NCBI GenBank assembly: GCA_022822005.1
Contig: JAJECO010000008.1
Span: 186,001 to 250,000 of the forward strand
Source of the DNA: Candidatus Poribacteria bacterium
Lineage (GTDB): Bacteria > Poribacteria > WGA-4E > PCPOR2b
DNA: 64,000 nucleotides
Reading direction: 5' to 3'
Part shown: positions 1 through 64,000 of the stretch, one piece after another
Layout of the letters: each line of letters begins with the position of its first letter
How positions within the stretch are numbered: position 1 is the first letter of the stretch
Notes under the pieces: generated by a model
Databases searched by the model: none
The model's input: only the letters and a program-made list of their open reading frames with translations
What the model was told of the DNA's origin: nothing
Translations under genes and position numbers: made by a program

Positions 1-141
1 TAGTTCAAGTATGGTTTGATACACAGTTTTGTGATGCGCCCATAATCCGGCTTCACCGGTGCCGACAATCCCCTCGTCGGTGTAGACCCGAACCAGAAGG
101 AACCCATCAACCAGAAACGGTGTTACTCTCTCAATTTTCAT
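1..141 (-). CDS. Enolase-superfamily (mandelate racemase/muconate lactonizing) enzyme, N-terminal part only
   Basis: The gene starts at an ATG whose complement is at 139-141 and runs off the left edge, so only 47 residues are visible. They begin MKIERVTPFLVDGFLLVRVY, followed by a TDEGIVGTGEAG segment, which is the typical capping-domain start of mandelate racemase/muconate lactonizing enzymes (strand, turn, then G-x-G-E). A purine-rich AGAAAGG sits a few bases upstream. The HpaI-type aldolase gene lies just upstream on the same strand. Sugar-acid dehydratases of this superfamily often pair with such aldolases, since the dehydratase makes the 2-keto-3-deoxy acid that the aldolase splits. The catalytic barrel is outside the window, so substrate and activity cannot be judged. 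Confidence 0.8.
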   Translation of the reverse strand, partial: MKIERVTPFLVDGFLLVRVYTDEGIVGTGEAGLWAHHKTVYQTILEL

Positions 142-173
142 TTCACAACCTTTCTCTCACTCTGTCTTGGCTC

Positions 174-226
174 ATGTTAAGCAATCGTGCAACAGAAACC
201 GAGTTTTCAAGAAAAAACTCCGTTTC
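174..226. repeat. 53-nt hairpin repeat, copy 1
   Basis: This intergenic sequence matches 23461-23513 at 50 of 53 positions by eye. It contains an inverted repeat, GAAACCGAGTTTT against AAAACTCGGTTTC, which is perfect in the other copy and has one mismatch here. It lies between the aldolase and the enolase-superfamily gene, so it would form a hairpin in their shared transcript. Confidence 0.75.
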
Positions 227-247
227 TCTAACGACTCTCCTCCCAGT

Positions 248-1057
248 TTAGCTTTTCGACGCTTCGACGATTTCATTGGTGGCAGTTCTGGCATCGCTAT
301 AACCGTTAATAAGGGCAGTTACATCGTGGCAGCAGTTTAGCCAGCGAGTCCCTTTTTCGACTACGGTACGCATCGGCTCGCCCGGATCGACCGCCGTGCC
401 CATTGCCTTCCCGTGTGCGCGACATGCCTCACCCACTTTGTCGAAAGCCTCAAGAACAATCTCCTGAGTAACTGGGTGTCCGGGTTCGCGTTCCACGCCG
501 TAGCTGTGTGCGAGATCGCCGGGTCCTACAAACAACAGATCAATTCCCTCAACTGCGGCGATGGCTTCAACATCGTCCACGCCTTCCTTGTCTTCAATCA
601 TCACGCCGAGTAGTGTGTTTTCGTTGGCTTGGTCCAAGAACTGGTTGCGTTCAAGCGTACCGAATTGGGAATCCCTGCCGCCGCCCATGCCGCGCAGGCC
701 GAGGGGGCGGAACTTTGCCATGCGGACCAACTGACGCGCCTCATCTGCACTTCTGCAATGGGGCCAAACCAAACCACCGGCACCTACTTCCAACGTTTTC
801 ATGACCTGATTGTAGGGACCGTGAGGGATACGAACGATGACATCGAGATCGACCGTTCGTGCAGCCAAAATCATATTGGAGAGTCCATCTAAATTGAGAT
901 GGCTATGCTCCATATCTATCCATACGCAGCTGTATCCCGCCAGCGCAAGCACCTCTACGACGATTGGGTGGGAAACCCGATTAATCTCTGGAACGGCAAT
1001 AGTTTCACCCCTGAGAAGCGCAGCTTTTGTATGGTTAACCTTGTATTGATTTGTCAT
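248..1057 (-). CDS. HpcH/HpaI-family class II aldolase (2-keto-3-deoxy sugar acid aldolase type)
   Basis: The 269-residue protein matches the HpaI/YfaU/GarL family of metal-dependent aldolases that cleave 2-keto-3-deoxy sugar acids to pyruvate and an aldehyde. Visible features are the early VWIDMEHSHLN segment (metal/acid region), the GAGGLVWPHCRSADEAR stretch, the RPLGLRG motif with its conserved arginine, and LLFVGPGDLAHSYG near residues 175-190. Length is normal for the family. The ATG is preceded by AGGATAGGG. Downstream on the same strand is an enolase-superfamily dehydratase start, and upstream a luciferase-like monooxygenase, so a sugar-acid breakdown cluster is likely. The exact substrate cannot be told from sequence. 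Confidence 0.88.
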   Translation of the reverse strand: MTNQYKVNHTKAALLRGETIAVPEINRVSHPIVVEVLALAGYSCVWIDMEHSHLNLDGLSNMILAARTVDLDVIVRIPHGPYNQVMKTLEVGAGGLVWPHCRSADEARQLVRMAKFRPLGLRGMGGGRDSQFGTLERNQFLDQANENTLLGVMIEDKEGVDDVEAIAAVEGIDLLFVGPGDLAHSYGVEREPGHPVTQEIVLEAFDKVGEACRAHGKAMGTAVDPGEPMRTVVEKGTRWLNCCHDVTALINGYSDARTATNEIVEASKS

Positions 1058-1166
1058 CTGAATTCCCTATCCTTAACGGTTGCGCTATCACCAGTATTAG
1101 CATAACGCAAGTTCATAAACGACCCGTAGATCGAGCTCGATTTCTGGTGCCTCCCCCAATCAACGC

Positions 1167-1239
1167 ACATGTCGCCCCGCTGGGGCTTGAGGGAATTGGT
1201 TTGCCGACGTTCTATAAACATGCCGCCCCGCTGGGGCTT
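1167..1239. repeat. Two direct copies of a GCCCCGCTGGGGC palindromic repeat
   Basis: Two 22-nt units at 1167-1188 and 1218-1239 differ at one base. Each carries the hairpin GCCCC-GCT-GGGGC preceded by ACATG and followed by TT. The spacing between unit starts is 51 nt. They sit between the luciferase-like and HpaI genes, both transcribed leftwards. This is a REP-like palindromic repeat. Two units without similar spacers do not make a CRISPR array. Confidence 0.7.
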
Positions 1240-1340
1240 TGGATTCTGGTGACCTGTTCCTGCTATGTGCATAGCGTTCCGGCTCCATGAGATTGGAGCT
1301 CAAGACTGGAACAAGATTCTGTGCTGAGTGCGATTTTGGT

Positions 1341-2507
1341 TTAGGAGGTAGCAACTGCGTCTGGAAACTGCGGTAGCACCTCGTTGCCGAACCGTTCAAT
1401 ATCTCGCCGGATTGCGCTCGGGGGGATTGCCAACGCGCCAGCACCTATTGTCACACGCTCTAACCCGGGCAACCTCCCTTGGATCGCCGAAATCTTTTCG
1501 AAGACATGGTCCGGTGGTCCGCATATCCATCCACCGCCCTCGACCAGATCGCAGACGGTAGGAAGCCCAGCCAGTGGTGCTTTTTCGGGATCGAAGGTCG
1601 CTCGAATCTGTTCTTCTGTGAGTGTAGGCATTCTTCCCAATGGCGCCAACACCTTGAGTTGTTCTTCAAACCAGACGGAGGCCTCCTGAATTGCCTGCTC
1701 CTCGGTCTCAGCGATATGCACTTGTAGCACGAGTGCCAGATCCTCACCAAGTTCTATGTCGCGCCCAGCGCGTGCGTGTGCTTCTTTCCAGCTCGTGGCA
1801 ATATCATCAACTCGTGGACCTCCGGGGACGACGCCCTTGATACCGTGTTTGACCATAAAATCGATACCTCGTGGGCTCGCACTGAAGATGGGCTGCCAAC
1901 ACTCCACGGGCAGATTAGAGGGACGAGGCACGAGCGTTATCTCCTCCAACTCCTGCCCTCTGTTGAGAACCCTTGCGGGCAGGTCGTAGTGCTCCCCGCG
2001 ATGGGCGAAAGACTGTTCATTCCATGCCTTGAAGATAATCTCGACCTGCTCCTCAAACAGTTCCCGATTTGCCGCATCATCTTCGAGCGGAGATCCCAAC
2101 GTCTCTACCTCCCGTGGGATATAACCCCGACCGATTCCGAACCTGACACGCCCCTTTGTCAGGATGTCCGCCACGGCGAAATCCTCAGCCAACCGGAGCG
2201 GGTGCCACGCGGGAATGGTGTTAAAAAAGCCACCGAACTTAAGTCGTTCGGTTTTCTGTGCAAGATAGAGACTAAGCATCGGTATGTTCGGAATACCGCC
2301 GTACCCTTCGCGCTGAAAATGGTGTTCGGCAAGCCATAGCGTGTCAAAATTCAGCTTGTCCATTAACTGAGCGAGTGATAGCGCTTCGTCAAACACAGAG
2401 GCAAGGTGCTCGTCCGACTCTATCCTATCATCGACACGGCGGCCTTGGAAACCCATGTTATCCATTTCCACGTGACCGCCGTAAAAATAGTCAAATTTGG
2501 TTATCAT
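1341..2507 (-). CDS. LLM-class flavin-dependent oxidoreductase (luciferase-like monooxygenase)
   Basis: The 388-residue protein is a bacterial-luciferase-like TIM barrel that would use reduced FMN or F420. Typical motifs are NFDTLWLAEHHFQREGYGG (residues about 53-71), then the LRLAEDFAVADILTKGRVRFGIGRGY block near 104-129, where the LAED and GRGY signatures define the family. The C-terminal half carries PPDHVFEKI, where many members have G-x-P-x-x-V. The ATG is preceded by GGAG at good distance. Such proteins are a multicopy family whose individual substrates are mostly unknown. The neighbours downstream suggest sugar-acid or organic-acid metabolism, but no direct link can be shown. Confidence 0.88.
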   Translation of the reverse strand: MITKFDYFYGGHVEMDNMGFQGRRVDDRIESDEHLASVFDEALSLAQLMDKLNFDTLWLAEHHFQREGYGGIPNIPMLSLYLAQKTERLKFGGFFNTIPAWHPLRLAEDFAVADILTKGRVRFGIGRGYIPREVETLGSPLEDDAANRELFEEQVEIIFKAWNEQSFAHRGEHYDLPARVLNRGQELEEITLVPRPSNLPVECWQPIFSASPRGIDFMVKHGIKGVVPGGPRVDDIATSWKEAHARAGRDIELGEDLALVLQVHIAETEEQAIQEASVWFEEQLKVLAPLGRMPTLTEEQIRATFDPEKAPLAGLPTVCDLVEGGGWICGPPDHVFEKISAIQGRLPGLERVTIGAGALAIPPSAIRRDIERFGNEVLPQFPDAVATS

Positions 2508-3107
2508 CTATTTCTCCAACCTTATCTTTTCACGTTCAAACCGCCGCGTGGCTGCCACAAGTTCCTGCACCTTTGGGCCTAGCGGGTGTTTTTTTATAAT
2601 TATTAAACCCGATTGTTCGATTTTGGTCTATTAATGAGCCATTTTACGCATTCCGTATCCTCACGTCAACAAGAATCGCCACTGCCCATTTCACGGGTTG
2701 GAAGCGGCAGCATAAGTATTGCAAACTGACAAGCACCGATGTATAATAGCCTTTTGCATAACGGACTCCCGGACAACAACAACGGGAAGCGAAACACGAT
2801 AATTTGGTAAAAGTTAAAAACCGTTTTTTTATGCTAAATTATCTTATTTTTTGATGAAGTTTTTTGCATCGTTGGAGTTATATTATGGTGGATTTTAGGA
2901 GGACTTAGACAATCCCACGGCACAGTCAACCTTGGTCTCGATCTATCAGGGTACTTTGGGAACTCTGCGAATGTCTACTTATTTCCCTAATTCACCATAT
3001 AATCACTATCAACGTAGTCCTGAAACATGGGCACCGATAATAGTTTTTTCCAGATTTCTTACACGCAATCCAGATTAACTGATTAACCAGAAAGGAGTAC
3101 ATGAAAG
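2508..3107. other. Long intergenic region with one MITE-like repeat
   Basis: These 600 bases between the leftward luciferase-like gene and the rightward sigma-factor region hold no convincing gene. The only structured part I see is the repeat at 2885-2998. The rest is AT-rich and must contain the divergent promoters of both flanking genes, but I find no match good enough to mark. Confidence 0.6.
2885..2998. repeat. MITE-like element, ATGGTGGATTTTAG family, copy 1
   Basis: A 114-bp element whose left end reads ATGGTGGATTTTAGGAGGAC and whose right end, read on the other strand, reads ATGGTGAATTAGGAAATAAG. These ends form imperfect terminal inverted repeats that continue into TAGACA. Related copies are at 4361-4459 and 8289-8411. 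There is no open reading frame inside. Confidence 0.6.
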
Positions 3108-3476
3108 ATGTTTAGGCATACAGCACCAACACGCACAAGCGCGTTGACGACACTGACGGAGAGTGCGACCGGAACAGGATCGGCAGATTCTATCACATCC
3201 TCCGCGCGAAACATCCCGCGCATTCGTACAGGAAACGAGTCTGAGGAACAGAATGAGATTCCACATAATCCTTCCGGTAGCAGGGTTATCCCTGATCTAT
3301 TAAAGGCATTTAGTATGGCCCAACTCTCAGTCGCTCAGAGAAACACAGATATGGGGTTTAGGAAAGCACCCCTAGCGTTTTTATCGCCAAAGGAGGCGAC
3401 AAGTGACAGGTATTTCAGCATCCGATTTTGGACCAGAGAACGATTACGAGAAAGGCGAAGAAAAGATTCCGGCTGA
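3108..3476 (+). CDS. Possible 122-codon leader ORF overlapping the ECF sigma gene
   Basis: AAAGGAG at 3091-3097 precedes two overlapping starts. ATG at 3101 opens a four-codon ORF (M-K-D-V-stop), and ATG at 3108 opens 122 codons in another frame. The longer ORF ends 74 nt inside the sigma gene. Its product is rich in Ser, Thr and Arg, shows no domain or membrane segment and resembles nothing I know. It could be a leader that couples translation to the sigma gene, or chance. The good ribosome-binding site is the only support. Confidence 0.25.
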   Translation: MFRHTAPTRTSALTTLTESATGTGSADSITSSARNIPRIRTGNESEEQNEIPHNPSGSRVIPDLLKAFSMAQLSVAQRNTDMGFRKAPLAFLSPKEATSDRYFSIRFWTRERLRERRRKDSG

Positions 3477-4176
3477 ATTGGCAGGTGGCTCCGAAGCAGA
3501 GGGTTCTGATTGTATTCGCTCAATCAGATCAGACGCTTCGTTGAGTTCGACCTGCCCTGCAACGCGGAGAAATCCGAAGGAGACGAGCGTGAGACGATCC
3601 GATGAAGATCTAATGTTTTCTGTCAAAGAAGGAAATAGCACAGCATTTGAAACCATAACCAAACGTCATTACACAAACACATTGAACTTTATTTATCGTT
3701 TCGTGAACAATCGCATGCTCGCGGAGGATTTATGTCAAGAGACGTTTTTACGTCTCTGGCGCAGCGCCCCCACTTATCAACCGCTTGCGAAATTTACTAC
3801 TTTCCTTTATCACATTGCAAAGAACGTCTGTTTGAAACAGATTGCTAAAGCTCAACGCACCCCTTACACCTGCTCGCTGGAGGCACCCGTTCCTAATGAT
3901 AGCGGCGGCGATTACAGCCTTGCGGAAGAGATTGCAGACACGCGATATTTACCGGAGGAAGCAACCATTGCCAGGGAGGCGGATGCAGCCATCCGATCGG
4001 CTATTGGTGACCTATCCGATGAGCATCGGTTAGTCTTTGTTTTAACAGAGTTACAAGGGTTATCTTATCAAGAAGTTGCCGAGATCGCTCGATGCCCTGT
4101 TGGCACAGTGGCTTCCCGGAAAAACGCAGCAGTTCGGCAGCTCCAGAGGCGGTTGCATAGCCGCTTGGATTACTAA
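3403..4176 (+). CDS. ECF-type RNA polymerase sigma factor
   Basis: The 257-residue protein has sigma region 2 at about residues 70-140 (YRFVNNRMLAEDLCQETFLRL, the core-binding and -10 motif) and region 4 at about 195-250 (LSDEHRLVFVLTELQGLSYQ, then EVAEIARCPVGTVASRKNAA, the helix-turn-helix). Start is GTG at 3403, chosen because AGGAGG lies at 3391-3396. The first 65 residues before region 2 are a hydrophilic tail that most ECF factors lack. No anti-sigma gene follows; the next thing is a terminator. The protein would redirect RNA polymerase to a small regulon, but neither signal nor targets can be read here. Confidence 0.9.
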   Translation: MTGISASDFGPENDYEKGEEKIPAELAGGSEAEGSDCIRSIRSDASLSSTCPATRRNPKETSVRRSDEDLMFSVKEGNSTAFETITKRHYTNTLNFIYRFVNNRMLAEDLCQETFLRLWRSAPTYQPLAKFTTFLYHIAKNVCLKQIAKAQRTPYTCSLEAPVPNDSGGDYSLAEEIADTRYLPEEATIAREADAAIRSAIGDLSDEHRLVFVLTELQGLSYQEVAEIARCPVGTVASRKNAAVRQLQRRLHSRLDY

Positions 4177-4268
4177 CGAGAAACAGCCAAAATCGCTCAG
4201 AATGTATAACCGTGCCACAACCCTGATAACAGATCAGGGGAGGTCATGTTCATAGCGAGATTGGCTTC

Positions 4269-4318
4269 AGCCCCTATGTCAATTCGGTTTGGATTGGTAT
4301 AGGGGCTTTTTATTTTTT
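4269..4318 (+). terminator. Rho-independent terminator after the sigma factor gene
   Basis: AGCCCCTAT at 4269-4277 pairs with ATAGGGGCT at 4299-4307, followed by a T-rich run to 4318. The loop is 21 nt. It lies about 90 bases after the sigma factor stop. Confidence 0.75.
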
Positions 4319-4360
4319 ACAAAGTAGAAGTGGTGAAATTTTCAGTGCAGTTTTCCTTAT

Positions 4361-4459
4361 ATGGTAGATTTTAGAACTGCTTATAGACTCCCACCCACAG
4401 CCAACCCCCTAAATCCCCCTTGTCAGGGGGACTTCGCAACCCCCATCTCTCTTCACCAT
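4361..4459. repeat. MITE-like element, ATGGTGGATTTTAG family, copy 2
   Basis: Left end ATGGTAGATTTTAGAACTGC resembles the left end of the copy at 2885, including the following TAGAC and CCCAC. The right end is the shared TTCACCAT. Inside, 4402-4432 is a GC-rich 31-nt block with a CCCCCTTGTCAGGGGG hairpin, also found inverted at 8234-8264 with one difference. The element sits just upstream of the CotH gene promoter. Confidence 0.6.
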
Positions 4460-4483
4460 AAGTCATTTTTTTCCGAACAAACG

Positions 4484-4523
4484 CTATTGCTGTTTGCCTA
4501 ATAGCAGCAATAGTGAATATAAT
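4484..4523 (+). promoter_or_regulatory. Promoter of the CotH gene with a possible operator
   Basis: TTGCCT at 4494-4499 and TATAAT at 4518-4523 are 18 bp apart. A perfect 9-bp inverted repeat (CTATTGCTG at 4484-4492, CAGCAATAG at 4505-4513) overlaps the -35 box and spacer. It could be a regulator site or a hairpin. Confidence 0.5.
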
Positions 4524-4561
4524 GGAAACTCAAACTGAAAACGACCCGCAAGGAGAAACCT

Positions 4562-7012
4562 ATGAAATTCAGATATATCATCGCCCTCCCCTTCGTAGCA
4601 CTGCTTGCCCTTTTCACCTTAATTCCCGTAAACAGTTCAGCACAAGACCCACTTTCAGATGAAGATAAGCGATTTGACCTTAACAACAACGGTCAGCTAA
4701 GCCAAGATGAAACAGATATTATGATTGAGATCATCTCGCTTGAAGCCTTCACGGGGGTGCAGTTCACTGCCCAAGAGATCCGAGAGCGGCAAGGTGAAAG
4801 CGAGTCCCGCCGCCGCGGTGGCAGAAGGCGCGGACCGCGCCCGGCTGAAAAGATCCTCAATCGCTTTGACACAGACGGAGATGGCAAATTAGACTACACG
4901 GAGCGAGAAGCCGCTCGCAAATACATTCAAGAGAGCCGAGGTGAGACGGGTCCGTCGCGTTTATCTGGAGACATGGCACCCAATACAACGCGCGACGATG
5001 ATTTGAAAGCAAGTCGCGCTGCCCAACCTAAAGGCAACCCCGATCTCTACGACGCAAAGACACTCCGTACACTCTATCTCCGATTCCACGATGCGGACTG
5101 GTACGAACAGCTTGGCACCTTCTATCGAACCGATGTCGATGTGCCGGCGGATCTAATCGTTGATGGCAAAGTATATCAGTCTGTCGGTATCCGATTCCGC
5201 GGCAGTTCCTCCTATTTCACGGTTCAGAACGAAAAAAAGTCGTTTAATATCGCTGTTGACCACGGTGATGACGGACAACGGCTCTACGGTTACAAAACCC
5301 TGAACCTACTAAACGGTCATTCCGATCCCTCATTCCTCCGCGAAATCCTCTATTCGAGAGTTGCGACCAACTACATCCCCGCCCCAAAGGCGAACCTCGT
5401 TAAATTAGTCATCAACGGGGAAAGCTGGGGGATTTATGTCAACAGCCAACAGTTCAACAAGGATTTTCTGGACGAATGGTTTGGAACGAGGGCAGGGGTT
5501 CGTTGGAAGGTGCCGCCCGGACGGAGCAGCGGGTTGGTTTATAATGGAGATCAGCCCTCCGCATATCAACAAGCCTACCAACTCAAAACGAGAGCGGATG
5601 AGGCACCAAACGCATGGCAGGATCTGATAAAGTTGTGCGAAGTACTTGAGGTAACGCCCGACGACCAACTCGAATCAGAACTTTCCGCTATTCTTAATAT
5701 TGACCGTGCGCTTTGGTTCCTTGCACTGGACAATGTGTTCATAGACAATGATGGCTACTTCAGCCGCGCCAGCGATTACGCTTTTTATCAGGATCCGAGC
5801 GGGCGTTTCCACCTGCTGCCGCACGACAGCAACGAGACATTCCGATTTGCCGGTGGCGGCGGTCCAAACTCTTGGCAGACGGACGGGCAGATGCTATCCC
5901 CTGTTGCCTCAGAAAATGATTCGATGCGCCCCGTCGTCAGGCGTCTATTTGCCATTCCGCATCTACGCGCCCGGTATCTCGCTCATGTTCGCACTATTGC
6001 GGACGAATGGCTCGATTGGGATCGGCTTCAGCCAATTATTGCAGAATATCAATCACTCGTCGATGCGGAAGTGAAGGCGGACGATAAGAAACTTTACGCT
6101 TATGAGGCATTCGCCACAAGCCACACCAAGGACCAGAGCGGTGGGGGCGGCGGCTCCGGTGGTGGAGGCGGGAGAGTGACGCCGAGTTTCAAGCGTTTCG
6201 TCGAGGAACGAGCGGAATATCTGCTCAATCACCCCGAAATTAACCAGCCGGCGCCCACTATCGAATCCGTCTCCAAGCCCGAAAAGCCGATGGCAAACCA
6301 ACCTGTACAGATCGCAGTCGAGATTGGTGGAGATGTTGACGTTGATGCGGTTATCCTGTATTACGCGGACGGGCGATTGGCATCTTTCCAGAGCGTACCG
6401 ATGTCAAAAAAAGAGGCAGCCTACGTGGGCGAAATCCCCGCTTACCCCGCCGGTAAGAAGATTCGTTACTACGTCGAAGCTCGCGCTGCTGAACCGAACG
6501 GCACGGCGGCGTTTTTCCCAGCCCAAACCGAATTTGCGCCGTTGACCTATCGCGTCGATACATCTATCGCCGATAGCTCACCTGTGGTGATCAATGAACT
6601 GATGGCGAGCAATACGAAGAGTCTTGCTGACCCGCAGGGTGACAATGATGATTGGATTGAGCTGCACAACGTGAGTAACCGTACAGTGGATCTGTCAGGG
6701 ATGTATCTCAGCGATAACCAGAACAATCCGCGGAAGTGGCAGTTCCCCGAAGACACCCAGATTGGTCCCGGCGATTATCTGATTGTCTGGGCGGACGAAG
6801 ATGGTAACGCCGAAACGGGACTCCATGCCAACTTCAAACTCTCTAAGAATGGGGAGATGGTTATGCTCGTTGATACGGATCAGCGAGGCAATCAGGTCCT
6901 TGACGCGATTAAATTTCGGGGACAGGGGGAAGATGTCGCAGTCGGTCGGGTGCCCAATGGGATCGGCGATTTTAAACCGTTAGACGGGACACCGGGAATG
7001 CAAAACCAGTGA
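4562..7012 (+). CDS. Secreted CotH-kinase family protein with EF-hands and lamin-tail domain
   Basis: The 816-residue protein starts with a signal peptide (residues 1-28, hydrophobic ALPFVALLALFTLIPV then SSAQ). Two EF-hand-like calcium loops follow (DLNNNGQLSQDE near 40 and DTDGDGKLDYTE near 101). A CotH-type kinase domain spans about 170-520, with the RFRGSSSYF, KSFNIAVDH and PHDSNETFRF blocks. A Gly-rich linker lies near 525-535. After an Ig-like segment comes a C-terminal lamin-tail domain at about 673-785 (VVINELMASN ... DDWIELHN). CotH is an atypical protein kinase known from spore coats; secreted bacterial homologues with lamin-tail domains are common in environmental genomes, but their targets are unknown. 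AAGGAG lies 6 bases before the ATG. An LD-carboxypeptidase gene follows 38 bases later. Confidence 0.88.
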   Translation: MKFRYIIALPFVALLALFTLIPVNSSAQDPLSDEDKRFDLNNNGQLSQDETDIMIEIISLEAFTGVQFTAQEIRERQGESESRRRGGRRRGPRPAEKILNRFDTDGDGKLDYTEREAARKYIQESRGETGPSRLSGDMAPNTTRDDDLKASRAAQPKGNPDLYDAKTLRTLYLRFHDADWYEQLGTFYRTDVDVPADLIVDGKVYQSVGIRFRGSSSYFTVQNEKKSFNIAVDHGDDGQRLYGYKTLNLLNGHSDPSFLREILYSRVATNYIPAPKANLVKLVINGESWGIYVNSQQFNKDFLDEWFGTRAGVRWKVPPGRSSGLVYNGDQPSAYQQAYQLKTRADEAPNAWQDLIKLCEVLEVTPDDQLESELSAILNIDRALWFLALDNVFIDNDGYFSRASDYAFYQDPSGRFHLLPHDSNETFRFAGGGGPNSWQTDGQMLSPVASENDSMRPVVRRLFAIPHLRARYLAHVRTIADEWLDWDRLQPIIAEYQSLVDAEVKADDKKLYAYEAFATSHTKDQSGGGGGSGGGGGRVTPSFKRFVEERAEYLLNHPEINQPAPTIESVSKPEKPMANQPVQIAVEIGGDVDVDAVILYYADGRLASFQSVPMSKKEAAYVGEIPAYPAGKKIRYYVEARAAEPNGTAAFFPAQTEFAPLTYRVDTSIADSSPVVINELMASNTKSLADPQGDNDDWIELHNVSNRTVDLSGMYLSDNQNNPRKWQFPEDTQIGPGDYLIVWADEDGNAETGLHANFKLSKNGEMVMLVDTDQRGNQVLDAIKFRGQGEDVAVGRVPNGIGDFKPLDGTPGMQNQ

Positions 7013-7050
7013 GAAGTGAATGCGGCTGATACTCGATAAGGAACATCATA

Positions 7051-8181
7051 GTGGATAAGATCAACAGACGCGAAGCACTGAAGGGCACCGCTGGTGTACT
7101 CCTTGCGGGAGCTGGGATCTCTGCAAACCGCGCCCCGGAGGCGGAAGGTGCCGATGGTTCGACTTCACACGACACGATGCGCAAGCTAATCAAACCACCC
7201 AAACTGGCATCTCAAGACACTGTAGGCATTGTATCACCGGCATCGTCATTTTTCCCAGTTCATGAGTCCGCCTTGCAACGGGGTGTTGCATATTTAGAAA
7301 AGATAGGATTGCACGTCCAACTCGCACCGCACACGCTTGACCAACGGCAACACCTAAATCCGCCAACTCAGCACCGAGCCGAGGATTTAAATCAGATGTT
7401 CGCTGACCCAAAGATAAAAGCCATTTTCTGTCTATCCGGCGGTTCGGGCGTCAATGCGGTTCTACCCCTGCTGGACTGGGAACAGATTGAGAGATCCCCC
7501 AAAATTGTGATGGGTTATAGCGCAATAACTGCCCTATTGATTGGTCTGTACACAAAGATAGGTTTGGCTACATTTCATGGTCCTATGATTCTCAACGGTT
7601 TCAGCGAATATCCGCAGCCTTTCACTTATACACAGAAGTGCTTCGAACAGGTATTGTTCAAGACAGAACCGGTCCGCGCACTTAAACCGCCTACACAATG
7701 GACGGACGCCTATACGAGCGAGGAGCAACCACGCACAATGAAAACGAATCCGGGCTGGCGCTGGCTGAGAGATGGAAAAGCGACTGGACCATTAATCGGC
7801 GGGAATTTAAGCGTTATGTTGACGCTGGTAGGCACACCATATTGGGCTCCGCTGCGAGGCGCGATTTTGTGCTTCGAGGAGGTCAACTTCGGCAATGGAC
7901 TACTGCGCCAAGTTGATGAATCGCTTGCCCAGTGTCAACAGATGGGACTGTTCGATCAGATCGCAGGCTTAGTTATCGGTAAGGTTAATGAACTCTCCGA
8001 GGAAGAGGAGCAGCTCTTTGAATCGTTAATCCTTGAATACACAGCGGGTTCCCAATTTCCCATCTTGACAGGGATAGATTTTGGTCATACAGCCCCTCAA
8101 CTGACGCTTCCCATCGGTGTTCAAGCGTCCCTCAATTCACAACAGGACCGATTCAGTATAGATGAGGCGGCTGTATGGTAA
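7051..8181 (+). CDS. S66-family LD-carboxypeptidase with Tat-like signal
   Basis: The 376-residue protein matches the LdcA/MccF (MEROPS S66) serine peptidases, which trim muropeptides or related amide bonds. The catalytic triad is visible as Ser157 in VMGYSAITAL, Glu276 in ILCFEEVNF and His346 in DFGHTAPQ. The usual Asp after the nucleophile (GYSD) is Ala here. The N-terminus carries two arginines before a hydrophobic stretch (NRREALKGTAGVLLAGAGI), like a twin-arginine signal, so export to the periplasm is likely, although classical LdcA is cytoplasmic. Start is GTG with AAGGA 8 bases upstream. It probably shares the CotH transcript. Confidence 0.85.
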   Translation: MDKINRREALKGTAGVLLAGAGISANRAPEAEGADGSTSHDTMRKLIKPPKLASQDTVGIVSPASSFFPVHESALQRGVAYLEKIGLHVQLAPHTLDQRQHLNPPTQHRAEDLNQMFADPKIKAIFCLSGGSGVNAVLPLLDWEQIERSPKIVMGYSAITALLIGLYTKIGLATFHGPMILNGFSEYPQPFTYTQKCFEQVLFKTEPVRALKPPTQWTDAYTSEEQPRTMKTNPGWRWLRDGKATGPLIGGNLSVMLTLVGTPYWAPLRGAILCFEEVNFGNGLLRQVDESLAQCQQMGLFDQIAGLVIGKVNELSEEEEQLFESLILEYTAGSQFPILTGIDFGHTAPQLTLPIGVQASLNSQQDRFSIDEAAVW

Positions 8182-8233
8182 CGCCGAATCAGGACGTCAG
8201 CAAACTTCAAACCCTCTAGCGAAATCTCATGAA

Positions 8234-8264
8234 GTCCCCCTGATAAGGGGGATTTAGGGGGTTG
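8234..8264. repeat. 31-nt GC-rich hairpin repeat, inverted relative to 4402-4432
   Basis: The sequence is the reverse complement of 4402-4432 with a single difference. The core CCCCCTGATAAGGGGG is a hairpin. It lies just after the LD-carboxypeptidase stop and just before the MITE-like copy at 8289. Confidence 0.7.
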
Positions 8265-8288
8265 ATTGTACATCGAAAGTATATAAGT

Positions 8289-8411
8289 ATGGTGAATTAG
8301 ATAAATAAGTGAACATTAAAAGTAGTAGGCACACTCCGTGTGCCGTAACTCCGCGCACAAAGTCCTGACCTCGCTCGTTCACACTGTCTAATTAATTCTA
8401 AAATCCACTAT
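8289..8411. repeat. MITE-like element, ATGGTGGATTTTAG family, copy 3
   Basis: The left end ATGGTGAATTAGATAAATAA matches the reverse-read right end of the copy at 2885-2998. The right end, read on the minus strand, is ATAGTGGATTTTAGAATTAA. The element is therefore inverted relative to the first copy. It has no coding capacity. Confidence 0.6.
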
Positions 8412-8430
8412 AAATGAAATTAGCGATACG

Positions 8431-9072
8431 ATGACGACAGCAGCCGTATTGTGGACAGGCGGAAAAGATTCTGCCCTCGCACTTCACCTCTCCCTCAATC
8501 GCTACAACATCAGGAAGTTAATCTGCTTTGTTCCGGCAGATAATCGGCAATTCTATGCACATCCAACGCAGTTTATGGCACTACAAGCGCAGAAGATCGG
8601 AATTCCGATTGACTTTCTAAAGATTTCCGAACCTTACAAAGCGAGATATCGGGGACAAATTGAGATGATTCGAGATTGCGGAATTGAGGTGTTAATTACG
8701 GGGGATATTTCTACTGTCGGTGGGATGCCCAACTGGATTGATGAGGTCGCAGCAGGGTTGGTAGGTGTCCATAAACCGTTGTGGGAGTTGGATCGAGGCG
8801 GCATATTGGATACCCTTGCGTCCAACCAATTTGAAGTGGTCTGCTCCCTCTCCTACAAAAAACATTTTCAGCCGACTATCACCGGAAGATATTTAGATTT
8901 GGAATTGATTTCGGAACTGAAGCAGCTGCCAATTGACGCTTGCGGTGAGCAAGGCGAATATCACACATGGGTATTGGAAGCGCCGTTTTTCAAGGCATCT
9001 GTGCAGTTGAAAGGCACACGGATCGTCGATGCCCTCGAATACTGTTACCTCACCTACGAAAGCGCGATTTAG
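8431..9072 (+). CDS. Dph6/DUF71-type ATP pyrophosphatase (diphthine-ammonia ligase family)
   Basis: The 213-residue protein has the PP-loop TGGKDS at residues 9-14 that binds ATP in adenine-nucleotide alpha-hydrolases. The family signature EQGEYHTW lies near 174-181. In eukaryotes and archaea the family amidates diphthine on elongation factor 2. Bacteria lack diphthamide, and bacterial DUF71 proteins are thought to do an ATP-dependent amidation or ligation elsewhere; a cobalamin link has been proposed for some. Length fits the short bacterial form. No clear ribosome-binding site precedes the ATG, which lies 20 bases after a MITE-like element. A bidirectional terminator follows. Confidence 0.82.
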   Translation: MTTAAVLWTGGKDSALALHLSLNRYNIRKLICFVPADNRQFYAHPTQFMALQAQKIGIPIDFLKISEPYKARYRGQIEMIRDCGIEVLITGDISTVGGMPNWIDEVAAGLVGVHKPLWELDRGGILDTLASNQFEVVCSLSYKKHFQPTITGRYLDLELISELKQLPIDACGEQGEYHTWVLEAPFFKASVQLKGTRIVDALEYCYLTYESAI

Positions 9073-9125
9073 GGCACTGATTTTAGGCGTTTCCGCTATC
9101 CAGAGTTTTCCGCCTGGTTAAAAAG

Positions 9126-9171
9126 AAAAAGGATCCCCGCAAAGGTTTGGGGCTTCGCAAGGATCCTTTTT
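9126..9171. terminator. Bidirectional terminator between convergent genes
   Basis: AAAAAGGATCC at 9126-9136 pairs with GGATCCTTTTT at 9161-9171. The T-run on one side and the A-run on the other let it serve both the Dph6-like gene (plus) and the PLP-enzyme gene (minus). Confidence 0.85.
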
Positions 9172-9205
9172 TTATGATCTTTCACTGAATTTGGGACATA
9201 GATCG

Positions 9206-10321
9206 CTATCCGGCAAGCACTTCCTTCAAACGATTCGCAACAATCAGCTCTTCGCCTTCACGGAGGGTATAAGCATTAATCACAACGCTATCGCTGGCAG
9301 CGTTTGCCCTGATGCGAGGTGTGCCGGCGTCCAGGGCGTCATTCACCTGCTCCGCGTTCTGACCGACAGTTGCTTCGTCAACAGTAACGTGGAGACTGGA
9401 CAATGTGTGGCTTCTCTCGGCGTGGACGATTTCCGTTGATACGCCGGGAATGCCCGCAAGCACCTGCGAAATCGCGTCGTATCGAGCGTCTTGGTCTTTC
9501 AAGCGTTGGTCATGATCTGCCGAGAACCAATTCTCGATTGCCGTCAAGAGCCCAACAATCTCCTGCCGATCTACCTTCATCCCTCGACCGAGTGGGCGGG
9601 GTGCGATGAAGCCGTGGGCTGTTACTTCTTCGATTAAATCTTTCCTACCACACACGAACCCGGTGGAGTGCGGTGCGTTGAAGTATTTACCACCAAAGCA
9701 GACGAGATCCGCGCACTGGGCGTTCCGTTTGAAATAGTCAAGCGGATAGATTTGTGCTGCACTATCAGCGATAGCAAGGACGTTGTTTCGGTGTGCTATC
9801 TCGATCGCTTCCTCAAGAGAGACACCGCTGTTCCCTTCAGCCTGAACAAGATAGATAATTGCGGCGGTATTGGGACCGATAGCGTTCTCAAATTCCTCTG
9901 CCGTACACCCTTCGTCGTCTCCTACAAGTACCAATTTGCTTCCGGGAACACTGTAGGCTCTGTCATAGCCGTATCGCTGACTCTTCTGGAATACCAGTTC
10001 GTCCTTGAGTCCGGTGGTATCCGGGAGTTGATCTCTTTTTTCGGGATGCTGATAGGTCATGGCAGCGGCAGAACTCAACACCATTGCGGCGTAGCAGCCC
10101 GCTGTGACGTAAGCGGCTTCGACATCCAAGAACGAGGCGATGAAATCTCCGGATTTCCTGAGAAACGTCTCCATGTCCACGAAATTTATGTCTGCGCCAT
10201 CCATCGCTGCCTTTACCGCTGCAGAGGGCGTAGAGCCGCCACGCACAGTTTGATTTCCCACAGCATTGATCAGCGGACGGACACCGAACCGTGTATAAAC
10301 ATTACTTGTATCTGTAGCCAT
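9206..10321 (-). CDS. SelA-fold PLP-dependent enzyme (selenocysteine synthase-like/ammonia-lyase family)
   Basis: The 371-residue protein matches the SelA-like subgroup of fold-type I PLP enzymes. It opens with RFGVRPLINAVGNQTVRGGS, typical of that group. Asp186 in LAIADSAAQ should contact the PLP nitrogen, and Lys212 in CFGGKYFNAPHSTGFVCG should form the Schiff base. Real SelA is about 460 residues and needs tRNA-Sec; this shorter form fits sugar-amine ammonia-lyases or aldolase-like homologues (DgaE type). No selenoprotein genes are nearby. The substrate is unknown. A near-consensus promoter lies upstream. Confidence 0.82.
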   Translation of the reverse strand: MATDTSNVYTRFGVRPLINAVGNQTVRGGSTPSAAVKAAMDGADINFVDMETFLRKSGDFIASFLDVEAAYVTAGCYAAMVLSSAAAMTYQHPEKRDQLPDTTGLKDELVFQKSQRYGYDRAYSVPGSKLVLVGDDEGCTAEEFENAIGPNTAAIIYLVQAEGNSGVSLEEAIEIAHRNNVLAIADSAAQIYPLDYFKRNAQCADLVCFGGKYFNAPHSTGFVCGRKDLIEEVTAHGFIAPRPLGRGMKVDRQEIVGLLTAIENWFSADHDQRLKDQDARYDAISQVLAGIPGVSTEIVHAERSHTLSSLHVTVDEATVGQNAEQVNDALDAGTPRIRANAASDSVVINAYTLREGEELIVANRLKEVLAG

Positions 10322-10434
10322 TACAACCTCCGTATGATTGTGCGTCGTAGATCCTTTGCTACGGCTGGGCCCTGTTCTTCGATATGGATAGGCACAGCCG
10401 GAGGTTTATCAAAAGATTGAACACTGGTGAGCAC

Positions 10435-10463
10435 ATTTTATCACAGATGCGAATTTGTGTCAA
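10435..10463 (-). promoter_or_regulatory. Promoter of the SelA-like gene
   Basis: On the minus strand TTGACA (complement at 10458-10463) is followed after 17 bp by TAAAAT (complement at 10435-10440), about 115 bases before the start codon. Confidence 0.7.
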
Positions 10464-10482
10464 TTTCTAAAATGATTTGCCG

Positions 10483-10633
10483 TAGGGTCATTTAATTCTC
10501 CGGGCGGGGCAAGATGCCCCGCCTACAGTGTAAGGGGCCATCCTCTGTCTACCCGCCAAAATCGGAGTCGGGAAGTCGTTCCTAGAGCAAAGTGTCGGGA
10601 TTGGGAAATCCCTCCTACAGAAGAACTAAATCA
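10483..10633. repeat. MITE-like element, GTAGGGTCATTTA family, copy 1
   Basis: The left end TAGGGTCATTTAATTCTCC and the right end (other strand TGATTTAGTTCTTCTGTAGG) form imperfect inverted repeats. Inside are hairpins such as GGGATT-GGGA-AATCCC and a GCGGGGC-AAGAT-GCCCCGC stem. The right half, 10566-10633, matches 17080-17147 at roughly 60 of 68 positions. It fills most of the gap between the divergent SelA-like and oxidoreductase genes. Confidence 0.7.
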
Positions 10634-10656
10634 CTGTGATTTGATTAGAAACAGAA

Positions 10657-10685
10657 TTGACAAGCGATTTCACCTTTGCTATAAT
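10657..10685 (+). promoter_or_regulatory. Consensus sigma-70 promoter of the oxidoreductase gene
   Basis: TTGACA at 10657-10662, a 17-bp spacer, and TATAAT at 10680-10685 match the consensus exactly. Transcription would begin near 10692, so the coding start must be downstream; this supports ATG 10749. Confidence 0.9.
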
Positions 10686-10748
10686 GCGAGAAAATGGTTC
10701 GGCTTCGCTAATTCGCGGTATAGATTTTCCTGTTTTTGCGAGGGGATA

Positions 10749-11882
10749 ATGAACAGTGTGCGTTATGGAGTCATCGGAATTAAGGGTGTCGGAAGCAAGC
10801 ATGTAAGCATGGCTCAAGAACATGCAAACATAGAACTGACAGCGTTGGTAGACCTCGACGAAGCAGCCGTTAAGGCCAAATCTCAAGAACTGGGTGTACG
10901 CGCATTTACCGACTATCGTGAGATGCTAAACGCTGGAATAGTCGATGCAGTATCCATCGCAACGCCGCACCATTTACATGCGATCATCGGCTTAGAATGT
11001 TTGAAAGCGGGCGTGCATGTTTTCACAGAGAAACCTCTTGCGAACCGTGTGTCGGACGCGGATACAATGATCGAAGCCGCAGAAGCAAGGGACCTGAAAC
11101 TGTGCGTCGGGCACCAATACCGAACCTATCGAACCCCTCAGACGATGAAGCATCTGATTGATACCGGTGCGATTGGGAACATCATGCGCCTGCTCTGGAC
11201 ATGGATCGAGTTTCGGCCTGAAAGCTACTATGCACGTGACATTTGGCGTCAGACGTGGCGACATGCCGGTGGCGGTGTGTTGATGAATCAGACGAGTCAT
11301 GATTTGGATCTGGTCTGTTGGCTGATTGGCGAACCGGTTCAGGTTTCTGCAATGATCGGGAATCAGTTCCATCAGATGGAGGTCGAAGATGTAGTAGTTG
11401 CGAATGTGCTGTTTGCAAATGGCGCCTTCGGCTCGATTCAGCTTACAATTAATCAACCGAAGGGTTATAGCATCCGTCAAATCGCTGGCGACAAAGGAAC
11501 GATAGCAATTCCAGATGTCCAGAGCCTCACGAATGATGCAGCAGATAGCATCCTACTCAGCACTTATGCAAATCCGCTGACGGAATTGGTGAAGGGTACA
11601 GGCAGCATAGCCGGACAACCGGGGGCTTCATGGAGGCCCATCGAGTTGCGAGCTGGATTAGGCGGACACGATAGACTGATGGAAAGCTTTACCGATGCTA
11701 TCCTTAACGGCGGTGAACCACAGGTCAACGGCGTAAGTGCACGTCCTGCGGTAGAGTTAATAAACGCCATCGTGCTTTCGGCGATACGTAAAAAAACTGT
11801 TGATTTACCGGTAGATCGAGGGGAGTATGACGAACTGTTTGAAGAGCTAAGTAGTGGCAGCCTGAAGATTCCAAGATTTTAG
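10749..11882 (+). CDS. Gfo/Idh/MocA-family NAD(P)-dependent oxidoreductase
   Basis: The 377-residue protein begins MNSVRYGVIGIKGVGSKHV, the Rossmann dinucleotide motif of this family. The EKP motif (VFTEKPLANR, near residue 97) carries the conserved lysine, and a C-terminal sheet domain with GGGVLMNQTSHDLDLVCWLIG supplies the substrate side and the His/Asp pair. Such enzymes oxidise or reduce sugars, inositols and their derivatives. ATG 10749 is chosen because a consensus promoter lies between it and any earlier in-frame start, and GAGGGG lies just upstream. A transaldolase-type gene follows 56 bases later, probably in the same operon. Confidence 0.9.
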   Translation: MNSVRYGVIGIKGVGSKHVSMAQEHANIELTALVDLDEAAVKAKSQELGVRAFTDYREMLNAGIVDAVSIATPHHLHAIIGLECLKAGVHVFTEKPLANRVSDADTMIEAAEARDLKLCVGHQYRTYRTPQTMKHLIDTGAIGNIMRLLWTWIEFRPESYYARDIWRQTWRHAGGGVLMNQTSHDLDLVCWLIGEPVQVSAMIGNQFHQMEVEDVVVANVLFANGAFGSIQLTINQPKGYSIRQIAGDKGTIAIPDVQSLTNDAADSILLSTYANPLTELVKGTGSIAGQPGASWRPIELRAGLGGHDRLMESFTDAILNGGEPQVNGVSARPAVELINAIVLSAIRKKTVDLPVDRGEYDELFEELSSGSLKIPRF

Positions 11883-11938
11883 ATAGCCGTGGATTACAGG
11901 AACACCAAACATTACATATTGTTGGGAGGAGATTATGT

Positions 11939-13180
11939 ATGGCTTTGTCATCAGATCGCGTTGACCTAATTCGCAATTTTGTGCACGAAGGAATCGATCT
12001 ACAACACGGACGTATTGAGGCGGAATCCGATCCGTTCTGGAAAGCGTTGTGTCAGGCTGGCTCTGAGCTGTGGTTGGATACCGGTGACATTGATGCTGCC
12101 GCAGGATTATGGACTGATGAGTTCACTGCCCTGACAACCAATAACACACTGCTCAACGCTGAGGTGCAAAAGGGGATTTACGATGACTTAATTCAGAAGG
12201 CAGTCAATGTACTAACTGGGTTGGATATTCAGACACAGATTATTGAGATTGCGTTTATCTTAAACGCCCGTCATGGGCTTCGTTTGGCGCAACGTTTCGG
12301 CGGCAGTGTGAGCGTTGAACTTCATACAATCTTGGCACATGACATTGAACGGAGTGTCTCTTACGGTCAACGCTATTATGAGATTTGTCCTGAACATTTT
12401 ATTATTAAAGTACCTCTGACACCCTCCGGCTTGATTGCTATGCGCCGCTTGCGGGAAGATGGAATACCGGTCAATTTCACGTTGGGATTCAGTGCACGAC
12501 ATAACTTCGTCGCAACCGCTTTTGGCGCCCCCTCCTATGTCAATGTATTTTTGGGACGACTCAATTCCTACATCGCTGATCAGCAGTTAGGTGATGGCAA
12601 ATTGGTCGGTGAAAAAGCAGTCCTTGCGAGCCAGCGTGTGGTGAAAGAACTCTCTCAAAACAATCGCGAACCAACGCTTCAGATTGCGGCAAGTTTGAGG
12701 ACAGCAGATCAACTACCGTATTTGGCTGGGATTGATGTCTTTACGATGCCTGTGAATGTTGCCGCTGCTGCCAAGCAGGAACTTTCTGGGGAATGGAAAT
12801 CGAGCCTCGAAAAGGAATATACGGTTAATCTCAACGACGGTATCAGCGAGTCGGATCTTCGGACAGACACGTTTTGGGCGATTTCGGAGTCCGATCGTCG
12901 ATTGACCGACAGTTTAGTAGCGGATGCCCCCCAAACAGCGGACGAGATAGTGGATAGGGCGCATGATATGGGTGCTGGGGACCTGTTTCCCAGACTTTCC
13001 GATGAAGAACTCGCACAAATCGCAGACGACGGTAAAATACCCAAGCATGAAATCTGGGGAGATCAGATAAAATCGGGCGAACTCGCGATTGACACACTCT
13101 TGAACCTTGCCGGACTCGCATCGTTTGAGAGCGATCAACAGGAACTGGACGACCGAATCGAAAAGCTAATTGCGCGGTGA
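11939..13180 (+). CDS. Transaldolase-family protein, long form
   Basis: The 413-residue protein has the transaldolase barrel signatures: LWLDTGDIDAAAGLWTDEFT followed by ALTTNNTLLNAEV (residues about 45-76), and the Schiff-base lysine in FIIKVPLTPSGLIAMRRL (Lys157). IPVNFTLGFSARHNFVA and AAFGAPSYVNVFLGRL-like strands follow. Family members move a three-carbon unit between sugar phosphates. The last 120 residues, rich in Asp and Glu, go beyond the compact 220-residue type. GGGAGGAG ends 7 bases before ATG 11939; an ATG at 11935 is in another frame. It follows the oxidoreductase gene and is followed by an enolase remnant. Confidence 0.85.
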   Translation: MALSSDRVDLIRNFVHEGIDLQHGRIEAESDPFWKALCQAGSELWLDTGDIDAAAGLWTDEFTALTTNNTLLNAEVQKGIYDDLIQKAVNVLTGLDIQTQIIEIAFILNARHGLRLAQRFGGSVSVELHTILAHDIERSVSYGQRYYEICPEHFIIKVPLTPSGLIAMRRLREDGIPVNFTLGFSARHNFVATAFGAPSYVNVFLGRLNSYIADQQLGDGKLVGEKAVLASQRVVKELSQNNREPTLQIAASLRTADQLPYLAGIDVFTMPVNVAAAAKQELSGEWKSSLEKEYTVNLNDGISESDLRTDTFWAISESDRRLTDSLVADAPQTADEIVDRAHDMGAGDLFPRLSDEELAQIADDGKIPKHEIWGDQIKSGELAIDTLLNLAGLASFESDQQELDDRIEKLIAR

Positions 13181-13197
13181 TCGTTCCTTAAGACAAT

Positions 13198-13644
13198 ATG
13201 AAGGCTTATGCCACGCTCGCCGACAATGTTCTCCAACCGCTCTGCATCAGTGAACGCCTGATGACGCGTTATCAATTCCGCGAACTGATTGAACTCGGCA
13301 TCCCGCAGTTCATTATGCCGGACATCTGTTGGTGTGGTGGCATAACAGAGGCTCGGAAAATAGCGGTGCTCGCTGATACCTATTATCTCCCGATCGCGCC
13401 GCACAACTGCGGCGGTCCCGTCCTGCATGTCGCCTCGATTCATCTGACGACACATTTGACAAATCTATTTATACTTGAAAGCGTCCGCCGCCACTACCTT
13501 GTTCATTACGATAATCTGGTGACGGGGCTGGTTCCAGTCGAGGAAGGACATTTGACCCCGCCTGAAGGTCCCGGACTTGGCATTGAACTCAAGCCGCAAG
13601 TGCTGGATGCCCCCGGAATTGAGATTGAGACAATTGGTAAATAA
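13198..13644 (+). pseudogene. C-terminal remnant of an enolase-superfamily dehydratase
   Basis: The 148-codon ORF corresponds only to the last third or so of a mandelate racemase/galactonate dehydratase type enzyme. Recognisable blocks are CISERLMTRYQFRELIE, IMPDICWCGGITEARKIA and LPIAPHNCGGPVLHVASIHL, the end of the barrel with the catalytic HN segment. The capping domain and the metal-binding Asp/Glu strands are missing, and the transaldolase gene ends only 17 bases upstream, so they are not present in another frame. This looks like a deletion remnant. Whether the fragment is translated is unclear; the ATG has no clear ribosome-binding site. Confidence 0.75.
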
Positions 13645-13660
13645 TATTGTAACTTATTCT

Positions 13661-13843
13661 GTTAGATCTTAACGCAAGTTGCTAGTTGTCAAACCCGCTC
13701 GGCTTGGATAGACATATCCAAGCCATCTTTGCGCGTATGCAGTGGATTTGTCAATCCACTGCGAGCGGTCATTGATTCAATTTGGCTTTCATTCGCTTGG
13801 TTTTCAACGTTTTCTATAACTAAGCAACTTAGGTTAGATCTTA
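13661..13843. mobile_element. MITE-like element folding as a three-way junction
   Basis: The ends form inverted repeats: AGATCTTAACGCAAGTTGCT at 13664-13683 against AGATCTAACCTAAGTTGCTT read from 13841 on the other strand. GTTAGATCTTA also occurs as a direct repeat at both ends (13661 and 13833). In the middle, CCGCTC (13695-13700) pairs with GAGCGG (13763-13768) and encloses two perfect 10-bp hairpins at 13701-13724 and 13739-13762. Their four-base loops, GACA and TGTC, are complementary. No coding capacity. A partial relative lies at 27714-27740. Confidence 0.7.
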
Positions 13844-13866
13844 TGAAGGCACAAACGAGAGGAGTG

Positions 13867-15619
13867 ATGCTATATCCGCAGCTTATTATTAAATCTTAAA
13901 CCCTACGTTGTCCGCTATCGGTTCGCTGTTGTTATGAGTTTTTTCTTTGTGCTTGCGACGAATGGCGTGATCGTAGTACAACCAAAATTGCTGAAGTGGG
14001 TTTTTGATGATCTCGAGAGAGCGGTTACTCCGCGAAAAATACTTTTTTACGCACTACTGATTCTTGGTGCTGCTCTGCTTGGCGGCGTACTTCGATTTGG
14101 ACAGCGTCAGGTTATCCAAGGTGCGGCAAGACGGATAGAATACCATCTTCGGAACAGTTTCTTTACGCATCTTCAAAAGCTGCCTGCCTCCTACTACCAA
14201 GATGTCCGCACGGGCGACCTGATGGCGCGAGCGACCAGTGACATGAACGCCGTCCGGATGGTGCTCAGTAGTGCTATCTCATATACATCAGACGCCATTC
14301 TCTTCTTTGTGCTGGCATTCGTGATTATGCTGGATATTGATGTACAGTTGACGCTGTTGGCACTGCTGCCATATCCAATCCTCGCCATCTTGATTAAGGA
14401 GTTGGGGAAGCGAGTCTACAAACGTTATGAGCGCATCCAAGAAGCCTTTTCCACCATGAACACGAAAGTGCAAGAGAACTTATCCGGTGTGCGCGTTGTT
14501 AAAGCGTATACGCTCGAACAGAGCGAGGTAAGCGAGTTTGAAGTACTTAATCAGCAATTTGTGGAGCGCAATCGTGATCAGATTCGGTTGACAACCTTCT
14601 TCTTTCCGCTATTCCGATTCTTACCCGGACTTGGCGTCGCTGCGCTCCTCTGGCTCGGCGGTCTCCGTGTAATCGAGGGCAAAATCACGTTGGGTGATTT
14701 TGTATCCTTCAACGCTTATCTGATGATGTTCATTCGTCCGATGATTACATTTGGCTTCGTTGTTAATACCTTTCAACGGGGTGCAGCATCAATGGATCGA
14801 ATCCGCAGCATTCTTGATGTCCAACCCGAAATCGCGGATAGAGGAACGGCCCGCCAAGACATCCAAACCATTCATGGTGAAATCGAATTTAGAAATCTGA
14901 ACTTCGCTTATCCCCGCGGTGAGCCGGTCCTCCAGAATATCAACCTGAAGATTCCACGCGGCTCAACGGCTGCAATTGTTGGTACAACCGGGAGCGGTAA
15001 GACCACCTTGGTTAACCTCATCCCTCGCATCCGCCAAGCGGAGCGGGGTATGGTTTTGATCGATGGCGTTGATATCCAAGATATTCCGCTGCAAGCGCTG
15101 AGATCTAATATCGGTTTTGTTGAACAGGAACCTTTCCTCTTTTCCGATTTGCTGCAAAACAACATCGCCTATGGCATTAGCGATACGAACGAAGTCGAGA
15201 TCAAGGATGTGGCTCACACCGCCGATCTACTTGAGCAGATTGAAGAATTTCCCGATGGACTCGAGACGTTCTTGGGTGAACGCGGTCAAACCATCTCGGG
15301 GGGACAAAAACAGCGAACGGCACTCGCACGCGCGATTATGATTAAGCCGAAGATTTTAATCTTGGACGATGCCTTTGCCAGTGTGGACACAAATACAGAG
15401 GATACCATTCTCACACGACTACACAAGATCATGGAAGATCGCACGACGATCCTCATATCGCACCGCATTTCGACGGTCCGGGCGGCTGACCTCATTATCG
15501 TCTTGGAAGAGGGACAGATTGTCGAACGCGGCACGCATGAAGAGTTATTGGCGCTTAACGGTATTTATGCGAGCATCCATGAGAAACAGCTGTTGCAAGA
15601 AGAACTTGAAGCGCTTTAG
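13867..15619 (+). CDS. ABC exporter subunit with degenerate catalytic site; 5' end disrupted
   Basis: From ATG 13934 the open frame gives 561 residues: a six-helix exporter membrane domain (to about residue 300) and an ATPase with Walker A GTTGSGKTT, signature ISGGQKQR, Walker B LILDDAFASVD and ISHRIST. The catalytic Glu after Walker B is Asp, as in the inactive half of heterodimeric exporters (TM287/BmrC type). The first membrane helix is cut by that start. In-frame codons upstream of 13934 read LLLNLKPYVVRYRFAVV, typical exporter sequence, but have no start codon. ATG 13867, with GAGAGGAG before it, is one base out of frame. A single extra base near 13882 explains this. Its partner is probably the exporter gene at 17456. 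Confidence 0.8.
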
Positions 15620-15664
15620 ACATCTTTCTAACGCTGACTTCCTGCATATTCGCCATGCACCCAG

Positions 15665-16849
15665 TTAGGTTATGGTCTGGAAGCGCTCCCAAGCTTCGCC
15701 AGCTGTCGCAGCTTGGCGTTCCAATTCACCTCGCCAACCGATGACCTCACCCGCCTTAACCCGTTCAATGTCAAAGCCTGTGTATCGGTCCTCGAGCGAA
15801 TCGCCCAGTTTCTGGGTTTCTGCCCAACGGTCCCAAGCGGTCTTCATCCACTCATGCGGCAAGGCTTCACGGACAGCGGGATCGAGCTGCCATGCGTGTC
15901 GCACGTCTGCCACCGGTGGATCGCCGGTGAACTCGCCGGACCACTTAGACCAACCGATTGATAACGTGTTCCGCTCCCGCTGGGGGACGGTGTGTCCGGT
16001 GTGGATGGTTACGCCATTGCGGATGAGCGCTTCGCCCGCCTTGAGTCGGATTGCAACTTGCCCCGGTAACGGGTCCACGCCGTTCCAACTCGGTGTGTGT
16101 GGGACACCCTGATCCTTCATCGCTCTCGGCAGGAGCACGTCATGTTCAATCGGTGTGCGCCATCGATTGTGGCTGCCCGGTACTAATTCGTGGCATTCGT
16201 CGTCCGTCAGTGCCAAGAACATGCTCACGCCGTTTCGTTCTGTGACAGACTTCGCGTTACTCTCAACAATTTCTTTCCAACGGATTCTTTCGGTCTCCTC
16301 GGAATACGCATCAGGTCCTTCGCCTCGATTCTCTTCCTGTGCAAAGTATCTCTTCCCGGTGCCCCACCATGTTGTGTCTCGGTGCCAACCGAGCTTATTC
16401 TCGTGCGTCCGGGGATTACACCACAAGAGCAGTCCACCCAGCACCGTATCTTCAGGTTGGAGTCCATTACACCAAGAGGAAACAAAATCGAGGAAATCTG
16501 AAGAGCCGTGGAAATCAGCAAAGGCAGGCTCATTAAAAGCCGGATGGATCAGCCCCCGAATCGCCCACGGCTGCTCCTGTCCCGTGCGATGCACGTAGCC
16601 CTTTGAGCAGTCGATTTTGGTGTAGATGTGCTCAGGCGCACACGCTTCGGTAACACGGCGCCCTGCTTCACGCAGAGTCGGGATCCAAGGGTTATCTACA
16701 AAATCGTTGATGATGACAAAACCGTGCTCCCTGAGATGTTCCAATCGTTCTGGTGTCGCACCGGGAGCCGAAAGTTCGGGTTTCATATCAGCAAAGGCAG
16801 GGGCGCGGTAAGGTTCCGCCGCCGGTGATTGATCGGTATTCATTTTCAT
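15665..16849 (-). CDS. Phytanoyl-CoA dioxygenase (PhyH) family protein
   Basis: The 394-residue protein is a non-haem iron, 2-oxoglutarate-dependent dioxygenase of the PhyH family. The HxD iron motif is His156-Arg-Asp158 in KLGWHRDTTWW, the distal histidine is His283 or His286 in TIHTGHTVPQRERN, and the following arginines should bind 2-oxoglutarate. GAAAGGG touches the first ATG, so ATG 16843 (Met3) may be the real start. The gene lies on the opposite strand between the two halves of an ABC exporter. PhyH families are strongly expanded in Poribacteria. The hydroxylated substrate is unknown. Confidence 0.88.
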   Translation of the reverse strand: MKMNTDQSPAAEPYRAPAFADMKPELSAPGATPERLEHLREHGFVIINDFVDNPWIPTLREAGRRVTEACAPEHIYTKIDCSKGYVHRTGQEQPWAIRGLIHPAFNEPAFADFHGSSDFLDFVSSWCNGLQPEDTVLGGLLLWCNPRTHENKLGWHRDTTWWGTGKRYFAQEENRGEGPDAYSEETERIRWKEIVESNAKSVTERNGVSMFLALTDDECHELVPGSHNRWRTPIEHDVLLPRAMKDQGVPHTPSWNGVDPLPGQVAIRLKAGEALIRNGVTIHTGHTVPQRERNTLSIGWSKWSGEFTGDPPVADVRHAWQLDPAVREALPHEWMKTAWDRWAETQKLGDSLEDRYTGFDIERVKAGEVIGWRGELERQAATAGEAWERFQTIT

Positions 16850-16982
16850 CCCTTTCGACCCATCCTAAATACGGGTCAATTTTGAAATGGTATTTGATCA
16901 ATCGGGGATTGACCAAATCTCTTGAAGACACGAGCGGGACTGTGCCCCACCCACCGTTCAGCCTATCTCCTATAGTGCGGAG

Positions 16983-17011
16983 ATTATGGCATTAAGCCGC
17001 AAATTTGTCAA
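16983..17011 (-). promoter_or_regulatory. Promoter of the PhyH gene
   Basis: On the minus strand TTGACA (complement at 17006-17011), a 17-bp spacer and CATAAT (complement at 16983-16988) lie about 135 bases before the start codon. Confidence 0.7.
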
Positions 17012-17033
17012 GAGGTTTAGCGAGACGGATTAG

Positions 17034-17152
17034 GGCTATTCAGTTTTAGGCTTATTACACATTTTGTTTGAAAAGTCGGAGCCGGGAAGTCGCTCATAGA
17101 GCGACGTGTCGGGATTGGGAAATCCCACCTACAGAAAAACTAAATGACCCTA
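17034..17152. repeat. MITE-like element, GTAGGGTCATTTA family, copy 2
   Basis: The right end, read on the other strand, is GTAGGGTCATTTAGTTTTTC, identical for 13 bases to the left end of the copy at 10483. The left end is decayed. The body 17080-17147 matches 10566-10633 and here keeps a perfect GTCGCTC-ATA-GAGCGAC hairpin. Confidence 0.65.
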
Positions 17153-17231
17153 CTAGACGGACTAATGGTCGATTTTCAGCGAGAGTGCCCCTCAGAATGT
17201 TCGATGCAGCGATCTTGGCATAATCGATTTC

Positions 17232-17260
17232 TTGACAATTTTTTTTCGATTGCCTATAAT
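17232..17260 (+). promoter_or_regulatory. Consensus sigma-70 promoter of the second exporter gene
   Basis: TTGACA at 17232-17237, 17-bp spacer, TATAAT at 17255-17260: an exact consensus match, about 190 bases before the start codon. Confidence 0.88.
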
Positions 17261-17455
17261 GCTTTGTTACTTAGGCAACAAGCATAGCTGCGACAAATTG
17301 GCTATCTTATGGGGAAAGGTCAAACGTGCACGGTAAAACGGTCAAAAAAACGAGTGAGCTATCCAGTAGGAAAGAAATAGATCTCATAATATACCAGTTG
17401 CAAATGGCTCGATACTTACCGAGAGGAAGAGAGATTATGGTACAAGGAGGCACCT

Positions 17456-19270
17456 ATGTTTGGCGGTGGTAGTGGTAGTGGCGGTCAACTCTACGACTAT
17501 AGCGAAGAGGAAGATCAGCTTGGTAAAGTATATGATCGAGTGTTGATGAAGCGACTGATTGGCTATCTGAAACCGTATCGGCTTGAAGTTGTGCTCATCG
17601 GGTTTCTGATGGTTGGCAGCAGGGGCGCTGAATGGTTGATGCCATTACTGATGAAACATGGGATCGATGAATACATTGGGCCGGGAAATCTGCAAGGCCT
17701 GAAAACGATTGCGATCTATTATATCCTCCTCCTCGTGGGGAGATTCATATTTACTTATTTTGAAGAGTACCGAATGCAGATGGTGGGGCAGAAGGCGATG
17801 TATGACATTCGGATGTCGCTCTTTTCGCATTTGCAGCGGTTGGATGTCCGCTTCTTTGACCGAAATCCTGTGGGCAGATTAATGACCCGTGTCATGGGTG
17901 ATGTGGAGGTACTAAAGGAGCTATTTACCTCCGGAGTCATTACGGTTTTTGGCGACCTACTCACCATCTTCGGTATTATGGTAATGATGCTGTACCTGAA
18001 TTGGAAATTGGCATTGGTAAGTTTTACTGTATTACCAATCATCTTTGCAGCGACGACTATCTATCAGATCTACTCGCGCCGTGCGTTCCGCGATCAGCGG
18101 AGGTATCTTGCCCAGATTAACGCCTACCTAAACGAAAGTATTGTTGGCATGACAACGATGCAGCTTTTCACGCAGGAACCGCGCAGTATGGTGCGGTTCG
18201 ACGAGAAGAATCAGCAATACCTCGGTGCAAACCTACGTAGCATTTTCTACTTCTCGCTTTTTTCCCCGATGATCGAGGTCTGCGGTTCCCTTGCACTGAC
18301 GGTTATCATCTGGTATGGCGGTGGACAGGCTCTGCAAGATGCGTTGACTCTCGGTACATTGTTCGCTTTCATCCAATACAGCCAGCGATTTTTCTGGCCC
18401 ATTCGCGAACTCAGTGAGAAATACACAATCTTCCAAAACGCGATGGCATCGTCTGAACGGATCTTTGACCTGATGGATACGGAGCCAACAATTGTGAGTC
18501 CGACTCCAGGCAAAGAATTGGCAGCATTAAAGGGAGAAATTGAGTTCCGCAATGTCTGGTTCGCTTACAACGCAGATGATTATGTCCTGCGCGATGTCTC
18601 CTTCAAGGTGAAGGCGGGCGAGAAGGTCGCGTTTGTGGGGCACACCGGATCGGGCAAAACATCGATCATCAATCTACTATGCCGATTCTACGAGGTGAAC
18701 GAGGGACAGGTTCTGATTGATGGCACGGATCTTCGGGAGATGGAGTTGCCAGACCTTCGTCGAGCCGTTAATATTGTGCAGCAGAACATTTTCCTATTTT
18801 CGGGGACAATCGAGAAGAATATTAATCTGGAGAATCCGGAGATCACAAAGGGGGATACGATTGCTGCTGCAAAAGAGGTACATCTGGATAGATATGTTCA
18901 GAACATGCCAGCTGGCTACGCTACTGAAATCAGAGAGGGTGGCGCGGGTCTATCGGTTGGACAGAAGCAGCTCGTTGCCTTTGCGCGCGCGCTGGCTTCC
19001 GATCCCGACATCCTTATCCTCGATGAAGCAACCTCCAGTGTAGACACCGAAACGGAACTGCTCATTCAGGACGCCCTGAACCGCCTAATGGCAAATCGGA
19101 CCTCCATTGTAATCGCGCATCGGCTTTCGACAATTCAGAACGCTGATAAGATTATCGTCATGCACCGCGGGGAGATCGGGGAGATGGGGACGCACAACGA
19201 GCTGCTCCAGCAACGGGGCATCTACTATCGGTTATATCAACTTCAGTACAAAGGGCAGGAAGTGGGATAG
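17456..19270 (+). CDS. ABC exporter subunit with canonical ATPase site (fused membrane and ATPase domains)
   Basis: The 604-residue protein has a Gly-rich and acidic start (about residues 1-25), an exporter membrane domain beginning at LKPYRLEVVLIGFLMV, and a C-terminal ATPase. The ATPase shows Walker A GHTGSGKTS, Walker B LILDEATSSVD with the catalytic Glu, IAHRLST, and an altered signature LSVGQKQL in place of LSGGQ. Heterodimeric exporters (TM288, YheH, BmrD type) show this pairing: intact Walker B with an odd signature here, and normal signature with degenerate Walker B in the partner. The gene at 13867 has exactly the complementary changes. The exported substrate, drug or lipid, cannot be told. 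Confidence 0.9.
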   Translation: MFGGGSGSGGQLYDYSEEEDQLGKVYDRVLMKRLIGYLKPYRLEVVLIGFLMVGSRGAEWLMPLLMKHGIDEYIGPGNLQGLKTIAIYYILLLVGRFIFTYFEEYRMQMVGQKAMYDIRMSLFSHLQRLDVRFFDRNPVGRLMTRVMGDVEVLKELFTSGVITVFGDLLTIFGIMVMMLYLNWKLALVSFTVLPIIFAATTIYQIYSRRAFRDQRRYLAQINAYLNESIVGMTTMQLFTQEPRSMVRFDEKNQQYLGANLRSIFYFSLFSPMIEVCGSLALTVIIWYGGGQALQDALTLGTLFAFIQYSQRFFWPIRELSEKYTIFQNAMASSERIFDLMDTEPTIVSPTPGKELAALKGEIEFRNVWFAYNADDYVLRDVSFKVKAGEKVAFVGHTGSGKTSIINLLCRFYEVNEGQVLIDGTDLREMELPDLRRAVNIVQQNIFLFSGTIEKNINLENPEITKGDTIAAAKEVHLDRYVQNMPAGYATEIREGGAGLSVGQKQLVAFARALASDPDILILDEATSSVDTETELLIQDALNRLMANRTSIVIAHRLSTIQNADKIIVMHRGEIGEMGTHNELLQQRGIYYRLYQLQYKGQEVG

Positions 19271-19283
19271 CCGGTAAAGATGA

Positions 19284-19356
19284 TGGGGCGTACTGGATTT
19301 GAACCAGTGACTTCTACCGTGTGAAGGTAGCGCTCGTACCCCTGAGCTAACGCCCC
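19284..19356 (-). tRNA. tRNA-Val (anticodon CAC)
   Basis: A complete 73-nt cloverleaf on the minus strand: acceptor GGGGCGT/ACGCCCC, D arm GCTC...GAGC, anticodon stem CTACC/GGTAG with loop TTCACAC (anticodon CAC, reads GTG), T arm ACTGG-TTCAAAT-CCAGT. The 3' CCA is not encoded. It is the second gene of the tRNA pair transcribed from the promoter at 19490-19518. Confidence 0.95.
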
Positions 19357-19399
19357 ATAGATTGGATAGGGAGAAAAAAACGAGATGGGAAGAAGGTGG

Positions 19400-19472
19400 T
19401 GGGCCCACTAGGATTCGAACCTAGGACCGGCCGGTTATGAGCCGGCTGCTCTAACCCCTGAGCTACAGGCCC
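19400..19472 (-). tRNA. tRNA with CAT anticodon, probably tRNA-Ile2 (or elongator Met)
   Basis: A complete 73-nt cloverleaf on the minus strand: acceptor GGGCCTG/TGGGCCC, anticodon stem GCCGG/CCGGC with loop CTCATAA, T arm CTAGG-TTCGAAT-CCTAG. CAT is shared by Met and by Ile2, whose C34 is changed to lysidine by TilS. The CTCATAA loop and the acceptor start resemble Ile2 tRNAs of other bacteria, so Ile2 is favoured. It is not an initiator: the acceptor begins with a proper G-C pair. CCA is not encoded. Confidence 0.9.
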
Positions 19473-19489
19473 CCTTGAATTGCGCGAGT

Positions 19490-19518
19490 ATTATAAGAGT
19501 TTGATGTAGATTTGTCAA
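19490..19518 (-). promoter_or_regulatory. Consensus promoter of the tRNA pair
   Basis: On the minus strand TTGACA (complement at 19513-19518), 17-bp spacer, TATAAT (complement at 19490-19495), ending 17 bases before the first tRNA. It matches the consensus exactly and overlaps the 3' end region of rpoD. Confidence 0.88.
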
Positions 19519-19528
19519 CCGAAATCGC

Positions 19529-21304
19529 TTAACTTTCGAGAAAGCCGCGCAGTTGTTGGCTTCGGGTTGGATGGCGCAACTTCCGCAGCGCTTTTGCTTC
19601 AATCTGGCGGATCCGCTCGCGGGTGACTTGAAACTCCGTACCTACCTCTTCTAACGTCCGAGGATAGCCGTCTCCAATTCCAAATCTTAATCGGATGACC
19701 TTCGCCTCACGTTCTGTCAACGTAACGAGCACCTCTTCGATACGCTCTTTGAGCATGGTAAATGTTGCTTCGGCAACAGGGGACTTCGAGGTTTTGTCCT
19801 CAATAAAATCTCGGAGCTGGCTATCTTCGTCTTCCCCAACCGAGGTTTCTAAGGAGATCGGCTCTTGTGCAATTCGAAAGACCTGCCGCACTTTGTCAAT
19901 GGGGATGTCCATCTCGCTGGCGATTTCTTCTGGCAGCGGTTCTCTGCCTTTCTCCTGAACCAAGTAACGGGAAGTGCGGATCAGTTTGTTGATGGTTTCA
20001 ATCATGTGGACAGGGATGCGGATAGTACGCGCCTGATCAGCAATGGCACGGGTAATCCCTTGACGAATCCACCATGTCGCATACGTGCTAAATTTATACC
20101 CCCGCTTATACTCAAATTTGTCCACGGCTTTCATCAAGCCGATATTTCCTTCCTGAATGAGGTCAAGGAACGTCAATCCCGGTGTGCGATTTCTATATTT
20201 TTTGGCAATGCTGACAACAAGCCGCAGATTGGCTTCAACAATCGTCATCTTGGCTTCTTGCGCTGCTGTTTCCCCTGCACGGATTCGCTGGGTCGCAAGG
20301 TCGAGTTGTTCGCGTGAGGCACCAATTTCGCGCTCTAACCTTTTGATAGCTCGCCTTGCTTTGACGATCTCTCGGTTATATTCTTTAAGTTCTTTAAAGC
20401 CGCGGGGGGCGCGTCGTTTCGTCTTGTGCAGCGTGTAATCCTGTACCCGCTTACAGATTTCAGCCGCAGATAGGTTACTCCCCTTTTCAATCCGTGCCAC
20501 CCGATTTTCCAAATTCGCCATCCGGGTTGCAATATCTTTGATCTTACCTGCAATCTTACTAATCTCTTCACGATCAATCTTGAGCTCTTTGAGGGTCTCT
20601 ACCAACTTCAAGCGACTGGATTCGAGTTTTTTATGAAGGGCTTTCTTTTCCTTAGCAGGCAGCTTTTCAGTGTCCAGCTTGCGTTCCTGGAGACGCATTT
20701 CCAAGTCCACGTCCTTCAGATCTTCCATTAGTTTCCGCGCCACTTTTAGATATTTCTCTTCTTTATCATTGGCAGATGTCGTTGAAACCTCCATCGCAAT
20801 CACATCAGAAGCCTTTCTCTTACCAATCAGGATCTGATTGAGGAGTTTCCGTACCTCTGCAATTGCGACTGGCGTCTCAAATATTGCCTCTTCGATTTTA
20901 CGATGCCCTTCTTCAATTTGTCTTGATAAGGAGACCTCTTGCTGCTTAGTCAGCAAAGCTATACTCCCCATCTCCCGCAGATACACCTTCACTGGATCGT
21001 CCACCTTATCGAGTTTCCCCGGATCCAGAGATAATTCCTCAACATCACTATCGTCAAAATCTTCCTCGTCGGAGTAATCAGGTGTATCGAAATCGGCTGC
21101 TTGGTTGATATTGAAATTCATTGTTAAATCTCCCTCATCAAGATCTGCTGGATTTTCTGAAAGGTTAATTTCTTCTAAATCAATTTGTAGTAGGTCATCA
21201 AGATCGTCGGGTGGTGGAGAATTCGGTTGCTCCTCATAGTCAAGGAGATGTTTCTCCTTGCCGACATTTATTGAGCGATCATCTCCTTTAGTTCTCGAAG
21301 CCAT
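19529..21304 (-). CDS. rpoD: Primary sigma factor RpoD
   Basis: The 591-residue protein has all primary-sigma regions. Region 1.2 starts at [17 protein letters not shown] (about residue 102). A long charged non-conserved insert separates it from region 2 ([19 protein letters not shown], then [20 protein letters not shown]). Region 3 includes [13 protein letters not shown], and region 4 ends with [20 protein letters not shown]. It directs RNA polymerase to housekeeping promoters, which fits the many TTGACA/TATAAT promoters in this window. The first 100 residues are very acidic in place of a typical region 1.1. ATG has GAGGAG upstream. dnaG lies directly upstream on the same strand, the common dnaG-rpoD order. 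Confidence 0.97.
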
Positions 21305-21348
21305 TGTGGTTTATTCTCCTCGTGCCCTTCCCGAAGCTATAACAGGGA

Positions 21349-23136
21349 TTAGCGGGCTAACTGCCTTCTTCGGTTTGAGAGTTCAAGGAGTTCTGCAAGA
21401 ATGCTTTTGCTGTTATTCCCTTGTGCAAGTGCCTCAGAGCGCCTCATACGCTCAACATCCCACAACAGAAAATCCTTGAGTTTTTTTAGACACCCCTCCA
21501 CATGCGTGCTTAAATTTGGAGGGAGGGTCCTTTTTAGAAGAGCCTTGGAGATTATGCCTGTAATTTTTTCATTGGCACAAGTGTTTATGAGGTTCTGCAT
21601 ATCAATGATACCCTCATTATCAGTCGCCTCCCAAAGCATCCTACCAATAGTTGCAAAGTCAGGATGGGTGAAATCTTGATAGTGAAAATTCGCTTTGGCA
21701 AGCGGGATGAGATCGGGGCCTTGTACCAGTGCTTCAATCAGTTTCCACTCAATTGACTCACGCGGACTCATCCGCTCTGTTGGTGCGGCGTGTGTGTGTC
21801 GTGGTGGCGAAACTGAACGAGAGGTCGTGACACCCAGACGCTGCAGCTCCCGCGAAAGCACCGATCTGTCGACGTCGAGTTCTTGTGCTGCGTACTTCGT
21901 ATACTCGCTGAGTTCAACCTGATTTTTGAGGTTGGATAAGGTCAGGGCGATCTCTTTGATAGCTTGTGTCTTTACATCAATGCGATGAATTGCATGCTGT
22001 TGCGTTGCACGCTGGATTTGAAATTCGATTAGGTTCATCGCAGAATTAATCAGTTGATTGAACCCATCGAGACCTTGCGTACGGATGAATTGATCTGGAT
22101 CTGTATCGGCGGGCAGACTCGCCACCCGAACACGCAATCCGGCTGCCAGAAGGATATGCAGTCCGCGTAATGCCGCCTGAAAACCCGCAGGATCTCCGTC
22201 ATAGAGAAGGATAGTTTCTTCGGCAAACCGCTTTAATAGATCGGCGTGCGAAGCGCTGAACGAAGTTCCGAGCGATGCGACAACATTCTGAGCACCCGCT
22301 TGATACGGCATGAGCGCGTCAAAATAACCCTCAACGAGGATAACTTTCTCCTCTTTTTGGATCGCCTGACGTGCCTCGTATAAGTTGTAAAGGGTTTTAC
22401 TCTTATCGTAAAGAGTAGTAGTAGGAGAATTTAGATATTTGGGAAGCTGCTCTTCCGACAATGCGCGCCCGCCAAATCCGACAGGATTGCCCCGTTCATC
22501 TCGGATTGGAAAGATAACGCGGCCCCGAAATCGATCCGTGGTTCCACGGTCATCACTTCTAATGAGTCCGACATCAATGAGTTGTTGGATTGAGAAACCG
22601 GTTTGTGTGGCAACTTTAACGATATCTTGCCGTCCCGGTGTTGCGTACCCAAGTTGGAACTCTTTGATCGTTTCATCTTTGATAGATCGGTTTTTCAAGT
22701 ACGCCAGCGCATGACCACCAATTTTCGGGTTCAGGAGTTGCTGGTGAAAATGCTCCATTGCAAACCGATTCAGGTCTTGCAGTTCGAGACGTTTTTGGCT
22801 AACCTGGCGTGCCCTTCCATCTTGGGCGGGCGATGGAATACCTGCACGTTCTGACAGCCATTCCATCGCTTCCATGAAAGACTTACCGTCATATTTCCTG
22901 AGGAAGCTGATGACATTACCGCCGGCATTACATCCGAAACAGTAAAACGCCTGCTTTTCGGGGGAGACATTAAAGGAGGGGGTTTTCTCGTCGTGGAAGG
23001 GACAAAGCCCCTTATAGGCTTTGCCGACAGGCTTCAACAGAACCCCAGACTCCGATATCACTTCGACAATATCGTTCTGTGCACAGATATTATCAAGTAT
23101 CTCGCGTGGAATGTGGTTAGAAGCTTGTCTCATCAC
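21349..23136 (-). CDS. dnaG: DNA primase DnaG
   Basis: The 595-residue protein synthesises RNA primers for replication. The N-terminal CHC2 zinc finger is visible as CPFHDEKTPSFNVSPE followed by AFYCFGCNAGGN (residues about 45-75). The TOPRIM catalytic core follows near 260-345, with VILVEGYFDALMPYQAG and LYDGDPAGFQAALRGL holding the metal-binding Glu and Asp residues. The C-terminal helicase-binding domain is the last 150 residues. Start is GTG 23136 or the adjacent ATG 23133, with GGTGAG upstream. The stop is 44 bases before the rpoD start, so the two are probably co-transcribed. Confidence 0.97.
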   Translation of the reverse strand: MMRQASNHIPREILDNICAQNDIVEVISESGVLLKPVGKAYKGLCPFHDEKTPSFNVSPEKQAFYCFGCNAGGNVISFLRKYDGKSFMEAMEWLSERAGIPSPAQDGRARQVSQKRLELQDLNRFAMEHFHQQLLNPKIGGHALAYLKNRSIKDETIKEFQLGYATPGRQDIVKVATQTGFSIQQLIDVGLIRSDDRGTTDRFRGRVIFPIRDERGNPVGFGGRALSEEQLPKYLNSPTTTLYDKSKTLYNLYEARQAIQKEEKVILVEGYFDALMPYQAGAQNVVASLGTSFSASHADLLKRFAEETILLYDGDPAGFQAALRGLHILLAAGLRVRVASLPADTDPDQFIRTQGLDGFNQLINSAMNLIEFQIQRATQQHAIHRIDVKTQAIKEIALTLSNLKNQVELSEYTKYAAQELDVDRSVLSRELQRLGVTTSRSVSPPRHTHAAPTERMSPRESIEWKLIEALVQGPDLIPLAKANFHYQDFTHPDFATIGRMLWEATDNEGIIDMQNLINTCANEKITGIISKALLKRTLPPNLSTHVEGCLKKLKDFLLWDVERMRRSEALAQGNNSKSILAELLELSNRRRQLAR

Positions 23137-23602
23137 AACTCACCTTCGTCTGATACAGGTTTAGGTTTGCTTTTCGCATCCCAAATCGTGAAGCGTCTTT
23201 CACCCCAAGAATTCTGAAGCGTCGAGATGGAAAATGTCAAACCGAAATCGGTATGAAACGTACTGCGAATTTTGATGGCTTAGCGTCGTTCGGATTTCGT
23301 AATCCTCACATCGGGCGTTAGTATCAGTGATTAGCTTTTAACATTGTCACAACAACGCAACTACGCCCTGTTGGAAACCATCTTCTTCGATCGTCCTGTG
23401 AATTGAATAGTGGTCCTTCGCAATTTTCCAACGCTGCTCGCAGAGCAAGGAACTCCGCTTATGTTAAGAAATCGTGCAACAGAAACCGAGTTTTGAAGAA
23501 AAAACTCGGTTTCACTTCATGCTGTGCACTTGCTTTTTATATGAGCCAAGAACTTTTATCAGCGAGCCGATAATTCTAAATAATTAGTTCAAATCTCTCT
23601 TA
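23137..23602. other. Intergenic region between mutS2 and dnaG
   Basis: These 466 bases hold the hairpin repeat at 23461-23513 and the upstream region of dnaG. I see no gene on either strand and no promoter good enough to mark. Confidence 0.6.
23461..23513. repeat. 53-nt hairpin repeat, copy 2
   Basis: It matches 174-226 at 50 of 53 positions. The stem GAAACCGAGTTTT/AAAACTCGGTTTC is perfect here, with a short GAAG-type loop. It lies about 90 bases beyond the mutS2 stop, so it could also act as a transcript end in either direction, though no T-run follows. Confidence 0.75.
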
Positions 23603-26023
23603 CTATTCTTTCAATGTGACAATCGTTGCGCCTGCCCCACCCTCGTTGAGTGCTGCCACTTGAAAATCACTCACTTGCGCGTGATCCTGCAGGAGCTCAT
23701 GGATTGCGGTCCGTAACGCCCCCGTGCCTTTGCCGTGAATTATTCGCACTCTCGGTAACCCCGCCAGGAACGCATCATCTATATATTTATCAGTTTCCGT
23801 CCAAGCCTCATGCACCGTTTTGCCTTGTAGGTTCAACTCTGTTTTAACGTTCCCTGTCTTGTTATACTGGACATCTAAGATTGAGGCAGACAGTTCGCGC
23901 TTGTTATCTTCTGGACGCACAGGCTCAATTTCTCCGTATGACACGCGCATTTGCATGTTACCAACCTTGACAAGCAAAGGATTTTTCCCATTTGAAATCG
24001 AGAAGACCTCGCCGAATTGGTTGAGGCTTTTCACACGGACTTTATCGCCGACTTGCACTGCAATTGCATCGGGATGTGGTTTTGCTGAGTGTCTTTGTTC
24101 TTCGCGTCTCTGGTTCAGTTTTTGCCGTGCGCCCTCAATACGTGTAAAAGCGCCGCTAACACTATCTTTTGAGGCATTCTCTCGCCGCACTTCTGCTATC
24201 GTTTGTTCAACAAGTTTGCGAGCATCTTTGACGATCACAGCAGCTTCCTGCTCCGCTTGATCACGCAATTCTTGCCGCTCTGCTTCAATCCGATTGATTA
24301 GCGTTTCATGCTTTCTCGCCGCGGTGTCCGCCACTCGGAGTTTCTCCTGCACCATTTCACGTTCAACGTCAAGCTCATTCTGGGACGCTTGCATACTGAC
24401 GATGAGATCTTCCACAGCAACGGTCTGGTTGCCCATGTAAGCTTTAGCGGCATCAGTGATTGCGTCGGGCATGCCCAATCTCTGTGCAATCTTGAAGGCA
24501 TTACTGCTGCCGGGCACGCCAATCTGAAGACGATAGGTGGGTCTCAGCGTTTGCCAATCAAATTCCATTGAGGCGTTTTCCATGTAGTCTTGTGCATGGG
24601 CGTACGCTTTCAGTGCACCATAGTGGGTTGTGGCAACTGTGCGAACCTGACGCGTTGACAACCAGTCTAAGATTGCCATACCGAGTGCCGCCCCTTCCGT
24701 CGGATCTGTGCCTGCCCCAATTTCATCCAACAGCACTAACGAATTCTCGTCCGCTTCCTCCAGAACCGAGATAATTTTAGTAATATGGGACGAAAAGGTA
24801 CTGAGATTCTGCTCGATGCTCTGTTCATCCCCGATGTCGGCGAACATTTGGTCAAAGACGCCAACTTCACTACCCATTTTCGCGGGGATGTGCAATCCTG
24901 ATTGTGCCATAAGTGTGAGCAGGCCGACCGTTTTGAGAACAACGGTTTTCCCGCCGGTGTTCGGTCCCGTAATAACCATGGTGTGAAATGCGTCGCCCAA
25001 CGTCGCATCGGTTGGCACAATCCGCTCTGGTAGACTGGGATCGCGTTCCTCTTTCTTCAATTTCTTACTCGCTCGAAGGTTCATTTCAAGGAGCGGATGT
25101 CTCGCTTCTATCAGTTTTATAGCACATCGTTGGTTAAGGATTGGTTCAATGCCGTTGAGTTCTATGCTTAATCGCGCCTTTGCTCCCAGAAAGTCCAGTC
25201 CTCCCAAGATATCCAAGGCGAGTTCCAACGATGTCAAATGCTCACGCACCAAATCGCTGAGCTCAAGAAGGATGCGCCGTATCTCTTGACGTTCCTCATC
25301 TGCCAGTTGGTGCAGTTCGTTATTGAGATCGACAACCCCAAAGGGCTCGATGAAAGCGGTCGCTCCGCTCGAGGATTGGCCTTGAACAACGCCGGGAAAA
25401 TTGTGCTTTGAATCTTGTTTGATGGGAATGACATAGCGATCGTTCCGGGAGGTGATAACGTGTTCTTGGATAGATCGCTGATGATTGGGAGCGTTGAGGA
25501 AGCCCTCTAACTTCGATTGAATGTTTGTCCGTGTGTGTACCAGCTTTCGGCGGATCGATCGTAGCGTTGGGGTAGCGTGATCAAGGACATCACCATCTGG
25601 ACTGAGACATCTGTCAATGGATTGAGTAAGTTCAGGGAAGGTCGGGAGATTACGAACAATCGAGGAGAGCTTGGGGAAATCTTTCGGATTTCGCTGTTTA
25701 ATGGCTCGCTGGACATTTCGCGCGGCTTCCGCCACACGACCAACACCGAGCAATTGCTCCGCGTCGAGAATGGCACCGGGCTTGGCAACCTTATGGAGTG
25801 TTGGGAAAATATCCTTCAAACCTTGCAGGGGAAAACCGTTAGAGGTTTGGTAGAATGCTTTCGCTTCGCTGCATAACCGCTGCTGATAACGAACCGTATC
25901 AAGCTGCCGGAAGGGTTTCAGTTTCGCTGCCCGTGACGCCCCCAGTTGGGAGTGTGCATACTGCTTGAGCAATGCCTTCAGCTTATCATATTCTAAGACT
26001 TTTTCAGTGTGAGGAGATATCAT
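23603..26023 (-). CDS. mutS2: MutS2 family ATPase/Smr endonuclease
   Basis: The protein (806 residues from ATG 26023) has a MutS-type clamp and ATPase with Walker A ITGPNTGGKTVVLKT and Walker B region LLDEIGAGTDPTEGAAL. A coiled-coil of about 110 residues follows, then a C-terminal Smr nuclease domain with LNLQGKTVHEAW (normally LDLRG) and IIHGKGTGALR. MutS2 acts on recombination intermediates and, in some bacteria, on stalled ribosomes, rather than mismatch repair. An upstream in-frame TTG (26053) would add 10 residues, but MISPHTEKVLEYDKLK fits the family start and GGGG precedes this ATG. It is last in the unit tRNA-Gly, fmdB-like, TPR gene, mutS2. Confidence 0.95.
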   Translation of the reverse strand: MISPHTEKVLEYDKLKALLKQYAHSQLGASRAAKLKPFRQLDTVRYQQRLCSEAKAFYQTSNGFPLQGLKDIFPTLHKVAKPGAILDAEQLLGVGRVAEAARNVQRAIKQRNPKDFPKLSSIVRNLPTFPELTQSIDRCLSPDGDVLDHATPTLRSIRRKLVHTRTNIQSKLEGFLNAPNHQRSIQEHVITSRNDRYVIPIKQDSKHNFPGVVQGQSSSGATAFIEPFGVVDLNNELHQLADEERQEIRRILLELSDLVREHLTSLELALDILGGLDFLGAKARLSIELNGIEPILNQRCAIKLIEARHPLLEMNLRASKKLKKEERDPSLPERIVPTDATLGDAFHTMVITGPNTGGKTVVLKTVGLLTLMAQSGLHIPAKMGSEVGVFDQMFADIGDEQSIEQNLSTFSSHITKIISVLEEADENSLVLLDEIGAGTDPTEGAALGMAILDWLSTRQVRTVATTHYGALKAYAHAQDYMENASMEFDWQTLRPTYRLQIGVPGSSNAFKIAQRLGMPDAITDAAKAYMGNQTVAVEDLIVSMQASQNELDVEREMVQEKLRVADTAARKHETLINRIEAERQELRDQAEQEAAVIVKDARKLVEQTIAEVRRENASKDSVSGAFTRIEGARQKLNQRREEQRHSAKPHPDAIAVQVGDKVRVKSLNQFGEVFSISNGKNPLLVKVGNMQMRVSYGEIEPVRPEDNKRELSASILDVQYNKTGNVKTELNLQGKTVHEAWTETDKYIDDAFLAGLPRVRIIHGKGTGALRTAIHELLQDHAQVSDFQVAALNEGGAGATIVTLKE

Positions 26024-26092
26024 GAAACTAACCCCATTCGCTGAACTGACCAAGCTTTTATACGATGGGCAAAGCAGCCTGCCCCAACAACT

Positions 26093-27202
26093 TTACTTCT
26101 GCACACGTTGAAGTTTATCGCGACCGAAGCGTGCTTTTTCATAGAGCGAGCGGTGCGGCGCAAATCCAAAAACTTTTTCGTAGAAACTACGCCCCCCGAG
26201 ACCGACCGCTTGGGAGTAGAAGTACAACGGATCTCGTCCTTCAGACTCAATACGCCGAGCATCGCGCAGGTTTACGAGAAAATCATTCGCGCTTTTTTCA
26301 AAACGATTAATAGCCTTGCGTCGTTCGTCGGTGAGACCTCCATGAATATCCTTACCAACCTTGTAGTCGTGAATCGCTTTGGCGTAAGCAACGAAGGCAT
26401 CGTGATAGTTGCCTTGATTTTCCAATCCTTCAGCGACTGCTACCTGCGGTGGCTGTGGCAGGTCCGCAATCAGGGTTTTTGCACTAGGAATTAAGTCACG
26501 GCTTTTTTGCTCAATTGCTTTTTCCAGATTAGTGTCAAAGAGGTCTGTGATATCTTTATAGATTGCTAACGCATTATCAAAATCGCCAAGTTTTTCATAG
26601 CAACGCGCCTGACTCAATCGAAAATCCGAGAAGGCGTAATCACGCATGGCAATCTGAGGCAATTTATCCTCTGCGGGGGTATATGCCTCAAGTGCCTTTT
26701 GATATTCGCCTTTCTGCTCATAGCAGTTGCCGACTGCCTTTTGAGCATATAAGGCAAGAATCTGATTTTCAGGTTGATGCTCGTTCACAACCGCTTGAAA
26801 ATGGGAGATTGCACCGTCATAATCTCCTTCATAATAGCGGGCTTTTGCGTAATTATATCGTGCTTTATCCGCAACGGAAGTCCCAGGGTATTTTTGGAAA
26901 ATGGCTTGAAGCTGAGTGGTAGCAGTTTCAAATGGTTTTTCCGTCCCGTCTGCATCTAGCCAATCGCCCTCGGCTTCGGTATATTTCTCAGTAGCTTCGG
27001 TATATTTTAGAAATGCTTCTGCCCGTGCAGTCTGTTGTTGGTGCTGATAAAAGGCAAATCCCCCAACTACTAAAATCACTATTGCTGCACCAATAATAAT
27101 CGATTTTAAGTTCTCTTTGAGGAACTCATAAACCTGCATCGTGCTATCAACAAATTGATCGCTTTTTATCTCTTCTTTTGTCAAACGCCTGTTTTGATTC
27201 AT
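26093..27202 (-). CDS. Membrane-anchored tetratricopeptide repeat protein (YfgM/Tol-Pal-like)
   Basis: The 369-residue protein has a cytoplasmic N-terminus, one membrane helix at about 35-55 (IIIGAAIVILVVGGFAFY), then an extra-cytoplasmic domain with several TPR units. Examples are KARYNYAKARYYEGDYDGAI near 115-135, AVGNCYEQKGEYQKALEAY near 157-175 and ARCYEKLGDFDNALAIYKD near 200-220. The layout matches YfgM-like SecYEG-associated proteins, which share the same N-terminal anchor plus TPR design. The last 100 residues are less repetitive. The gene lies 20 bases after the zinc-ribbon gene and 69 bases before mutS2, in one probable operon. The function is a protein-protein platform; the partner is unknown. 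Confidence 0.8.
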   Translation of the reverse strand: MNQNRRLTKEEIKSDQFVDSTMQVYEFLKENLKSIIIGAAIVILVVGGFAFYQHQQQTARAEAFLKYTEATEKYTEAEGDWLDADGTEKPFETATTQLQAIFQKYPGTSVADKARYNYAKARYYEGDYDGAISHFQAVVNEHQPENQILALYAQKAVGNCYEQKGEYQKALEAYTPAEDKLPQIAMRDYAFSDFRLSQARCYEKLGDFDNALAIYKDITDLFDTNLEKAIEQKSRDLIPSAKTLIADLPQPPQVAVAEGLENQGNYHDAFVAYAKAIHDYKVGKDIHGGLTDERRKAINRFEKSANDFLVNLRDARRIESEGRDPLYFYSQAVGLGGRSFYEKVFGFAPHRSLYEKARFGRDKLQRVQK

Positions 27203-27222
27203 CTACTTTACTCTTGGACCTC

Positions 27223-27450
27223 TCACGCACACGGTTTTGGTGTATGATTCCCACAAGTTCCACACATCGGCATATCGGCTGTTGGTGCACTCGCACTGTC
27301 CAATGTCCCAACACCAAAGACAGAAAATAGCTGTGTGACATCACCGCTTTCGCATTCTGGACAGGAGAGTGATAGTTTTTGTTGGCTTGAAGTGAACAGT
27401 TTCTCAAACGTGCTATCACACTGTTCGCAACGAAATTCGTAGATTGGCAT
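27223..27450 (-). CDS. FmdB-type zinc ribbon protein
   Basis: The 75-residue protein starts MPIYEFRCEQCDSTFEKLF, the hallmark of the FmdB/CxxC-zinc-ribbon regulatory family. Pairs CEQC and CPEC form the zinc ribbon, and a third CGTC lies near the C-terminus (MPMCGTCGNH). ATG 27450 is chosen over an upstream in-frame start because the family begins with MPIYE and GAGGAGAG precedes it. The role is uncertain; members are thought to be small nucleic-acid or protein-binding regulators. It follows tRNA-Gly by 61 bases and precedes the TPR gene by 20. Confidence 0.88.
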   Translation of the reverse strand: MPIYEFRCEQCDSTFEKLFTSSQQKLSLSCPECESGDVTQLFSVFGVGTLDSASAPTADMPMCGTCGNHTPKPCA

Positions 27451-27511
27451 TTCGCTCTCCTCATAAAAACAAAGCCCCAATGCAGGGGTTTCAGGTGTCC
27501 AGCACAGATAA

Positions 27512-27583
27512 AGCGGGTGACGGGACTTGAACCCGCGGCCCTCAGCTTGGGAAGCTGATGCTCTACCACTGAGCTACACCCGC
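27512..27583 (-). tRNA. tRNA-Gly (anticodon CCC)
   Basis: A complete 72-nt cloverleaf on the minus strand: acceptor GCGGGTG/CACCCGC, D arm GCTC...GAGC, anticodon stem TCAGC/GCTGA with loop TTCCCAA (anticodon CCC, reads GGG), T arm GCGGG-TTCAAGT-CCCGT. The discriminator base is T and CCA is not encoded. It is the first gene after the promoter at 27599-27628. Confidence 0.95.
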
Positions 27584-27598
27584 CCGGAAAATCGCTAA

Positions 27599-27628
27599 AT
27601 TATACTTATTGACTTGTCCTATTGTCAA
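27599..27628 (-). promoter_or_regulatory. Promoter of the tRNA-Gly/fmdB/TPR/mutS2 unit
   Basis: On the minus strand TTGACA (complement at 27623-27628), an 18-bp spacer and TATAAT (complement at 27599-27604), 15 bases before the tRNA start. Confidence 0.85.
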
Positions 27629-27713
27629 GGGATTTTAATGCCGTGTACAATATAGATTGCGCCCCCTTTTCCAATTTCTTTTACTCACGGTGACCGATAT
27701 ATACGGCTGGAAC

Positions 27714-27740
27714 ATGTCCATCCAAGCCGAGCAGGCTTGA
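27714..27740. repeat. Partial relative of the three-way-junction element
   Basis: These 27 bases match the reverse complement of 13689-13715 at 24 positions (ATGTCCATCCAAGCCGAGC and on). Only one hairpin arm and part of the outer stem are kept. It lies directly after the LarA-like gene stop. Confidence 0.5.
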
Positions 27741-27746
27741 GTTAGG

Positions 27747-29120
27747 CTAAGAAACTGACTCTCCAGTCTTTAGGATGACCCGATTTTGCGGTGGCAGAGG
27801 GTTTCCCAACAGCGGGGCATTCACAACAACCCGGGCATCTTTTCCAAGTTCGTTAAATGCTTTTTGAAGTGCATCATCAAAGGAACGGGTCGCATAAGTA
27901 AAGCTATAAGAATACGCCTGTGCTTCATCCATTTCGGTCACGATGAACGTCCGCCCCCGCTCAATAGCGCGGCGATGACTCCACGACATACAGGTGCTAC
28001 GCGGTTCCCCCTCACGTCGAGTCAGAATTTGCGCGAGACGACTCAGCGGTAGCTGCATCAACCGAAAACGGGCAAGGAGATCGAGCTTGAGCGGATCTTC
28101 ATCTGGATTCGATGTTTCACCTCCATCCATCCAAACGTTAGTTGAGTCGATCGTTTGTTGCAAGGCGCGTTCCTCTGACCAATCCGAAACATCTGGTTGA
28201 TGATGGGCAGAACAGACGAGAATGACAATTCCGTTTTCACGAATTGCCTGCTCGGCGGCTTCAATTTTCATATAGAGGCACGCAAGGTTTTCGCTCGCAC
28301 CGATCCCCATAATATAGATGTCCGCTGGCTCAACCGGCGTCATGGCATGTTCTTGATAATATTGCACGGCGATGGGCCATTCTTGTCGGTGATAGCCCGC
28401 AAACACAGTATTCGCTGTGAAATCGATCTTCATGTTGAAGCCCGCAAGATCGCCAGCATCTTGCACATCTTCCCGTTGGGGATTGCCGGGTCCCCAACCA
28501 CTAATCGGACGATCCATCAGGATATAGGTGTGATTATGTCGAATGGTATCACGCCCAGACGCGCCCGGCAGAATGATGCCCGCCCCACCGTGCCACCCGA
28601 AAAGCGAAGGAGCACATCCGCCAACCCCTAACACGTAATCTGCCTCCGCGACCAGCCGGTTCACCCACACTGGAGTTCCCATCCGTGTGGTGCCGACATA
28701 AGCCAGATCTTCCGCTTTGTGCGGGTGATGCTCAACATAACGCACACGATGCAGCCAACCCTGTCCAAGTTTCTCTCTCGCCCCAGCATGACCGTGCATA
28801 CCTGCTGCGTGGAGCACAGTGATATGTTCATCGGATACGCCGGCAGCGTTGAACTGATCAAGCAGGTAGGGACCAATGTTGTGCGGCGGACCCATGAGGC
28901 TATCCATGGTGTCTGTGATCAGCAGGGCAGCACGGTCTGAGGAGGTGACGGCATCCTTGAGGGGTGGGCAGCCGATGGGCTTTTCGAGAGCGGCTTTGAC
29001 ACTATCAATGGGATTGTCCAATTGCGGCAACTCGCGAGGGAGCACAGCTGCCTCAATGTTTTTGTCGGGAATGTTCAGAGACATTTCGCCATTTACCCAA
29101 GACACCTGAAATGTAGTCAT
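27747..29120 (-). CDS. LarA-like (DUF2088) nickel-pincer racemase family protein
   Basis: The 457-residue protein resembles lactate racemase LarA, which isomerises 2-hydroxy acids with a nickel-pincer nucleotide. Visible parts are ALLITDTMDSLMGPPHNIGP early, AGMHGHAGAREKLG, the histidine-rich RVRYVEHHPHKAEDLAYVG (about residues 125-145) and the Gly-rich GWHGGAGIILPGASGRDTIRHNH block. LarA uses such histidines and a lysine for cofactor binding and catalysis. Start is ATG 29120 (MTTFQVSWVNGEMSL) with GAGGCGG upstream; a longer open frame upstream overlaps the oxidoreductase gene and is not protein-like. No larB/C/E cofactor genes are in the window. Third gene of an epimerase, oxidoreductase, LarA-like operon. 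Confidence 0.82.
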   Translation of the reverse strand: MTTFQVSWVNGEMSLNIPDKNIEAAVLPRELPQLDNPIDSVKAALEKPIGCPPLKDAVTSSDRAALLITDTMDSLMGPPHNIGPYLLDQFNAAGVSDEHITVLHAAGMHGHAGAREKLGQGWLHRVRYVEHHPHKAEDLAYVGTTRMGTPVWVNRLVAEADYVLGVGGCAPSLFGWHGGAGIILPGASGRDTIRHNHTYILMDRPISGWGPGNPQREDVQDAGDLAGFNMKIDFTANTVFAGYHRQEWPIAVQYYQEHAMTPVEPADIYIMGIGASENLACLYMKIEAAEQAIRENGIVILVCSAHHQPDVSDWSEERALQQTIDSTNVWMDGGETSNPDEDPLKLDLLARFRLMQLPLSRLAQILTRREGEPRSTCMSWSHRRAIERGRTFIVTEMDEAQAYSYSFTYATRSFDDALQKAFNELGKDARVVVNAPLLGNPLPPQNRVILKTGESVS

Positions 29121-29155
29121 CTCGGACCGCCTCTCTGAATCAGTTGTGATAAAGT

Positions 29156-30226
29156 CTAAGAGATCTGCACCTTCTCTCCGGTCTCCGCACTCAAGTAGAT
29201 AGCGTCCAACAATTTCATGAATGTCAGCGCATTGTCGGGTGATACATCGGGCGGGTTGTTCCCACGAATCGCGCCAGCAAAATCCTGTATCTCTGTGTCG
29301 AAATCGCCGTCGCTGTGTTCCACATACTCGTCGATGAAATCGTCGCCCTCGGTGTAGATTGCGCCGAGTAGTCGGCGTGTACCCGAACGCTTCACTCCGG
29401 AAGGTTGGGATGTGGACTCCTGTTCGATTGTGCCATCCGTCCCTAAAATTCGCATACGAAGATCCCACGCCCGGTCTGTCCATGTCGGAATGACGGAGGA
29501 GGTGTCCATCTGGATCGTGATGCCGTTGGCGCAGCCCACCAGAAAGCTGAGATAATCCTCAGAATGACGATCTACCTTTAAGGTTGTTGGAAACGCGCTA
29601 TGACCGATGGCAAACGCCCATTCGGGCTGTGGACAGCCCATCAAAAACCACGCCTGATCGAGATAGTGTGAGCCGTGTTGACCCAGCGCACCGCCCTTTA
29701 ACCCCCACCGATACAGCCAATCTCTGCCCGGTCCCGGGTCATGATTGACCCCACGTTCCCGATAATGATAGTGTACACGCGCATGGTAAACCTGTCCGAT
29801 TTTCCCCGCTGCGATGATTTGACGGGTTTCCTTATTCTTCGGCTCATGCCGCATGAAGTAGGAGTAGACAAGGGTTTTCCCGGTGGATTCCCCCACTGCG
29901 TTGATCTCTTCCACATCGGCAGCGTTGCGACCGTGTGGCTTTTGAACCAAGACATGCTTGCCTGCATTCAACGCATCAATTACCATCGGTTTCCGCACGT
30001 CAGGGGCTGTGGCGACTCCAACCGCATCCACTTCATCGTCCGCGAGCAGCTCCCGATAATCGCCATACACTCTGGAAACCCCGTTATCGGCGGCAACCTG
30101 TTGCGCGAGTTCTTGGTTCAGATCGGCGACCGCCCAAGCAGTCGTATCTTCGCCAGCTTTCGCCCCTGCCACCCACGTCCGACCAACTCTGCACCCAATT
30201 ACACCGATTCTGATTTTGTCCCCCAT
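29156..30226 (-). CDS. Gfo/Idh/MocA-family oxidoreductase with QKP motif
   Basis: The 356-residue protein starts with a Rossmann motif (IRIGVIGCRVGRTW). The family's EKP motif appears as VQKPHGRNAADV near residue 98: the catalytic lysine is kept but Glu is Gln. The substrate domain includes LKGGALGQHGSHYLDQAWFLMG with the usual His. Substrates are probably sugars or cyclitols. It lies 22 bases after the epimerase gene and 35 bases before the LarA-like gene, on one transcript. Confidence 0.9.
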   Translation of the reverse strand: MGDKIRIGVIGCRVGRTWVAGAKAGEDTTAWAVADLNQELAQQVAADNGVSRVYGDYRELLADDEVDAVGVATAPDVRKPMVIDALNAGKHVLVQKPHGRNAADVEEINAVGESTGKTLVYSYFMRHEPKNKETRQIIAAGKIGQVYHARVHYHYRERGVNHDPGPGRDWLYRWGLKGGALGQHGSHYLDQAWFLMGCPQPEWAFAIGHSAFPTTLKVDRHSEDYLSFLVGCANGITIQMDTSSVIPTWTDRAWDLRMRILGTDGTIEQESTSQPSGVKRSGTRRLLGAIYTEGDDFIDEYVEHSDGDFDTEIQDFAGAIRGNNPPDVSPDNALTFMKLLDAIYLSAETGEKVQIS

Positions 30227-30248
30227 GATGATATGCTCCTTTCACATT

Positions 30249-31016
30249 TTAGGCATCATCGCCAAGCAGCTGAGGAAGATGCGTTTTCATCAGGTTGTCT
30301 TGCGGCTGATAGCCGAGAATCTCAACGGCACCACTAATATCAAGATAGCTTTGTTGGTAAGCGGTTGAATTAGCAGACCTGCCGTAGGTGATGAGGCATT
30401 TCACGGGACCTTCATAATCCACTGCCCGCCCGAACAGTTGGGCACAATCGCGCGGTGTCAGGAGTGTACTACAGGTGCGTAAATGCTCCGCTTCGTATCC
30501 GCCCGTGAACGTGCCAATACGGATACTGATAAAGCGCATGTCGAACTCATTGACGAGGTAGCGTCCGGCGACCTCTGCCATCCCTTTCATTGCCCCGTAC
30601 CAGCCATCGGGACTTATCTGCTCCGCAGTAGAAAATCGTGGCGGCGAACTCACGCGTTCGTTCCAGCCGGTGACGTGGTTTGTGGATGCAAACACAATTT
30701 TTTGGACGCCCTCTTCACGGGCAGCTTCAAATAGCAGCATCGCTGCCCCAATGTCGGTTACTTCACCCGGCACTTTGCCAAATTGGTCTTGCGTGACAAG
30801 CGCGAGGTGAACGACGACATCCTGATCTTTACAGAGCTCTCGCATTCGCTGATAGTCCCGAACATCGCCCAGCTCAACGCGGGATTTCGTACTTGCCGCT
30901 TCCCTGATGTCTACCAATGTCAGGGTGTATTTATCTTCCGTTTCCCATGCACCCCACAATGTGCTGCCGACTTTGCCTGCCGCGCCGGTAATGAGCACGC
31001 GTTTCTTTTCTGCCAT
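30249..31016 (-). CDS. NAD-dependent epimerase/dehydratase (extended SDR)
   Basis: The 255-residue protein begins MAEKKRVLITGAAGKVGSTLW, the NAD-binding GxxGxxG of short-chain dehydrogenases. DVVVHLALVTQDQFG follows, and the catalytic Tyr/Lys pair is in WYGAMKGMAE (near residue 125). It is shorter than classic sugar epimerases (about 310), similar to uronate dehydrogenase-type members; the early ADxR-like LVDIREA is compatible with that, but the substrate is not certain. ATG 31016 is chosen over an upstream in-frame ATG because the Rossmann strand follows directly and AGGAT precedes it. It is the first gene of the operon. Confidence 0.85.
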   Translation of the reverse strand: MAEKKRVLITGAAGKVGSTLWGAWETEDKYTLTLVDIREAASTKSRVELGDVRDYQRMRELCKDQDVVVHLALVTQDQFGKVPGEVTDIGAAMLLFEAAREEGVQKIVFASTNHVTGWNERVSSPPRFSTAEQISPDGWYGAMKGMAEVAGRYLVNEFDMRFISIRIGTFTGGYEAEHLRTCSTLLTPRDCAQLFGRAVDYEGPVKCLITYGRSANSTAYQQSYLDISGAVEILGYQPQDNLMKTHLPQLLGDDA

Positions 31017-31081
31017 GTCTATCCTACCCCTTTCCAAGTATGGGATGACTTCGGTCATCCTCTATTAATTACAGAGGCACA

Positions 31082-31110
31082 AGCATAGCACGCATTGGAA
31101 TGGTGTGCAA
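31082..31110 (-). promoter_or_regulatory. Probable promoter of the epimerase operon
   Basis: On the minus strand TTGCAC (complement at 31105-31110), 17-bp spacer, TATGCT (complement at 31082-31087). Both boxes match the consensus at four positions. Confidence 0.45.
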
Positions 31111-31167
31111 GCGGAATTTATGGAGGTAGTGAACGCTTTAATCGTATCTCACCAACTCATTTCGTAA

Positions 31168-31196
31168 TTGACAAAAAAAAGTGAAAGCGTTATAAT
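31168..31196 (+). promoter_or_regulatory. Consensus promoter of the helicase gene
   Basis: TTGACA at 31168-31173, 17-bp spacer, TATAAT at 31191-31196, an exact consensus match. AGGAG and the ATG at 31228 follow closely, so the leader is about 25 bases. Confidence 0.9.
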
Positions 31197-31227
31197 CATT
31201 TTATCAGTGATTTCTCAGGAGATTTGA

Positions 31228-33594
31228 ATGCTTTATAAGGGGCTGCAATTAGATCCATTTCAGGAGGAGGCGATTCATGCAATAGATCGGAATCATTCCG
31301 TGTTAGTCACCGCACCGACCGGCGCAGGCAAAACAGTACTCGCCGAATATGCTATTGAAAAGTGTGTGGAGATGGGGCGTCGCGTCATTTATACAGCACC
31401 GATTAAAGCCCTGAGCAACCAAAAGTATCGGGATTTTTACCAGGTTTATGGAGATCGGGTAGGCATTGTGACTGGCGATGTGGTCCTAAACCAGTTTGCA
31501 CCGGTGCTACTGATGACAACGGAGATTTTCCGCAATACGATCTTTGATGATATTACCCGCTTGGACGATGTAGAATACGTCATCTTCGATGAAATTCACT
31601 ATATCAACGATATTGAACGCGGAACGGTTTGGGAAGAGAGTATCATTTTTGCCCCTCAGAATATCAAGTTTGTCTGTTTGAGTGCAACGATCCCGAATAT
31701 CAACGAATTCGCCGAATGGATGCGATCAGTTCGAGAGGTTGAGATTGATGTGATCGAGGAGTTAGAGCGACCTGTTCCTCTGGAGCATCATCTCTATTTG
31801 GAAGGATACGGCGTCGGCAATCTTGAGCATTTGCAACGGATCCAAGAATCGATAATTTACGAGGATTCCTACGACAATACCGATGATAGCCACCACAAAA
31901 CCAAGCCGGATAAAGCCGATGGGAAGGTATCGCAGGGTCCCATCAACGTAGATTTGGTCTCCCACGTTCAGGATCAGAATCAACTCCCGTCTCTTTATTT
32001 TTGTTTTAGTCGCAAGGTATGCGAGAAAAATGCATCGTATTATGCCAAACAGACCTTTCTGACCGCCGAACAGCGGAAAGAAATCCTTCGTCTGTTCGAT
32101 CTATTGTGTACGCAATTCAGCATCCGAGATGAGCGCAATATCCAAGCGTTTCGGCACCTTGTCTCTAAAGGTGTTGCATATCATCATGCGGGGATGCTGC
32201 CCACATTGAAAGAGGTCGTCGAGCGTCTATTTACCTCTGGATTGATTCGACTGCTTTTTACAACGGAGACTTTCGCGGTTGGCATTAACATGCCGGCATG
32301 TACAGTTATTTTCGAGAATTTAGAAAAATATGATGGGGTTAATTTCCGGTACCTGAAAGCACGCGAGTATCATCAGATGTCTGGTCGGGCGGGCCGGCGT
32401 GGAATTGATCCAATCGGTTATGTTTACGCGCGAGTGTTTCCAAAATTTGCACACGTTGAGAGTATCCAACGAATCATCTCCGGCAAAATTGAGCCGATTG
32501 AAAGTCAGTTCAATCTCTCTTATTCAAGTATCCTAAATCTTTATGATAATTATGGAGAGGACATCTATGATGTATGCACCCAAAGCTTGAACAACTTTCA
32601 AAATTTAGAGCGGGTGCGAAAGACAGACACACAGATTCAACATACAGTCACAACACTGGAAAAACTGTCCAAACCTACCTGTATTCATACCGGCGTTGAT
32701 GCCTTCGAGCAGATTGGTGGCTACAACGATCTTCGGGACAGAATCACTGAACGGCGCAAACTCCTAAAAATAGAGCGTCGTGCACTCAAGCGCAAAGGGG
32801 GCAAGCGGAAACATAGGCGGGATCTACGGCAGAAGTTTATCAGGTCCGAACGCCAGTTGCGGCATATTGAGACATCGAAAAACAAGAATCTATGTCATAA
32901 CTGCGACCAGTTCAAAATCTGCGATCACAGCTACCGCAAAATTAATCAATCTGAGAACCGGATTCAGAAACTTCAAAATAGGAAATCCTTCCTTGAAACC
33001 TATCAGCGAAAACAGATTGCTTCGCGTCTGAAGATTCTCAAAGAGCTCGGATACATTGATGATTCCGGATTGCTCGCACGCGGGAAGATCGCATCACAGA
33101 TTTACGGCTACGAGATACAGGTCACCCAGCTTCTCTTCAGAGGCTTCTTTGAAAATTTGAGTGAAGATGAACTCAATGTACTTGCAATGGCGATTGTTTG
33201 CGAGGATAGGAAGGACTGGGGATATTACAGAAAGCTGGAAGATAAAAAAATTAGGCGTCTGCTCCGAACGGCGGACAGAGAGATTGAATCAATCCGGATA
33301 TATGAGGAACAACACCATGTGGATCCGGTGACCCCGAAGTTAGTAACAAAGATGAGCACCGCGATGCTTGCGTGGAGTCAAGGCTGTGAATTCGAAACGC
33401 TGCCACAATATGTAAACTTAGCAGATGGTGATTTTGTGCGAGCGTTTCGACTTGTCATAGATCTCCTCAGGCAGGTCCGCAGGGCGGCGGTTGGACATAA
33501 CGCGTTATTGGACAAGGTGGATCGATGCCTCGACAAAATCAATCGTGATGTAGTGGACGCGGAACGTCAGTTACGCGCCGGACAGGACGCGTAA
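31228..33594 (+). CDS. Ski2/Mtr4-like superfamily II RNA helicase
   Basis: The 788-residue protein has the SF2 motifs in order: Walker A APTGAGKT (residues 29-36), TAPIKALSNQK (motif Ia), DEIH at 121-124 with the Ski2-type follow-up YINDIERGTVWEE, SATIPN (motif III), TETFAVGINMP (motif V) and HQMSGRAGRRG (motif VI). The second half matches the DSHCT domain of Mtr4/Ski2 relatives. Near residues 557-570 the cluster CHNCDQFKICDH may bind zinc. Such helicases act in RNA processing and decay; bacterial members are found in actinobacteria and cyanobacteria. The gene stands alone under its own strong promoter. Confidence 0.9.
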   Translation: MLYKGLQLDPFQEEAIHAIDRNHSVLVTAPTGAGKTVLAEYAIEKCVEMGRRVIYTAPIKALSNQKYRDFYQVYGDRVGIVTGDVVLNQFAPVLLMTTEIFRNTIFDDITRLDDVEYVIFDEIHYINDIERGTVWEESIIFAPQNIKFVCLSATIPNINEFAEWMRSVREVEIDVIEELERPVPLEHHLYLEGYGVGNLEHLQRIQESIIYEDSYDNTDDSHHKTKPDKADGKVSQGPINVDLVSHVQDQNQLPSLYFCFSRKVCEKNASYYAKQTFLTAEQRKEILRLFDLLCTQFSIRDERNIQAFRHLVSKGVAYHHAGMLPTLKEVVERLFTSGLIRLLFTTETFAVGINMPACTVIFENLEKYDGVNFRYLKAREYHQMSGRAGRRGIDPIGYVYARVFPKFAHVESIQRIISGKIEPIESQFNLSYSSILNLYDNYGEDIYDVCTQSLNNFQNLERVRKTDTQIQHTVTTLEKLSKPTCIHTGVDAFEQIGGYNDLRDRITERRKLLKIERRALKRKGGKRKHRRDLRQKFIRSERQLRHIETSKNKNLCHNCDQFKICDHSYRKINQSENRIQKLQNRKSFLETYQRKQIASRLKILKELGYIDDSGLLARGKIASQIYGYEIQVTQLLFRGFFENLSEDELNVLAMAIVCEDRKDWGYYRKLEDKKIRRLLRTADREIESIRIYEEQHHVDPVTPKLVTKMSTAMLAWSQGCEFETLPQYVNLADGDFVRAFRLVIDLLRQVRRAAVGHNALLDKVDRCLDKINRDVVDAERQLRAGQDA

Positions 33595-33620
33595 CGAACA
33601 TAGTCAGTGGACTTTTTCCC

Positions 33621-33649
33621 TTGCGTTTAAGCTCATTTTATGCTACAAT
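33621..33649 (+). promoter_or_regulatory. Promoter of the GNAT gene
   Basis: TTGCGT at 33621-33626, 17-bp spacer, TACAAT at 33644-33649, about 70 bases before the start codon. Confidence 0.6.
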
Positions 33650-33717
33650 AGTTAATATAAGCTTATCATTATGTTACATTAAACAACTTACACATCCTTA
33701 ATCAACGGAGAAAGAAC

Positions 33718-34341
33718 ATGGCAGACCAAGAGTTTGAACTCACTACAAAACTACGAATTAGGGCTGCTGCCGCAGACGATGCGAAAGCTTTAGAGCTGTA
33801 CTGCTTTACCGGCAAAACTACAGAAGAGATCGACCAAGAATTGCAGGCTGACCTCGCACGTACACAAAAGGGGGAGGTCTACCGAATCGTTGCTGAAGCG
33901 AGTGGACATGCGATTGGAAATATTCGGCTTGAGCGTCAGCCGCATAACTCTGAGATTGGTGAGGTTGGCCAGTTGGCGGTGTCTGCGCCCTTCCGGCAGT
34001 TTGCGGTTGCAGATAAATTAATCGAATTCACTGAGCAGGTTGCAGCAGAAAATGGTATCGCGACGCTTCAGATTGAACTCTCCCCGTCTGAGGAACCGAT
34101 CATAAATGCCTACAAAGCCTGGGGATTTGATGAACGACCTGTTGTCACATTGCAAAAGGCGGTCGGTGCTTCCAGCGCAGCGATCGATCTCAACGAAGAA
34201 GCGAATACGGACGAAGCTCCTTCATCAGAGGATGATCTTGAACTACAAGAGGGTGCTGCAGGTTCTGATGGTGATTTGGAGGGGTCCAACGAAGATTCGG
34301 AGGATTCCGATGATGAGGGCGGACAACAAGAACTGTTATAG
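33718..34341 (+). CDS. GNAT-family N-acetyltransferase with acidic tail
   Basis: The first 150 residues form a GNAT fold: RIRAAAADDAKALELY at the start, VGQLAVSAPFRQFAVADKLIEF in the acetyl-CoA-binding strand and loop (the usual R/Q-x-x-G/A is degenerate), and INAYKAWGFDERPVVTLQKA at the end. The last 50 residues are almost only Asp, Glu, Ser and Gly and should be disordered. The tail may bind a basic partner such as a ribosomal protein; that is inference. GGAGAAAG precedes the ATG. A hairpin follows at 34345-34378. Confidence 0.75.
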   Translation: MADQEFELTTKLRIRAAAADDAKALELYCFTGKTTEEIDQELQADLARTQKGEVYRIVAEASGHAIGNIRLERQPHNSEIGEVGQLAVSAPFRQFAVADKLIEFTEQVAAENGIATLQIELSPSEEPIINAYKAWGFDERPVVTLQKAVGASSAAIDLNEEANTDEAPSSEDDLELQEGAAGSDGDLEGSNEDSEDSDDEGGQQELL

Positions 34342-34344
34342 GCG

Positions 34345-34378
34345 CGTGTAAAATGTGGGTAGTATTGTGTTTTACACG
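34345..34378. other. Hairpin between the GNAT and HEAT-lipoprotein genes
   Basis: CGTGTAAAA at 34345-34353 pairs with TTTTACACG at 34370-34378. There is no T-run after it, so it is a weak terminator at best; it may shape a joint transcript. Confidence 0.4.
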
Positions 34379-34401
34379 GGCTTCACCAATTGGAGTGAAC
34401 A

Positions 34402-35295
34402 ATGCAAAAACATCTCAAGTTGACTATCGTTGCAATTAGTATGGCGGCTTTTCTTATCAGTTGTGGCAGCCAGAATCCATACCTTTCCAAGGGCAAAGAG
34501 TTAATTAAATCTGACAAACGACGGAAAGAGGAACGAGCGGCTCAGCAGTTCAAGTTAGCAATTCAACATGAGCAGAACAATGCGGAAGCACACTATCTTC
34601 TCGGCTACTACGATTCTGCCACGTTCTATGCAAGTGGGACCCCAGAAAGGGCGAGCGCATCAATCGAAGAACGGGGTAAGCATATGTTTCAAGCTTACCA
34701 AAACGACAAGCGGAAATATCTTGAAATTCTTGTCTTTGAGACGTTAAGAAATCGTGAACCTGAGGTTCAAAACGCGGCGTTAGATGCACTCAAGCGTATC
34801 TACCAACAAGCTGACCGCAAAAAGTTACTCAACGCTTTGAAAAAAGCGATTAAGTCCAAAGATAACCGTGATAGACACGACGCACAGTGGGTGTTGGCTT
34901 CCCTTGGCAAAGATCACCCTGGGGAAATTGTGCCGATTCTCGTAGATCTGTTAGATTACAAGCGCAGGGAAACCCGTTTGAACGCTGTCAAGGCACTTGG
35001 CGCAATTGGGGATGAAAGTGCGATCCCTGTATTAGTAGAGGTAGTCAACTCCGGTTCAGCCAAGCGCGAAAAAGATAGAGAAGATCCAGAGATACGTGGA
35101 CTTGCTGTCGAGGCATTAGGCAAAATCGGGGGACCTGCCGTAGAAAAGCTGGTCGAGATCGTCCAGAACAAGGGTTCCTCAATGCGTGTTGATGCAATTC
35201 AGGCATTAGAACAACTCGGTGACGAGCGGGCAGTTAAGCCGTTACTGGAGGTGCTAAGCGAACAAGGCAACCGAGAAGTCGTTGTCAACTTCTAA
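34402..35295 (+). CDS. HEAT-repeat lipoprotein
   Basis: The 297-residue protein has a lipoprotein signal (MAAFLISCGS, Cys at residue 22). A short TPR-like segment follows (EERAAQQFKLAIQHEQNN then AEAHYLLGYY). From residue 115 on there are HEAT/PBS-lyase repeats of about 31 residues, e.g. RRETRLNAVKALGAIGDESA, EIRGLAVEALGKIGGPAVEK and MRVDAIQALEQLGDERAVKP. The helical solenoid would act as a binding scaffold on the periplasmic side of a membrane. It is followed 73 bases later by a PDZ-HEAT lipoprotein gene; the two probably work together. Confidence 0.82.
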   Translation: MQKHLKLTIVAISMAAFLISCGSQNPYLSKGKELIKSDKRRKEERAAQQFKLAIQHEQNNAEAHYLLGYYDSATFYASGTPERASASIEERGKHMFQAYQNDKRKYLEILVFETLRNREPEVQNAALDALKRIYQQADRKKLLNALKKAIKSKDNRDRHDAQWVLASLGKDHPGEIVPILVDLLDYKRRETRLNAVKALGAIGDESAIPVLVEVVNSGSAKREKDREDPEIRGLAVEALGKIGGPAVEKLVEIVQNKGSSMRVDAIQALEQLGDERAVKPLLEVLSEQGNREVVVNF

Positions 35296-35368
35296 TCCGA
35301 AGGGCATCTCTAATCAGTTGTTTACGTATTTGGAACTTCTACTCGAAAATCCGCATGAAAGGTATCTT

Positions 35369-37027
35369 ATGACTTGGAAAATACAACTTAGTTTTCTCTT
35401 AATCGTCACAGTTCTATGTGCTGCTGGGTGCAGTGACAACCGTCATTACGACGATCAACTTCAGATGGAAATTCAGCAGTTAGACAGCGATCTTGATAAC
35501 CGTTGGTCAACAACCGGTGTAGTTGTAATTGAGGTGAAGGCGAACGGACCCGCAAGCCGAGCTGATTTAGAAAGGGGCGAACTGATCTCCCATGCGATTG
35601 GCGAACGTACAATCCGCAGCACTGGGGACTTTAAACAAGCGGTTAAGAACGCAATGAAAGAGGACAATAACTTTATCGTCAAGCTAACAGATGGCAGAGA
35701 AATCCGGTTGGCAGTTCGGAGAAGGGGCGATAAAGTTGGTTTAGAGGTCGATGGGTCGCGCGTTAGCAAGGTGACTTCGGGAAGTCCCGGTGATACTGGT
35801 AACATCAAAGTTGGTGACACGATCGAAAGCATAGTTGATGAGCGGAACATTCAAACCATCAAGGATTACAAGAAAGCACTCGACGAGTTTGCAAAGCATG
35901 ATTCTAAGGTTACATTTCGCACAATCGAGTTAATTGGCATTAAGATTGGCACCGTCAATGCGCTCGGTAACTTGGGGGATGTACGCGCTGTTCAACCATT
36001 AATGCAACTTTTGGGGAGCGAAGGCAGCACCTTGCGTCAACCGGCTGCTGAAGCCTTAGACCGGCTCGTTGCGGTCAGTCAATTGAATACGCTCTTCCAA
36101 CAATTTCAGCAAGCCAACGTTGACGAGTTACCCGCGGATCAACTGAACCCACAGCAGCGCGAATCCGCTGAAATCTTGGGGATGCTTACAAGTGACCTTG
36201 AGAACAACCGCGCTACACTCAACGATCCATTCGGCACACAATTCCGGCATCGCTCCGAAGCTTTATACCAGAAAATAACCGACGGACAGATGGTAGAATT
36301 GGCACGGCAATACCTCAAACGTGAGATCGAACCAAATCAGGAGATCCGACGTGCTTGCATTTCCATTTTGGGACACCTCAAACCCACATCCGCGATTGAA
36401 GACCTGATTGCAGTGATGGAAGACAGTATGGAAGTTCCGGGTATTCGCTTCAAGGCAGGCCTTGCGCTAAGTCAGATAGGAGAGAGTTCCGTTGATGCGC
36501 TCATCGCTGCCTTCGACCAAGGTGATGCAAGTGTCAAAGATATCGCCGCTTCGGCGCTGGGAAACATCGGTGGGAATAAAGCACGGAGCACGTTAATCAA
36601 CGCTCTCAAAATGACAGACAATCCTACGATTAAATTGACCGTCGCCGATGCCGTCGCTAAGATCGGTCGTTCCCCTTCGATTGAGGCACTTCGTCATCAA
36701 AGAGCGGAGCTGCCGGAAGGAAGCGGATTAAGGACATTCCTCAACGAGCTGCAGGTATCACTGTTTAATATCGAATTAAAGTATCAAAGCCATCTGAACA
36801 GTGAAAATATTTCAGCGGAACTACGACAAGAGTTCAAAAATAATCAGATCCCGCTTTCCCAAAATGCTGTTCTTTCCATCCAAAAGAAAGACAGTGAGTG
36901 GTGGATAGATGACAAGGATAATCAACGGATGTACATTGTCCGTAAAGAAGCCCGTAAGGAAGAAGGTAGACTCAACATCTATGAACCACTTGATGCACAA
37001 TCAATGTCGTATTCGGTCACAAACTGA
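35369..37027 (+). CDS. Lipoprotein with two PDZ-like domains and HEAT repeats
   Basis: From ATG 35369 the protein has 552 residues and a lipoprotein signal (MTWKIQLSFLLIVTVLCAAG followed by the lipidated Cys). An earlier in-frame ATG would bury the signal, and GAAAGG precedes the chosen start. Two PDZ-like modules lie at about 40-180: GPASRADLERGELISHAIGE and SGSPGDTGNIKVGDTIESIV, the carboxylate-binding style found in HtrA and RseP. HEAT repeats follow (LGDVRAVQPLMQLLGSEGST; then IRFKAGLALSQIGESSVDAL; then VKDIAASALGNIGGNKARST). No protease domain is visible, so it is probably an adaptor. PDZ plus HEAT in one lipoprotein is an uncommon mix. Confidence 0.8.
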   Translation: MTWKIQLSFLLIVTVLCAAGCSDNRHYDDQLQMEIQQLDSDLDNRWSTTGVVVIEVKANGPASRADLERGELISHAIGERTIRSTGDFKQAVKNAMKEDNNFIVKLTDGREIRLAVRRRGDKVGLEVDGSRVSKVTSGSPGDTGNIKVGDTIESIVDERNIQTIKDYKKALDEFAKHDSKVTFRTIELIGIKIGTVNALGNLGDVRAVQPLMQLLGSEGSTLRQPAAEALDRLVAVSQLNTLFQQFQQANVDELPADQLNPQQRESAEILGMLTSDLENNRATLNDPFGTQFRHRSEALYQKITDGQMVELARQYLKREIEPNQEIRRACISILGHLKPTSAIEDLIAVMEDSMEVPGIRFKAGLALSQIGESSVDALIAAFDQGDASVKDIAASALGNIGGNKARSTLINALKMTDNPTIKLTVADAVAKIGRSPSIEALRHQRAELPEGSGLRTFLNELQVSLFNIELKYQSHLNSENISAELRQEFKNNQIPLSQNAVLSIQKKDSEWWIDDKDNQRMYIVRKEARKEEGRLNIYEPLDAQSMSYSVTN

Positions 37028-37213
37028 TAAGCTACAGTTCGCACAGCATCACCAAGTTTGAGGACACGACTGTTTGACTCGAGCGGTGGATTCGGGCGTA
37101 CTTTGAAGTTCAGGGGATGCGGACAACCACTTCGCCCTTTAAGAAGATAGATACCAATCCCGCGAAGCGAGGATCTCGATTCAATCGGGACCTGCAAATT
37201 AACTCCCAACCAG

Positions 37214-38050
37214 ATGAAAATTGGCGTTACCTCCGATCTGCATACCGATGTTACCCCGCTGAATAAACAGATTCTTCCACATATCGTCGAGGCGGTTGAG
37301 AAAGCAGGCTTGGATATTTTTATCCTAGCTGGTGACCTCTCACCCAACCTGCTCGAACTCGCCAACATCCTGACTGTGTTCACCGAATCCAGCCTAAACT
37401 GCCCAAAATTATTTGTTCCTGGAAACCACGATATCTGGATTAGCGAACACCCCGATATTACGAGCGAACAGAAGTACGAAGCCATCACGGCAGTCTGTAG
37501 AGAGTGCGATTTCCAGCCACTGGACGCCATGCCCTTCGTTAAGGATGGGGTGGGGTTCTGTGGCACAATCGGATGGTACGATTATTCATTCCGACCCAAG
37601 AAGTATAATTTTTCAGGCCAGCAATACGCGTCGAAACAGTTATCAGGATCCGTTTGGAACGACTCAAATTATGCTAAATGGAATGGCACAGACCCGGAAA
37701 TTGCTCACCGATTTGAGAATAAGTTGCGAGAACAGATCCGTTCGATAAAAGATTCTGTCTCGCAGATCATTGTGACAACTCATCACGTCCCCTTCCAAGA
37801 GTGTGTCCAGTCTCGCGGAACGTTGCCGTGGGACTTCTTCAGTGCCTACATGGGAAGTCAAGGTCTCGGCAAAACCTGCCTCGAAGAGGAGCTTGTCACG
37901 CACGTTCTCTTTGGCCATACGCACACGCCAATTCATCAGCAGATTGGCAATGTCACTGCAATCTGCTCTCCAATTGGGTACTTGCATCAGGCCCCGACGT
38001 GTAATTTATCCACCTATGCACAGGAAAGACTCACCTGCTTCGAGATCTGA
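37214..38050 (+). CDS. Calcineurin-like metallophosphoesterase
   Basis: The 278-residue protein has the five metallophosphoesterase motifs: SDLHTD (residues 7-12), LAGDLS, PGNHDIW, TTHHVPF and FGHTHTP, giving the two-metal site. It has no signal peptide and should be cytoplasmic. Family members cleave phosphomonoesters, phosphodiesters or nucleotides; nothing here fixes the substrate. It stands between the lipoprotein pair and the C25 protease gene, 186 bases after the former. Confidence 0.88.
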   Translation: MKIGVTSDLHTDVTPLNKQILPHIVEAVEKAGLDIFILAGDLSPNLLELANILTVFTESSLNCPKLFVPGNHDIWISEHPDITSEQKYEAITAVCRECDFQPLDAMPFVKDGVGFCGTIGWYDYSFRPKKYNFSGQQYASKQLSGSVWNDSNYAKWNGTDPEIAHRFENKLREQIRSIKDSVSQIIVTTHHVPFQECVQSRGTLPWDFFSAYMGSQGLGKTCLEEELVTHVLFGHTHTPIHQQIGNVTAICSPIGYLHQAPTCNLSTYAQERLTCFEI

Positions 38051-38221
38051 TTCCGATAGTGGACAACCGGTTTGTGAGCTAAGTCACGGAATCGTCGAAC
38101 GAAGATTTATACCACCTAAACAGTGTGAAGAATCAAATCTTAACAATCTACTAAAGATGGTGATGTGTAGCATACGATCCGCAACGACCATCCGCAACTG
38201 TAACGAGGAGGCAACGCCCAC

Positions 38222-41200
38222 ATGAACCGCCTGAATCAACATATCAGTGATTTCACAGCGCTGAAGCTATGGGCAGCTTACCTCTTCCGTTTTACGCTTT
38301 GCACATTATGTTGCTTCTACCTGTTTGACACTTGGACTTTAGACGTTCACGCCAACGCCAACGCCAGAACCGATCAGAACGGAATTACTGTCGAGTTCAC
38401 TCTTCCAGAGCTTGAGGTCTCGACAGTTAAAAGGAATGGGATTCGGTATCAGGCGGTAAGCTTTGAAGGAAGTGGGTTTACCAACGAAGTGGGTAATCCA
38501 CGCCTCCCTGTGTCGCGCGTTATTCTTGGTGTGCCACCAAACGTCAAGTTTAACCTCGAAATCCTACATGCGCCTACAGAGACGCGGTCCGGTTATCGCA
38601 TCCTACCTGTGCCACACAGTGTTCCGAAATCAAGCAGCTCAGATGCTGCTTCCCTCGCCCATCCTGAAGACTTCCAGACGCTTGAAGAAGAGTGGCGTGA
38701 AGATGGTCCTGCTTACAGGTCCAACAGAAGTTATCCGAAAACCGCTGCACAGGTTGTTTATGACGGCTATATCCGTTCCCAGCGGGTGGTTTATCTCGAA
38801 CTCCGGCCAGTCCAGTATCAACCGAAATCGAGGACGTTGCGGATTCACTCTCGTATGGCTGTTCGCGTTAATTTTGTGCACCAAGGTTCAGATAACAGAT
38901 TTCCGAGTACCAGCACATCCTTCTCTCAATTTACCACCACAGAACCGGCTTCATTTGAGCGGATGTACCAAAACTCCCTGTTAAACTATGATGCCGCTAA
39001 ACGTTGGCGCGTTCCAACCACGAACGAGGCTGCTGCACCAGCAGGACCGGTAGTACCGGAGCAAGCAACTGGAGAACGGTATAAGATTCTCGTTGACAAA
39101 ACCGGGATCTATCGCTTAACGAACGAAGATCTACGGCAGAAGTGGGGGATCGATTTGAGTAGGGTCGATCCACGGCGTTTGCATCTTAGAACAAATAATA
39201 GGGAGGTCCCAATACACATTTATGGTGAAGAGGATGGACGTTTCGATCGAGGCGATTTCATCGAATTTCTCGGCATAGATGCGAAGAGTCGGTATACACG
39301 ATGGAATGTCTATTGGCTGGGTGCTGAACGCACGTTGGGGGCGCGCGTTTCCGAAATTCACGGTAGTCCTGATGATCCAACAGCAAAGGTTGTTCCCAGT
39401 TTCCGATCGAAACTTTATTTTGAAGAGGACCATCTGCACAATAACTTGCGACATGCTGATCCCAAAGACGTTTCGCCAGATGACAAGCACAGTTGGTATG
39501 AAGCGCTGGATTTCTGGTATTGGGTCGGCGTAAAAAACTTGGCTGATGCGAATGAAGTAGATCTTGAATTTCCGCTTTATGACCTCACGCAGAGCTTCGA
39601 TCAACCGAGTATCCATGTAACCTTGCAAGGTGGGACCCCAACCGATCACGAGGCTCTGGTTTCAATCAACAATATCCGGATTGATGAGGTCAAGTGGCCA
39701 AGCCACGAAGTTGTCACAGTTGGCAAAACACTGCGGGTCTGGAACAACCTTCGGGATGCAACCAAGGGTGAGAAGAATGCGATTACCCTCGCTCGAATTG
39801 ATACCACGGAAGAAGAGAATACCACCGCCTTTCCTTATCATGTTTATATCGATTCTTTCGAGGTCGAGTATACGCGGCTGCTAAAAGCGCTCAACGACTC
39901 TCTTGAATTCACTACTCCTCCCAGCATCGACCCATACAACACGCGAAGGCAGCGTAGATTAGAATATACTATCCAGACCTTTCTCTCTCCAGATGTGTCA
40001 ATCTTTGAACACGACGGCGAGGTGTTGGTGTCAAAGTTTCAAAACCTCAAGGTTGAGCGTGTAGATTTGGACAGAGCGGAACGGAACCGCCTCCGCGAAA
40101 TCTACCGCATTAACGCCGAATCCGAAGGCACAAGTGAACCTTTGCCACAGGACATCCCACGCGTTGCTTACAATGCAACATTCCAAGCGCGCGATGCACA
40201 CGATGCAAAGTATATCGCGGTCTCTTCGGCAGGCGTACGTCAGCCGGTTCGGGTTGAGGCAGCAAAGCCAAACGATCTGCTCTCCCCTACCAATGGTGCG
40301 GACTACCTGATCATCAGTCATCCAGTATTCCTTGAGCCGTCGAAAAGGTTGGCGCGATGGAGATCAACACAAAAGGGGGGTGGATACCGAACAAAAGTTG
40401 TTGATGTTACACAGATTTATGACATCTTCAGCAATGGCATGGTTAATCCGCAAGCCATCAAGGACTTCCTCACCTATGCCTACAAGCATTGGCAATCGCC
40501 CGCACTCTCTTATGTCGCAATTATGGGAGATGGAACGTACGATCATCGCGGAATTGATAAGGAGATCTACCCGGAACCTCCCGAAGTAACGGGATACATT
40601 CCAACCCACTACATCTGGACTCTCTCTTTTGGAAAAACGTCAGTTGATCACTGGTACACGACAGTGAACGGCATTGATGAACTACCCGATTTCTACATCG
40701 GTAGGTTGAGCGTGGAAACACTCCAACAAGCCAACACCGTCGTTAGTAAACTCATCAACTATGAAGATAAACGACCAAACGGAGACTGGCGTCGCCGGAT
40801 AATCTCCGTTGCAGATGATGAAATCAATAATGCGAGCGAAGATATCTTTGAAGAGAGTTTGAGCGCGCTTTCAAAAAATCAGACGCTACTCGGTTACGAA
40901 ACCGTACCGATCTATCTGGAAGATGTGGTTGACATGGTTGAAGCAAATAAAGCGGCTTACCCCGAGCTTCCACAACGGGTGGCAAAGGATATGATCATTG
41001 ATGCAATGGGAGATGGCGCGGTTATCGCCCAATATGCGGGTCACGGCGGTCGCATTGTTTGGGCACATGAGGCAATCTTCGACAATCGGGCAATTGATCA
41101 GGTAAGTGAAACCGATCACCTCCCGTTCATGCTGGTGTTGAGTTGTTATAACGGCTATTTTGACGCGCCCGGTGAACCGAGCATGGCGGAGAAGCTGCTC

Positions 41201-44200
41201 CGAAAAGATAGGAGTGGGATTATCGCCATGTTGAGTGCTACACGCCTGACTTATGGTAGCGGGAACGACTCGCTTAACAATATCATCTTTGACATGATTT
41301 TTGAGCGCAATATACGGCAACTCGGCCCACTCAGTTTCGACTCTAAGATCGAACAAATAATACAGGATGGCCGGGGACAACTCAATGTCATGCTGGAATA
41401 CACTCTCTTCGGTGATCCGGCGATGCGCCTCGCTATGGCGGATTATGAGATTGAGACGGATATTGAAACGAGAACCGTTGCACCGGGACAGCTTCTCAAA
41501 ATCGCTCCGGGCCAGATTGCCGAGGTTACCTACGACCCTGCAATTAAGCAGAAATGGTTTACGCCAATCTCAGATTTCAACGGACGAATCTATGTAAAAG
41601 CCATTTTTCCTGGCACTTATTCAATGCTTGAGGGTGAAGAAGAACTGTTGAGGGTATATTCAGGTAATGTTCCTGTCACCCAAGAGGCCGCCGTCGTGAA
41701 CGGGAAATTCCCCGGACTTTCCCTTCCTGTACCGAAAGGAATTAGTGCAGGAGATGCCCATGTTGAATTTTATGCTGAAAGTCCAACCCACATTGCTGCC
41801 AGTGGACACTCACTTACTGTGCTCGTACCGAAGATTCTTGATATACAACCGGAACTCGTTGATAGCAGGCCGGGGGTGGAACCATCTCAATTTCGGGTCT
41901 CTGTACAGGTTTCCGACGAATTGAACGAACAGGGCATCAGGTCAGTGAGTCTGGAGTGGCGAGACCCGGTGAAGAGAGAATCGTTCAACGAAACGATGAT
42001 CCGGGACACATCACGCGGCCGTGGTTGGTACACAACCCCTAAACCGTTACCTCTACCAGCGAACCGTGCGCGTATTCAATATGAGATTACAGTTGTCGAC
42101 ACTGACAATCGATACGTCAGCTCCGGACGGCGGACATATCGCCCGTTTGTATTTCCTGACGTACGAGTTACACCTGGGTTGGGATTTTCAGACCCGTTAA
42201 TCTATTATGGTTACTCCCGCGAAGATAGTGCTTGGACGATTAATGCAGATATTGAGCAGATTGAAGATATCGAACTAAAAGAGAATTTAGAGGTCGCTTT
42301 TTTTTCAGGAAACCCCGACCGCGATGGAGATGGTGTTGTTGATACCGGTGCGAAGCTGCTTGGGCGAACACAGATTGCGCCGAGTGCGTGGCAACGTAAG
42401 GATCCGATAGAACCTCACAAGAATTCAATCAAGACCGAGGGTGAGACCGATAGCCTACTCCGACCCCGTGCTTTCACGGAGAGACCTCTCAACACTAACT
42501 GGATCGCAACAGCAACCCTTGCGCATGAATTACCGATTGGCAATCATGAGGTTTTCGTATTTGTTGATCCCGCTTTCAATTCCGCTCAAATGCCGCACGG
42601 AAAACTCCGAGAAGGTGACGAGAAGGACAATATTAGCTCACGCCTGATTCCAATTCAGAGCAGTCTCATCGGTAAAAGGGATCAGCGTATTTTTAGTCGA
42701 GATGGCGCGCTCGATTTCCGCATACCCGCCCATGCTGTTCCAGAACTCGCAGTTTTGACGATCGCACCTCTAAATAACCAACAACAACCTAAACCGGTGA
42801 ATCAATTAAGTCTCATCCCAGTCACGCTGCCAAATGGAACTGATACAGCAGCTTATAATGCAGTAGTAGATATAGCCTCAATGAATCAAACACCGCTACA
42901 ACAGCCGATTACAGCGGAACTGCGATTTGATCTTTTGGCATTGCAAGAAACAATTAAGGCTGAGTTAGGATTAGAAGATATCTCAAATCCGGCTCCGGAT
43001 CAGCTTGTCACCATTGATGAAGGATCAGAGGTAGTCGCACAGGATATTGGTATGTACCTGTGGATAGATGCATTGAAAAACTGGGTTCGCCTTGATTCAG
43101 AGTTGGTCAAATCGTCCGACGGATCGATGCAAACCCAATCGACACTTGCAAACATCAGTGCATCGAATCATGGCGATGGTGAGATCCACTCGGTTAGGGT
43201 TGACCCAACCGCTGCACGGATAGGGAAGTGGGTGTTGCTATTTACATCGTCCGGAACTTACCGCTTACTGATCAGTGAAGAAGAAAAATCGCTCGAACTC
43301 ATTAATCCAGATCAATTCGTGGACCCAACGTTCCAAGATCCAAGCGTGTTTAGGGACGGGGTTGCCATCGGAATAGAATTAGGTGAGAACGATTTTCAGT
43401 TTGGAGATGTCCTTACTTTTCAGGTGTATGGTAGCGCGTCCAGCGGTTCCGATACAACGTATTATCCTTCAGGTTTTCGCGAGCAAAATGTCGGACGAGG
43501 TAGTATCCAACACCTCCATCTCGACGAAGATTCATCAATGCCGCTCGATCGGTGGGTCATTCTTTTCATCAATTCGGAACAATTCCAGATTGAAGGGGAA
43601 AAGTACGGGCTCCTATCACGGAACGGTGCACCCGTGCGTGGTAAAGTCGGCAGCGAATTCATTTATTCTCAGTTCGGTCTACGTCTTAAGATAGCAGCCG
43701 GCGACCGAGAATTTGAGGCAGGAGATAGCTTCCAATTTAATACCAAAGAGACTGGCCGGATCCGCGCTCAAGTCCCAATGCTGGGCACGTTAACACTGAT
43801 GCAAAGTAACGATAGTATCCCACCCGATCTCCAGTTGACGATTGGGAAACAGAATTTCATTGACGGCGACCCGGTATCCTCAGAACCTTTCATCCAAGCG
43901 ACACTCACGGACGACAATGGCATTGATTACATCACTCGCTCCGTCCATCTCGAAATAAGCCGGGATAGCCAGCCGTTTACGCCAATCTCAGAAACGGAGT
44001 ATCGACTCAGCAATGTTTCAGGATCTAATCAGGTTAGTCTAAACTATCAATCCCCTGAGCTGGAACCGGGAACGTATCGCGCTCGCCTCAGTGCCAGCGA
44101 CCTCGATGGAAACAGATCGGAGGCAGAGATCGAATTCCGTGTCCACAAAATCCTTCAGTTACTCGAAGCGATGAATTATCCAAACCCATTCGCGGGAGAG

Positions 44201-44446
44201 ACTGTAATCACTTGTGAACTGACCGGTACCGCTGATGAAATGTCGGTCAAAATTTATAGCCTGTCGGGACGGTTAGTCCGTGAGTTTACGGAGCCAGCAC
44301 GGGCAGGATTCACGATGATACCTTGGGATGGGCGGGATCGAGATGGCGAAGATGTTGCCAACGGCGTGTATTACGGTAAGATTCGCGTTAAAACGGCGGG
44401 GGAGAAGGATTTAACCGAATATATCAAGATAATGAAGCTAAAGTAG
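38222..44446 (+). CDS. Giant gingipain/PorU-type C25 cysteine protease with C-terminal sorting-like domain
   Basis: The 2074-residue protein begins with an export signal (hydrophobic about 21-50). A propeptide-like region and beta-rich domains lead to a Peptidase_C25 domain at about 690-1080. The catalytic dyad is His941 in YAGHGG and Cys975 in LVLSCYNG, with the 34-residue spacing seen in gingipains and PorU. The long C-terminal half is Ig-like, and the last 90 residues (from NYPNPFAGETVI) match the FlgD-Ig/type IX sorting domain. In Bacteroidota PorU cleaves such domains and attaches cargo to the surface. GAGGAGG lies 10 bases before ATG. PorV-like and DUF4159 genes follow in the same operon. 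Confidence 0.88.
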   Translation: MNRLNQHISDFTALKLWAAYLFRFTLCTLCCFYLFDTWTLDVHANANARTDQNGITVEFTLPELEVSTVKRNGIRYQAVSFEGSGFTNEVGNPRLPVSRVILGVPPNVKFNLEILHAPTETRSGYRILPVPHSVPKSSSSDAASLAHPEDFQTLEEEWREDGPAYRSNRSYPKTAAQVVYDGYIRSQRVVYLELRPVQYQPKSRTLRIHSRMAVRVNFVHQGSDNRFPSTSTSFSQFTTTEPASFERMYQNSLLNYDAAKRWRVPTTNEAAAPAGPVVPEQATGERYKILVDKTGIYRLTNEDLRQKWGIDLSRVDPRRLHLRTNNREVPIHIYGEEDGRFDRGDFIEFLGIDAKSRYTRWNVYWLGAERTLGARVSEIHGSPDDPTAKVVPSFRSKLYFEEDHLHNNLRHADPKDVSPDDKHSWYEALDFWYWVGVKNLADANEVDLEFPLYDLTQSFDQPSIHVTLQGGTPTDHEALVSINNIRIDEVKWPSHEVVTVGKTLRVWNNLRDATKGEKNAITLARIDTTEEENTTAFPYHVYIDSFEVEYTRLLKALNDSLEFTTPPSIDPYNTRRQRRLEYTIQTFLSPDVSIFEHDGEVLVSKFQNLKVERVDLDRAERNRLREIYRINAESEGTSEPLPQDIPRVAYNATFQARDAHDAKYIAVSSAGVRQPVRVEAAKPNDLLSPTNGADYLIISHPVFLEPSKRLARWRSTQKGGGYRTKVVDVTQIYDIFSNGMVNPQAIKDFLTYAYKHWQSPALSYVAIMGDGTYDHRGIDKEIYPEPPEVTGYIPTHYIWTLSFGKTSVDHWYTTVNGIDELPDFYIGRLSVETLQQANTVVSKLINYEDKRPNGDWRRRIISVADDEINNASEDIFEESLSALSKNQTLLGYETVPIYLEDVVDMVEANKAAYPELPQRVAKDMIIDAMGDGAVIAQYAGHGGRIVWAHEAIFDNRAIDQVSETDHLPFMLVLSCYNGYFDAPGEPSMAEKLLRKDRSGIIAMLSATRLTYGSGNDSLNNIIFDMIFERNIRQLGPLSFDSKIEQIIQDGRGQLNVMLEYTLFGDPAMRLAMADYEIETDIETRTVAPGQLLKIAPGQIAEVTYDPAIKQKWFTPISDFNGRIYVKAIFPGTYSMLEGEEELLRVYSGNVPVTQEAAVVNGKFPGLSLPVPKGISAGDAHVEFYAESPTHIAASGHSLTVLVPKILDIQPELVDSRPGVEPSQFRVSVQVSDELNEQGIRSVSLEWRDPVKRESFNETMIRDTSRGRGWYTTPKPLPLPANRARIQYEITVVDTDNRYVSSGRRTYRPFVFPDVRVTPGLGFSDPLIYYGYSREDSAWTINADIEQIEDIELKENLEVAFFSGNPDRDGDGVVDTGAKLLGRTQIAPSAWQRKDPIEPHKNSIKTEGETDSLLRPRAFTERPLNTNWIATATLAHELPIGNHEVFVFVDPAFNSAQMPHGKLREGDEKDNISSRLIPIQSSLIGKRDQRIFSRDGALDFRIPAHAVPELAVLTIAPLNNQQQPKPVNQLSLIPVTLPNGTDTAAYNAVVDIASMNQTPLQQPITAELRFDLLALQETIKAELGLEDISNPAPDQLVTIDEGSEVVAQDIGMYLWIDALKNWVRLDSELVKSSDGSMQTQSTLANISASNHGDGEIHSVRVDPTAARIGKWVLLFTSSGTYRLLISEEEKSLELINPDQFVDPTFQDPSVFRDGVAIGIELGENDFQFGDVLTFQVYGSASSGSDTTYYPSGFREQNVGRGSIQHLHLDEDSSMPLDRWVILFINSEQFQIEGEKYGLLSRNGAPVRGKVGSEFIYSQFGLRLKIAAGDREFEAGDSFQFNTKETGRIRAQVPMLGTLTLMQSNDSIPPDLQLTIGKQNFIDGDPVSSEPFIQATLTDDNGIDYITRSVHLEISRDSQPFTPISETEYRLSNVSGSNQVSLNYQSPELEPGTYRARLSASDLDGNRSEAEIEFRVHKILQLLEAMNYPNPFAGETVITCELTGTADEMSVKIYSLSGRLVREFTEPARAGFTMIPWDGRDRDGEDVANGVYYGKIRVKTAGEKDLTEYIKIMKLK

Positions 44447-44457
44447 AGCGGAACGAA

Positions 44458-45474
44458 ATGACGACCAGATTCAGGACGATTTTTATCCTCATTGCCCTCT
44501 GTTGCCACGCTGTTGCTCACGCGGCAGAAAAATATGCGGGCGATTTTCTAACCCTCGGCGTTGGGGCACGCCCCTTGGGTATGGGTGGCAGTTTCGCAGC
44601 CATCGCCGACGATTCCACAGCGGCTTATTGGAATCCGGCTGGCCTCGGACGTTTGCGTCATTCCGAGGCAGCTTTCATGCACTCAAGTCTTGGTGACTTG
44701 GACAGCTACGACTTCGTCAACTATGTTCACCCGATTGGCGGGGCTGCATCGCTTGGGTTGAGTTGGCTTCGGGTGGGGATTGATGACATCCCGATCACAG
44801 CGCTGCCACGCCCTGCAAATCCGGTCAGTCCAGGCAACCGTCCGAAACAGGTCGGCACTTTTAACAGCACCGACAACGCCTTTTTCCTATCCTACGGCAG
44901 GCAGGTCGGATTTAACTTGGGATCAAAGCGGTTGAATCTATTCCTTGGTGGCAGCACTAAGTTAATCTACATCACTGCGCTGGGCAACACGAACGCGCTC
45001 GGCGTAGGCGGAGACCTTGGCGTACTCTGGACAACTCCTCCCGAAAGATCTCCTCAACTGTCAATTGGCCTCGTGGCACAAGATTTTTTCCGGACGAAGT
45101 TATACTGGAACACGCCGCCCGAAAATCCGGGTGAAGCTTCTAACACAGATACGATTGAACCCAATCTGAAGATCGGTCTCTCATACAGACAAGCGATCAA
45201 ACCATTGAAAAGCCACTTCTTATTGACAGTCGATACTGACAGCTTGTATTCTTTTGAGAAGCATTACGGTGCAGAGTACGTGTTTGCGGAACTTCTGTCG
45301 CTAAGGATTGGTGTTCAAGAACGGAAAGGCATCAATACGATCCACTTGATGACTGCCGGCGCAGGGTTACGACTTTCGTTCTTAACCGGCGCCGCTTTCT
45401 CCGTCGATTATGCTTTTTTGAATAATAGCGAATTGGGAAATAGCAACCGGATCTCTTTGATGACACGCTTCTAA
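44458..45474 (+). CDS. PorV/PorQ-family outer membrane protein
   Basis: The 338-residue protein has a signal peptide (cut after residue 22, HAVAHA) and the family opening KYAGDFLTLGVGARPLGMGG, then SFAAIADDSTAAYWNPAGLG, shared by PorV, PorQ and FadL-like barrels. It ends in Phe (LMTRF), as outer-membrane barrels do. In type IX secretion PorV binds the sorting domain of cargo and hands it to PorU. Its start lies 11 bases after the C25 protease stop, so translation is probably coupled. This pairing strengthens the PorU reading of the upstream gene. Confidence 0.87.
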   Translation: MTTRFRTIFILIALCCHAVAHAAEKYAGDFLTLGVGARPLGMGGSFAAIADDSTAAYWNPAGLGRLRHSEAAFMHSSLGDLDSYDFVNYVHPIGGAASLGLSWLRVGIDDIPITALPRPANPVSPGNRPKQVGTFNSTDNAFFLSYGRQVGFNLGSKRLNLFLGGSTKLIYITALGNTNALGVGGDLGVLWTTPPERSPQLSIGLVAQDFFRTKLYWNTPPENPGEASNTDTIEPNLKIGLSYRQAIKPLKSHFLLTVDTDSLYSFEKHYGAEYVFAELLSLRIGVQERKGINTIHLMTAGAGLRLSFLTGAAFSVDYAFLNNSELGNSNRISLMTRF

Positions 45475-45501
45475 GTTGATTTATGAAATTGGGATTTCGC
45501 C

Positions 45502-46272
45502 ATGCTCCACCGACGCATAAAAACACCTCACTGTTCCTTTAACTCTATCACCCTTCTCGCGCTTATCCTCAGCACAGCCATATCCTACCCAAGCCTCTCC
45601 AATGCAGCAGACGATAGTGACCTTTTCACTTTTGTGAGGTTAAGGTACACAGGGGAGGGCAGGTGGTGGGGCAGTGGATGGGACGTCGATTTGCCCGCCT
45701 CTGATCGAAATTTTATCGGGAAACTCGCACAAGCAACGAATATTCCCGTTACCCGTCATGAAAAGATTATATCGGTCGGCTCTCCAGAACTTTTTGACTA
45801 CCCTTTCGCTTATATCTTGGAGGTTGGTTCGCTCAACCTGAGCAGCGCAGAAGCGGCAAACCTCCGTGAGTATCTACTTCGCGGCGGCTTCATCATGGTC
45901 GACGACTTCCACGGCGGAGCGGAATGGCACAATTTTTACCGCCAACTGAAGAAGATTTTTCCAGAACGCGAACCTGAAGATATCCCCATCACCCACCCTT
46001 TATTCCACTGTTTCTTTGATATCAATACCCTTGTTCAGATCCCCGGGATAAGATCCATCTTTAATGGGCGCACCTATGAACGACGTGATGGCTATCCTGC
46101 TTATTGTCGCGGTGTTTATGATGAGCACGGTCGCTTGATGATGATGATTAACTTCAATACCGATATAGGGGATGCGTGGGAACATGCAGCGGAGGATTTT
46201 TATCCACGCGAGTACTCGGATTGGGCGTACCGTATAGGAATCAATGCTGTGGTCTATGCGCTGACACATTAG
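45502..46272 (+). CDS. DUF4159-family exported protein
   Basis: The 256-residue protein has a signal peptide (LLALILSTAISYPSLSNA) and matches DUF4159. Diagnostic parts are FTFVRLRYTGEGRWWGSGWD at the mature N-terminus, EYLLRGGFIMVDDFHGG in the middle (a glutamine-amidotransferase/von-Willebrand-like fold is suspected for the family), and a C-terminal SDWAYRIGINAVVYALTH. The family has no proven function and often lies with membrane or surface genes. It is 27 bases after the PorV-like gene and last in that operon. Confidence 0.8.
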   Translation: MLHRRIKTPHCSFNSITLLALILSTAISYPSLSNAADDSDLFTFVRLRYTGEGRWWGSGWDVDLPASDRNFIGKLAQATNIPVTRHEKIISVGSPELFDYPFAYILEVGSLNLSSAEAANLREYLLRGGFIMVDDFHGGAEWHNFYRQLKKIFPEREPEDIPITHPLFHCFFDINTLVQIPGIRSIFNGRTYERRDGYPAYCRGVYDEHGRLMMMINFNTDIGDAWEHAAEDFYPREYSDWAYRIGINAVVYALTH

Positions 46273-46408
46273 TGTCAAGTATGACGTGTGAAACGTGAAA
46301 AGGAATGAGAGTGGGGAAACGGAGAAGAATGGAGAGCAATTTTTCTGTTCTTCCAACTTGCCATAGGAACGGTAGGACTGTCACGACTACACATTGTGTT
46401 TTACATGC

Positions 46409-48370
46409 CTAAAACTTTCCGAAAACGCGCACGAAGGTTTCCATAAAGTTATCATCGTTCACGTCTGCGTTGGCGCGTTGATCGATGTATTGTGCACCGA
46501 TATGCAGAAACAGCTCTTTTTCGTAGGCGACAAAACTTTTTTCCATCTCGGCGAGAAGGGCTTGACGAACAAAATCGTTCCCATCTATGAGCATATCGTT
46601 AAAAAATAGAACCTGCCCGCCTCCAGTGATTTTGATTGTCTTGGTGAACTGATAAACAACTTTGAGAATAAGTGCAGCGGCCGTGTCCCGCACATCCGCT
46701 GCTTCAATTACGCGGAGCCGAATATTGCGTACAGCTTCTTCGCCGTTGAATTCTCCGATTAAGGTGAGATGTTCCAAACGGTCTTCTGCCATCTGAAATC
46801 CATTGCGAACCGTATACTTGAACATAGGCGTAATTTCGAGCGATTTGGATGGGCGTATGCGATAGTTTGTTTTTAGGATGCCAACCTCGTAATGTTTATT
46901 ATCCTGAGCGAAGTCGAGATTGTATCGTAGTTTTACGCGTCCTGTCGTGACCATCTGCTTAATTCCCGAATATTCCCACGTGACCTTGGCGGTGTTGATT
47001 AGATCGTCCTGCATTAACAGTGGGTCTTTTCGTCGCTTCTCGACCTCGACGCCACCATCTATATCAAAAAATGTCACATCCCCGCGTTGTTCCAGCTGCT
47101 GCACACTGGGTTGATCCCGGTAGAGTTGTCCTTCCTCCCTACTCAAAAAACCGGCAAAATACCAGGTCTCGTCGGGGATACGATCTTTAACCCATTTCAA
47201 TTCGTTCTCAACAATTAGGGCTGCATCCTGAGAGAGATCCTTCTTGTAGACCAGATTGGTGAACGCCTTTGTCGCTGTAGATGAAGCCCGACGGAATGCT
47301 GCATCCCTGAGATCTTTTTCAAATTGCAAACCGATGTCAAGATCCGCAGAACTGCCATCACGATTTGTCTTCCGTTTCATTAGCAGCCGTAGTCCGCGTA
47401 ACCCCACATCAAATTCATAGTTGGGGTCTTTATCGTTCTCTTCCTCATCTCGAAGACCGTTGTTATTCTGATCCCTTTCGTCAAGGAAATCCTCATCGAC
47501 ATCAAAGAGTAGAATATCATCCTCATAATCGAAGGTGCCATTGTTATTCTTATCAAGGTCACCGGGAATAATTAGAGAGGGCGGATCTAGCCACGTGTTA
47601 TCAGTGTACCGATCCTGATCGTCGTTATCTCCGACCGAGCGAGAGGCATCGAAACGGGGACCGACGCGGAAGGCTTCCCCCTGAAAAATTGTATCTCCCA
47701 CAGTTCGGAACGCCTTAAATACTGTCGTCGTCGCTTCAAAACGTGAACTGAGATCCTTGCTCAATGCACTTTTTGGGGTCGTCGCGAATTCCGCTTTCAG
47801 GCCGTAGTTCGCAAAATTGGTTTCCATGTCCAAAGCCCACACCGGCGTGTCACGGAAATACCAAGAAGCCCCTAACTTTGACTTTCCGAATTTCGTCACT
47901 TCGCGTATGCCGATTCCAGACCCTTGGATATTTTCTTGACCGATCACCGGATTGAGCAAGCCGGGGACCATTAAGATCATCCAATCGGTACGTTCGGAGC
48001 GCACATCCCATCGCACACCTGTGAGATCAATTTGATCGAAGGTGAATTTTGTAAAGGTGGTGGGAACCTCTCCTAAACTCAAGATGTTTTTGACATTCCC
48101 GGCGGTCTCCTCAATAATCATGACGCTGTGGAAACCCCGTCGAAACACGCGGTCAAAATCGAACTCGTTCTGCCGAACTGAATCCTCTTCTGTATCTGCA
48201 AGAAAATCTCGTTTATTGGTAAAATCATATTCCACACGTCCTGATAGAAAGAGCTTACCAAATAGACTGTAGACATCCTCCGCCCCTGCCGGAAAGGTTA
48301 ATAACCCGAAGAGGCAGATAATCATAAAAGCAAAGATTGAGAACTTCGCCTTTACTTTCCATTTATTCAT
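46409..48370 (-). CDS. Large outer-membrane beta-barrel-like protein with calcium-type loops
   Basis: The 653-residue protein has a signal peptide (FAFMIICLFGLLTFPAGAED) and many alternating beta strands, and it ends GKF with terminal Phe, all signs of an outer-membrane barrel. Near residues 270-320 is an acidic insert with EF-hand-like loops (DLDKNNNGTFDYEDD and DQNNNGLRDEEENDKD), probably an extracellular calcium-binding loop. No named family is recognised; it may be a channel or an anchor. It follows the third propeller gene by 37 bases and is last of the propeller operon, which suggests it may span the outer membrane for the propeller lipoproteins. Confidence 0.72.
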   Translation of the reverse strand: MNKWKVKAKFSIFAFMIICLFGLLTFPAGAEDVYSLFGKLFLSGRVEYDFTNKRDFLADTEEDSVRQNEFDFDRVFRRGFHSVMIIEETAGNVKNILSLGEVPTTFTKFTFDQIDLTGVRWDVRSERTDWMILMVPGLLNPVIGQENIQGSGIGIREVTKFGKSKLGASWYFRDTPVWALDMETNFANYGLKAEFATTPKSALSKDLSSRFEATTTVFKAFRTVGDTIFQGEAFRVGPRFDASRSVGDNDDQDRYTDNTWLDPPSLIIPGDLDKNNNGTFDYEDDILLFDVDEDFLDERDQNNNGLRDEEENDKDPNYEFDVGLRGLRLLMKRKTNRDGSSADLDIGLQFEKDLRDAAFRRASSTATKAFTNLVYKKDLSQDAALIVENELKWVKDRIPDETWYFAGFLSREEGQLYRDQPSVQQLEQRGDVTFFDIDGGVEVEKRRKDPLLMQDDLINTAKVTWEYSGIKQMVTTGRVKLRYNLDFAQDNKHYEVGILKTNYRIRPSKSLEITPMFKYTVRNGFQMAEDRLEHLTLIGEFNGEEAVRNIRLRVIEAADVRDTAAALILKVVYQFTKTIKITGGGQVLFFNDMLIDGNDFVRQALLAEMEKSFVAYEKELFLHIGAQYIDQRANADVNDDNFMETFVRVFGKF

Positions 48371-48407
48371 CTGCTGAACTGTCCTTTTATGTTATACATT
48401 TCACCCT

Positions 48408-51400
48408 TTATATGCCGTCATGATCAAACCGCTCAGTATAAACCGTCCATGTGCCCGTCAGAGAATCATATCGGGTCAACCCGCCATGCGTACCGAACCA
48501 GAGGTAGTCACCATCGGTTGCAATCGATAGAATGCCATTATGGGGTAGCCCATCTGCTCTGGTGAAGTTTGTAAACTGCCCTGTGGTTTTGTCCAACATG
48601 GTAACTCCCTTGTCGAACGTACCGAACCAGACTTGATTCCCGCGAATTGCTATTGATGTAATAAGATTCGAGTCCAAGCCATCCGCTTCTGTAACTGTTT
48701 TCCACGTTCCATTTACCGTGTCATACACTGTCACACCACGTCCGCTACCGAACCAGACCTGCCCGTTGTCAATGGCAATACAACTAATCTCATCACTCGC
48801 TAACCCATCCTCTTGAGTAAAAGTAGTCCACGTCCCCTGTTTGATCGAATAAAGCGAGACCCCTGTCTTTGTTCCAGCCCAAACGCGATTATCATCTACT
48901 GCCAGACATCGCACATCATCATTTTCGAGGCTCTTGGCGTATTTTCCCTCCACTGTTGGCAGGATCTCAATGGCGGCGTTATATGTTTCCCAAGCGTTCC
49001 GATCATCGGAGAGAATACTGTGCTTGCTAATACCGTTTTTTGTTCCAATCCACACATCGCTTCGATTTTCGACAACCGCTCGAATATCCACGCTTGGAAG
49101 TTGGTTCTCTTTAGTATATGATTCAAACCGATCCGCGATTTTATCGTACCGACCAACCCCACCTTCAGTCGCAATCCAAATATACCGTTTCCCAACGGAC
49201 AAGTCAATGACATTGTTATCTACAAGTTCATCTGCTGTCTCTGGCTCCTGTTCTTCCTCATCGTCCTCTTCATCTCCATCCTCCTCCCCATCTCTCTCTG
49301 ATTCTGCCTCCGGTTTTTCAAAGTGCTTCCATCTGTCGTACCGTTTGTCGTATCGACTCAAGCCTCGATGCGTACCTACCCAGACGTACCGGGAGTCGGT
49401 AGCAACAGCAACCGCTCGTCGGTCCGCTAAGGTAGTCGGTTTGGTGAATGATATCCATGTTTCTTTTTCTTTATCATAGCGACTCACGCCTTTCAATGTG
49501 CCGACCCAGACATATTTTGAATCGACTTTAAGTTGGTATCTCCAGACGCTATCATGAACGAGTCCATCCTCGACCGTAAAGGCTGTCCATGCTCCAGACG
49601 CTCGCGAGTATTTTAGCACACCCGCATCGCCCGTGCCGACCCAGAAACCATCGTTATCCTCCGAAATAGCCTCAACCGGTGATTCAGGAAGTCCATCGCT
49701 TTGCGTGAAGGAAGTCCACGACCCGCCCGTTTTATCATATCTGTTGATACCGCTCCAACCGAAGCACCAGACGTAGTTCTCGCTGACCTGTCCAGACCCA
49801 GTCCAATTAACCCGCAGTCCTTTGCGTCTATCATAAATTGTCCAAGTATCGTCGGTGGGCGAATAGTAACTCACACCGCTCGTTCCCCGGTCACTGACCC
49901 ACGAATAAGAACTTCCGCCGCTGGTCCACACGGCCTCTCCGTCCGCAGCAATCCACTCACCGGAGCGCGAAGCCATACCTTGCGCTTCCGTGTATGAGCG
50001 CCAAGTTTTCGTCGTCCGCTCATATCTCTTAACCCCAACGCCATTTGTGGAGAACCAGACATAATCTTTCGTACAGGCAATGTCTTCGATGTACCTTCCG
50101 GGACCTGCTTCCGTCACCTTCACTGATTCCCACTTCTCTGTCCGCGTATCATAATGCGCTGCCACGCCGCCTTGGAAGGCAACCCAAACGCCATGTGGTT
50201 CATCAAGTTCAATTAGTGTAGCATGATGTCCCGGTAGGCCTGATGATCTTGTGAAGTGCGTCCATGTATCAGAGGCTTTGTTGTATCGCAGCACGCCGCC
50301 ATCCCCTGTAGCGCACCATACGTCTTCTGTCCCCACTGCCAATCGTCGAATTGCGGTGATAAACGGAACTTCGGATGAGATGGGTAGTGCGTCCTTTGTG
50401 TACTCCATCCACGTATCGGTACGGCGATCGAATTTCAGAATCGCGCCATTCGGGGAAGCCGCCCAGTTAAGCACCCACAGGTAGTGCCCATCTAACTCCA
50501 TCCAACGTGCCTGATCTTCTCTCAGAATTTCTGTACCGTGATATGGGGTATGCTTATCCCACCGATCTTTCTCTACGTCATAGACAGCAATGCCTGCAAC
50601 CGTACCGAAAAAGATCTGCTTACCCATAACAGCAATACTCTGAACATTATTGTGCAACAAACCCTCCGGCTGCATCGTAAAAATCTGTTGAATTCCGGCT
50701 CCGTCGGAGCGTGCAATTCCAGCCGGTGTTCCGATCCAGATGGTTTCTTTGTCTACCGCAATAGCCCTGACATTCAGGTTTGGCAGACCATCGGTGATGT
50801 GGGTTACCCCCCTTATTCCCCCGCCAGCGGGAGGATAAGGGGGAGGTCGAATAATCCATAACCCATTCCGAGTGCCGACGAGCAATCTTCCATCCGGGCT
50901 GAACGTAAGTGTATTGACATAATCCGTTACCGGGAGAAACTGTTCAAATTTATCCCTCGCAGCATCTCTCCGGTATAACCCTTCAGTTGTTCCCGCCCAA
51001 ACGTCCTCACCAATTGCCAGCACCGCTGTTACCCACTTGCCGGTGAGATAGGGTTGGCACGAAACGTGAAACGTGAAACGTGAAACGCGAGAACCATTCG
51101 CCGAGCCTCGTGAATCCACACTCATTTGATTCGGGGTGATGTGCGTAGATTCGTAGAGACTTCTTGTCCCGCTCTGCGAGGATCCTCGCCTTGTCGGAAT
51201 TTGCTCGACCTCCCCCGATTGTGACGAAGAGGTTAGGGGTTCTTGTATTAAGGCGCTTAATCCACCTTTCGTCCCGACCCAGATCTTATCGGAAAGGTCG
51301 ATACAGGTAACAAAATTGTCCACCAATCCATTCCGATCGGTATAGAAACGCCACCGTTCTCCTTCGAGTTCTCCTAAGCCCAAGGACGTCCCAACCCAGA

Positions 51401-52703
51401 GTGTCCCGTCGTCGGCGTCATCTGCTAAAGCGGTAATATAGTTGGTCGCTAAACCATCTGCTTTGGTGTAGGTTCTCCACGTTTTTTCATGAAGCGCGTA
51501 ACGACTCAGACCTTTATTTGTAGCTGCCCAGAGTGCATTCTCAACTACAACCAGTGATTGAATCTGATTCGACACCAGCGTGTCGCGCCTGGAATACCAT
51601 ATCCACCCATTTGTCACCTTATCGTATTGGCCCAGACCGTGCTCGTATGTACCAATCCAGATATGCCTACCATCAACAACCAACGCGGTAATGTGATCAC
51701 TGACCAAACCTTGTGCTGTCGTGTACTTGAGCCAAGTATCCACCGTCGTGATATATCGTCGAATTCCACGGTCTGCCGAACCGAACCACACATTGTCGCC
51801 ATCAACCGCAATAGCTCTGATGAAATCGCTCTCTATGAGATCTGTTCGGGTATGGCTTTCAGTAAAGGTCTGGTTGATTGTACTGAACTTGCTTACACCC
51901 GATTTCTCCGTCCCCACCCAAACAGCGTCAGGACTTAAAGCGATCCAGCGGATATGGTTTTCTACCAACCCTTCCTCTTTTGTGTAAGTGTTCCATGCGT
52001 CCTTGGGTTTATCGTATCGACGGAGACCGTCTTCTGTACCGAACCAAACATACTCGGATTCCACAGCAATTGCCGTGATTACGTTAAATGAATCTTTATC
52101 CTTCTCTTGCTGTAACGCCCACGCCCCTGTCGTCTTATCATAACGCGAGATACCCGCCTCGGTCCCCACCCAGATATAATTGCCATCCACAGCGATGGCA
52201 GTAACTCTGTTGCTTGCTATGCCGTCCCGTTGTTGGAACTTCGTCCAACGTTTCGCTGAATTGGGATCATAAAGACTGATACCGAGTATCGTACCTATCC
52301 AGACAGATTCTCCGTCGGCGGCGATGGCAGTAATGTCATCAGAGAGCAACCCATCGGACCGGTCTAACTTCGTCCAACGGTTATCCGCTTTATGATAGAT
52401 GCTGACACCCCGATCTGTCCCTACCCAGACCTGGTCAGCTGAGGTTGATATACAACGGACATTATCACTGACTAACGCTTGTTTCGTCGCTGTTTGGGTA
52501 ATCGCGGCTTCTTCCAGAACAGTCGATTTTTTCTCCGACGGATCGATTTGAGTGAGACCACATCCAAGGTGAAAGAGTAGGATGAAAACTTGGAAATAGG
52601 ACAGAGAAACAGAAAAATAACCCAACAGCAGGCGTCTTCCCGTCCCGCTATGCGAGGGCTCTCGTTTTATCTGGATTTTCGTGTCCTTATTAATCTTCAG
52701 CAT
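48408..52703 (-). CDS. Giant beta-propeller lipoprotein C (29 blade motifs, repeat-invaded)
   Basis: From ATG 52703 the protein has 1431 residues. Its N-terminus has a hydrophobic stretch ending LLFHLGC, a loose lipobox. The body is a chain of two-component-regulator propeller (Reg_prop) repeats of about 42 residues, e.g. VTAIAVDGNYIWVGTEAGIS; 29 can be counted by the VWxGT-type core. There is no kinase or Y_Y_Y domain, unlike hybrid two-component sensors. Three places break the pattern: residues about 12-25, a 50-residue insert near 500-550 and a Pro-Gly insert near 620-637. All are encoded by repeat-like DNA. The start overlaps the end of the previous gene by 14 bases. Confidence 0.85.
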   Translation of the reverse strand: MLKINKDTKIQIKREPSHSGTGRRLLLGYFSVSLSYFQVFILLFHLGCGLTQIDPSEKKSTVLEEAAITQTATKQALVSDNVRCISTSADQVWVGTDRGVSIYHKADNRWTKLDRSDGLLSDDITAIAADGESVWIGTILGISLYDPNSAKRWTKFQQRDGIASNRVTAIAVDGNYIWVGTEAGISRYDKTTGAWALQQEKDKDSFNVITAIAVESEYVWFGTEDGLRRYDKPKDAWNTYTKEEGLVENHIRWIALSPDAVWVGTEKSGVSKFSTINQTFTESHTRTDLIESDFIRAIAVDGDNVWFGSADRGIRRYITTVDTWLKYTTAQGLVSDHITALVVDGRHIWIGTYEHGLGQYDKVTNGWIWYSRRDTLVSNQIQSLVVVENALWAATNKGLSRYALHEKTWRTYTKADGLATNYITALADDADDGTLWVGTSLGLGELEGERWRFYTDRNGLVDNFVTCIDLSDKIWVGTKGGLSALIQEPLTSSSQSGEVEQIPTRRGSSQSGTRSLYESTHITPNQMSVDSRGSANGSRVSRFTFHVSCQPYLTGKWVTAVLAIGEDVWAGTTEGLYRRDAARDKFEQFLPVTDYVNTLTFSPDGRLLVGTRNGLWIIRPPPYPPAGGGIRGVTHITDGLPNLNVRAIAVDKETIWIGTPAGIARSDGAGIQQIFTMQPEGLLHNNVQSIAVMGKQIFFGTVAGIAVYDVEKDRWDKHTPYHGTEILREDQARWMELDGHYLWVLNWAASPNGAILKFDRRTDTWMEYTKDALPISSEVPFITAIRRLAVGTEDVWCATGDGGVLRYNKASDTWTHFTRSSGLPGHHATLIELDEPHGVWVAFQGGVAAHYDTRTEKWESVKVTEAGPGRYIEDIACTKDYVWFSTNGVGVKRYERTTKTWRSYTEAQGMASRSGEWIAADGEAVWTSGGSSYSWVSDRGTSGVSYYSPTDDTWTIYDRRKGLRVNWTGSGQVSENYVWCFGWSGINRYDKTGGSWTSFTQSDGLPESPVEAISEDNDGFWVGTGDAGVLKYSRASGAWTAFTVEDGLVHDSVWRYQLKVDSKYVWVGTLKGVSRYDKEKETWISFTKPTTLADRRAVAVATDSRYVWVGTHRGLSRYDKRYDRWKHFEKPEAESERDGEEDGDEEDDEEEQEPETADELVDNNVIDLSVGKRYIWIATEGGVGRYDKIADRFESYTKENQLPSVDIRAVVENRSDVWIGTKNGISKHSILSDDRNAWETYNAAIEILPTVEGKYAKSLENDDVRCLAVDDNRVWAGTKTGVSLYSIKQGTWTTFTQEDGLASDEISCIAIDNGQVWFGSGRGVTVYDTVNGTWKTVTEADGLDSNLITSIAIRGNQVWFGTFDKGVTMLDKTTGQFTNFTRADGLPHNGILSIATDGDYLWFGTHGGLTRYDSLTGTWTVYTERFDHDGI
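50808..50843. repeat. Palindromic repeat inside propeller gene C
   Basis: These 36 bases form a near-perfect hairpin (CCCCCTTAT...ATAAGGGGG arms with CCCGC/GCGGG inside). Read in frame they encode the PPPYPPAGGGIRG segment, which replaces a normal blade loop. The sequence style matches the intergenic GGGGG hairpin repeats at 4402 and 8234. Confidence 0.75.
51057..51195. repeat. Repeat-derived insert inside propeller gene C
   Basis: 51057-51090 holds tandem GTGAAAC units (four, the last imperfect). 51160-51195 matches 52636-52671 at about 27 of 36 positions and in the same reading phase; its core GCGAGGATCCTCGC is a palindrome. Together they encode most of a 50-residue stretch without propeller features. 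Confidence 0.6.
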
Positions 52704-55700
52704 AGCTTGTCCACGTCCCAGTTTTCTGATTGTACCGACACAAACCCCGCTCTGTGCCAAACCAGAGCTGATCACCGTCAAATGCAATTGCCTCAACTCG
52801 ATTATGGGACAAGCCGTCGTCTATATTAAAGACCCGCCAGTCGCCCGTGTTTCTATCCAGCCGTGTGACGCCCGCATCTGCCGAACCGAACCAGATTTCC
52901 TCCCCATTCAAAGCGATGCAGGTGACAACATCGCTTGCCAAACCGTCCGATTGGGTGTAGGTAACGAAATCCCCAGATTCGACGTTGTATTTTGTCGCTC
53001 CCTTACCCGTACCGAACCAGATGTCCCCTTCATCAATGACAATGACGCTAGTGTCTGTGAGGTTGTTCTGGCTCTTCACCTTATCAAGGGCGGAAACATT
53101 TTTAGCAAGAGTTTCCCATGTCTTCTTATCTTTATCATATCGGCAAGTCCCTTTGTCTGTGCCGAACCAGATCAACTTCTCACCGATCGCAACGCAACGG
53201 ACATCGTCGCTCAAAAGCGTTTGTGCATATTTCTCATCGGCTCCCATGTTTTCGACTTCCAATGCCTGTGTGTGCGACTCCCAAGCATTCGGATCATCAG
53301 ACAGGCGATTGAAGGTCGCAACGCCGCGGTCTGTAGAGACCCATAAGTCGTAGCCTTTGACATCCAGATCTCGAATGGTATTGGAAGGCAAACCGTTTTC
53401 AGTGGTGTACTTTTCCCAACGATCGCCGGCTTTATCGTAGCGCAGGACACCATTGTTAGTACCGAGCCACGCATATTTCTCGTCAATCGTTAGGCAAGTG
53501 ACACTCGGTGTGTCGTCCTCCATATCTTCCAGCCCCTTCAGACGAGGAGCAAACCAACGGTCTGTCTGTTTGTCGTAGCGATGTAAGCCGTTGGTCGTCC
53601 CCAACCACACATAACGTGCTTCGGCGGCGATTGCGTACACTTTTGATTCGCGGAGCGTTCGTGCCAGTGGAGACTGCGTGAAAGTGGTCCAAACCTCTTC
53701 TTTAAGATCATATTGGCTCAATCCTCCAGCGGTCCCCACCCAAACATAATCATCGTCTACCACCAAGGAATGTTCGATGATGTCACTGCTTGGCAGGCCG
53801 TTCTCCTCACCGAAGAATGCCCAATCTTTTGCAGCTTTGTTATACCGAGCTAATCCCTGACGATCTGCCGCAAACCAAACAGTATCAGTGGTCTCAACAA
53901 CCTGTTTTGTACGGCCGAAATCAAGCCCTTCAATCTCCGGGAGGTTTAATGTTGTCCACGAATCGGTCTTATTGTTATATTTCGACGCAAGCGCGCCGCT
54001 CCACCCCGAGTATGTAAGCCAAACACCATCCTGCCCCTTATCGATCCCGAAATTCACATCTGAGAGCACATGCTGGCTTGAGAATATCTCCCATTCTTCG
54101 GTTCGCCAATGATAACGGCTAGCATCTCCCCATCCCGTAACCCAGATATAATCGCCATCAATGAGCAGGTCATTGGTTTCATTGTTACCCAAACCGTGTG
54201 CTTCCGTAATGCTACTCCACTGATCCGTTGATTTATTATATCGCTTAATTCCCTCCCAAACCGTTGTTACCCAGACGTATTGCGGATCAACGGCAATGGT
54301 CCCAATGTTACTCCATTCTACGCTCGGCACGACTTCATACGATTTCCACGTGTCTGTTTCCAGAGAATAACGACTTACCACCCCACCAACATGCGCCATC
54401 CACAGGTGTGGGGAATCAAGCACAATACTCCAAACTTCATGGTTTGGCAGACCGTCCGCGACCGTATAATGACGCCACGTATCCGTCGCTTTGTCGTAGC
54501 GTAACAATCCTCCGTTGGTGCCGACCCACACATCACTTTCATCCACAGTCAGCGCGTGTATGCGCGTGATTGGTCTTTCAATAGATTGCAATGGAAGGTC
54601 CTCTTTGCTGAAGAAGCGGAATGTATCTGTCTGTCTGTTATACCTGACAATGGCGCCTTCTGTAGAGTCTTTCCAATTGCCGAACCAGAGTCCATCGCCA
54701 TCCTCGGCGAGCTTGCTGACCCAATTCGAGCGTAGCACTTCTGTAGTTGTCGCCGCAACGTGTTTCGACCACTTCCCTGTCGTTTCGTCCAAACAACTGA
54801 CACCGGCAATCGTACCCACCCAAACCTTGTCGCTGTTCCTTGCAATGACCTTAACATTATCGGAGACGAGTCCGCCGTTGGTATCCTCGCGGGTATAATA
54901 TGTCCACAGATCTTTTGTAACATCGTACTTTGCCAATCCCGAGGGCCCACCTATCCAGATGGTATCGTCACCGACAGTAATTGCCCTGACGTTGGCATGA
55001 AGCGTGAAACGTGAAATCCCGCCGATTCCATCGGAATCCGAGGACCGGGACGTGGATCCTTGATGAATCGGGACGGAAGGTGTGATTATCGACTTGTCTA
55101 TCTGTACTAAACCGGATATTGTACCGATCCAGATAGAATTATCCTTTATTGCAACGGTGTTAATCACTTCCGAGGGCAACCCATCCGCTTCAGTCAGTGT
55201 GCCTGAAGCGCGGGTAGCCCGATCATAGTAGACGAGTCCCTCTGTCGTACCAACCCAAACAAAGTTCTCCTCTAATTTGATATCGTTGATCCAACCGGAG
55301 ACTTGCAATTCGGAAGGATGTGTATTCCATTTCCGGTTTTGAGGATCGTAGGTCGAAAGCCCTGCCTTGGTCCCAATCCATAGACGTAAAGATGTTCTCT
55401 CCGCCTCTCTATTCATCGTTTCCCACGCAACGCAGGTCACGAAGTCATGGGGCAATCCATCTTTCTCTGTAAAAAATGTCCACTTGTCCTCGCCCTCACG
55501 TCGCACTCCCAAACCGCGAGGTGTGCCAACCCAGAGATCTTCCCCCACTTCTACAACAGCAGTAATGTAGTTATCTGCCAAACCTTCCGCCTTACTCAAC
55601 GTTCGCCAATTGAGTCTCGGTGAAAAGTTCGGCGTTTCGGGATAGATCGCCTGGTTCAAGCCAGATCGTGTTGCTACCCAAACGGACTCATCTGTCACTA

Positions 55701-56748
55701 CAATGTCCTTTACATCATTGTCGCTCAACGCTTTAGCCTCACCATAAATCCTCCACTGTTCACGACGTAAATCATATCGCACCAGTCCGTGCTCGTATGT
55801 GCCAAACCACACCACATTCCCATCTGCAGCAATTGCCGTGATATGATTGGAAGGTAACCCTGCTTCTGCCGTATACTCCCGCCATGTATTAACAGATAGA
55901 ATGTAGCGCTGTGCGCCGCTGTCGGCAGTCCCTAACCATAGCGACGTTCCGTCTACTGCCAATGCGTTTACCTGGTCGCTCGTCAGTCGATCTCTTTTGG
56001 TATACGCCCTGACAAATTCCGAATTCCGTTGGTCATAGCGGCTGAGTCCCTTATTCTCCGTACCAAACCAAACGGAATCTTCATCAGCGGCAATTGCGGT
56101 CACGCTATTATCAATAAGTCCGCTGTCCTTATCATAGTTGTTCCATGAATCTGTGAGTTTGTCATACCTAGAAACCCCGTTCTCCGTACCAACCCAGATG
56201 TAACCATCATCAACCACGATCTGTGTGACATCATCGCCTGCGAGCCCATCCTCCTCGCGCTTCTGCGCCCAACTGTTCGTCTCTTTGTCATACCGAGAGA
56301 GTCCATTTGGCGTACCGAACCAGATAAACCTCGAATCAACAGCGACGCAAGAAACCGCCCGTCCGGCTAAGCCATCGCGGGGCATGTAGCGCGTCCACGT
56401 ACCTGTGGAAATCTCATAACAACTGACACCATCACGCGTACCGATCCAGACCTGAAGGTCGTCCAAAGCGATAGACAAAACGTGGTTGTGAGCCAAACCG
56501 TCTTTGACAGTGAAATTATCCCATCTCCCTTGCGCTTTATCGTACCGACTCAGACCTCGATCGGTCCCGACCCACGTGTAGCGTGAATCGACAGCTAAGG
56601 ATAGGACACGATCGCTGAGGAGTTGGCTGATTACATCGCCCTCATCATCAACTAAGTAATCGGGGGGCATCTGCTGTGGATCATGTGTGGAACAACTTGT
56701 CAAAAACAGGAGTATTATGAATCCCAAGATTATGCAAATTTGACGCAT
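52690..56748 (-). CDS. Giant beta-propeller lipoprotein B (29 blade motifs)
   Basis: The 1352-residue protein has a clear lipoprotein signal (IILGFIILLFLTSCST, lipobox LTSC). It then consists of propeller repeats in the same order as its two paralogues; 29 VWxGT-type cores can be counted, e.g. VTQIVVDDGYIWVGTENGVS. Blades 15-20 deviate from the consensus (LWFGNWKDSTEGAIVRY, IWVTGWGDASRYHW). An insert with GSTSRSSDSDGIGGISRFTL breaks the pattern after blade 12. No enzymatic domain is present. It starts 44 bases after the methyltransferase stop. A surface or periplasmic binding role is likely; the ligand is unknown. Confidence 0.87.
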   Translation of the reverse strand: MRQICIILGFIILLFLTSCSTHDPQQMPPDYLVDDEGDVISQLLSDRVLSLAVDSRYTWVGTDRGLSRYDKAQGRWDNFTVKDGLAHNHVLSIALDDLQVWIGTRDGVSCYEISTGTWTRYMPRDGLAGRAVSCVAVDSRFIWFGTPNGLSRYDKETNSWAQKREEDGLAGDDVTQIVVDDGYIWVGTENGVSRYDKLTDSWNNYDKDSGLIDNSVTAIAADEDSVWFGTENKGLSRYDQRNSEFVRAYTKRDRLTSDQVNALAVDGTSLWLGTADSGAQRYILSVNTWREYTAEAGLPSNHITAIAADGNVVWFGTYEHGLVRYDLRREQWRIYGEAKALSDNDVKDIVVTDESVWVATRSGLNQAIYPETPNFSPRLNWRTLSKAEGLADNYITAVVEVGEDLWVGTPRGLGVRREGEDKWTFFTEKDGLPHDFVTCVAWETMNREAERTSLRLWIGTKAGLSTYDPQNRKWNTHPSELQVSGWINDIKLEENFVWVGTTEGLVYYDRATRASGTLTEADGLPSEVINTVAIKDNSIWIGTISGLVQIDKSIITPSVPIHQGSTSRSSDSDGIGGISRFTLHANVRAITVGDDTIWIGGPSGLAKYDVTKDLWTYYTREDTNGGLVSDNVKVIARNSDKVWVGTIAGVSCLDETTGKWSKHVAATTTEVLRSNWVSKLAEDGDGLWFGNWKDSTEGAIVRYNRQTDTFRFFSKEDLPLQSIERPITRIHALTVDESDVWVGTNGGLLRYDKATDTWRHYTVADGLPNHEVWSIVLDSPHLWMAHVGGVVSRYSLETDTWKSYEVVPSVEWSNIGTIAVDPQYVWVTTVWEGIKRYNKSTDQWSSITEAHGLGNNETNDLLIDGDYIWVTGWGDASRYHWRTEEWEIFSSQHVLSDVNFGIDKGQDGVWLTYSGWSGALASKYNNKTDSWTTLNLPEIEGLDFGRTKQVVETTDTVWFAADRQGLARYNKAAKDWAFFGEENGLPSSDIIEHSLVVDDDYVWVGTAGGLSQYDLKEEVWTTFTQSPLARTLRESKVYAIAAEARYVWLGTTNGLHRYDKQTDRWFAPRLKGLEDMEDDTPSVTCLTIDEKYAWLGTNNGVLRYDKAGDRWEKYTTENGLPSNTIRDLDVKGYDLWVSTDRGVATFNRLSDDPNAWESHTQALEVENMGADEKYAQTLLSDDVRCVAIGEKLIWFGTDKGTCRYDKDKKTWETLAKNVSALDKVKSQNNLTDTSVIVIDEGDIWFGTGKGATKYNVESGDFVTYTQSDGLASDVVTCIALNGEEIWFGSADAGVTRLDRNTGDWRVFNIDDGLSHNRVEAIAFDGDQLWFGTERGLCRYNQKTGTWTSYAED

Positions 56749-56792
56749 CCTTGTGTGCCTTTCTGCATAAGAGAGCGACTGATGTTCTTTAC

Positions 56793-57653
56793 TTAAGATG
56801 CCTTTTCCAAAACCGTGAAATAATGTGTTTCTTCTTCAATGTCTTGACTCAGATCCCGCCGCGAGAAGAATCCCTTTAAAGTCCAACCTTCTAATGTTCG
56901 TACCAGCAAAGATAGCAGCCAAGGGCTATAGTATCGAATACTCCAGTCATCGGTTGTTTCGTAAACGCTATCATTACTGTGAATCCGACAGCGCATCACC
57001 AAACGGTTTATTCCTTCAACCCAATCCCCGGGAAAGTCTTCATGCCAGACCTCTACATATCCATTATCCAGCTGAACTGTCTTTTCACCCCATATTCCTG
57101 TTTCATTAGCGGCACGAATTCTGCCTTGCGCGTCCATATCAATAATGTAAAGTCCACCCGGTTTGAGGTGCCGCCTGACGCATTGGAAATGGTTCTTAAT
57201 GTCCTCGTAAGCTGTGATAATCGGAAAAGTCTCTGCCATGAAGATAGCGCAATCAAAACCGCCAACCCCGAGGTTAAAATCCACAACATTAGCCTGAATG
57301 AGTTCGATTTTAACCCCCGCTGTTTCTATGCGGCGTTGTGCGCTTTCAAGCATATTTGGATTTTTGTCGATGCTTGTAACGGAAAAGCCAGCTTGAGCGA
57401 GAAGGGTTCCATGTCCACAAGTCCCACACGCGAGTTCAAGAATGCTGCCTTTGGTAATATCCTGCTCCGTTAGCAATCGCTGGATGGAATTGACTTCCAC
57501 TTGAATTTGTTCAATTGGTGCGCGAAGCACAGCATCATAGACATCGGGAAAGTCGTAAATGTTTGGCATGAAAGGTTGCTTTTCTGTAATGTAGAGTTCG
57601 TCCTGGAGTCGAATACATTCTATTTTCAAATCATCTTCGGTCTTCTTCTTCAT
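56793..57653 (-). CDS. Class I SAM-dependent methyltransferase
   Basis: The 286-residue protein has motif I SILELACGTCGHGTLLAQAG (about residues 92-111), motif II acidic SIDKNPNMLE, and motif IV FDCAIFMAETFP, the Rossmann methyltransferase order. It is cytoplasmic. ATG 57653 lies within the last codons of propeller gene A (23-base overlap), so translation is probably coupled; a shorter start at MPNIYDFPDVYD is possible. Placement between two giant surface-protein genes is odd. It may modify a component or a small molecule of the same system, but no substrate can be read. Confidence 0.82.
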   Translation of the reverse strand: MKKKTEDDLKIECIRLQDELYITEKQPFMPNIYDFPDVYDAVLRAPIEQIQVEVNSIQRLLTEQDITKGSILELACGTCGHGTLLAQAGFSVTSIDKNPNMLESAQRRIETAGVKIELIQANVVDFNLGVGGFDCAIFMAETFPIITAYEDIKNHFQCVRRHLKPGGLYIIDMDAQGRIRAANETGIWGEKTVQLDNGYVEVWHEDFPGDWVEGINRLVMRCRIHSNDSVYETTDDWSIRYYSPWLLSLLVRTLEGWTLKGFFSRRDLSQDIEEETHYFTVLEKAS

Positions 57654-60600
57654 CGAAATGTGGAGTAAAGATTGTCCACGTATCTGTCACTGTGTCATGC
57701 CGACTCAGTCCACGTTCCGTCCCCACCCAAAGGAAATCACCATCTACGGCAAGCGCAAACACACGATTATGACTGAGTCCATCTTTTTGCGTAAAATGTT
57801 GCCACTCCATCGTCGTCTTATTGTAGCGTGACACACCAGCATCGAAACTGCCAAACCACACGAAGTTATCATTTGCAATGATACTGGTGATCTGATCGTT
57901 GGCTAAACCGTCAGACGATGTGAAAACACTCCATTCTTCTGTTTCTGTGTTTAGCCTGCTGACACCGCCCTCCGTACCGAACCAAACTGAATCGCCATCA
58001 ATGCAGATACTACTTACTTTATCGTGGTGCAATCCCTCCTGCTTTGCGTAGGTCACCCAGACCTCCTTCTTCATGTCATAACGACTGATACCTCTCTCTG
58101 TCCCCACCCAGACGTAGCGATTGCCTACCGCTATACTTGTCACTCGGTTATCTATGAGACTATTGGCGTACTCTTGGGACAATAACATAGTGTCCACATC
58201 ATCAGCACGCCTAAAGGTATCCCAAGCATTCGGGTCGTCCGAAAGCGTATTGTACCTGCTCACCCCTTTATCCGTACCGACCCATAAGGTGCGCCCCTCC
58301 ACATCAGCAACTTTGACGAATGTATCAGCCAAGCCATTTTCAGCTTCGTGCAGGTCTGCCCAATGCGCGGATTTATCGAACCGAGTAACACCTTTAGAGG
58401 TTGCTATCCACAAGTATTTATCATCGACGGCAAGATCGTTCACGGACTCCTCTACAATGCGCTTCTGTAACCAAAAGTCATTCTGCTTATCGTAGCGCCT
58501 TGCACCCCGCTCTGTTCCACAATAAACATAGCGCGAATCGACAGCGACCGCATGCACCACTTCAGCGGGCAGGGCGCGTCTTCCCGTATATACCGTCCAG
58601 CTATCTTTACGCATGTCATAATGACTGAGACCGCTACGGCTGCCCAGCCAGATGAAGTTGCTATCGGCTTTCAAAGTTGGATAGTTGATGCGATTATTCA
58701 GCAGTCCATCCTCTTCCGTAAAAACCGTCCAAGATGAGGAGGCCTTATCGTATCGACTGATTCCGTGTTCTTCGCTTCCGAACCAGACGAATTCAGTCGT
58801 CTCTTGAACATCTCTGAAATTGTTTCCCACACTCTCTGGATGCCCTCGGAAGACCTGCCAAGTGCGATTGGCTCTATGGAATCCGCTGGCAGGGACGGTG
58901 TCATCTCCTTCCCACCAACTTTGGTTATACAACACCCACATATAGTCTACCCCGGAGATTACCTCCCGGATCTGGTCGGCAACTAACCCTTTACTGGAAT
59001 TAATAATCACCCAGCTGTCTGTGTTCGCGTCGTACTTGCTCAAGCCTCCACCCCAGCCGCCGTAAGCCCACACATCATTGTTATCCACAACAACAAAGCC
59101 GACGGAATCATCCTGTAGACCATCTGCTGAAGTGTAGCGCTTCCATGTTTCATTCTGTTTATCGTAACGTGCCACGCCCTCCCTCTGTGCAGGCACCCAA
59201 ACATAACGTCTGTCTGCTGCAAGACGCGTGCGGTATGATTCCATGTCAGGAGAGATTTCCTTAAAAACCACTTGATGGGTCTCCCATTCATCTGTATCCC
59301 GTCGATAGCGACAGATACGATTATCCCTCAAGACAACCCATACATCATTTTCATCAACCATTAATGTTGTTGTTTTATTCGCCGCCAGTCCATCCTTGGT
59401 GGTGTAGTGGCGCCAGGTATCCGAGTTTTTATAGTAAGCGAGCACCCCCCCGTCCGTGGCGAACCATACGCTGTCGTTAGTTACCTCCATCCAATCAATT
59501 TGAGCGATGTATGGAGTTTCTTCATTCGGAGCAGACGGATGCAGATTATCCTCGTTAACGCGCCTCGAATCTCGGACTGATTGGTGTGAAGCCCCGCGGT
59601 GATTTTCTGTCACATCTTCTTTCATGTAGTGCGTCCATGTTCCTGTCCGCTTGTCATACCGAATGATTTCGCCGTTGGAGGTGTTCTGCCACGCCAAAAA
59701 CCACACCCAATCGCCATCTAGCTCTGTATGTTGTATGCCGCTGTGACGGAGGACAACCGTGCGTTCTTTTGCACGAATCGCTTCCCAAGCATTATTCTCA
59801 TGAGAATAGACACCTAAGCCGCCAATTGTCCCCAGCCAAACTTGATTATCCGCAACACAAATATCTCGGACATTTTCGTGTCCCATCGCCACCCCCGACT
59901 GGGTTAAGTCAAACTGTCGCCAGTCCTCCGATTTTATGGTGGAGCCCCCCCACCGATTGCGAGGGAGTACACCCAAGCCACTCGGCGTGCCCACCCACAG
60001 CGCATCTTCAGTGATAGCGAGTGCTCTCACATTGTTATTCGGCAGCCCATCCTCTGTTGTGAAATGATGCCATCTTCTTTCCCGTTTATCGAACATGGAA
60101 AGCCCATCGCGTGTCCCTACCCAGAGTATATTCTTTTCATTTGATATGGTGTTAATATGAAGAGGAAAGTGCGAGGTGTGAAAGGTGAAATGTCCATCGG
60201 TGAGTTGGATTAACCCTCGATCGGTTCCGAGCCAAAGCGAGTTACTATCAATGGCGATAGCATTTATCCGCATTCCTTTTAGGCGTTCAGAGATCCGCCA
60301 TTTATCACTCTCCCGGTTATACTGCCAAAGTCCAGCGCGCGTACCGACCCAAACCGTCTGATCAACCACCGCTATATCGAGGACAAAATCACTGAGGAGT
60401 CCGTGTTGACGGTTCCAGAATTTCCACTGATTGTTCTGATATCGTCCTACGCCCTTTGACGTTCCGACCCAGATGGCATCACCATCAGCGGCAACCCGGG
60501 TGATATAATTGGTCGTCAAGCCCTGCGCTTTAGTGTAGGTTTTCCATTCTCCGGATTGCAAGTCAAATCGACTGAGCCCCATCGCCGTGCCAACCCAAAG

Positions 60601-61752
60601 GACGCCATCCTGTTTGGCAATCGATTTGATGTTGTCGCTCACCAATCCTTCCGCCTTCTTGACGATACTCCAAAGCCCGTGAATTTTATCAAATCGCGCT
60701 AGACCGTCCTCGTAAGTGCCGAACCAGACATACTGACCATCAACCGCCATCACTGTGATATTTGACGATGGAAGCCCATCTTCCATTTTGTAGTGGACCC
60801 ACGTATCAACCGGTTTGATATATCTTTGAACACCCTCATTTGCGGTACCTATCCAGACATACAGACCATCAACCAAGATGTAGTTAATCTTATCCGTTTC
60901 GAGCAGATCGGTGCGTGTGTAGGTTTTTACAAATGTTTGCTCGGTAGTGCTGTATAAACTCACGCCCGCGTTTTGCATACCGAACCAGATAAAATCTTCA
61001 TCAATAGCAATAGTTGTAACGCTGTCATCCGCTAAGCCGGCGCTTTTGGTCAGCTGTGTCCATGAATCGATTTTCTTATCGTATCTAGATACACCTTTGT
61101 CGGTCGCGAACCAGACATACTCATCCTCGACCGCGATAGCGGAGATCTCATTACTGGTCAGACCACCGTCGTCGGTGGTGCGAAGCGCCCAAACATCGAT
61201 CACTTTATTATATCGGCTCAAGCCTTTATCTGTGCCGAACCAGATGTAGTTCCCATCTACACCGATAGCCATGACACGATTACTCGGCAAACCATCGTCG
61301 CGGGTGTAGGTTGTCCACTTATCGATTTTGGGTTCATATTTTGAAACGCCGGATTCCGTTCCAAACCAGATGGTGTTTCCATCTACTGCCACGCTAGAGA
61401 CTTTGTTATTCGCCAGCCCATCTTCGACTGTGTAGCTTGTCCACAAATTTTCACGTTTGTTGAAACGGTTGATCCCTTTGTCGGTTGCGACCCAAACATG
61501 TTGGGCATCTGCTGCGATAGCGTTGATTTGATCGCTCAAAAGTGCAGTTGACTTCCAAGGTGCAGCTGGATCGGTCGCTTCCGGAGTCTCATCAGGTGTG
61601 GTAAACATGCAGCCAATAGGGAATGATAGAATAACAATAAACCACCACCAGCCGAATGTCATTTTTCGGGTCCTACGCTCCCATACCTGGACACGCTCTT
61701 CCCAATTCTGGTCAAATCTATTCAATAACACCCCAAATGCGTTCAGATTCAT
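57631..61752 (-). CDS. Giant beta-propeller protein A (29 blade motifs), first gene of the operon
   Basis: The open frame gives 1373 residues. A hydrophobic segment TFGWWWFIVILSFPIGC with a lipobox-like end begins at residue 31, so Met31 (ATG 61662, with TAGGACC upstream) may be the true start of a lipoprotein. Then come propeller repeats, e.g. VSSVAVDGNTIWFGTESGVS; 29 cores are counted, matching B and C. Blades 15-20 deviate in the same places (VWFLAWQNTSNGEIIRY, VWAYGGWGGGLSKY). The C-terminus is a short acidic tail. No signalling domain follows. A TTGAAG/TATAAT promoter lies just upstream; the methyltransferase, B, C and the barrel gene follow. Confidence 0.86.
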   Translation of the reverse strand: MNLNAFGVLLNRFDQNWEERVQVWERRTRKMTFGWWWFIVILSFPIGCMFTTPDETPEATDPAAPWKSTALLSDQINAIAADAQHVWVATDKGINRFNKRENLWTSYTVEDGLANNKVSSVAVDGNTIWFGTESGVSKYEPKIDKWTTYTRDDGLPSNRVMAIGVDGNYIWFGTDKGLSRYNKVIDVWALRTTDDGGLTSNEISAIAVEDEYVWFATDKGVSRYDKKIDSWTQLTKSAGLADDSVTTIAIDEDFIWFGMQNAGVSLYSTTEQTFVKTYTRTDLLETDKINYILVDGLYVWIGTANEGVQRYIKPVDTWVHYKMEDGLPSSNITVMAVDGQYVWFGTYEDGLARFDKIHGLWSIVKKAEGLVSDNIKSIAKQDGVLWVGTAMGLSRFDLQSGEWKTYTKAQGLTTNYITRVAADGDAIWVGTSKGVGRYQNNQWKFWNRQHGLLSDFVLDIAVVDQTVWVGTRAGLWQYNRESDKWRISERLKGMRINAIAIDSNSLWLGTDRGLIQLTDGHFTFHTSHFPLHINTISNEKNILWVGTRDGLSMFDKRERRWHHFTTEDGLPNNNVRALAITEDALWVGTPSGLGVLPRNRWGGSTIKSEDWRQFDLTQSGVAMGHENVRDICVADNQVWLGTIGGLGVYSHENNAWEAIRAKERTVVLRHSGIQHTELDGDWVWFLAWQNTSNGEIIRYDKRTGTWTHYMKEDVTENHRGASHQSVRDSRRVNEDNLHPSAPNEETPYIAQIDWMEVTNDSVWFATDGGVLAYYKNSDTWRHYTTKDGLAANKTTTLMVDENDVWVVLRDNRICRYRRDTDEWETHQVVFKEISPDMESYRTRLAADRRYVWVPAQREGVARYDKQNETWKRYTSADGLQDDSVGFVVVDNNDVWAYGGWGGGLSKYDANTDSWVIINSSKGLVADQIREVISGVDYMWVLYNQSWWEGDDTVPASGFHRANRTWQVFRGHPESVGNNFRDVQETTEFVWFGSEEHGISRYDKASSSWTVFTEEDGLLNNRINYPTLKADSNFIWLGSRSGLSHYDMRKDSWTVYTGRRALPAEVVHAVAVDSRYVYCGTERGARRYDKQNDFWLQKRIVEESVNDLAVDDKYLWIATSKGVTRFDKSAHWADLHEAENGLADTFVKVADVEGRTLWVGTDKGVSRYNTLSDDPNAWDTFRRADDVDTMLLSQEYANSLIDNRVTSIAVGNRYVWVGTERGISRYDMKKEVWVTYAKQEGLHHDKVSSICIDGDSVWFGTEGGVSRLNTETEEWSVFTSSDGLANDQITSIIANDNFVWFGSFDAGVSRYNKTTMEWQHFTQKDGLSHNRVFALAVDGDFLWVGTERGLSRHDTVTDTWTIFTPHFDEEEDRR

Positions 61753-61784
61753 GATAGAATAGTTAAATGTCTACTGATTTTGGA

Positions 61785-61813
61785 ATTATACCACAGGCAT
61801 ATAAAGCCTTCAA
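61785..61813 (-). promoter_or_regulatory. Promoter of the propeller operon
   Basis: On the minus strand TTGAAG (complement at 61808-61813), 17-bp spacer, TATAAT (complement at 61785-61790). Transcription would start near 61778, compatible with either start of propeller gene A. Confidence 0.75.
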
Positions 61814-61987
61814 GCGGAGCACAATCGCTCCTATAAAACCTATCGGTGATTTTCCGGATGAAACCCCGATCGCACCTGATATCTTCAACATATTTTAAGC
61901 CACAGATAATCATCACGCGGGCTTTCACTCAATTCACAAAACGTAAATGTCTAAGTTATTGACGTTAAAATCAGAGGAAAGTTCAGA

Positions 61988-63268
61988 ATGATTCAAGTAG
62001 GATTTGGTCAACGTGTAATCACACCAGAAATTGGTGCAGAAATGCCTGGAAGTATTAGCAAACGTTTTTCGCAGAATGTGCATGATGATCTTCTTGTAAA
62101 TGCGATGGCACTGGACGATGGCAACACACAGGTTGTCCTAGCAGGACTTGATAGCCTATCAATTAAACGCTCGACAACCTTGAGCGCACGGGGACAAATC
62201 GCAGAAGCCACCGGTATTCCCGCCGACAATGTGCTGATTGCGGCGAGTCACACGCATAACGGCGGTCCCGTCGCTGATGTCTTTATGAGCGAATCGGATG
62301 CGACTTACTGCGACTTCGTTGCTGCACAAATCGCGCAGGCAGCTATCGAGGCATATGAGAAACGCGAACCCGCCACACTGGTTATTGGCGCGGGGCATGA
62401 GGGAAGCGTTGCTTTCAACCGACGCTTTCGTATGAAAGATGGATCGGAGCGGACACATCCGGGCGTGGGCAATCCCGATATCGTTCGAATCGCGGGCCCT
62501 ATCGACCCAATGGTCGGGGTTATTGGCGCGATAAACCAATCGTGCAGATTCCTTGGTTGCTGGGTCAACTACTGTTGTCATGCCACACTGGGTGTCGGCG
62601 GGGGTGGCTTTTCTGCTGACTATATCTACTATCTGAGAAAAACTGTTCAGCAGGCAATGAAAGCCGACCATGCAATCATTGTTTTCGGAAACGGGGCATC
62701 AGGCGATGTGACACAAGTCGATAATCTCAGAGATCGAGGGAAACAGTCAGGTGATTGCTGGGGTTGGCATGTCGGTACAACGGTCGGTGCGGAGGTCATC
62801 AAGGTGTTGGCACGAATGGATTATACTGACGACGTTACGCTGGCGTGTGCGACTGAAACAGTTGAGCTTCGTTTACGCGACCTCGATAATGCGTTGCTCA
62901 ACCAAGCACAATCTTGGGGCGATCAAGCGGTTTGGGCAAGGGAACTTGAATTGCTCAAAGAGATCAAGAAAATTGAATCGAGCGTCACAGCAGAGGTACA
63001 GATGATGAGAATCGGGGCAACCGGACTGATTGCTGTGCCTGCGGAATACTTCTGTCAGTACGGGCTGGATATTCAGGCGTGTTCTCCCTTTGATCCGACG
63101 TTTGTCGTCTCCCTTGCTAACGGTTGTGTCGGGTACGTTCCGACGCCACAGGCATTTGTCGGTGGAGGCTACGAACCGAGAACTGCACGGTCTAGTAAGC
63201 TGTGTCCAGATGCCGGGGATCGAATTGCGGCAACGGCAATTCAGCTGCTCCACAGCGCACATGGATAG
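61988..63268 (+). CDS. Neutral/alkaline non-lysosomal ceramidase-like protein
   Basis: The 426-residue protein matches the N-terminal domain of neutral ceramidases. It opens QVGFGQRVITPEIGAEMPG, then LVNAMALDDGNTQVVLAGLD and the ASHTHNGG metal-site histidines (near residue 84), with WVNYCCHATLGVGGGGFSAD and IVFGNGASGDVTQ later. Ceramidases hydrolyse the amide of ceramide with zinc. It is shorter than true enzymes (about 650) and has no signal peptide, so a related amidase acting on another substrate is equally possible. AGAGGAAAG precedes the ATG. It is separate from the propeller operon, transcribed away from it. Confidence 0.82.
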   Translation: MIQVGFGQRVITPEIGAEMPGSISKRFSQNVHDDLLVNAMALDDGNTQVVLAGLDSLSIKRSTTLSARGQIAEATGIPADNVLIAASHTHNGGPVADVFMSESDATYCDFVAAQIAQAAIEAYEKREPATLVIGAGHEGSVAFNRRFRMKDGSERTHPGVGNPDIVRIAGPIDPMVGVIGAINQSCRFLGCWVNYCCHATLGVGGGGFSADYIYYLRKTVQQAMKADHAIIVFGNGASGDVTQVDNLRDRGKQSGDCWGWHVGTTVGAEVIKVLARMDYTDDVTLACATETVELRLRDLDNALLNQAQSWGDQAVWARELELLKEIKKIESSVTAEVQMMRIGATGLIAVPAEYFCQYGLDIQACSPFDPTFVVSLANGCVGYVPTPQAFVGGGYEPRTARSSKLCPDAGDRIAATAIQLLHSAHG

Positions 63269-63285
63269 ATGTGGGGTGTGTTTCG

Positions 63286-64000
63286 CTAATTGGTTTGGCT
63301 GGCAAGACTCTCCTCAAAGGGAGGGTGGGCAATGCCTTTCTCTGTGATAATTGCGGTGATGAGGTGGGCGGGTGTGACATCAAAGGCGGGACTGTAGACT
63401 TTGATCCCTTCGGGTGCGGTTCTACTACCGAAGCCTTCCGTTACTTCTTCGGCGGCGCGCTGTTCAATCGGAATCAGGTCACCTGTTTTTAGGGAGAGAT
63501 CAAGGGTTGAGGTTGGCGCGGCGACATAGAAAGGGAGGTCGTGTGCTTTTGCCAATATCGCAACGTTGTACGTTCCAATCTTATTCGCGGTGTCCCCGTT
63601 TGCGGCAATCCGATCGGCTCCAACAATGACGCACTGGATCTTTCCTTCCTTCATAACCTGTGCCGCCATGTTGTCACAAATCAGGGTCACATCAATCCCC
63701 GCTTGCATTAGTTCCCACGCTGTCAATCGTGCACCTTGCAACAGTGGGCGGGTCTCGTCGGCGAAAACAGTGATGTTCTTTCCTGACTCGTGTGCGGAGA
63801 ACATAACTGCAAGTGCCGTGCCGTAATCAGAGGTTGCGAGTCCTCCTGCATTGCAATGTGTCAAGATGCTATCACCGTTACTGATGAGGTCTAATCCGTG
63901 TTGGCCGATAGCGCGACATTTTTCCCGATCCTCTTCAATAATGCGCTGTGCTTCATTAAGCAGAACCTCTTTGAGCTGAGAGATCTCAAGGTCTTTGTAC
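63286..64000 (-). CDS. mtnA: S-methyl-5-thioribose-1-phosphate isomerase, C-terminal part
   Basis: The frame runs in from the right edge; about 237 residues are visible. The catalytic cysteine is in [17 protein letters not shown] and the catalytic aspartate in [20 protein letters not shown], both diagnostic for MtnA of the methionine salvage pathway. It isomerises methylthioribose-1-phosphate to methylthioribulose-1-phosphate. Codons upstream of an internal TTG read as protein ([10 protein letters not shown]-like helix, [11 protein letters not shown]) to the edge, so the gene is truncated by the window and not short. It converges on the ceramidase-like gene. Confidence 0.93.

Follow-up and report, generated by a model that had tools for sequence, protein, structure and literature searches.

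Two hairpins with perfect stems stand side by side at one site in the window, the 64-kb stretch of DNA analysed here (positions 186001-250000 of contig 93 in a 6.0-Mb assembly), and the question raised by this locus is whether they represent a selected RNA or DNA structure or were brought in by mobile DNA. The initial annotation regarded them as parts of a MITE-like element with a three-way junction whose complementary loops could kiss. We consider it very likely that the element is a non-autonomous IS982-family MITE of Candidatus Poribacteria, a sponge symbiont, the cargo of which is a GCTC-headed REPIN of a RAYT system, so that one selfish element appears to be carried by a second. The features are listed below with positions in the window.

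13663-13671, no strand: target-site duplication, left copy, TAGATCTTA, 9 bp; sister genome G003 (L275), where the site is empty, has it as a single copy
13672-13834, + strand: whole MITE, 163 bp excluding the target duplication
13672-13684, + strand: left terminal inverted repeat, ACGCAAGTTGCTA; the identical 13-mer terminates a 927-bp IS982 element (L078/L102)
13695-13768, no strand: REP pair (REPIN); CCGCTC/GAGCGG are the inverted heads plus 2 bp
13697-13724, + strand: REP 1 (H1), head GCTCG and hairpin GCTTGGATA-GACA-TATCCAAGC
13725-13738, no strand: spacer separating the two inverted REPs; sequence varies between copies
13739-13766, - strand: REP 2 (H2), inverted, head GCTCG and hairpin CAGTGGATT-GACA-AATCCACTG
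13822-13834, - strand: right terminal inverted repeat, AAGCAACTTAGGT; the majority of copies have TAGCAACTT and then AGGT or GCGT
13835-13843, no strand: target-site duplication, right copy, TAGATCTTA; also found at the G003 empty site
27714-27740, - strand: degenerate single REP, which reads GCTCGGCTTGGATGGACATGTTCCAGCC on that strand and was recognised by eye; MITE ends not found near

Ends, copies and neighbours of the element

The left end of the 163-bp element is ACGCAAGTTGCTA and its right end is the complement of ACCTAAGTTGCTT. Terminal inverted repeats had been noticed before, and real ones exist (ACGCAAGTTGCTA/AAGCAACTTAGGT), whereas the outermost repeat GTTAGATCTTA is not one of them and contains the target duplication. 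In G003 only a single TAGATCTTA is found and the element is absent, giving a clean empty site. The MITE-like character proposed earlier was thus borne out by IS982-type ends, target duplications of 6-9 bp in the family and this empty site. The sequence is multi-copy: at least 68 blastn matches were found in the own genome (40 of 204 candidate places were scored), and exact H1 palindromes number 134 there, against 0 with the reversed control. Among the GTDB matches listed, from which the window's own record may be missing, the core pattern occurs at no fewer than 52 named loci in five MAGs, every one of Candidatus Poribacteria; no similar DNA was found in plasmid or phage records. A partial copy had been reported at 27714-27740, of which the degenerate single REP stands; this site was unlisted by a 7-mismatch scan and has no IS982-type end nearby.

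The flanking genes had been described as an enolase remnant and an exporter with a damaged start. The former is real, and window positions 13198-13644 correspond to the C-terminal half of an MR_MLE enolase-superfamily protein, which now adjoins a transaldolase-like ORF. Since the missing upstream part is present and open in G003, G002 and G005, the N-terminal part has been lost from the own genome; the break and the insertion are about 470 bp apart. The exporter does have an odd upstream region with an in-frame TGA, but the 163-bp element is ruled out as its cause, because the upstream sequence is identical in G003, which lacks the element.

The 927-bp element of the same genome has the same ends as the MITE and encodes a 296-aa protein, and the L078 ORF scored 168.4 bits against the NCBIfam IS982 model (cut-off 130). 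Nine IS982-homologue loci were examined out of 30 fetched, and six of them, about 925-1036 bp in length, are bounded left and right by these ends (G000, which is the window's own genome, G004, two in G026, G029 and G030, the latter five with 63-84% protein identity); the remaining three have one clear end only or doubtful ends. Since the same ends recur at six of nine homologue loci, they belong to this transposase lineage. Exact TANNNTA duplications (TATTATA, TATACTA) accompany two of the six both-ended loci, and the only complete IS982 element of this kind in the own genome has a duplication matching at 6 of 7 bases. Because its ends match those of the 927-bp element, the 163-bp element is most likely moved in trans by the IS982 transposase. 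Such an IS982-type DDE transposase would bind the 13-bp ends, and insertion would occur at TA-rich intergenic sites with duplication of 6-9 bp.

Searching the fetched own-genome loci for IS982-type ends spaced 60-330 bp gave 36 non-redundant elements with a length span of 90-339 bp. Like the window copy, they are short, multi-copy and without a transposase gene. Exact target duplications were found in 23 of the 36 (6 bp in 2, 7 bp in 18, 8 bp in 2 and 9 bp in 1) and were absent in 13; all of the 23 end in TA and all but one start in TA, and about one seven-base match (~0.9) per 36 elements is expected when right flanks are shuffled. Insertions of this family avoid genes: of the 32 junctions with enough flank, only 2 interrupt an ORF of at least 120 aa, whereas 75% of points chosen at random in these joined flanks do so. 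Elements with these ends and without the hairpin core occur at lengths of 90, 113, 146 and 228 bp. The 90-bp one (L088) resembles, by eye, an internal deletion of an IS982-type IS. An additional palindromic module (TCCCGATTTATCGGGG, CCGTTCCGCCTGTC) was seen in other members (L093 860-1066, L083 2344-2571, L085 786-1019 and L042), inserted either at the base of the H1 hairpin or behind H2; other places in the fetched loci have it too, and it has the appearance of one more small nested repeat.

REPs as cargo and the RAYT gene

Read from its head, each REP consists of GCTCG, a 9-base arm that includes TGGATW, a loop of 4 bases and a second arm complementary to the first, and the H2 REP lies on the strand opposite to the H1 REP. 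A headed palindrome, an inverted pair and many copies, the marks of a REPIN, are thus all present; the head here is GCTC(G/C) and not GTAG or GTGG, and therefore the REP falls outside the GTAG class.

The own genome has three Y1_Tnp matches, and its RAYT of 185 aa (L077 ORF, 1426-1983), with the motifs NHLH and YIHNNP, scored 88.4 bits against NCBIfam REP_Tyr_transpos (cut-off 80) and a low 26.8 bits, yet above the cut-off of 23, against the Pfam model. Sequence searches of PDB found no Y1 relative of it, and the AlphaFold model has a mean pLDDT of 43.5, too low to be of use. Several GCTC-headed REPs are present on each side of the gene. Among 84 Poribacteria genomes, the RAYT protein was found in four (G000, G008, G043 and G009, the latter three with 74-83% identity to the own protein; the G009 gene reads in two frames), and in all four GCTC-headed REPs lie no more than about 130 bp from it on either side. 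When 53 Y1 loci, a few of them overlapping, were inspected, REPs were found only at the own RAYT (L098), L214 and L215, and later at L284. The hairpins are probably recognised by this HUH/Y1 transposase, the gene of which is enclosed by the same REPs in all four carriers.

The REP search pattern GCTCSNNNTGGATWNNNNWATCCA was present in 12 of the 84 genomes, including all four RAYT carriers, and a control gave 0. The counts are 225 in G000 (106 forward and 119 reverse; control 0), 86 in G003, 74 in G009, 50 in G012, 31 in G002 and 27 in G004, and low numbers were obtained for G008 (9), G001 (5), G005 (4), G043 (3, all of them surrounding its RAYT), G050 (2) and G007 (1). RAYT was undetected in eight of these REP-bearing genomes (among the 80 genomes where it was not detected), some of which are incomplete MAGs.

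Cargo status was assigned to the first 50 of the 134 H1 palindromes in contig order, an IS982-type end being called when no more than 4 of its 15 bases mismatched and it lay at most about 200 bp away. Forty-nine are inside or next to an element of one or other of two MITE families, and one is in neither. IS982-type ends are near 38 (both sides for 18, one side for 20, with 1 and 5 of these, respectively, at contig edges), and a second MITE family accounts for 11 (both ends for ten, one end for one). The ends of this second MITE resemble TGCTCTGTCAAATAAAT and TACATTGTCAGATAAAT, and its duplications are of 4 bp (CTAG, CTAA or CTAC), so that the two REP-carrying families are mutually unrelated in ends and target duplications. 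The list for the second family had 21 rows, which include both strands and a few false ones and correspond by eye to about 11 distinct elements; since the dominance of CTAG raises the shuffled expectation (5.4 of 21), the CTAN duplication rests mainly on CTAC and CTAA. At L234, L242, L243, L245, L250, L252 and L256 the second MITE carries the same REP pair, often with the H2 stem TTGTGG/CCACAA.

Twenty stretches fetched from G009 and G012 contained 19 REP sites, ten of which have a common long flank when grouped by eye; the other sites share little beyond the REP, and therefore free REPs exist in these genomes. The ten with the common flank form a third repeat family, some 200 bp long and with a single GCTC REP, which occurs beside free REPs with unrelated flanks (L307-L326).

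The own RAYT and its REPs are enclosed by IS982-type ends with TAAAATA on each side, and this RAYT-bearing element is succeeded by two more MITEs in tandem, each separated by TAAAATA. The counterpart of this site is MITE-free in G001 and G004. In G003 (L294 1012-1541) it holds a hybrid element without RAYT, whose left part comes from the IS982-type MITE and whose right part comes from the second MITE, with the REPIN as the junction. The simplest order of events is that the MITE came first and that RAYT later entered its REPIN, by RAYT action or REP recombination.

The inner palindromes might instead be captured filler unrelated to any RAYT, in a plain IS982 MITE whose ends fully explain the copy spread, and the repeats are indeed kept in genomes without a detected RAYT. 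We regard this as unlikely, because the same headed hairpins flank RAYT in four of four genomes, in three of which the gene is not enclosed by two IS982-type ends, and because the hairpins occur alone with unrelated flanks in G009/G012 and also within the second, unrelated MITE family.

The cargo REPIN would have a history of its own on the preferred reading: REPs probably got into the MITEs through RAYT activity or REP-REP recombination, and after entry they probably spread mainly by the MITEs' own transposases. We tentatively propose, as a possibility that falls short of an even chance, that the REPIN-RAYT system has changed vehicle. REPINs would then multiply mainly as passengers of DDE transposons (the IS982-type MITEs and the unrelated CTAN MITE) and persist or spread even in genomes that have lost RAYT, with the REPIN acting as a recombination joint of both MITE families, as in the G003 hybrid, and with RAYT caught inside a MITE.

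The predicted fold and its covariation

Both perfect 10-bp hairpins of the initial annotation (13701-13724 and 13739-13762, with tetraloops GACA and TGTC) and their 6-bp flanks (CCGCTC at 13695-13700 and GAGCGG at 13763-13768) are present. The 183-nt stretch has a predicted folding energy of -70 kcal/mol (z -7.65), equalled by 0 of 200 shuffles. Perfect stems of at least 10 bp occur at three distinct places in the window, two of which are the H1 and H2 hairpins, and ten Markov-1 sequences of equal length gave 0, 4, 0, 0, 0, 0, 0, 0, 0 and 1 matches. The sole further stem of this kind (loop 3-8) is a 13-bp hairpin, GAAACCGAGTTTT...AAAACTCGGTTTC, at 23482-23513.

Compensatory changes were looked for in 254 REP units, anchored on the head and left arm only and taken from all loci fetched by then. 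Three variable base pairs of the stem were formed in 742 of 762 cases, compared with a mean of 358 and a maximum of 420 when right arms were shuffled; this ratio is not a probability, because related copies are counted separately. Ten or more distinct types of stem were seen (GCT/AGC, CAG/CTG, TTG/CAA, TAG/CTA, CGC/GCG, CTG/CAG, TGC/GCA, TCG/CGA, TGG/CCA and CCG/CGG), and the loop is GNCA in 243 of the 254 units. The suggested selection for structure therefore holds for the two hairpin stems and not for the outer stem and the loops, which show no covariation. The outer six pairs, which were to close the three-way junction, form at 0.844 compared with a shuffled mean of 0.833 and maximum of 0.851, all six being present in 55 of 121 units, and the loops that were to kiss are fully complementary in 61 of 121, compared with 61.8 expected by shuffling. 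Neither the junction nor the kissing loops can be maintained as a selected structure. Since the second REP is inverted, CCGCTC/GAGCGG resembles an outer stem, with the inverted GCTC heads explaining its pairs, and the loops GACA/TGTC, the same loop read on opposite strands, are complementary by construction.

A structured RNA or single-stranded DNA junction of this form with a cellular function (small RNA, attenuator or terminator) would agree with the strong predicted fold, the covarying hairpin stems and the mostly intergenic location of the elements. In a structured RNA compensatory changes would extend to all helices, and here they extend to the two hairpins and fail in the outer stem. The copies are dispersed and come with the ends and target duplications of a transposon, and in the sister genome the site holds no element. 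The search of Rfam gave no family at the gathering threshold, and what scored lower was at chance level; identity with a known RNA family was rejected on this result. We judge a cellular function of this kind very improbable. That RAYT moves the entire 163-bp unit as single-stranded DNA, with its inverted repeats and duplications incidental, is scarcely credible in spite of the coexistence of RAYT and REPs in the own genome, and such Y1 movement is largely refuted by the exact duplications in 23 of 36 elements (IS200/IS605-type movement is not known to produce a target duplication) and the empty site; the inverted repeats that the unit shares with DDE elements and the coreless elements also oppose it.

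Relation to known REPIN and MITE systems

MITEs and REPIN/RAYT systems are both known kinds of element, and a REP pair within a longer palindrome has a precedent (PMC3733652, section 7). As in the REPINs and RAYTs described by Bertels and Rainey (2011; PMC3116915), an inverted REP pair is the repeat unit, RAYT is flanked by the same REPs with REP clusters beside it, and the repeats are extragenic and high in copy number. The Poribacteria system differs from that description in its head (GCTC versus GTAG), in that the REPs of the own genome are nearly all MITE cargo and RAYT lies within a MITE, and in that several genomes have REPs where RAYT was not found. REP heads in print are mostly GTAG or CGTC (PMC3733652), and the present data place alongside the GTAG class a second class of RAYT-linked REPs, headed by GCTC. 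The palindromes of A. variabilis (GTAG-15) and H. neapolitanus (CGTC-1) also hold REP dimers within a longer palindromic repeat; section 7 of the same paper assigns them neither a transposase family nor a target duplication, unlike in Poribacteria, where the carriers are the IS982-type MITE and the second family with its CTAN duplications of 4 bp. MITECca01 of Cardinium (PMC9769881) is likewise short, non-autonomous, mostly intergenic and from a symbiont, with IS982-family ends; it is about 240 bp long, and the part of the account used here does not mention REP or RAYT cargo. Our literature search, judged by title or abstract, found no paper on REPINs or RAYTs in Poribacteria, and the literature searched did not contain a GCTC head with RAYT, two unrelated carrier MITEs or a RAYT caught inside a MITE.

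For annotation, this locus is a case in which a striking "designed" structure is explained without an RNA function. The copying of REPINs is ascribed to a RAYT that is inherited vertically (PMC8049555), and if in one phylum they ride ordinary transposons and the presence or damage of RAYT and the number of REPs vary from relative to relative, the question arises of whether REPINs can outlive their RAYT.

The own RAYT resembles TnpAREP subclass 2.6 / RAYT group 5, which has NH[LIV]H, YIH[QN]NP, an SS tail, a length of 179 aa and atypical flanking hairpins in the description given (PMC6006769), since it has NHLH, YIHNNP, WSSA and 185 aa; it differs in the W motif (WE versus WQ), and that group is mostly from Bacteroidetes. 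This motif likeness is only a lead to kinship. A similar-looking ORF, helicase-like by eye, adjoins the RAYT orthologues of G008, G043 and G009 (L283, L284 and L285), and this location in three different genera suggests an old, vertically kept position that the own genome has left.

Follow-up and report, generated by a model that had tools for sequence, protein, structure and literature searches.

The DNA analyzed here, a stretch of 64,000 nucleotides from Candidatus Poribacteria (the window), carries a minus-strand operon in which three giant beta-propeller proteins, termed A, B and C, are encoded together with a methyltransferase and an outer-membrane beta-barrel under a single sigma-70-type promoter. 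Which of these genes belong together, and what kind of envelope apparatus would they form? The first-pass annotation had proposed that all five constitute one surface-exposed binding or sensing apparatus with three specialized receptors and a barrel anchor. The locus is of interest as a candidate envelope apparatus of an uncultured phylum about whose outer-membrane biology hardly anything is known. Poribacteria have been found chiefly in marine sponges (PMC3909097).

Organization of the Operon

The basic layout reported in the first-pass annotation was confirmed throughout. All five reading frames, including those of the three colinear propeller paralogs, were found in place, the last gene encodes a barrel with a terminal phenylalanine, and one promoter precedes gene A, with its -35 element at 61813-61808, its -10 element at 61790-61785 and the ATG of A 32 bp downstream (Table 1). 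Position 61813, originally given as the end of the region, is the first base of this promoter. Genes A and the methyltransferase overlap by 23 bp, while all other neighbors overlap or are separated by gaps of at most about 45 bp. The open reading frame of propeller C (48408-52796) opens at a TTG at position 52796, the likely start being the ATG at 52703. Ratios of dN/dS lie between 0.10 and 0.15 for A-C and between 0.04 and 0.06 for the barrel, i.e., the genes are under purifying selection; these low values, taken together with the phylum-wide occurrence of orthologs, show that the genes of the operon are not chance open reading frames.

Table 1. Features of the propeller-barrel operon (positions refer to the window)
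Feature	Position	Strand	Basis
Sigma-70-type promoter, TTGAAG-17 bp-TATAAT	61785..61813	-	Read from sequence
Propeller A, 29 blades	57631..61752	-	Reg_prop, blade HMM
Class I SAM methyltransferase, overlaps A	56793..57653	-	Methyltransf_25
Propeller B, 29 blades, lipobox LTSC	52690..56748	-	Reg_prop, blade HMM
Propeller C, 29 blades (one weak)	48408..52703	-	Reg_prop, blade HMM
Outer-membrane beta-barrel, 653 aa, signal peptide, C-terminal VFGKF	46409..48370	-	Sequence, alignment, fold model
Barrel calcium-loop-like motif 1, D273-K-N-N-N-G-T-F-D-Y-E-D284	47519..47554	-	27-ortholog alignment; calcium binding putative
Barrel calcium-loop-like motif 2, D300-Q-N-N-N-G-L-R-D-E-E-E311	47438..47473	-	27-ortholog alignment; calcium binding putative

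Blade Number, Fold and Lipidation of the Propellers

Propellers A, B and C all match the Reg_prop repeat (Pfam PF07494) with E values of 1e-42 to 1e-45 and scores of 137-147 bits against a cut-off of 20.4. Blades were counted with an HMM trained on the window's own repeats. In full agreement with the number first reported, this model found 29 blades in each of the three proteins, the weakest blade of propeller C scoring -2.9 bits, and the same number in a paralog from the same genome, P0, which is located on another contig (C59) and contains one blade split by an insert that was counted once. In propeller A, blade 1 begins at residue 73, and the chains of A-C end at most about ten residues past blade 29. 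Among the 63 giant propellers scored across the phylum, 52 contain 29 blades, ten contain 28 and one frameshifted copy contains 25; proteins from deep-branching Poribacteria exhibit 29 or 28. The copies with 28 blades usually show a gap of double length with space for one missed blade, and one blade has probably escaped the model in these cases. The number of repeats in propeller-type repeat proteins is expected to drift, whereas 29 blades have been kept here phylum-wide and in all three products of a triplication. This constancy implies that the higher-order architecture is fixed, and 29 blades look like the standard of the Poribacteria.

Structure prediction, by which the first-pass annotation had suggested its assignments be verified, was run singly on A and on the barrel and gave the more confident model for the former. 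The AlphaFold2 model of A (residues 60-1259) is a beta-propeller with regular four-stranded blades, a mean pLDDT of 78 and values near 90 in the first half. A Foldseek search with this model ranked sensor ectodomains of the BT4663 type first, with PorZ (5m11) in the top matches. Blade-to-blade similarity suggested blocks comprising blades 1-7, 8-14, 15-21 and 22-29, the first and last of which resemble each other; this pattern is not conclusive, and the 29 blades may be arranged in about four rings, 7+7+7+8 being one possibility. As originally described, the propellers stand without a kinase: Pfam searches detected neither Y_Y_Y nor kinase domains in A-C, nor did they detect the type IX sorting domain Por_Secre_tail. 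The same genome also encodes an ordinary sensor composed of Reg_prop, Y_Y_Y and HisKA domains (C26 protein).

The assignment of all propellers as lipoproteins held true in part. P0 carries a lipobox almost everywhere across the genomes and B has a textbook LTSC motif, so that these two are clear, while A and C are uncertain, with an atypical PIGC at residue 48 in A and an atypical HLGC in C. In addition, neither B nor C has a lipobox cysteine in G006 and G012, members of a second genus and a second family, respectively.

The Outer-Membrane Barrel

The barrel is recognized by a signal peptide, many long strands and a C-terminal aromatic residue, with a fold model of low confidence. In this AlphaFold2 model (pLDDT 54, too weak for topology), consecutive long strands extend over residues 119-590, and among the 61 Foldseek matches obtained with it at E <= 0.001, those listed are outer-membrane barrels. 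Searches of Pfam and NCBIfam yielded no match whatever and hence neither a plug nor a TonB-dependent receptor domain, Pfam furthermore gave no POTRA or Omp85 domain, and a sequence search of the PDB with a barrel profile returned nothing up to an E value of 10. Orthologs are found across the class at 58-98% identity. In an alignment of 27 of them (alignment A1), two motifs stand out by invariant residues, namely D273, N275, N277, G278, D281 and D284 in the first and D300, N302, N304, G305, D308 and E311 in the second. The spacing in both agrees with calcium-binding loops, and judging from the sequence these loops may bind calcium.

A Conserved Pair of Propeller and Barrel

In a set of 78 related genomes, barrel and giant propeller are both present in 64 and both missing from the same 14, two of which (G009 and G047) retain decayed remnants of the barrel gene. 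These absences fall in at least six taxonomic places (g3, g5, g6, g8, g11 and f5) and offer a ready comparison for the function of the pair. A naive calculation, 1/C(78,14), gives a value of about 1e-15 that is unfair as a probability because the genomes are related and adjacent genes may go together. Part of the co-loss is accounted for by adjacency, since a single deletion takes out the pair; moreover, the genomes do not constitute independent cases.

Same-strand adjacency of propeller and barrel was found in 56 of the 60 decidable genomes, i.e., in 49 fetched loci, in the window and in six further genomes assessed by coordinates (G031, G037, G045, G060, G064 and G069). In the four exceptions, G001, G002, G070 and G074, a propeller is present at an unlinked site. 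Among 56 neighborhoods inspected in other genomes, most feature one propeller of approximately 1,340-1,550 amino acids directly upstream of the barrel gene and on the same strand. In two loci from deep-branching Poribacteria (L169 and L177) the order is reversed, with the barrel first and about 1 kb between the genes, and the linkage has thus outlived rearrangement.

Two controls behaved differently. PorV is present in 78 of 78 genomes, and the occurrence of an SLC12-like transporter (permease), encoded beside P0 in some genomes, does not follow that of the pair, which rules this permease out as a third component. Among the other neighbors of the barrel, none recurs at more than roughly half of the loci, nor is the pair regularly accompanied by any particular transporter, enzyme or ligand in the loci examined. 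The conserved unit is therefore one 29-bladed lipoprotein (P0) plus the barrel. While the link between propeller and barrel that was part of the first proposal is borne out by the related genomes, the set of five genes is not conserved. Measured against the refuting conditions named in the first-pass annotation (scattered propeller genes, no barrel or methyltransferase nearby, or a kinase fused in orthologs), the five-gene unit falls and the pair stands.

History of the Additional Propellers and the Methyltransferase

In the phylogenetic tree, for which the program warned of long branches, A, B and C each form a clade of their own with 100% support together with sequences from G006 and G012, whereas P0 falls in with the propellers that other families carry singly. 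The triplication is thus an old event, confined among the genomes sampled to families f1 and f2. The three propellers of the apparatus put forward in the first-pass annotation accordingly represent a lineage-specific expansion, one propeller with a barrel being the general case.

The window's genome contains P0 in addition to A-C. In G006 and G012, A-B-C are present and P0 is absent, while in G001 and G002 the unlinked P0 is present and A-C have been deleted. Either set can thus accompany the barrel, and P0 and A-C appear interchangeable beside it. In the latter two genomes promoter and barrel gene have been kept, the promoter and the first codons of A now being followed by a short remnant or, with almost nothing in between, by the barrel gene, an arrangement that supports a single transcription unit and a continued need for the barrel.

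The methyltransferase (Methyltransf_25, E value 1.9e-16; dN/dS 0.14 in comparison with G006) was likewise viewed as part of the apparatus. Its gene separates A from B in only two of the six three-propeller loci (G000 and G006) and is absent from G003, G004, G005 and G012 as well as from all one-propeller loci examined. It is rejected as a component and is a passenger or local addition.

Proposed Function

We give about an even chance to the interpretation that barrel and propeller form a dedicated two-protein outer-membrane complex in which the propeller serves as a large binding platform. The barrel would act as the outer-membrane anchor and possibly as a channel, and the 29-bladed lipoprotein, P0 in most Poribacteria and A, B and C alongside P0 in the organism studied here, would dock on it and present its rings for binding. 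A, B and C might be diversified versions that take the place of P0 on the barrel or work in addition to it, presumably with ligands that differ. We infer the physical complex and its side of the membrane, and the suggestion of a ligand-binding role comes from the fold family. In favor of this reading count the joint presence and absence of the two genes, their adjacency even in reversed order, the apparent exchangeability of P0 and A-C, the strong constraint on the barrel with its invariant acidic loops, the nearly universal lipobox of P0 and the fold matches; against it count the low confidence of the barrel model and the missing lipid anchor of some B and C proteins. Functional analogs could be an anchor with a lipoprotein receptor as in SusC-SusD, or the surface subunit PorZ. 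A more far-reaching version, to which we attach a good deal less credence, would make the strictly 29-bladed lipoprotein the obligate partner of a calcium-loop barrel, for which it might serve as lid or receptor. The arrangement would go back to the ancestor of the Poribacteria, with interchangeable propellers setting the specificity of one barrel. If true, this would establish a new class of outer-membrane machine.

Comparison With Known Systems

BamB and BamA likewise combine a propeller lipoprotein with an outer-membrane barrel, and the default destination of outer-membrane lipoproteins is the periplasmic leaflet. By analogy, the poribacterial propellers could face the periplasm as a scaffold or assembly factor that assists in folding, loading or gating, be it of the barrel or of cargo passing through it, and the stronger constraint on the barrel than on the propellers would fit such a role. 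We nevertheless regard this reading as unlikely, roughly a one-in-five matter, because 29 blades are far above the eight of BamB, because no POTRA, nor any other Pfam domain, was detected in the barrel and because the pair, unlike BAM, is missing from 14 genomes; diverged triplicate paralogs are furthermore better explained by diversification of ligands.

Considerably less probable is that the pair assists a type IX-like secretion system, its propellers acting in the manner of PorZ. PorZ is also an envelope protein with propellers of the Reg_prop type, it is among the structural matches of A, Pfam PorZ_N exceeds its cut-off, and A is matched at 3.8e-30 by NF052228, the model for PorZ in NCBIfam. 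With 105 bits for A and 88.8 bits for P0, the scores for this equivalog fall far short of the cut-off of 260 bits, and the poribacterial proteins have about twice the blades and no sorting domain. Within the window, a C25 peptidase resembling PorU and a relative of PorV are encoded convergently to the operon, a linkage seen in the window's genus only, and given that PorV is universal these neighbors were rejected as linked partners. The presence of the pair is uncorrelated with PorV or with SprA-like genes, the latter matched in 73 of 78 genomes including most of those lacking the pair, so that the pair is not needed for such a system and, occurring in 64 genomes, is rejected as a core type IX component.

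A kinase-free sensor, in which propeller ectodomains would relay a signal via the barrel or a separate transducer, is comparably improbable. The best solved relatives are the Reg_prop ectodomains of Bacteroides hybrid two-component sensors such as BT4663 (PDB 4a2l/4a2m; phmmer 2.1e-32 to A), which belong to the same blade family, and a complete sensor of this kind occurs in the genome. The combination of Y_Y_Y with kinase or regulator on one chain, characteristic of these sensors, is present in the C26 protein and absent from A-C. In contrast to BT4663, the poribacterial propellers have 29 rather than 14 blades, are lipid-anchored in the case of P0 and B, and are paired with a barrel, an unusual partner for signaling; no protein apart from the propeller is a neighbor of this barrel at more than roughly half the loci.

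A similarly low probability attaches to the view that propeller and barrel have no joint function, their linkage being a matter of chance or of a gene order inherited in common. Families do keep their gene order, and a single deletion would remove both genes, yet linkage is kept in reversed order in deep branches, an unlinked P0 still accompanies the barrel in four genomes, and the neighboring SLC12-like transporter shows no such co-occurrence.

For the favored complex of anchor and binding platform, SusC-SusD provides an instructive parallel, as there, too, an outer-membrane barrel is encoded alongside a lipoprotein and lineage-specific expansion has taken place. The poribacterial barrel differs by lacking a plug or TonB-dependent receptor domain and its partner by a propeller instead of the helical SusD fold. 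Large barrels (about 800-1100 amino acids) from Latescibacterota, Gemmatimonadota and Poribacteria share with it an acidic region rich in Asn and Asp as well as portions of the barrel, with approximately 21-38% identity. They are longer, and their loci in other phyla are devoid of a nearby propeller gene; a 29-bladed propeller was not detected in any of the 15 genomes from other phyla searched. By the features tested, the pair is neither a hybrid two-component sensor nor PorZ, SusC-SusD or BamA-BamB, its propellers being members of the Reg_prop fold family. The papers searched on Poribacteria do not mention these propellers, and kinase-free giant propellers with a barrel were not found described in the literature searched, which covers few subscription journals. 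In this sense the unit is previously undescribed as first stated, albeit as a pair instead of five genes: its parts are of known kinds, and what appears to be new is their fixed combination.

Loss of the propeller genes in two relatives

The three paralogous propeller genes A, B and C are deleted in the related genomes G001 and G002, in both of which the promoter and the start of A are kept and adjoin the barrel gene, with a 107-aa A/B chimera still present in G001.

Other Reg_prop, barrel-like and PDZ proteins

The window's genome also encodes a Reg_prop sensor kinase of the ordinary type; another of its Reg_prop proteins, 1207 aa long, carries a FlgD_ig tail. Additional unnamed barrel-like proteins of Poribacteria (800-1100 aa) have the same acidic loop region as the operon barrel; the two that were scanned, from L117 and L118, gave zero matches in Pfam and NCBIfam. 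A further protein of the window combines two PDZ domains with following HEAT repeats.

Features and their coordinates (L-numbers, fetched loci with local coordinates; C44, contig of the window's genome, G000)
Feature	Location	Strand
Deletion site, G001	L043 2900-3900	
Deletion site, G002	L044 3100-3700	
Reg_prop sensor kinase	L077 7981-11400	
Reg_prop/FlgD_ig protein	L078 6844-10467	
Barrel-like protein	L117 1107-3560	
Barrel-like protein	L118 977-4264	
Barrel-like protein	L120 971-3919	
PDZ-HEAT protein	window 35282-37027	+
C25 peptidase, propeptide and sorting-type tail (type IX-like)	window 38222-44446	+
PorV relative (type IX-like)	window 44458-45474	+
SprA_N match, weak (type IX-like)	G000:C44:30180-30488	

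Type IX-like components

For Poribacteria, sorting domains but not structural Por genes have been reported (Kamke et al., 2014, PMC3909097). A PorV relative was found in all 78 Poribacteria genomes searched, and weak SprA_N matches, mostly within ORFs of ~2,150-2,300 aa, in 73 of the 78.
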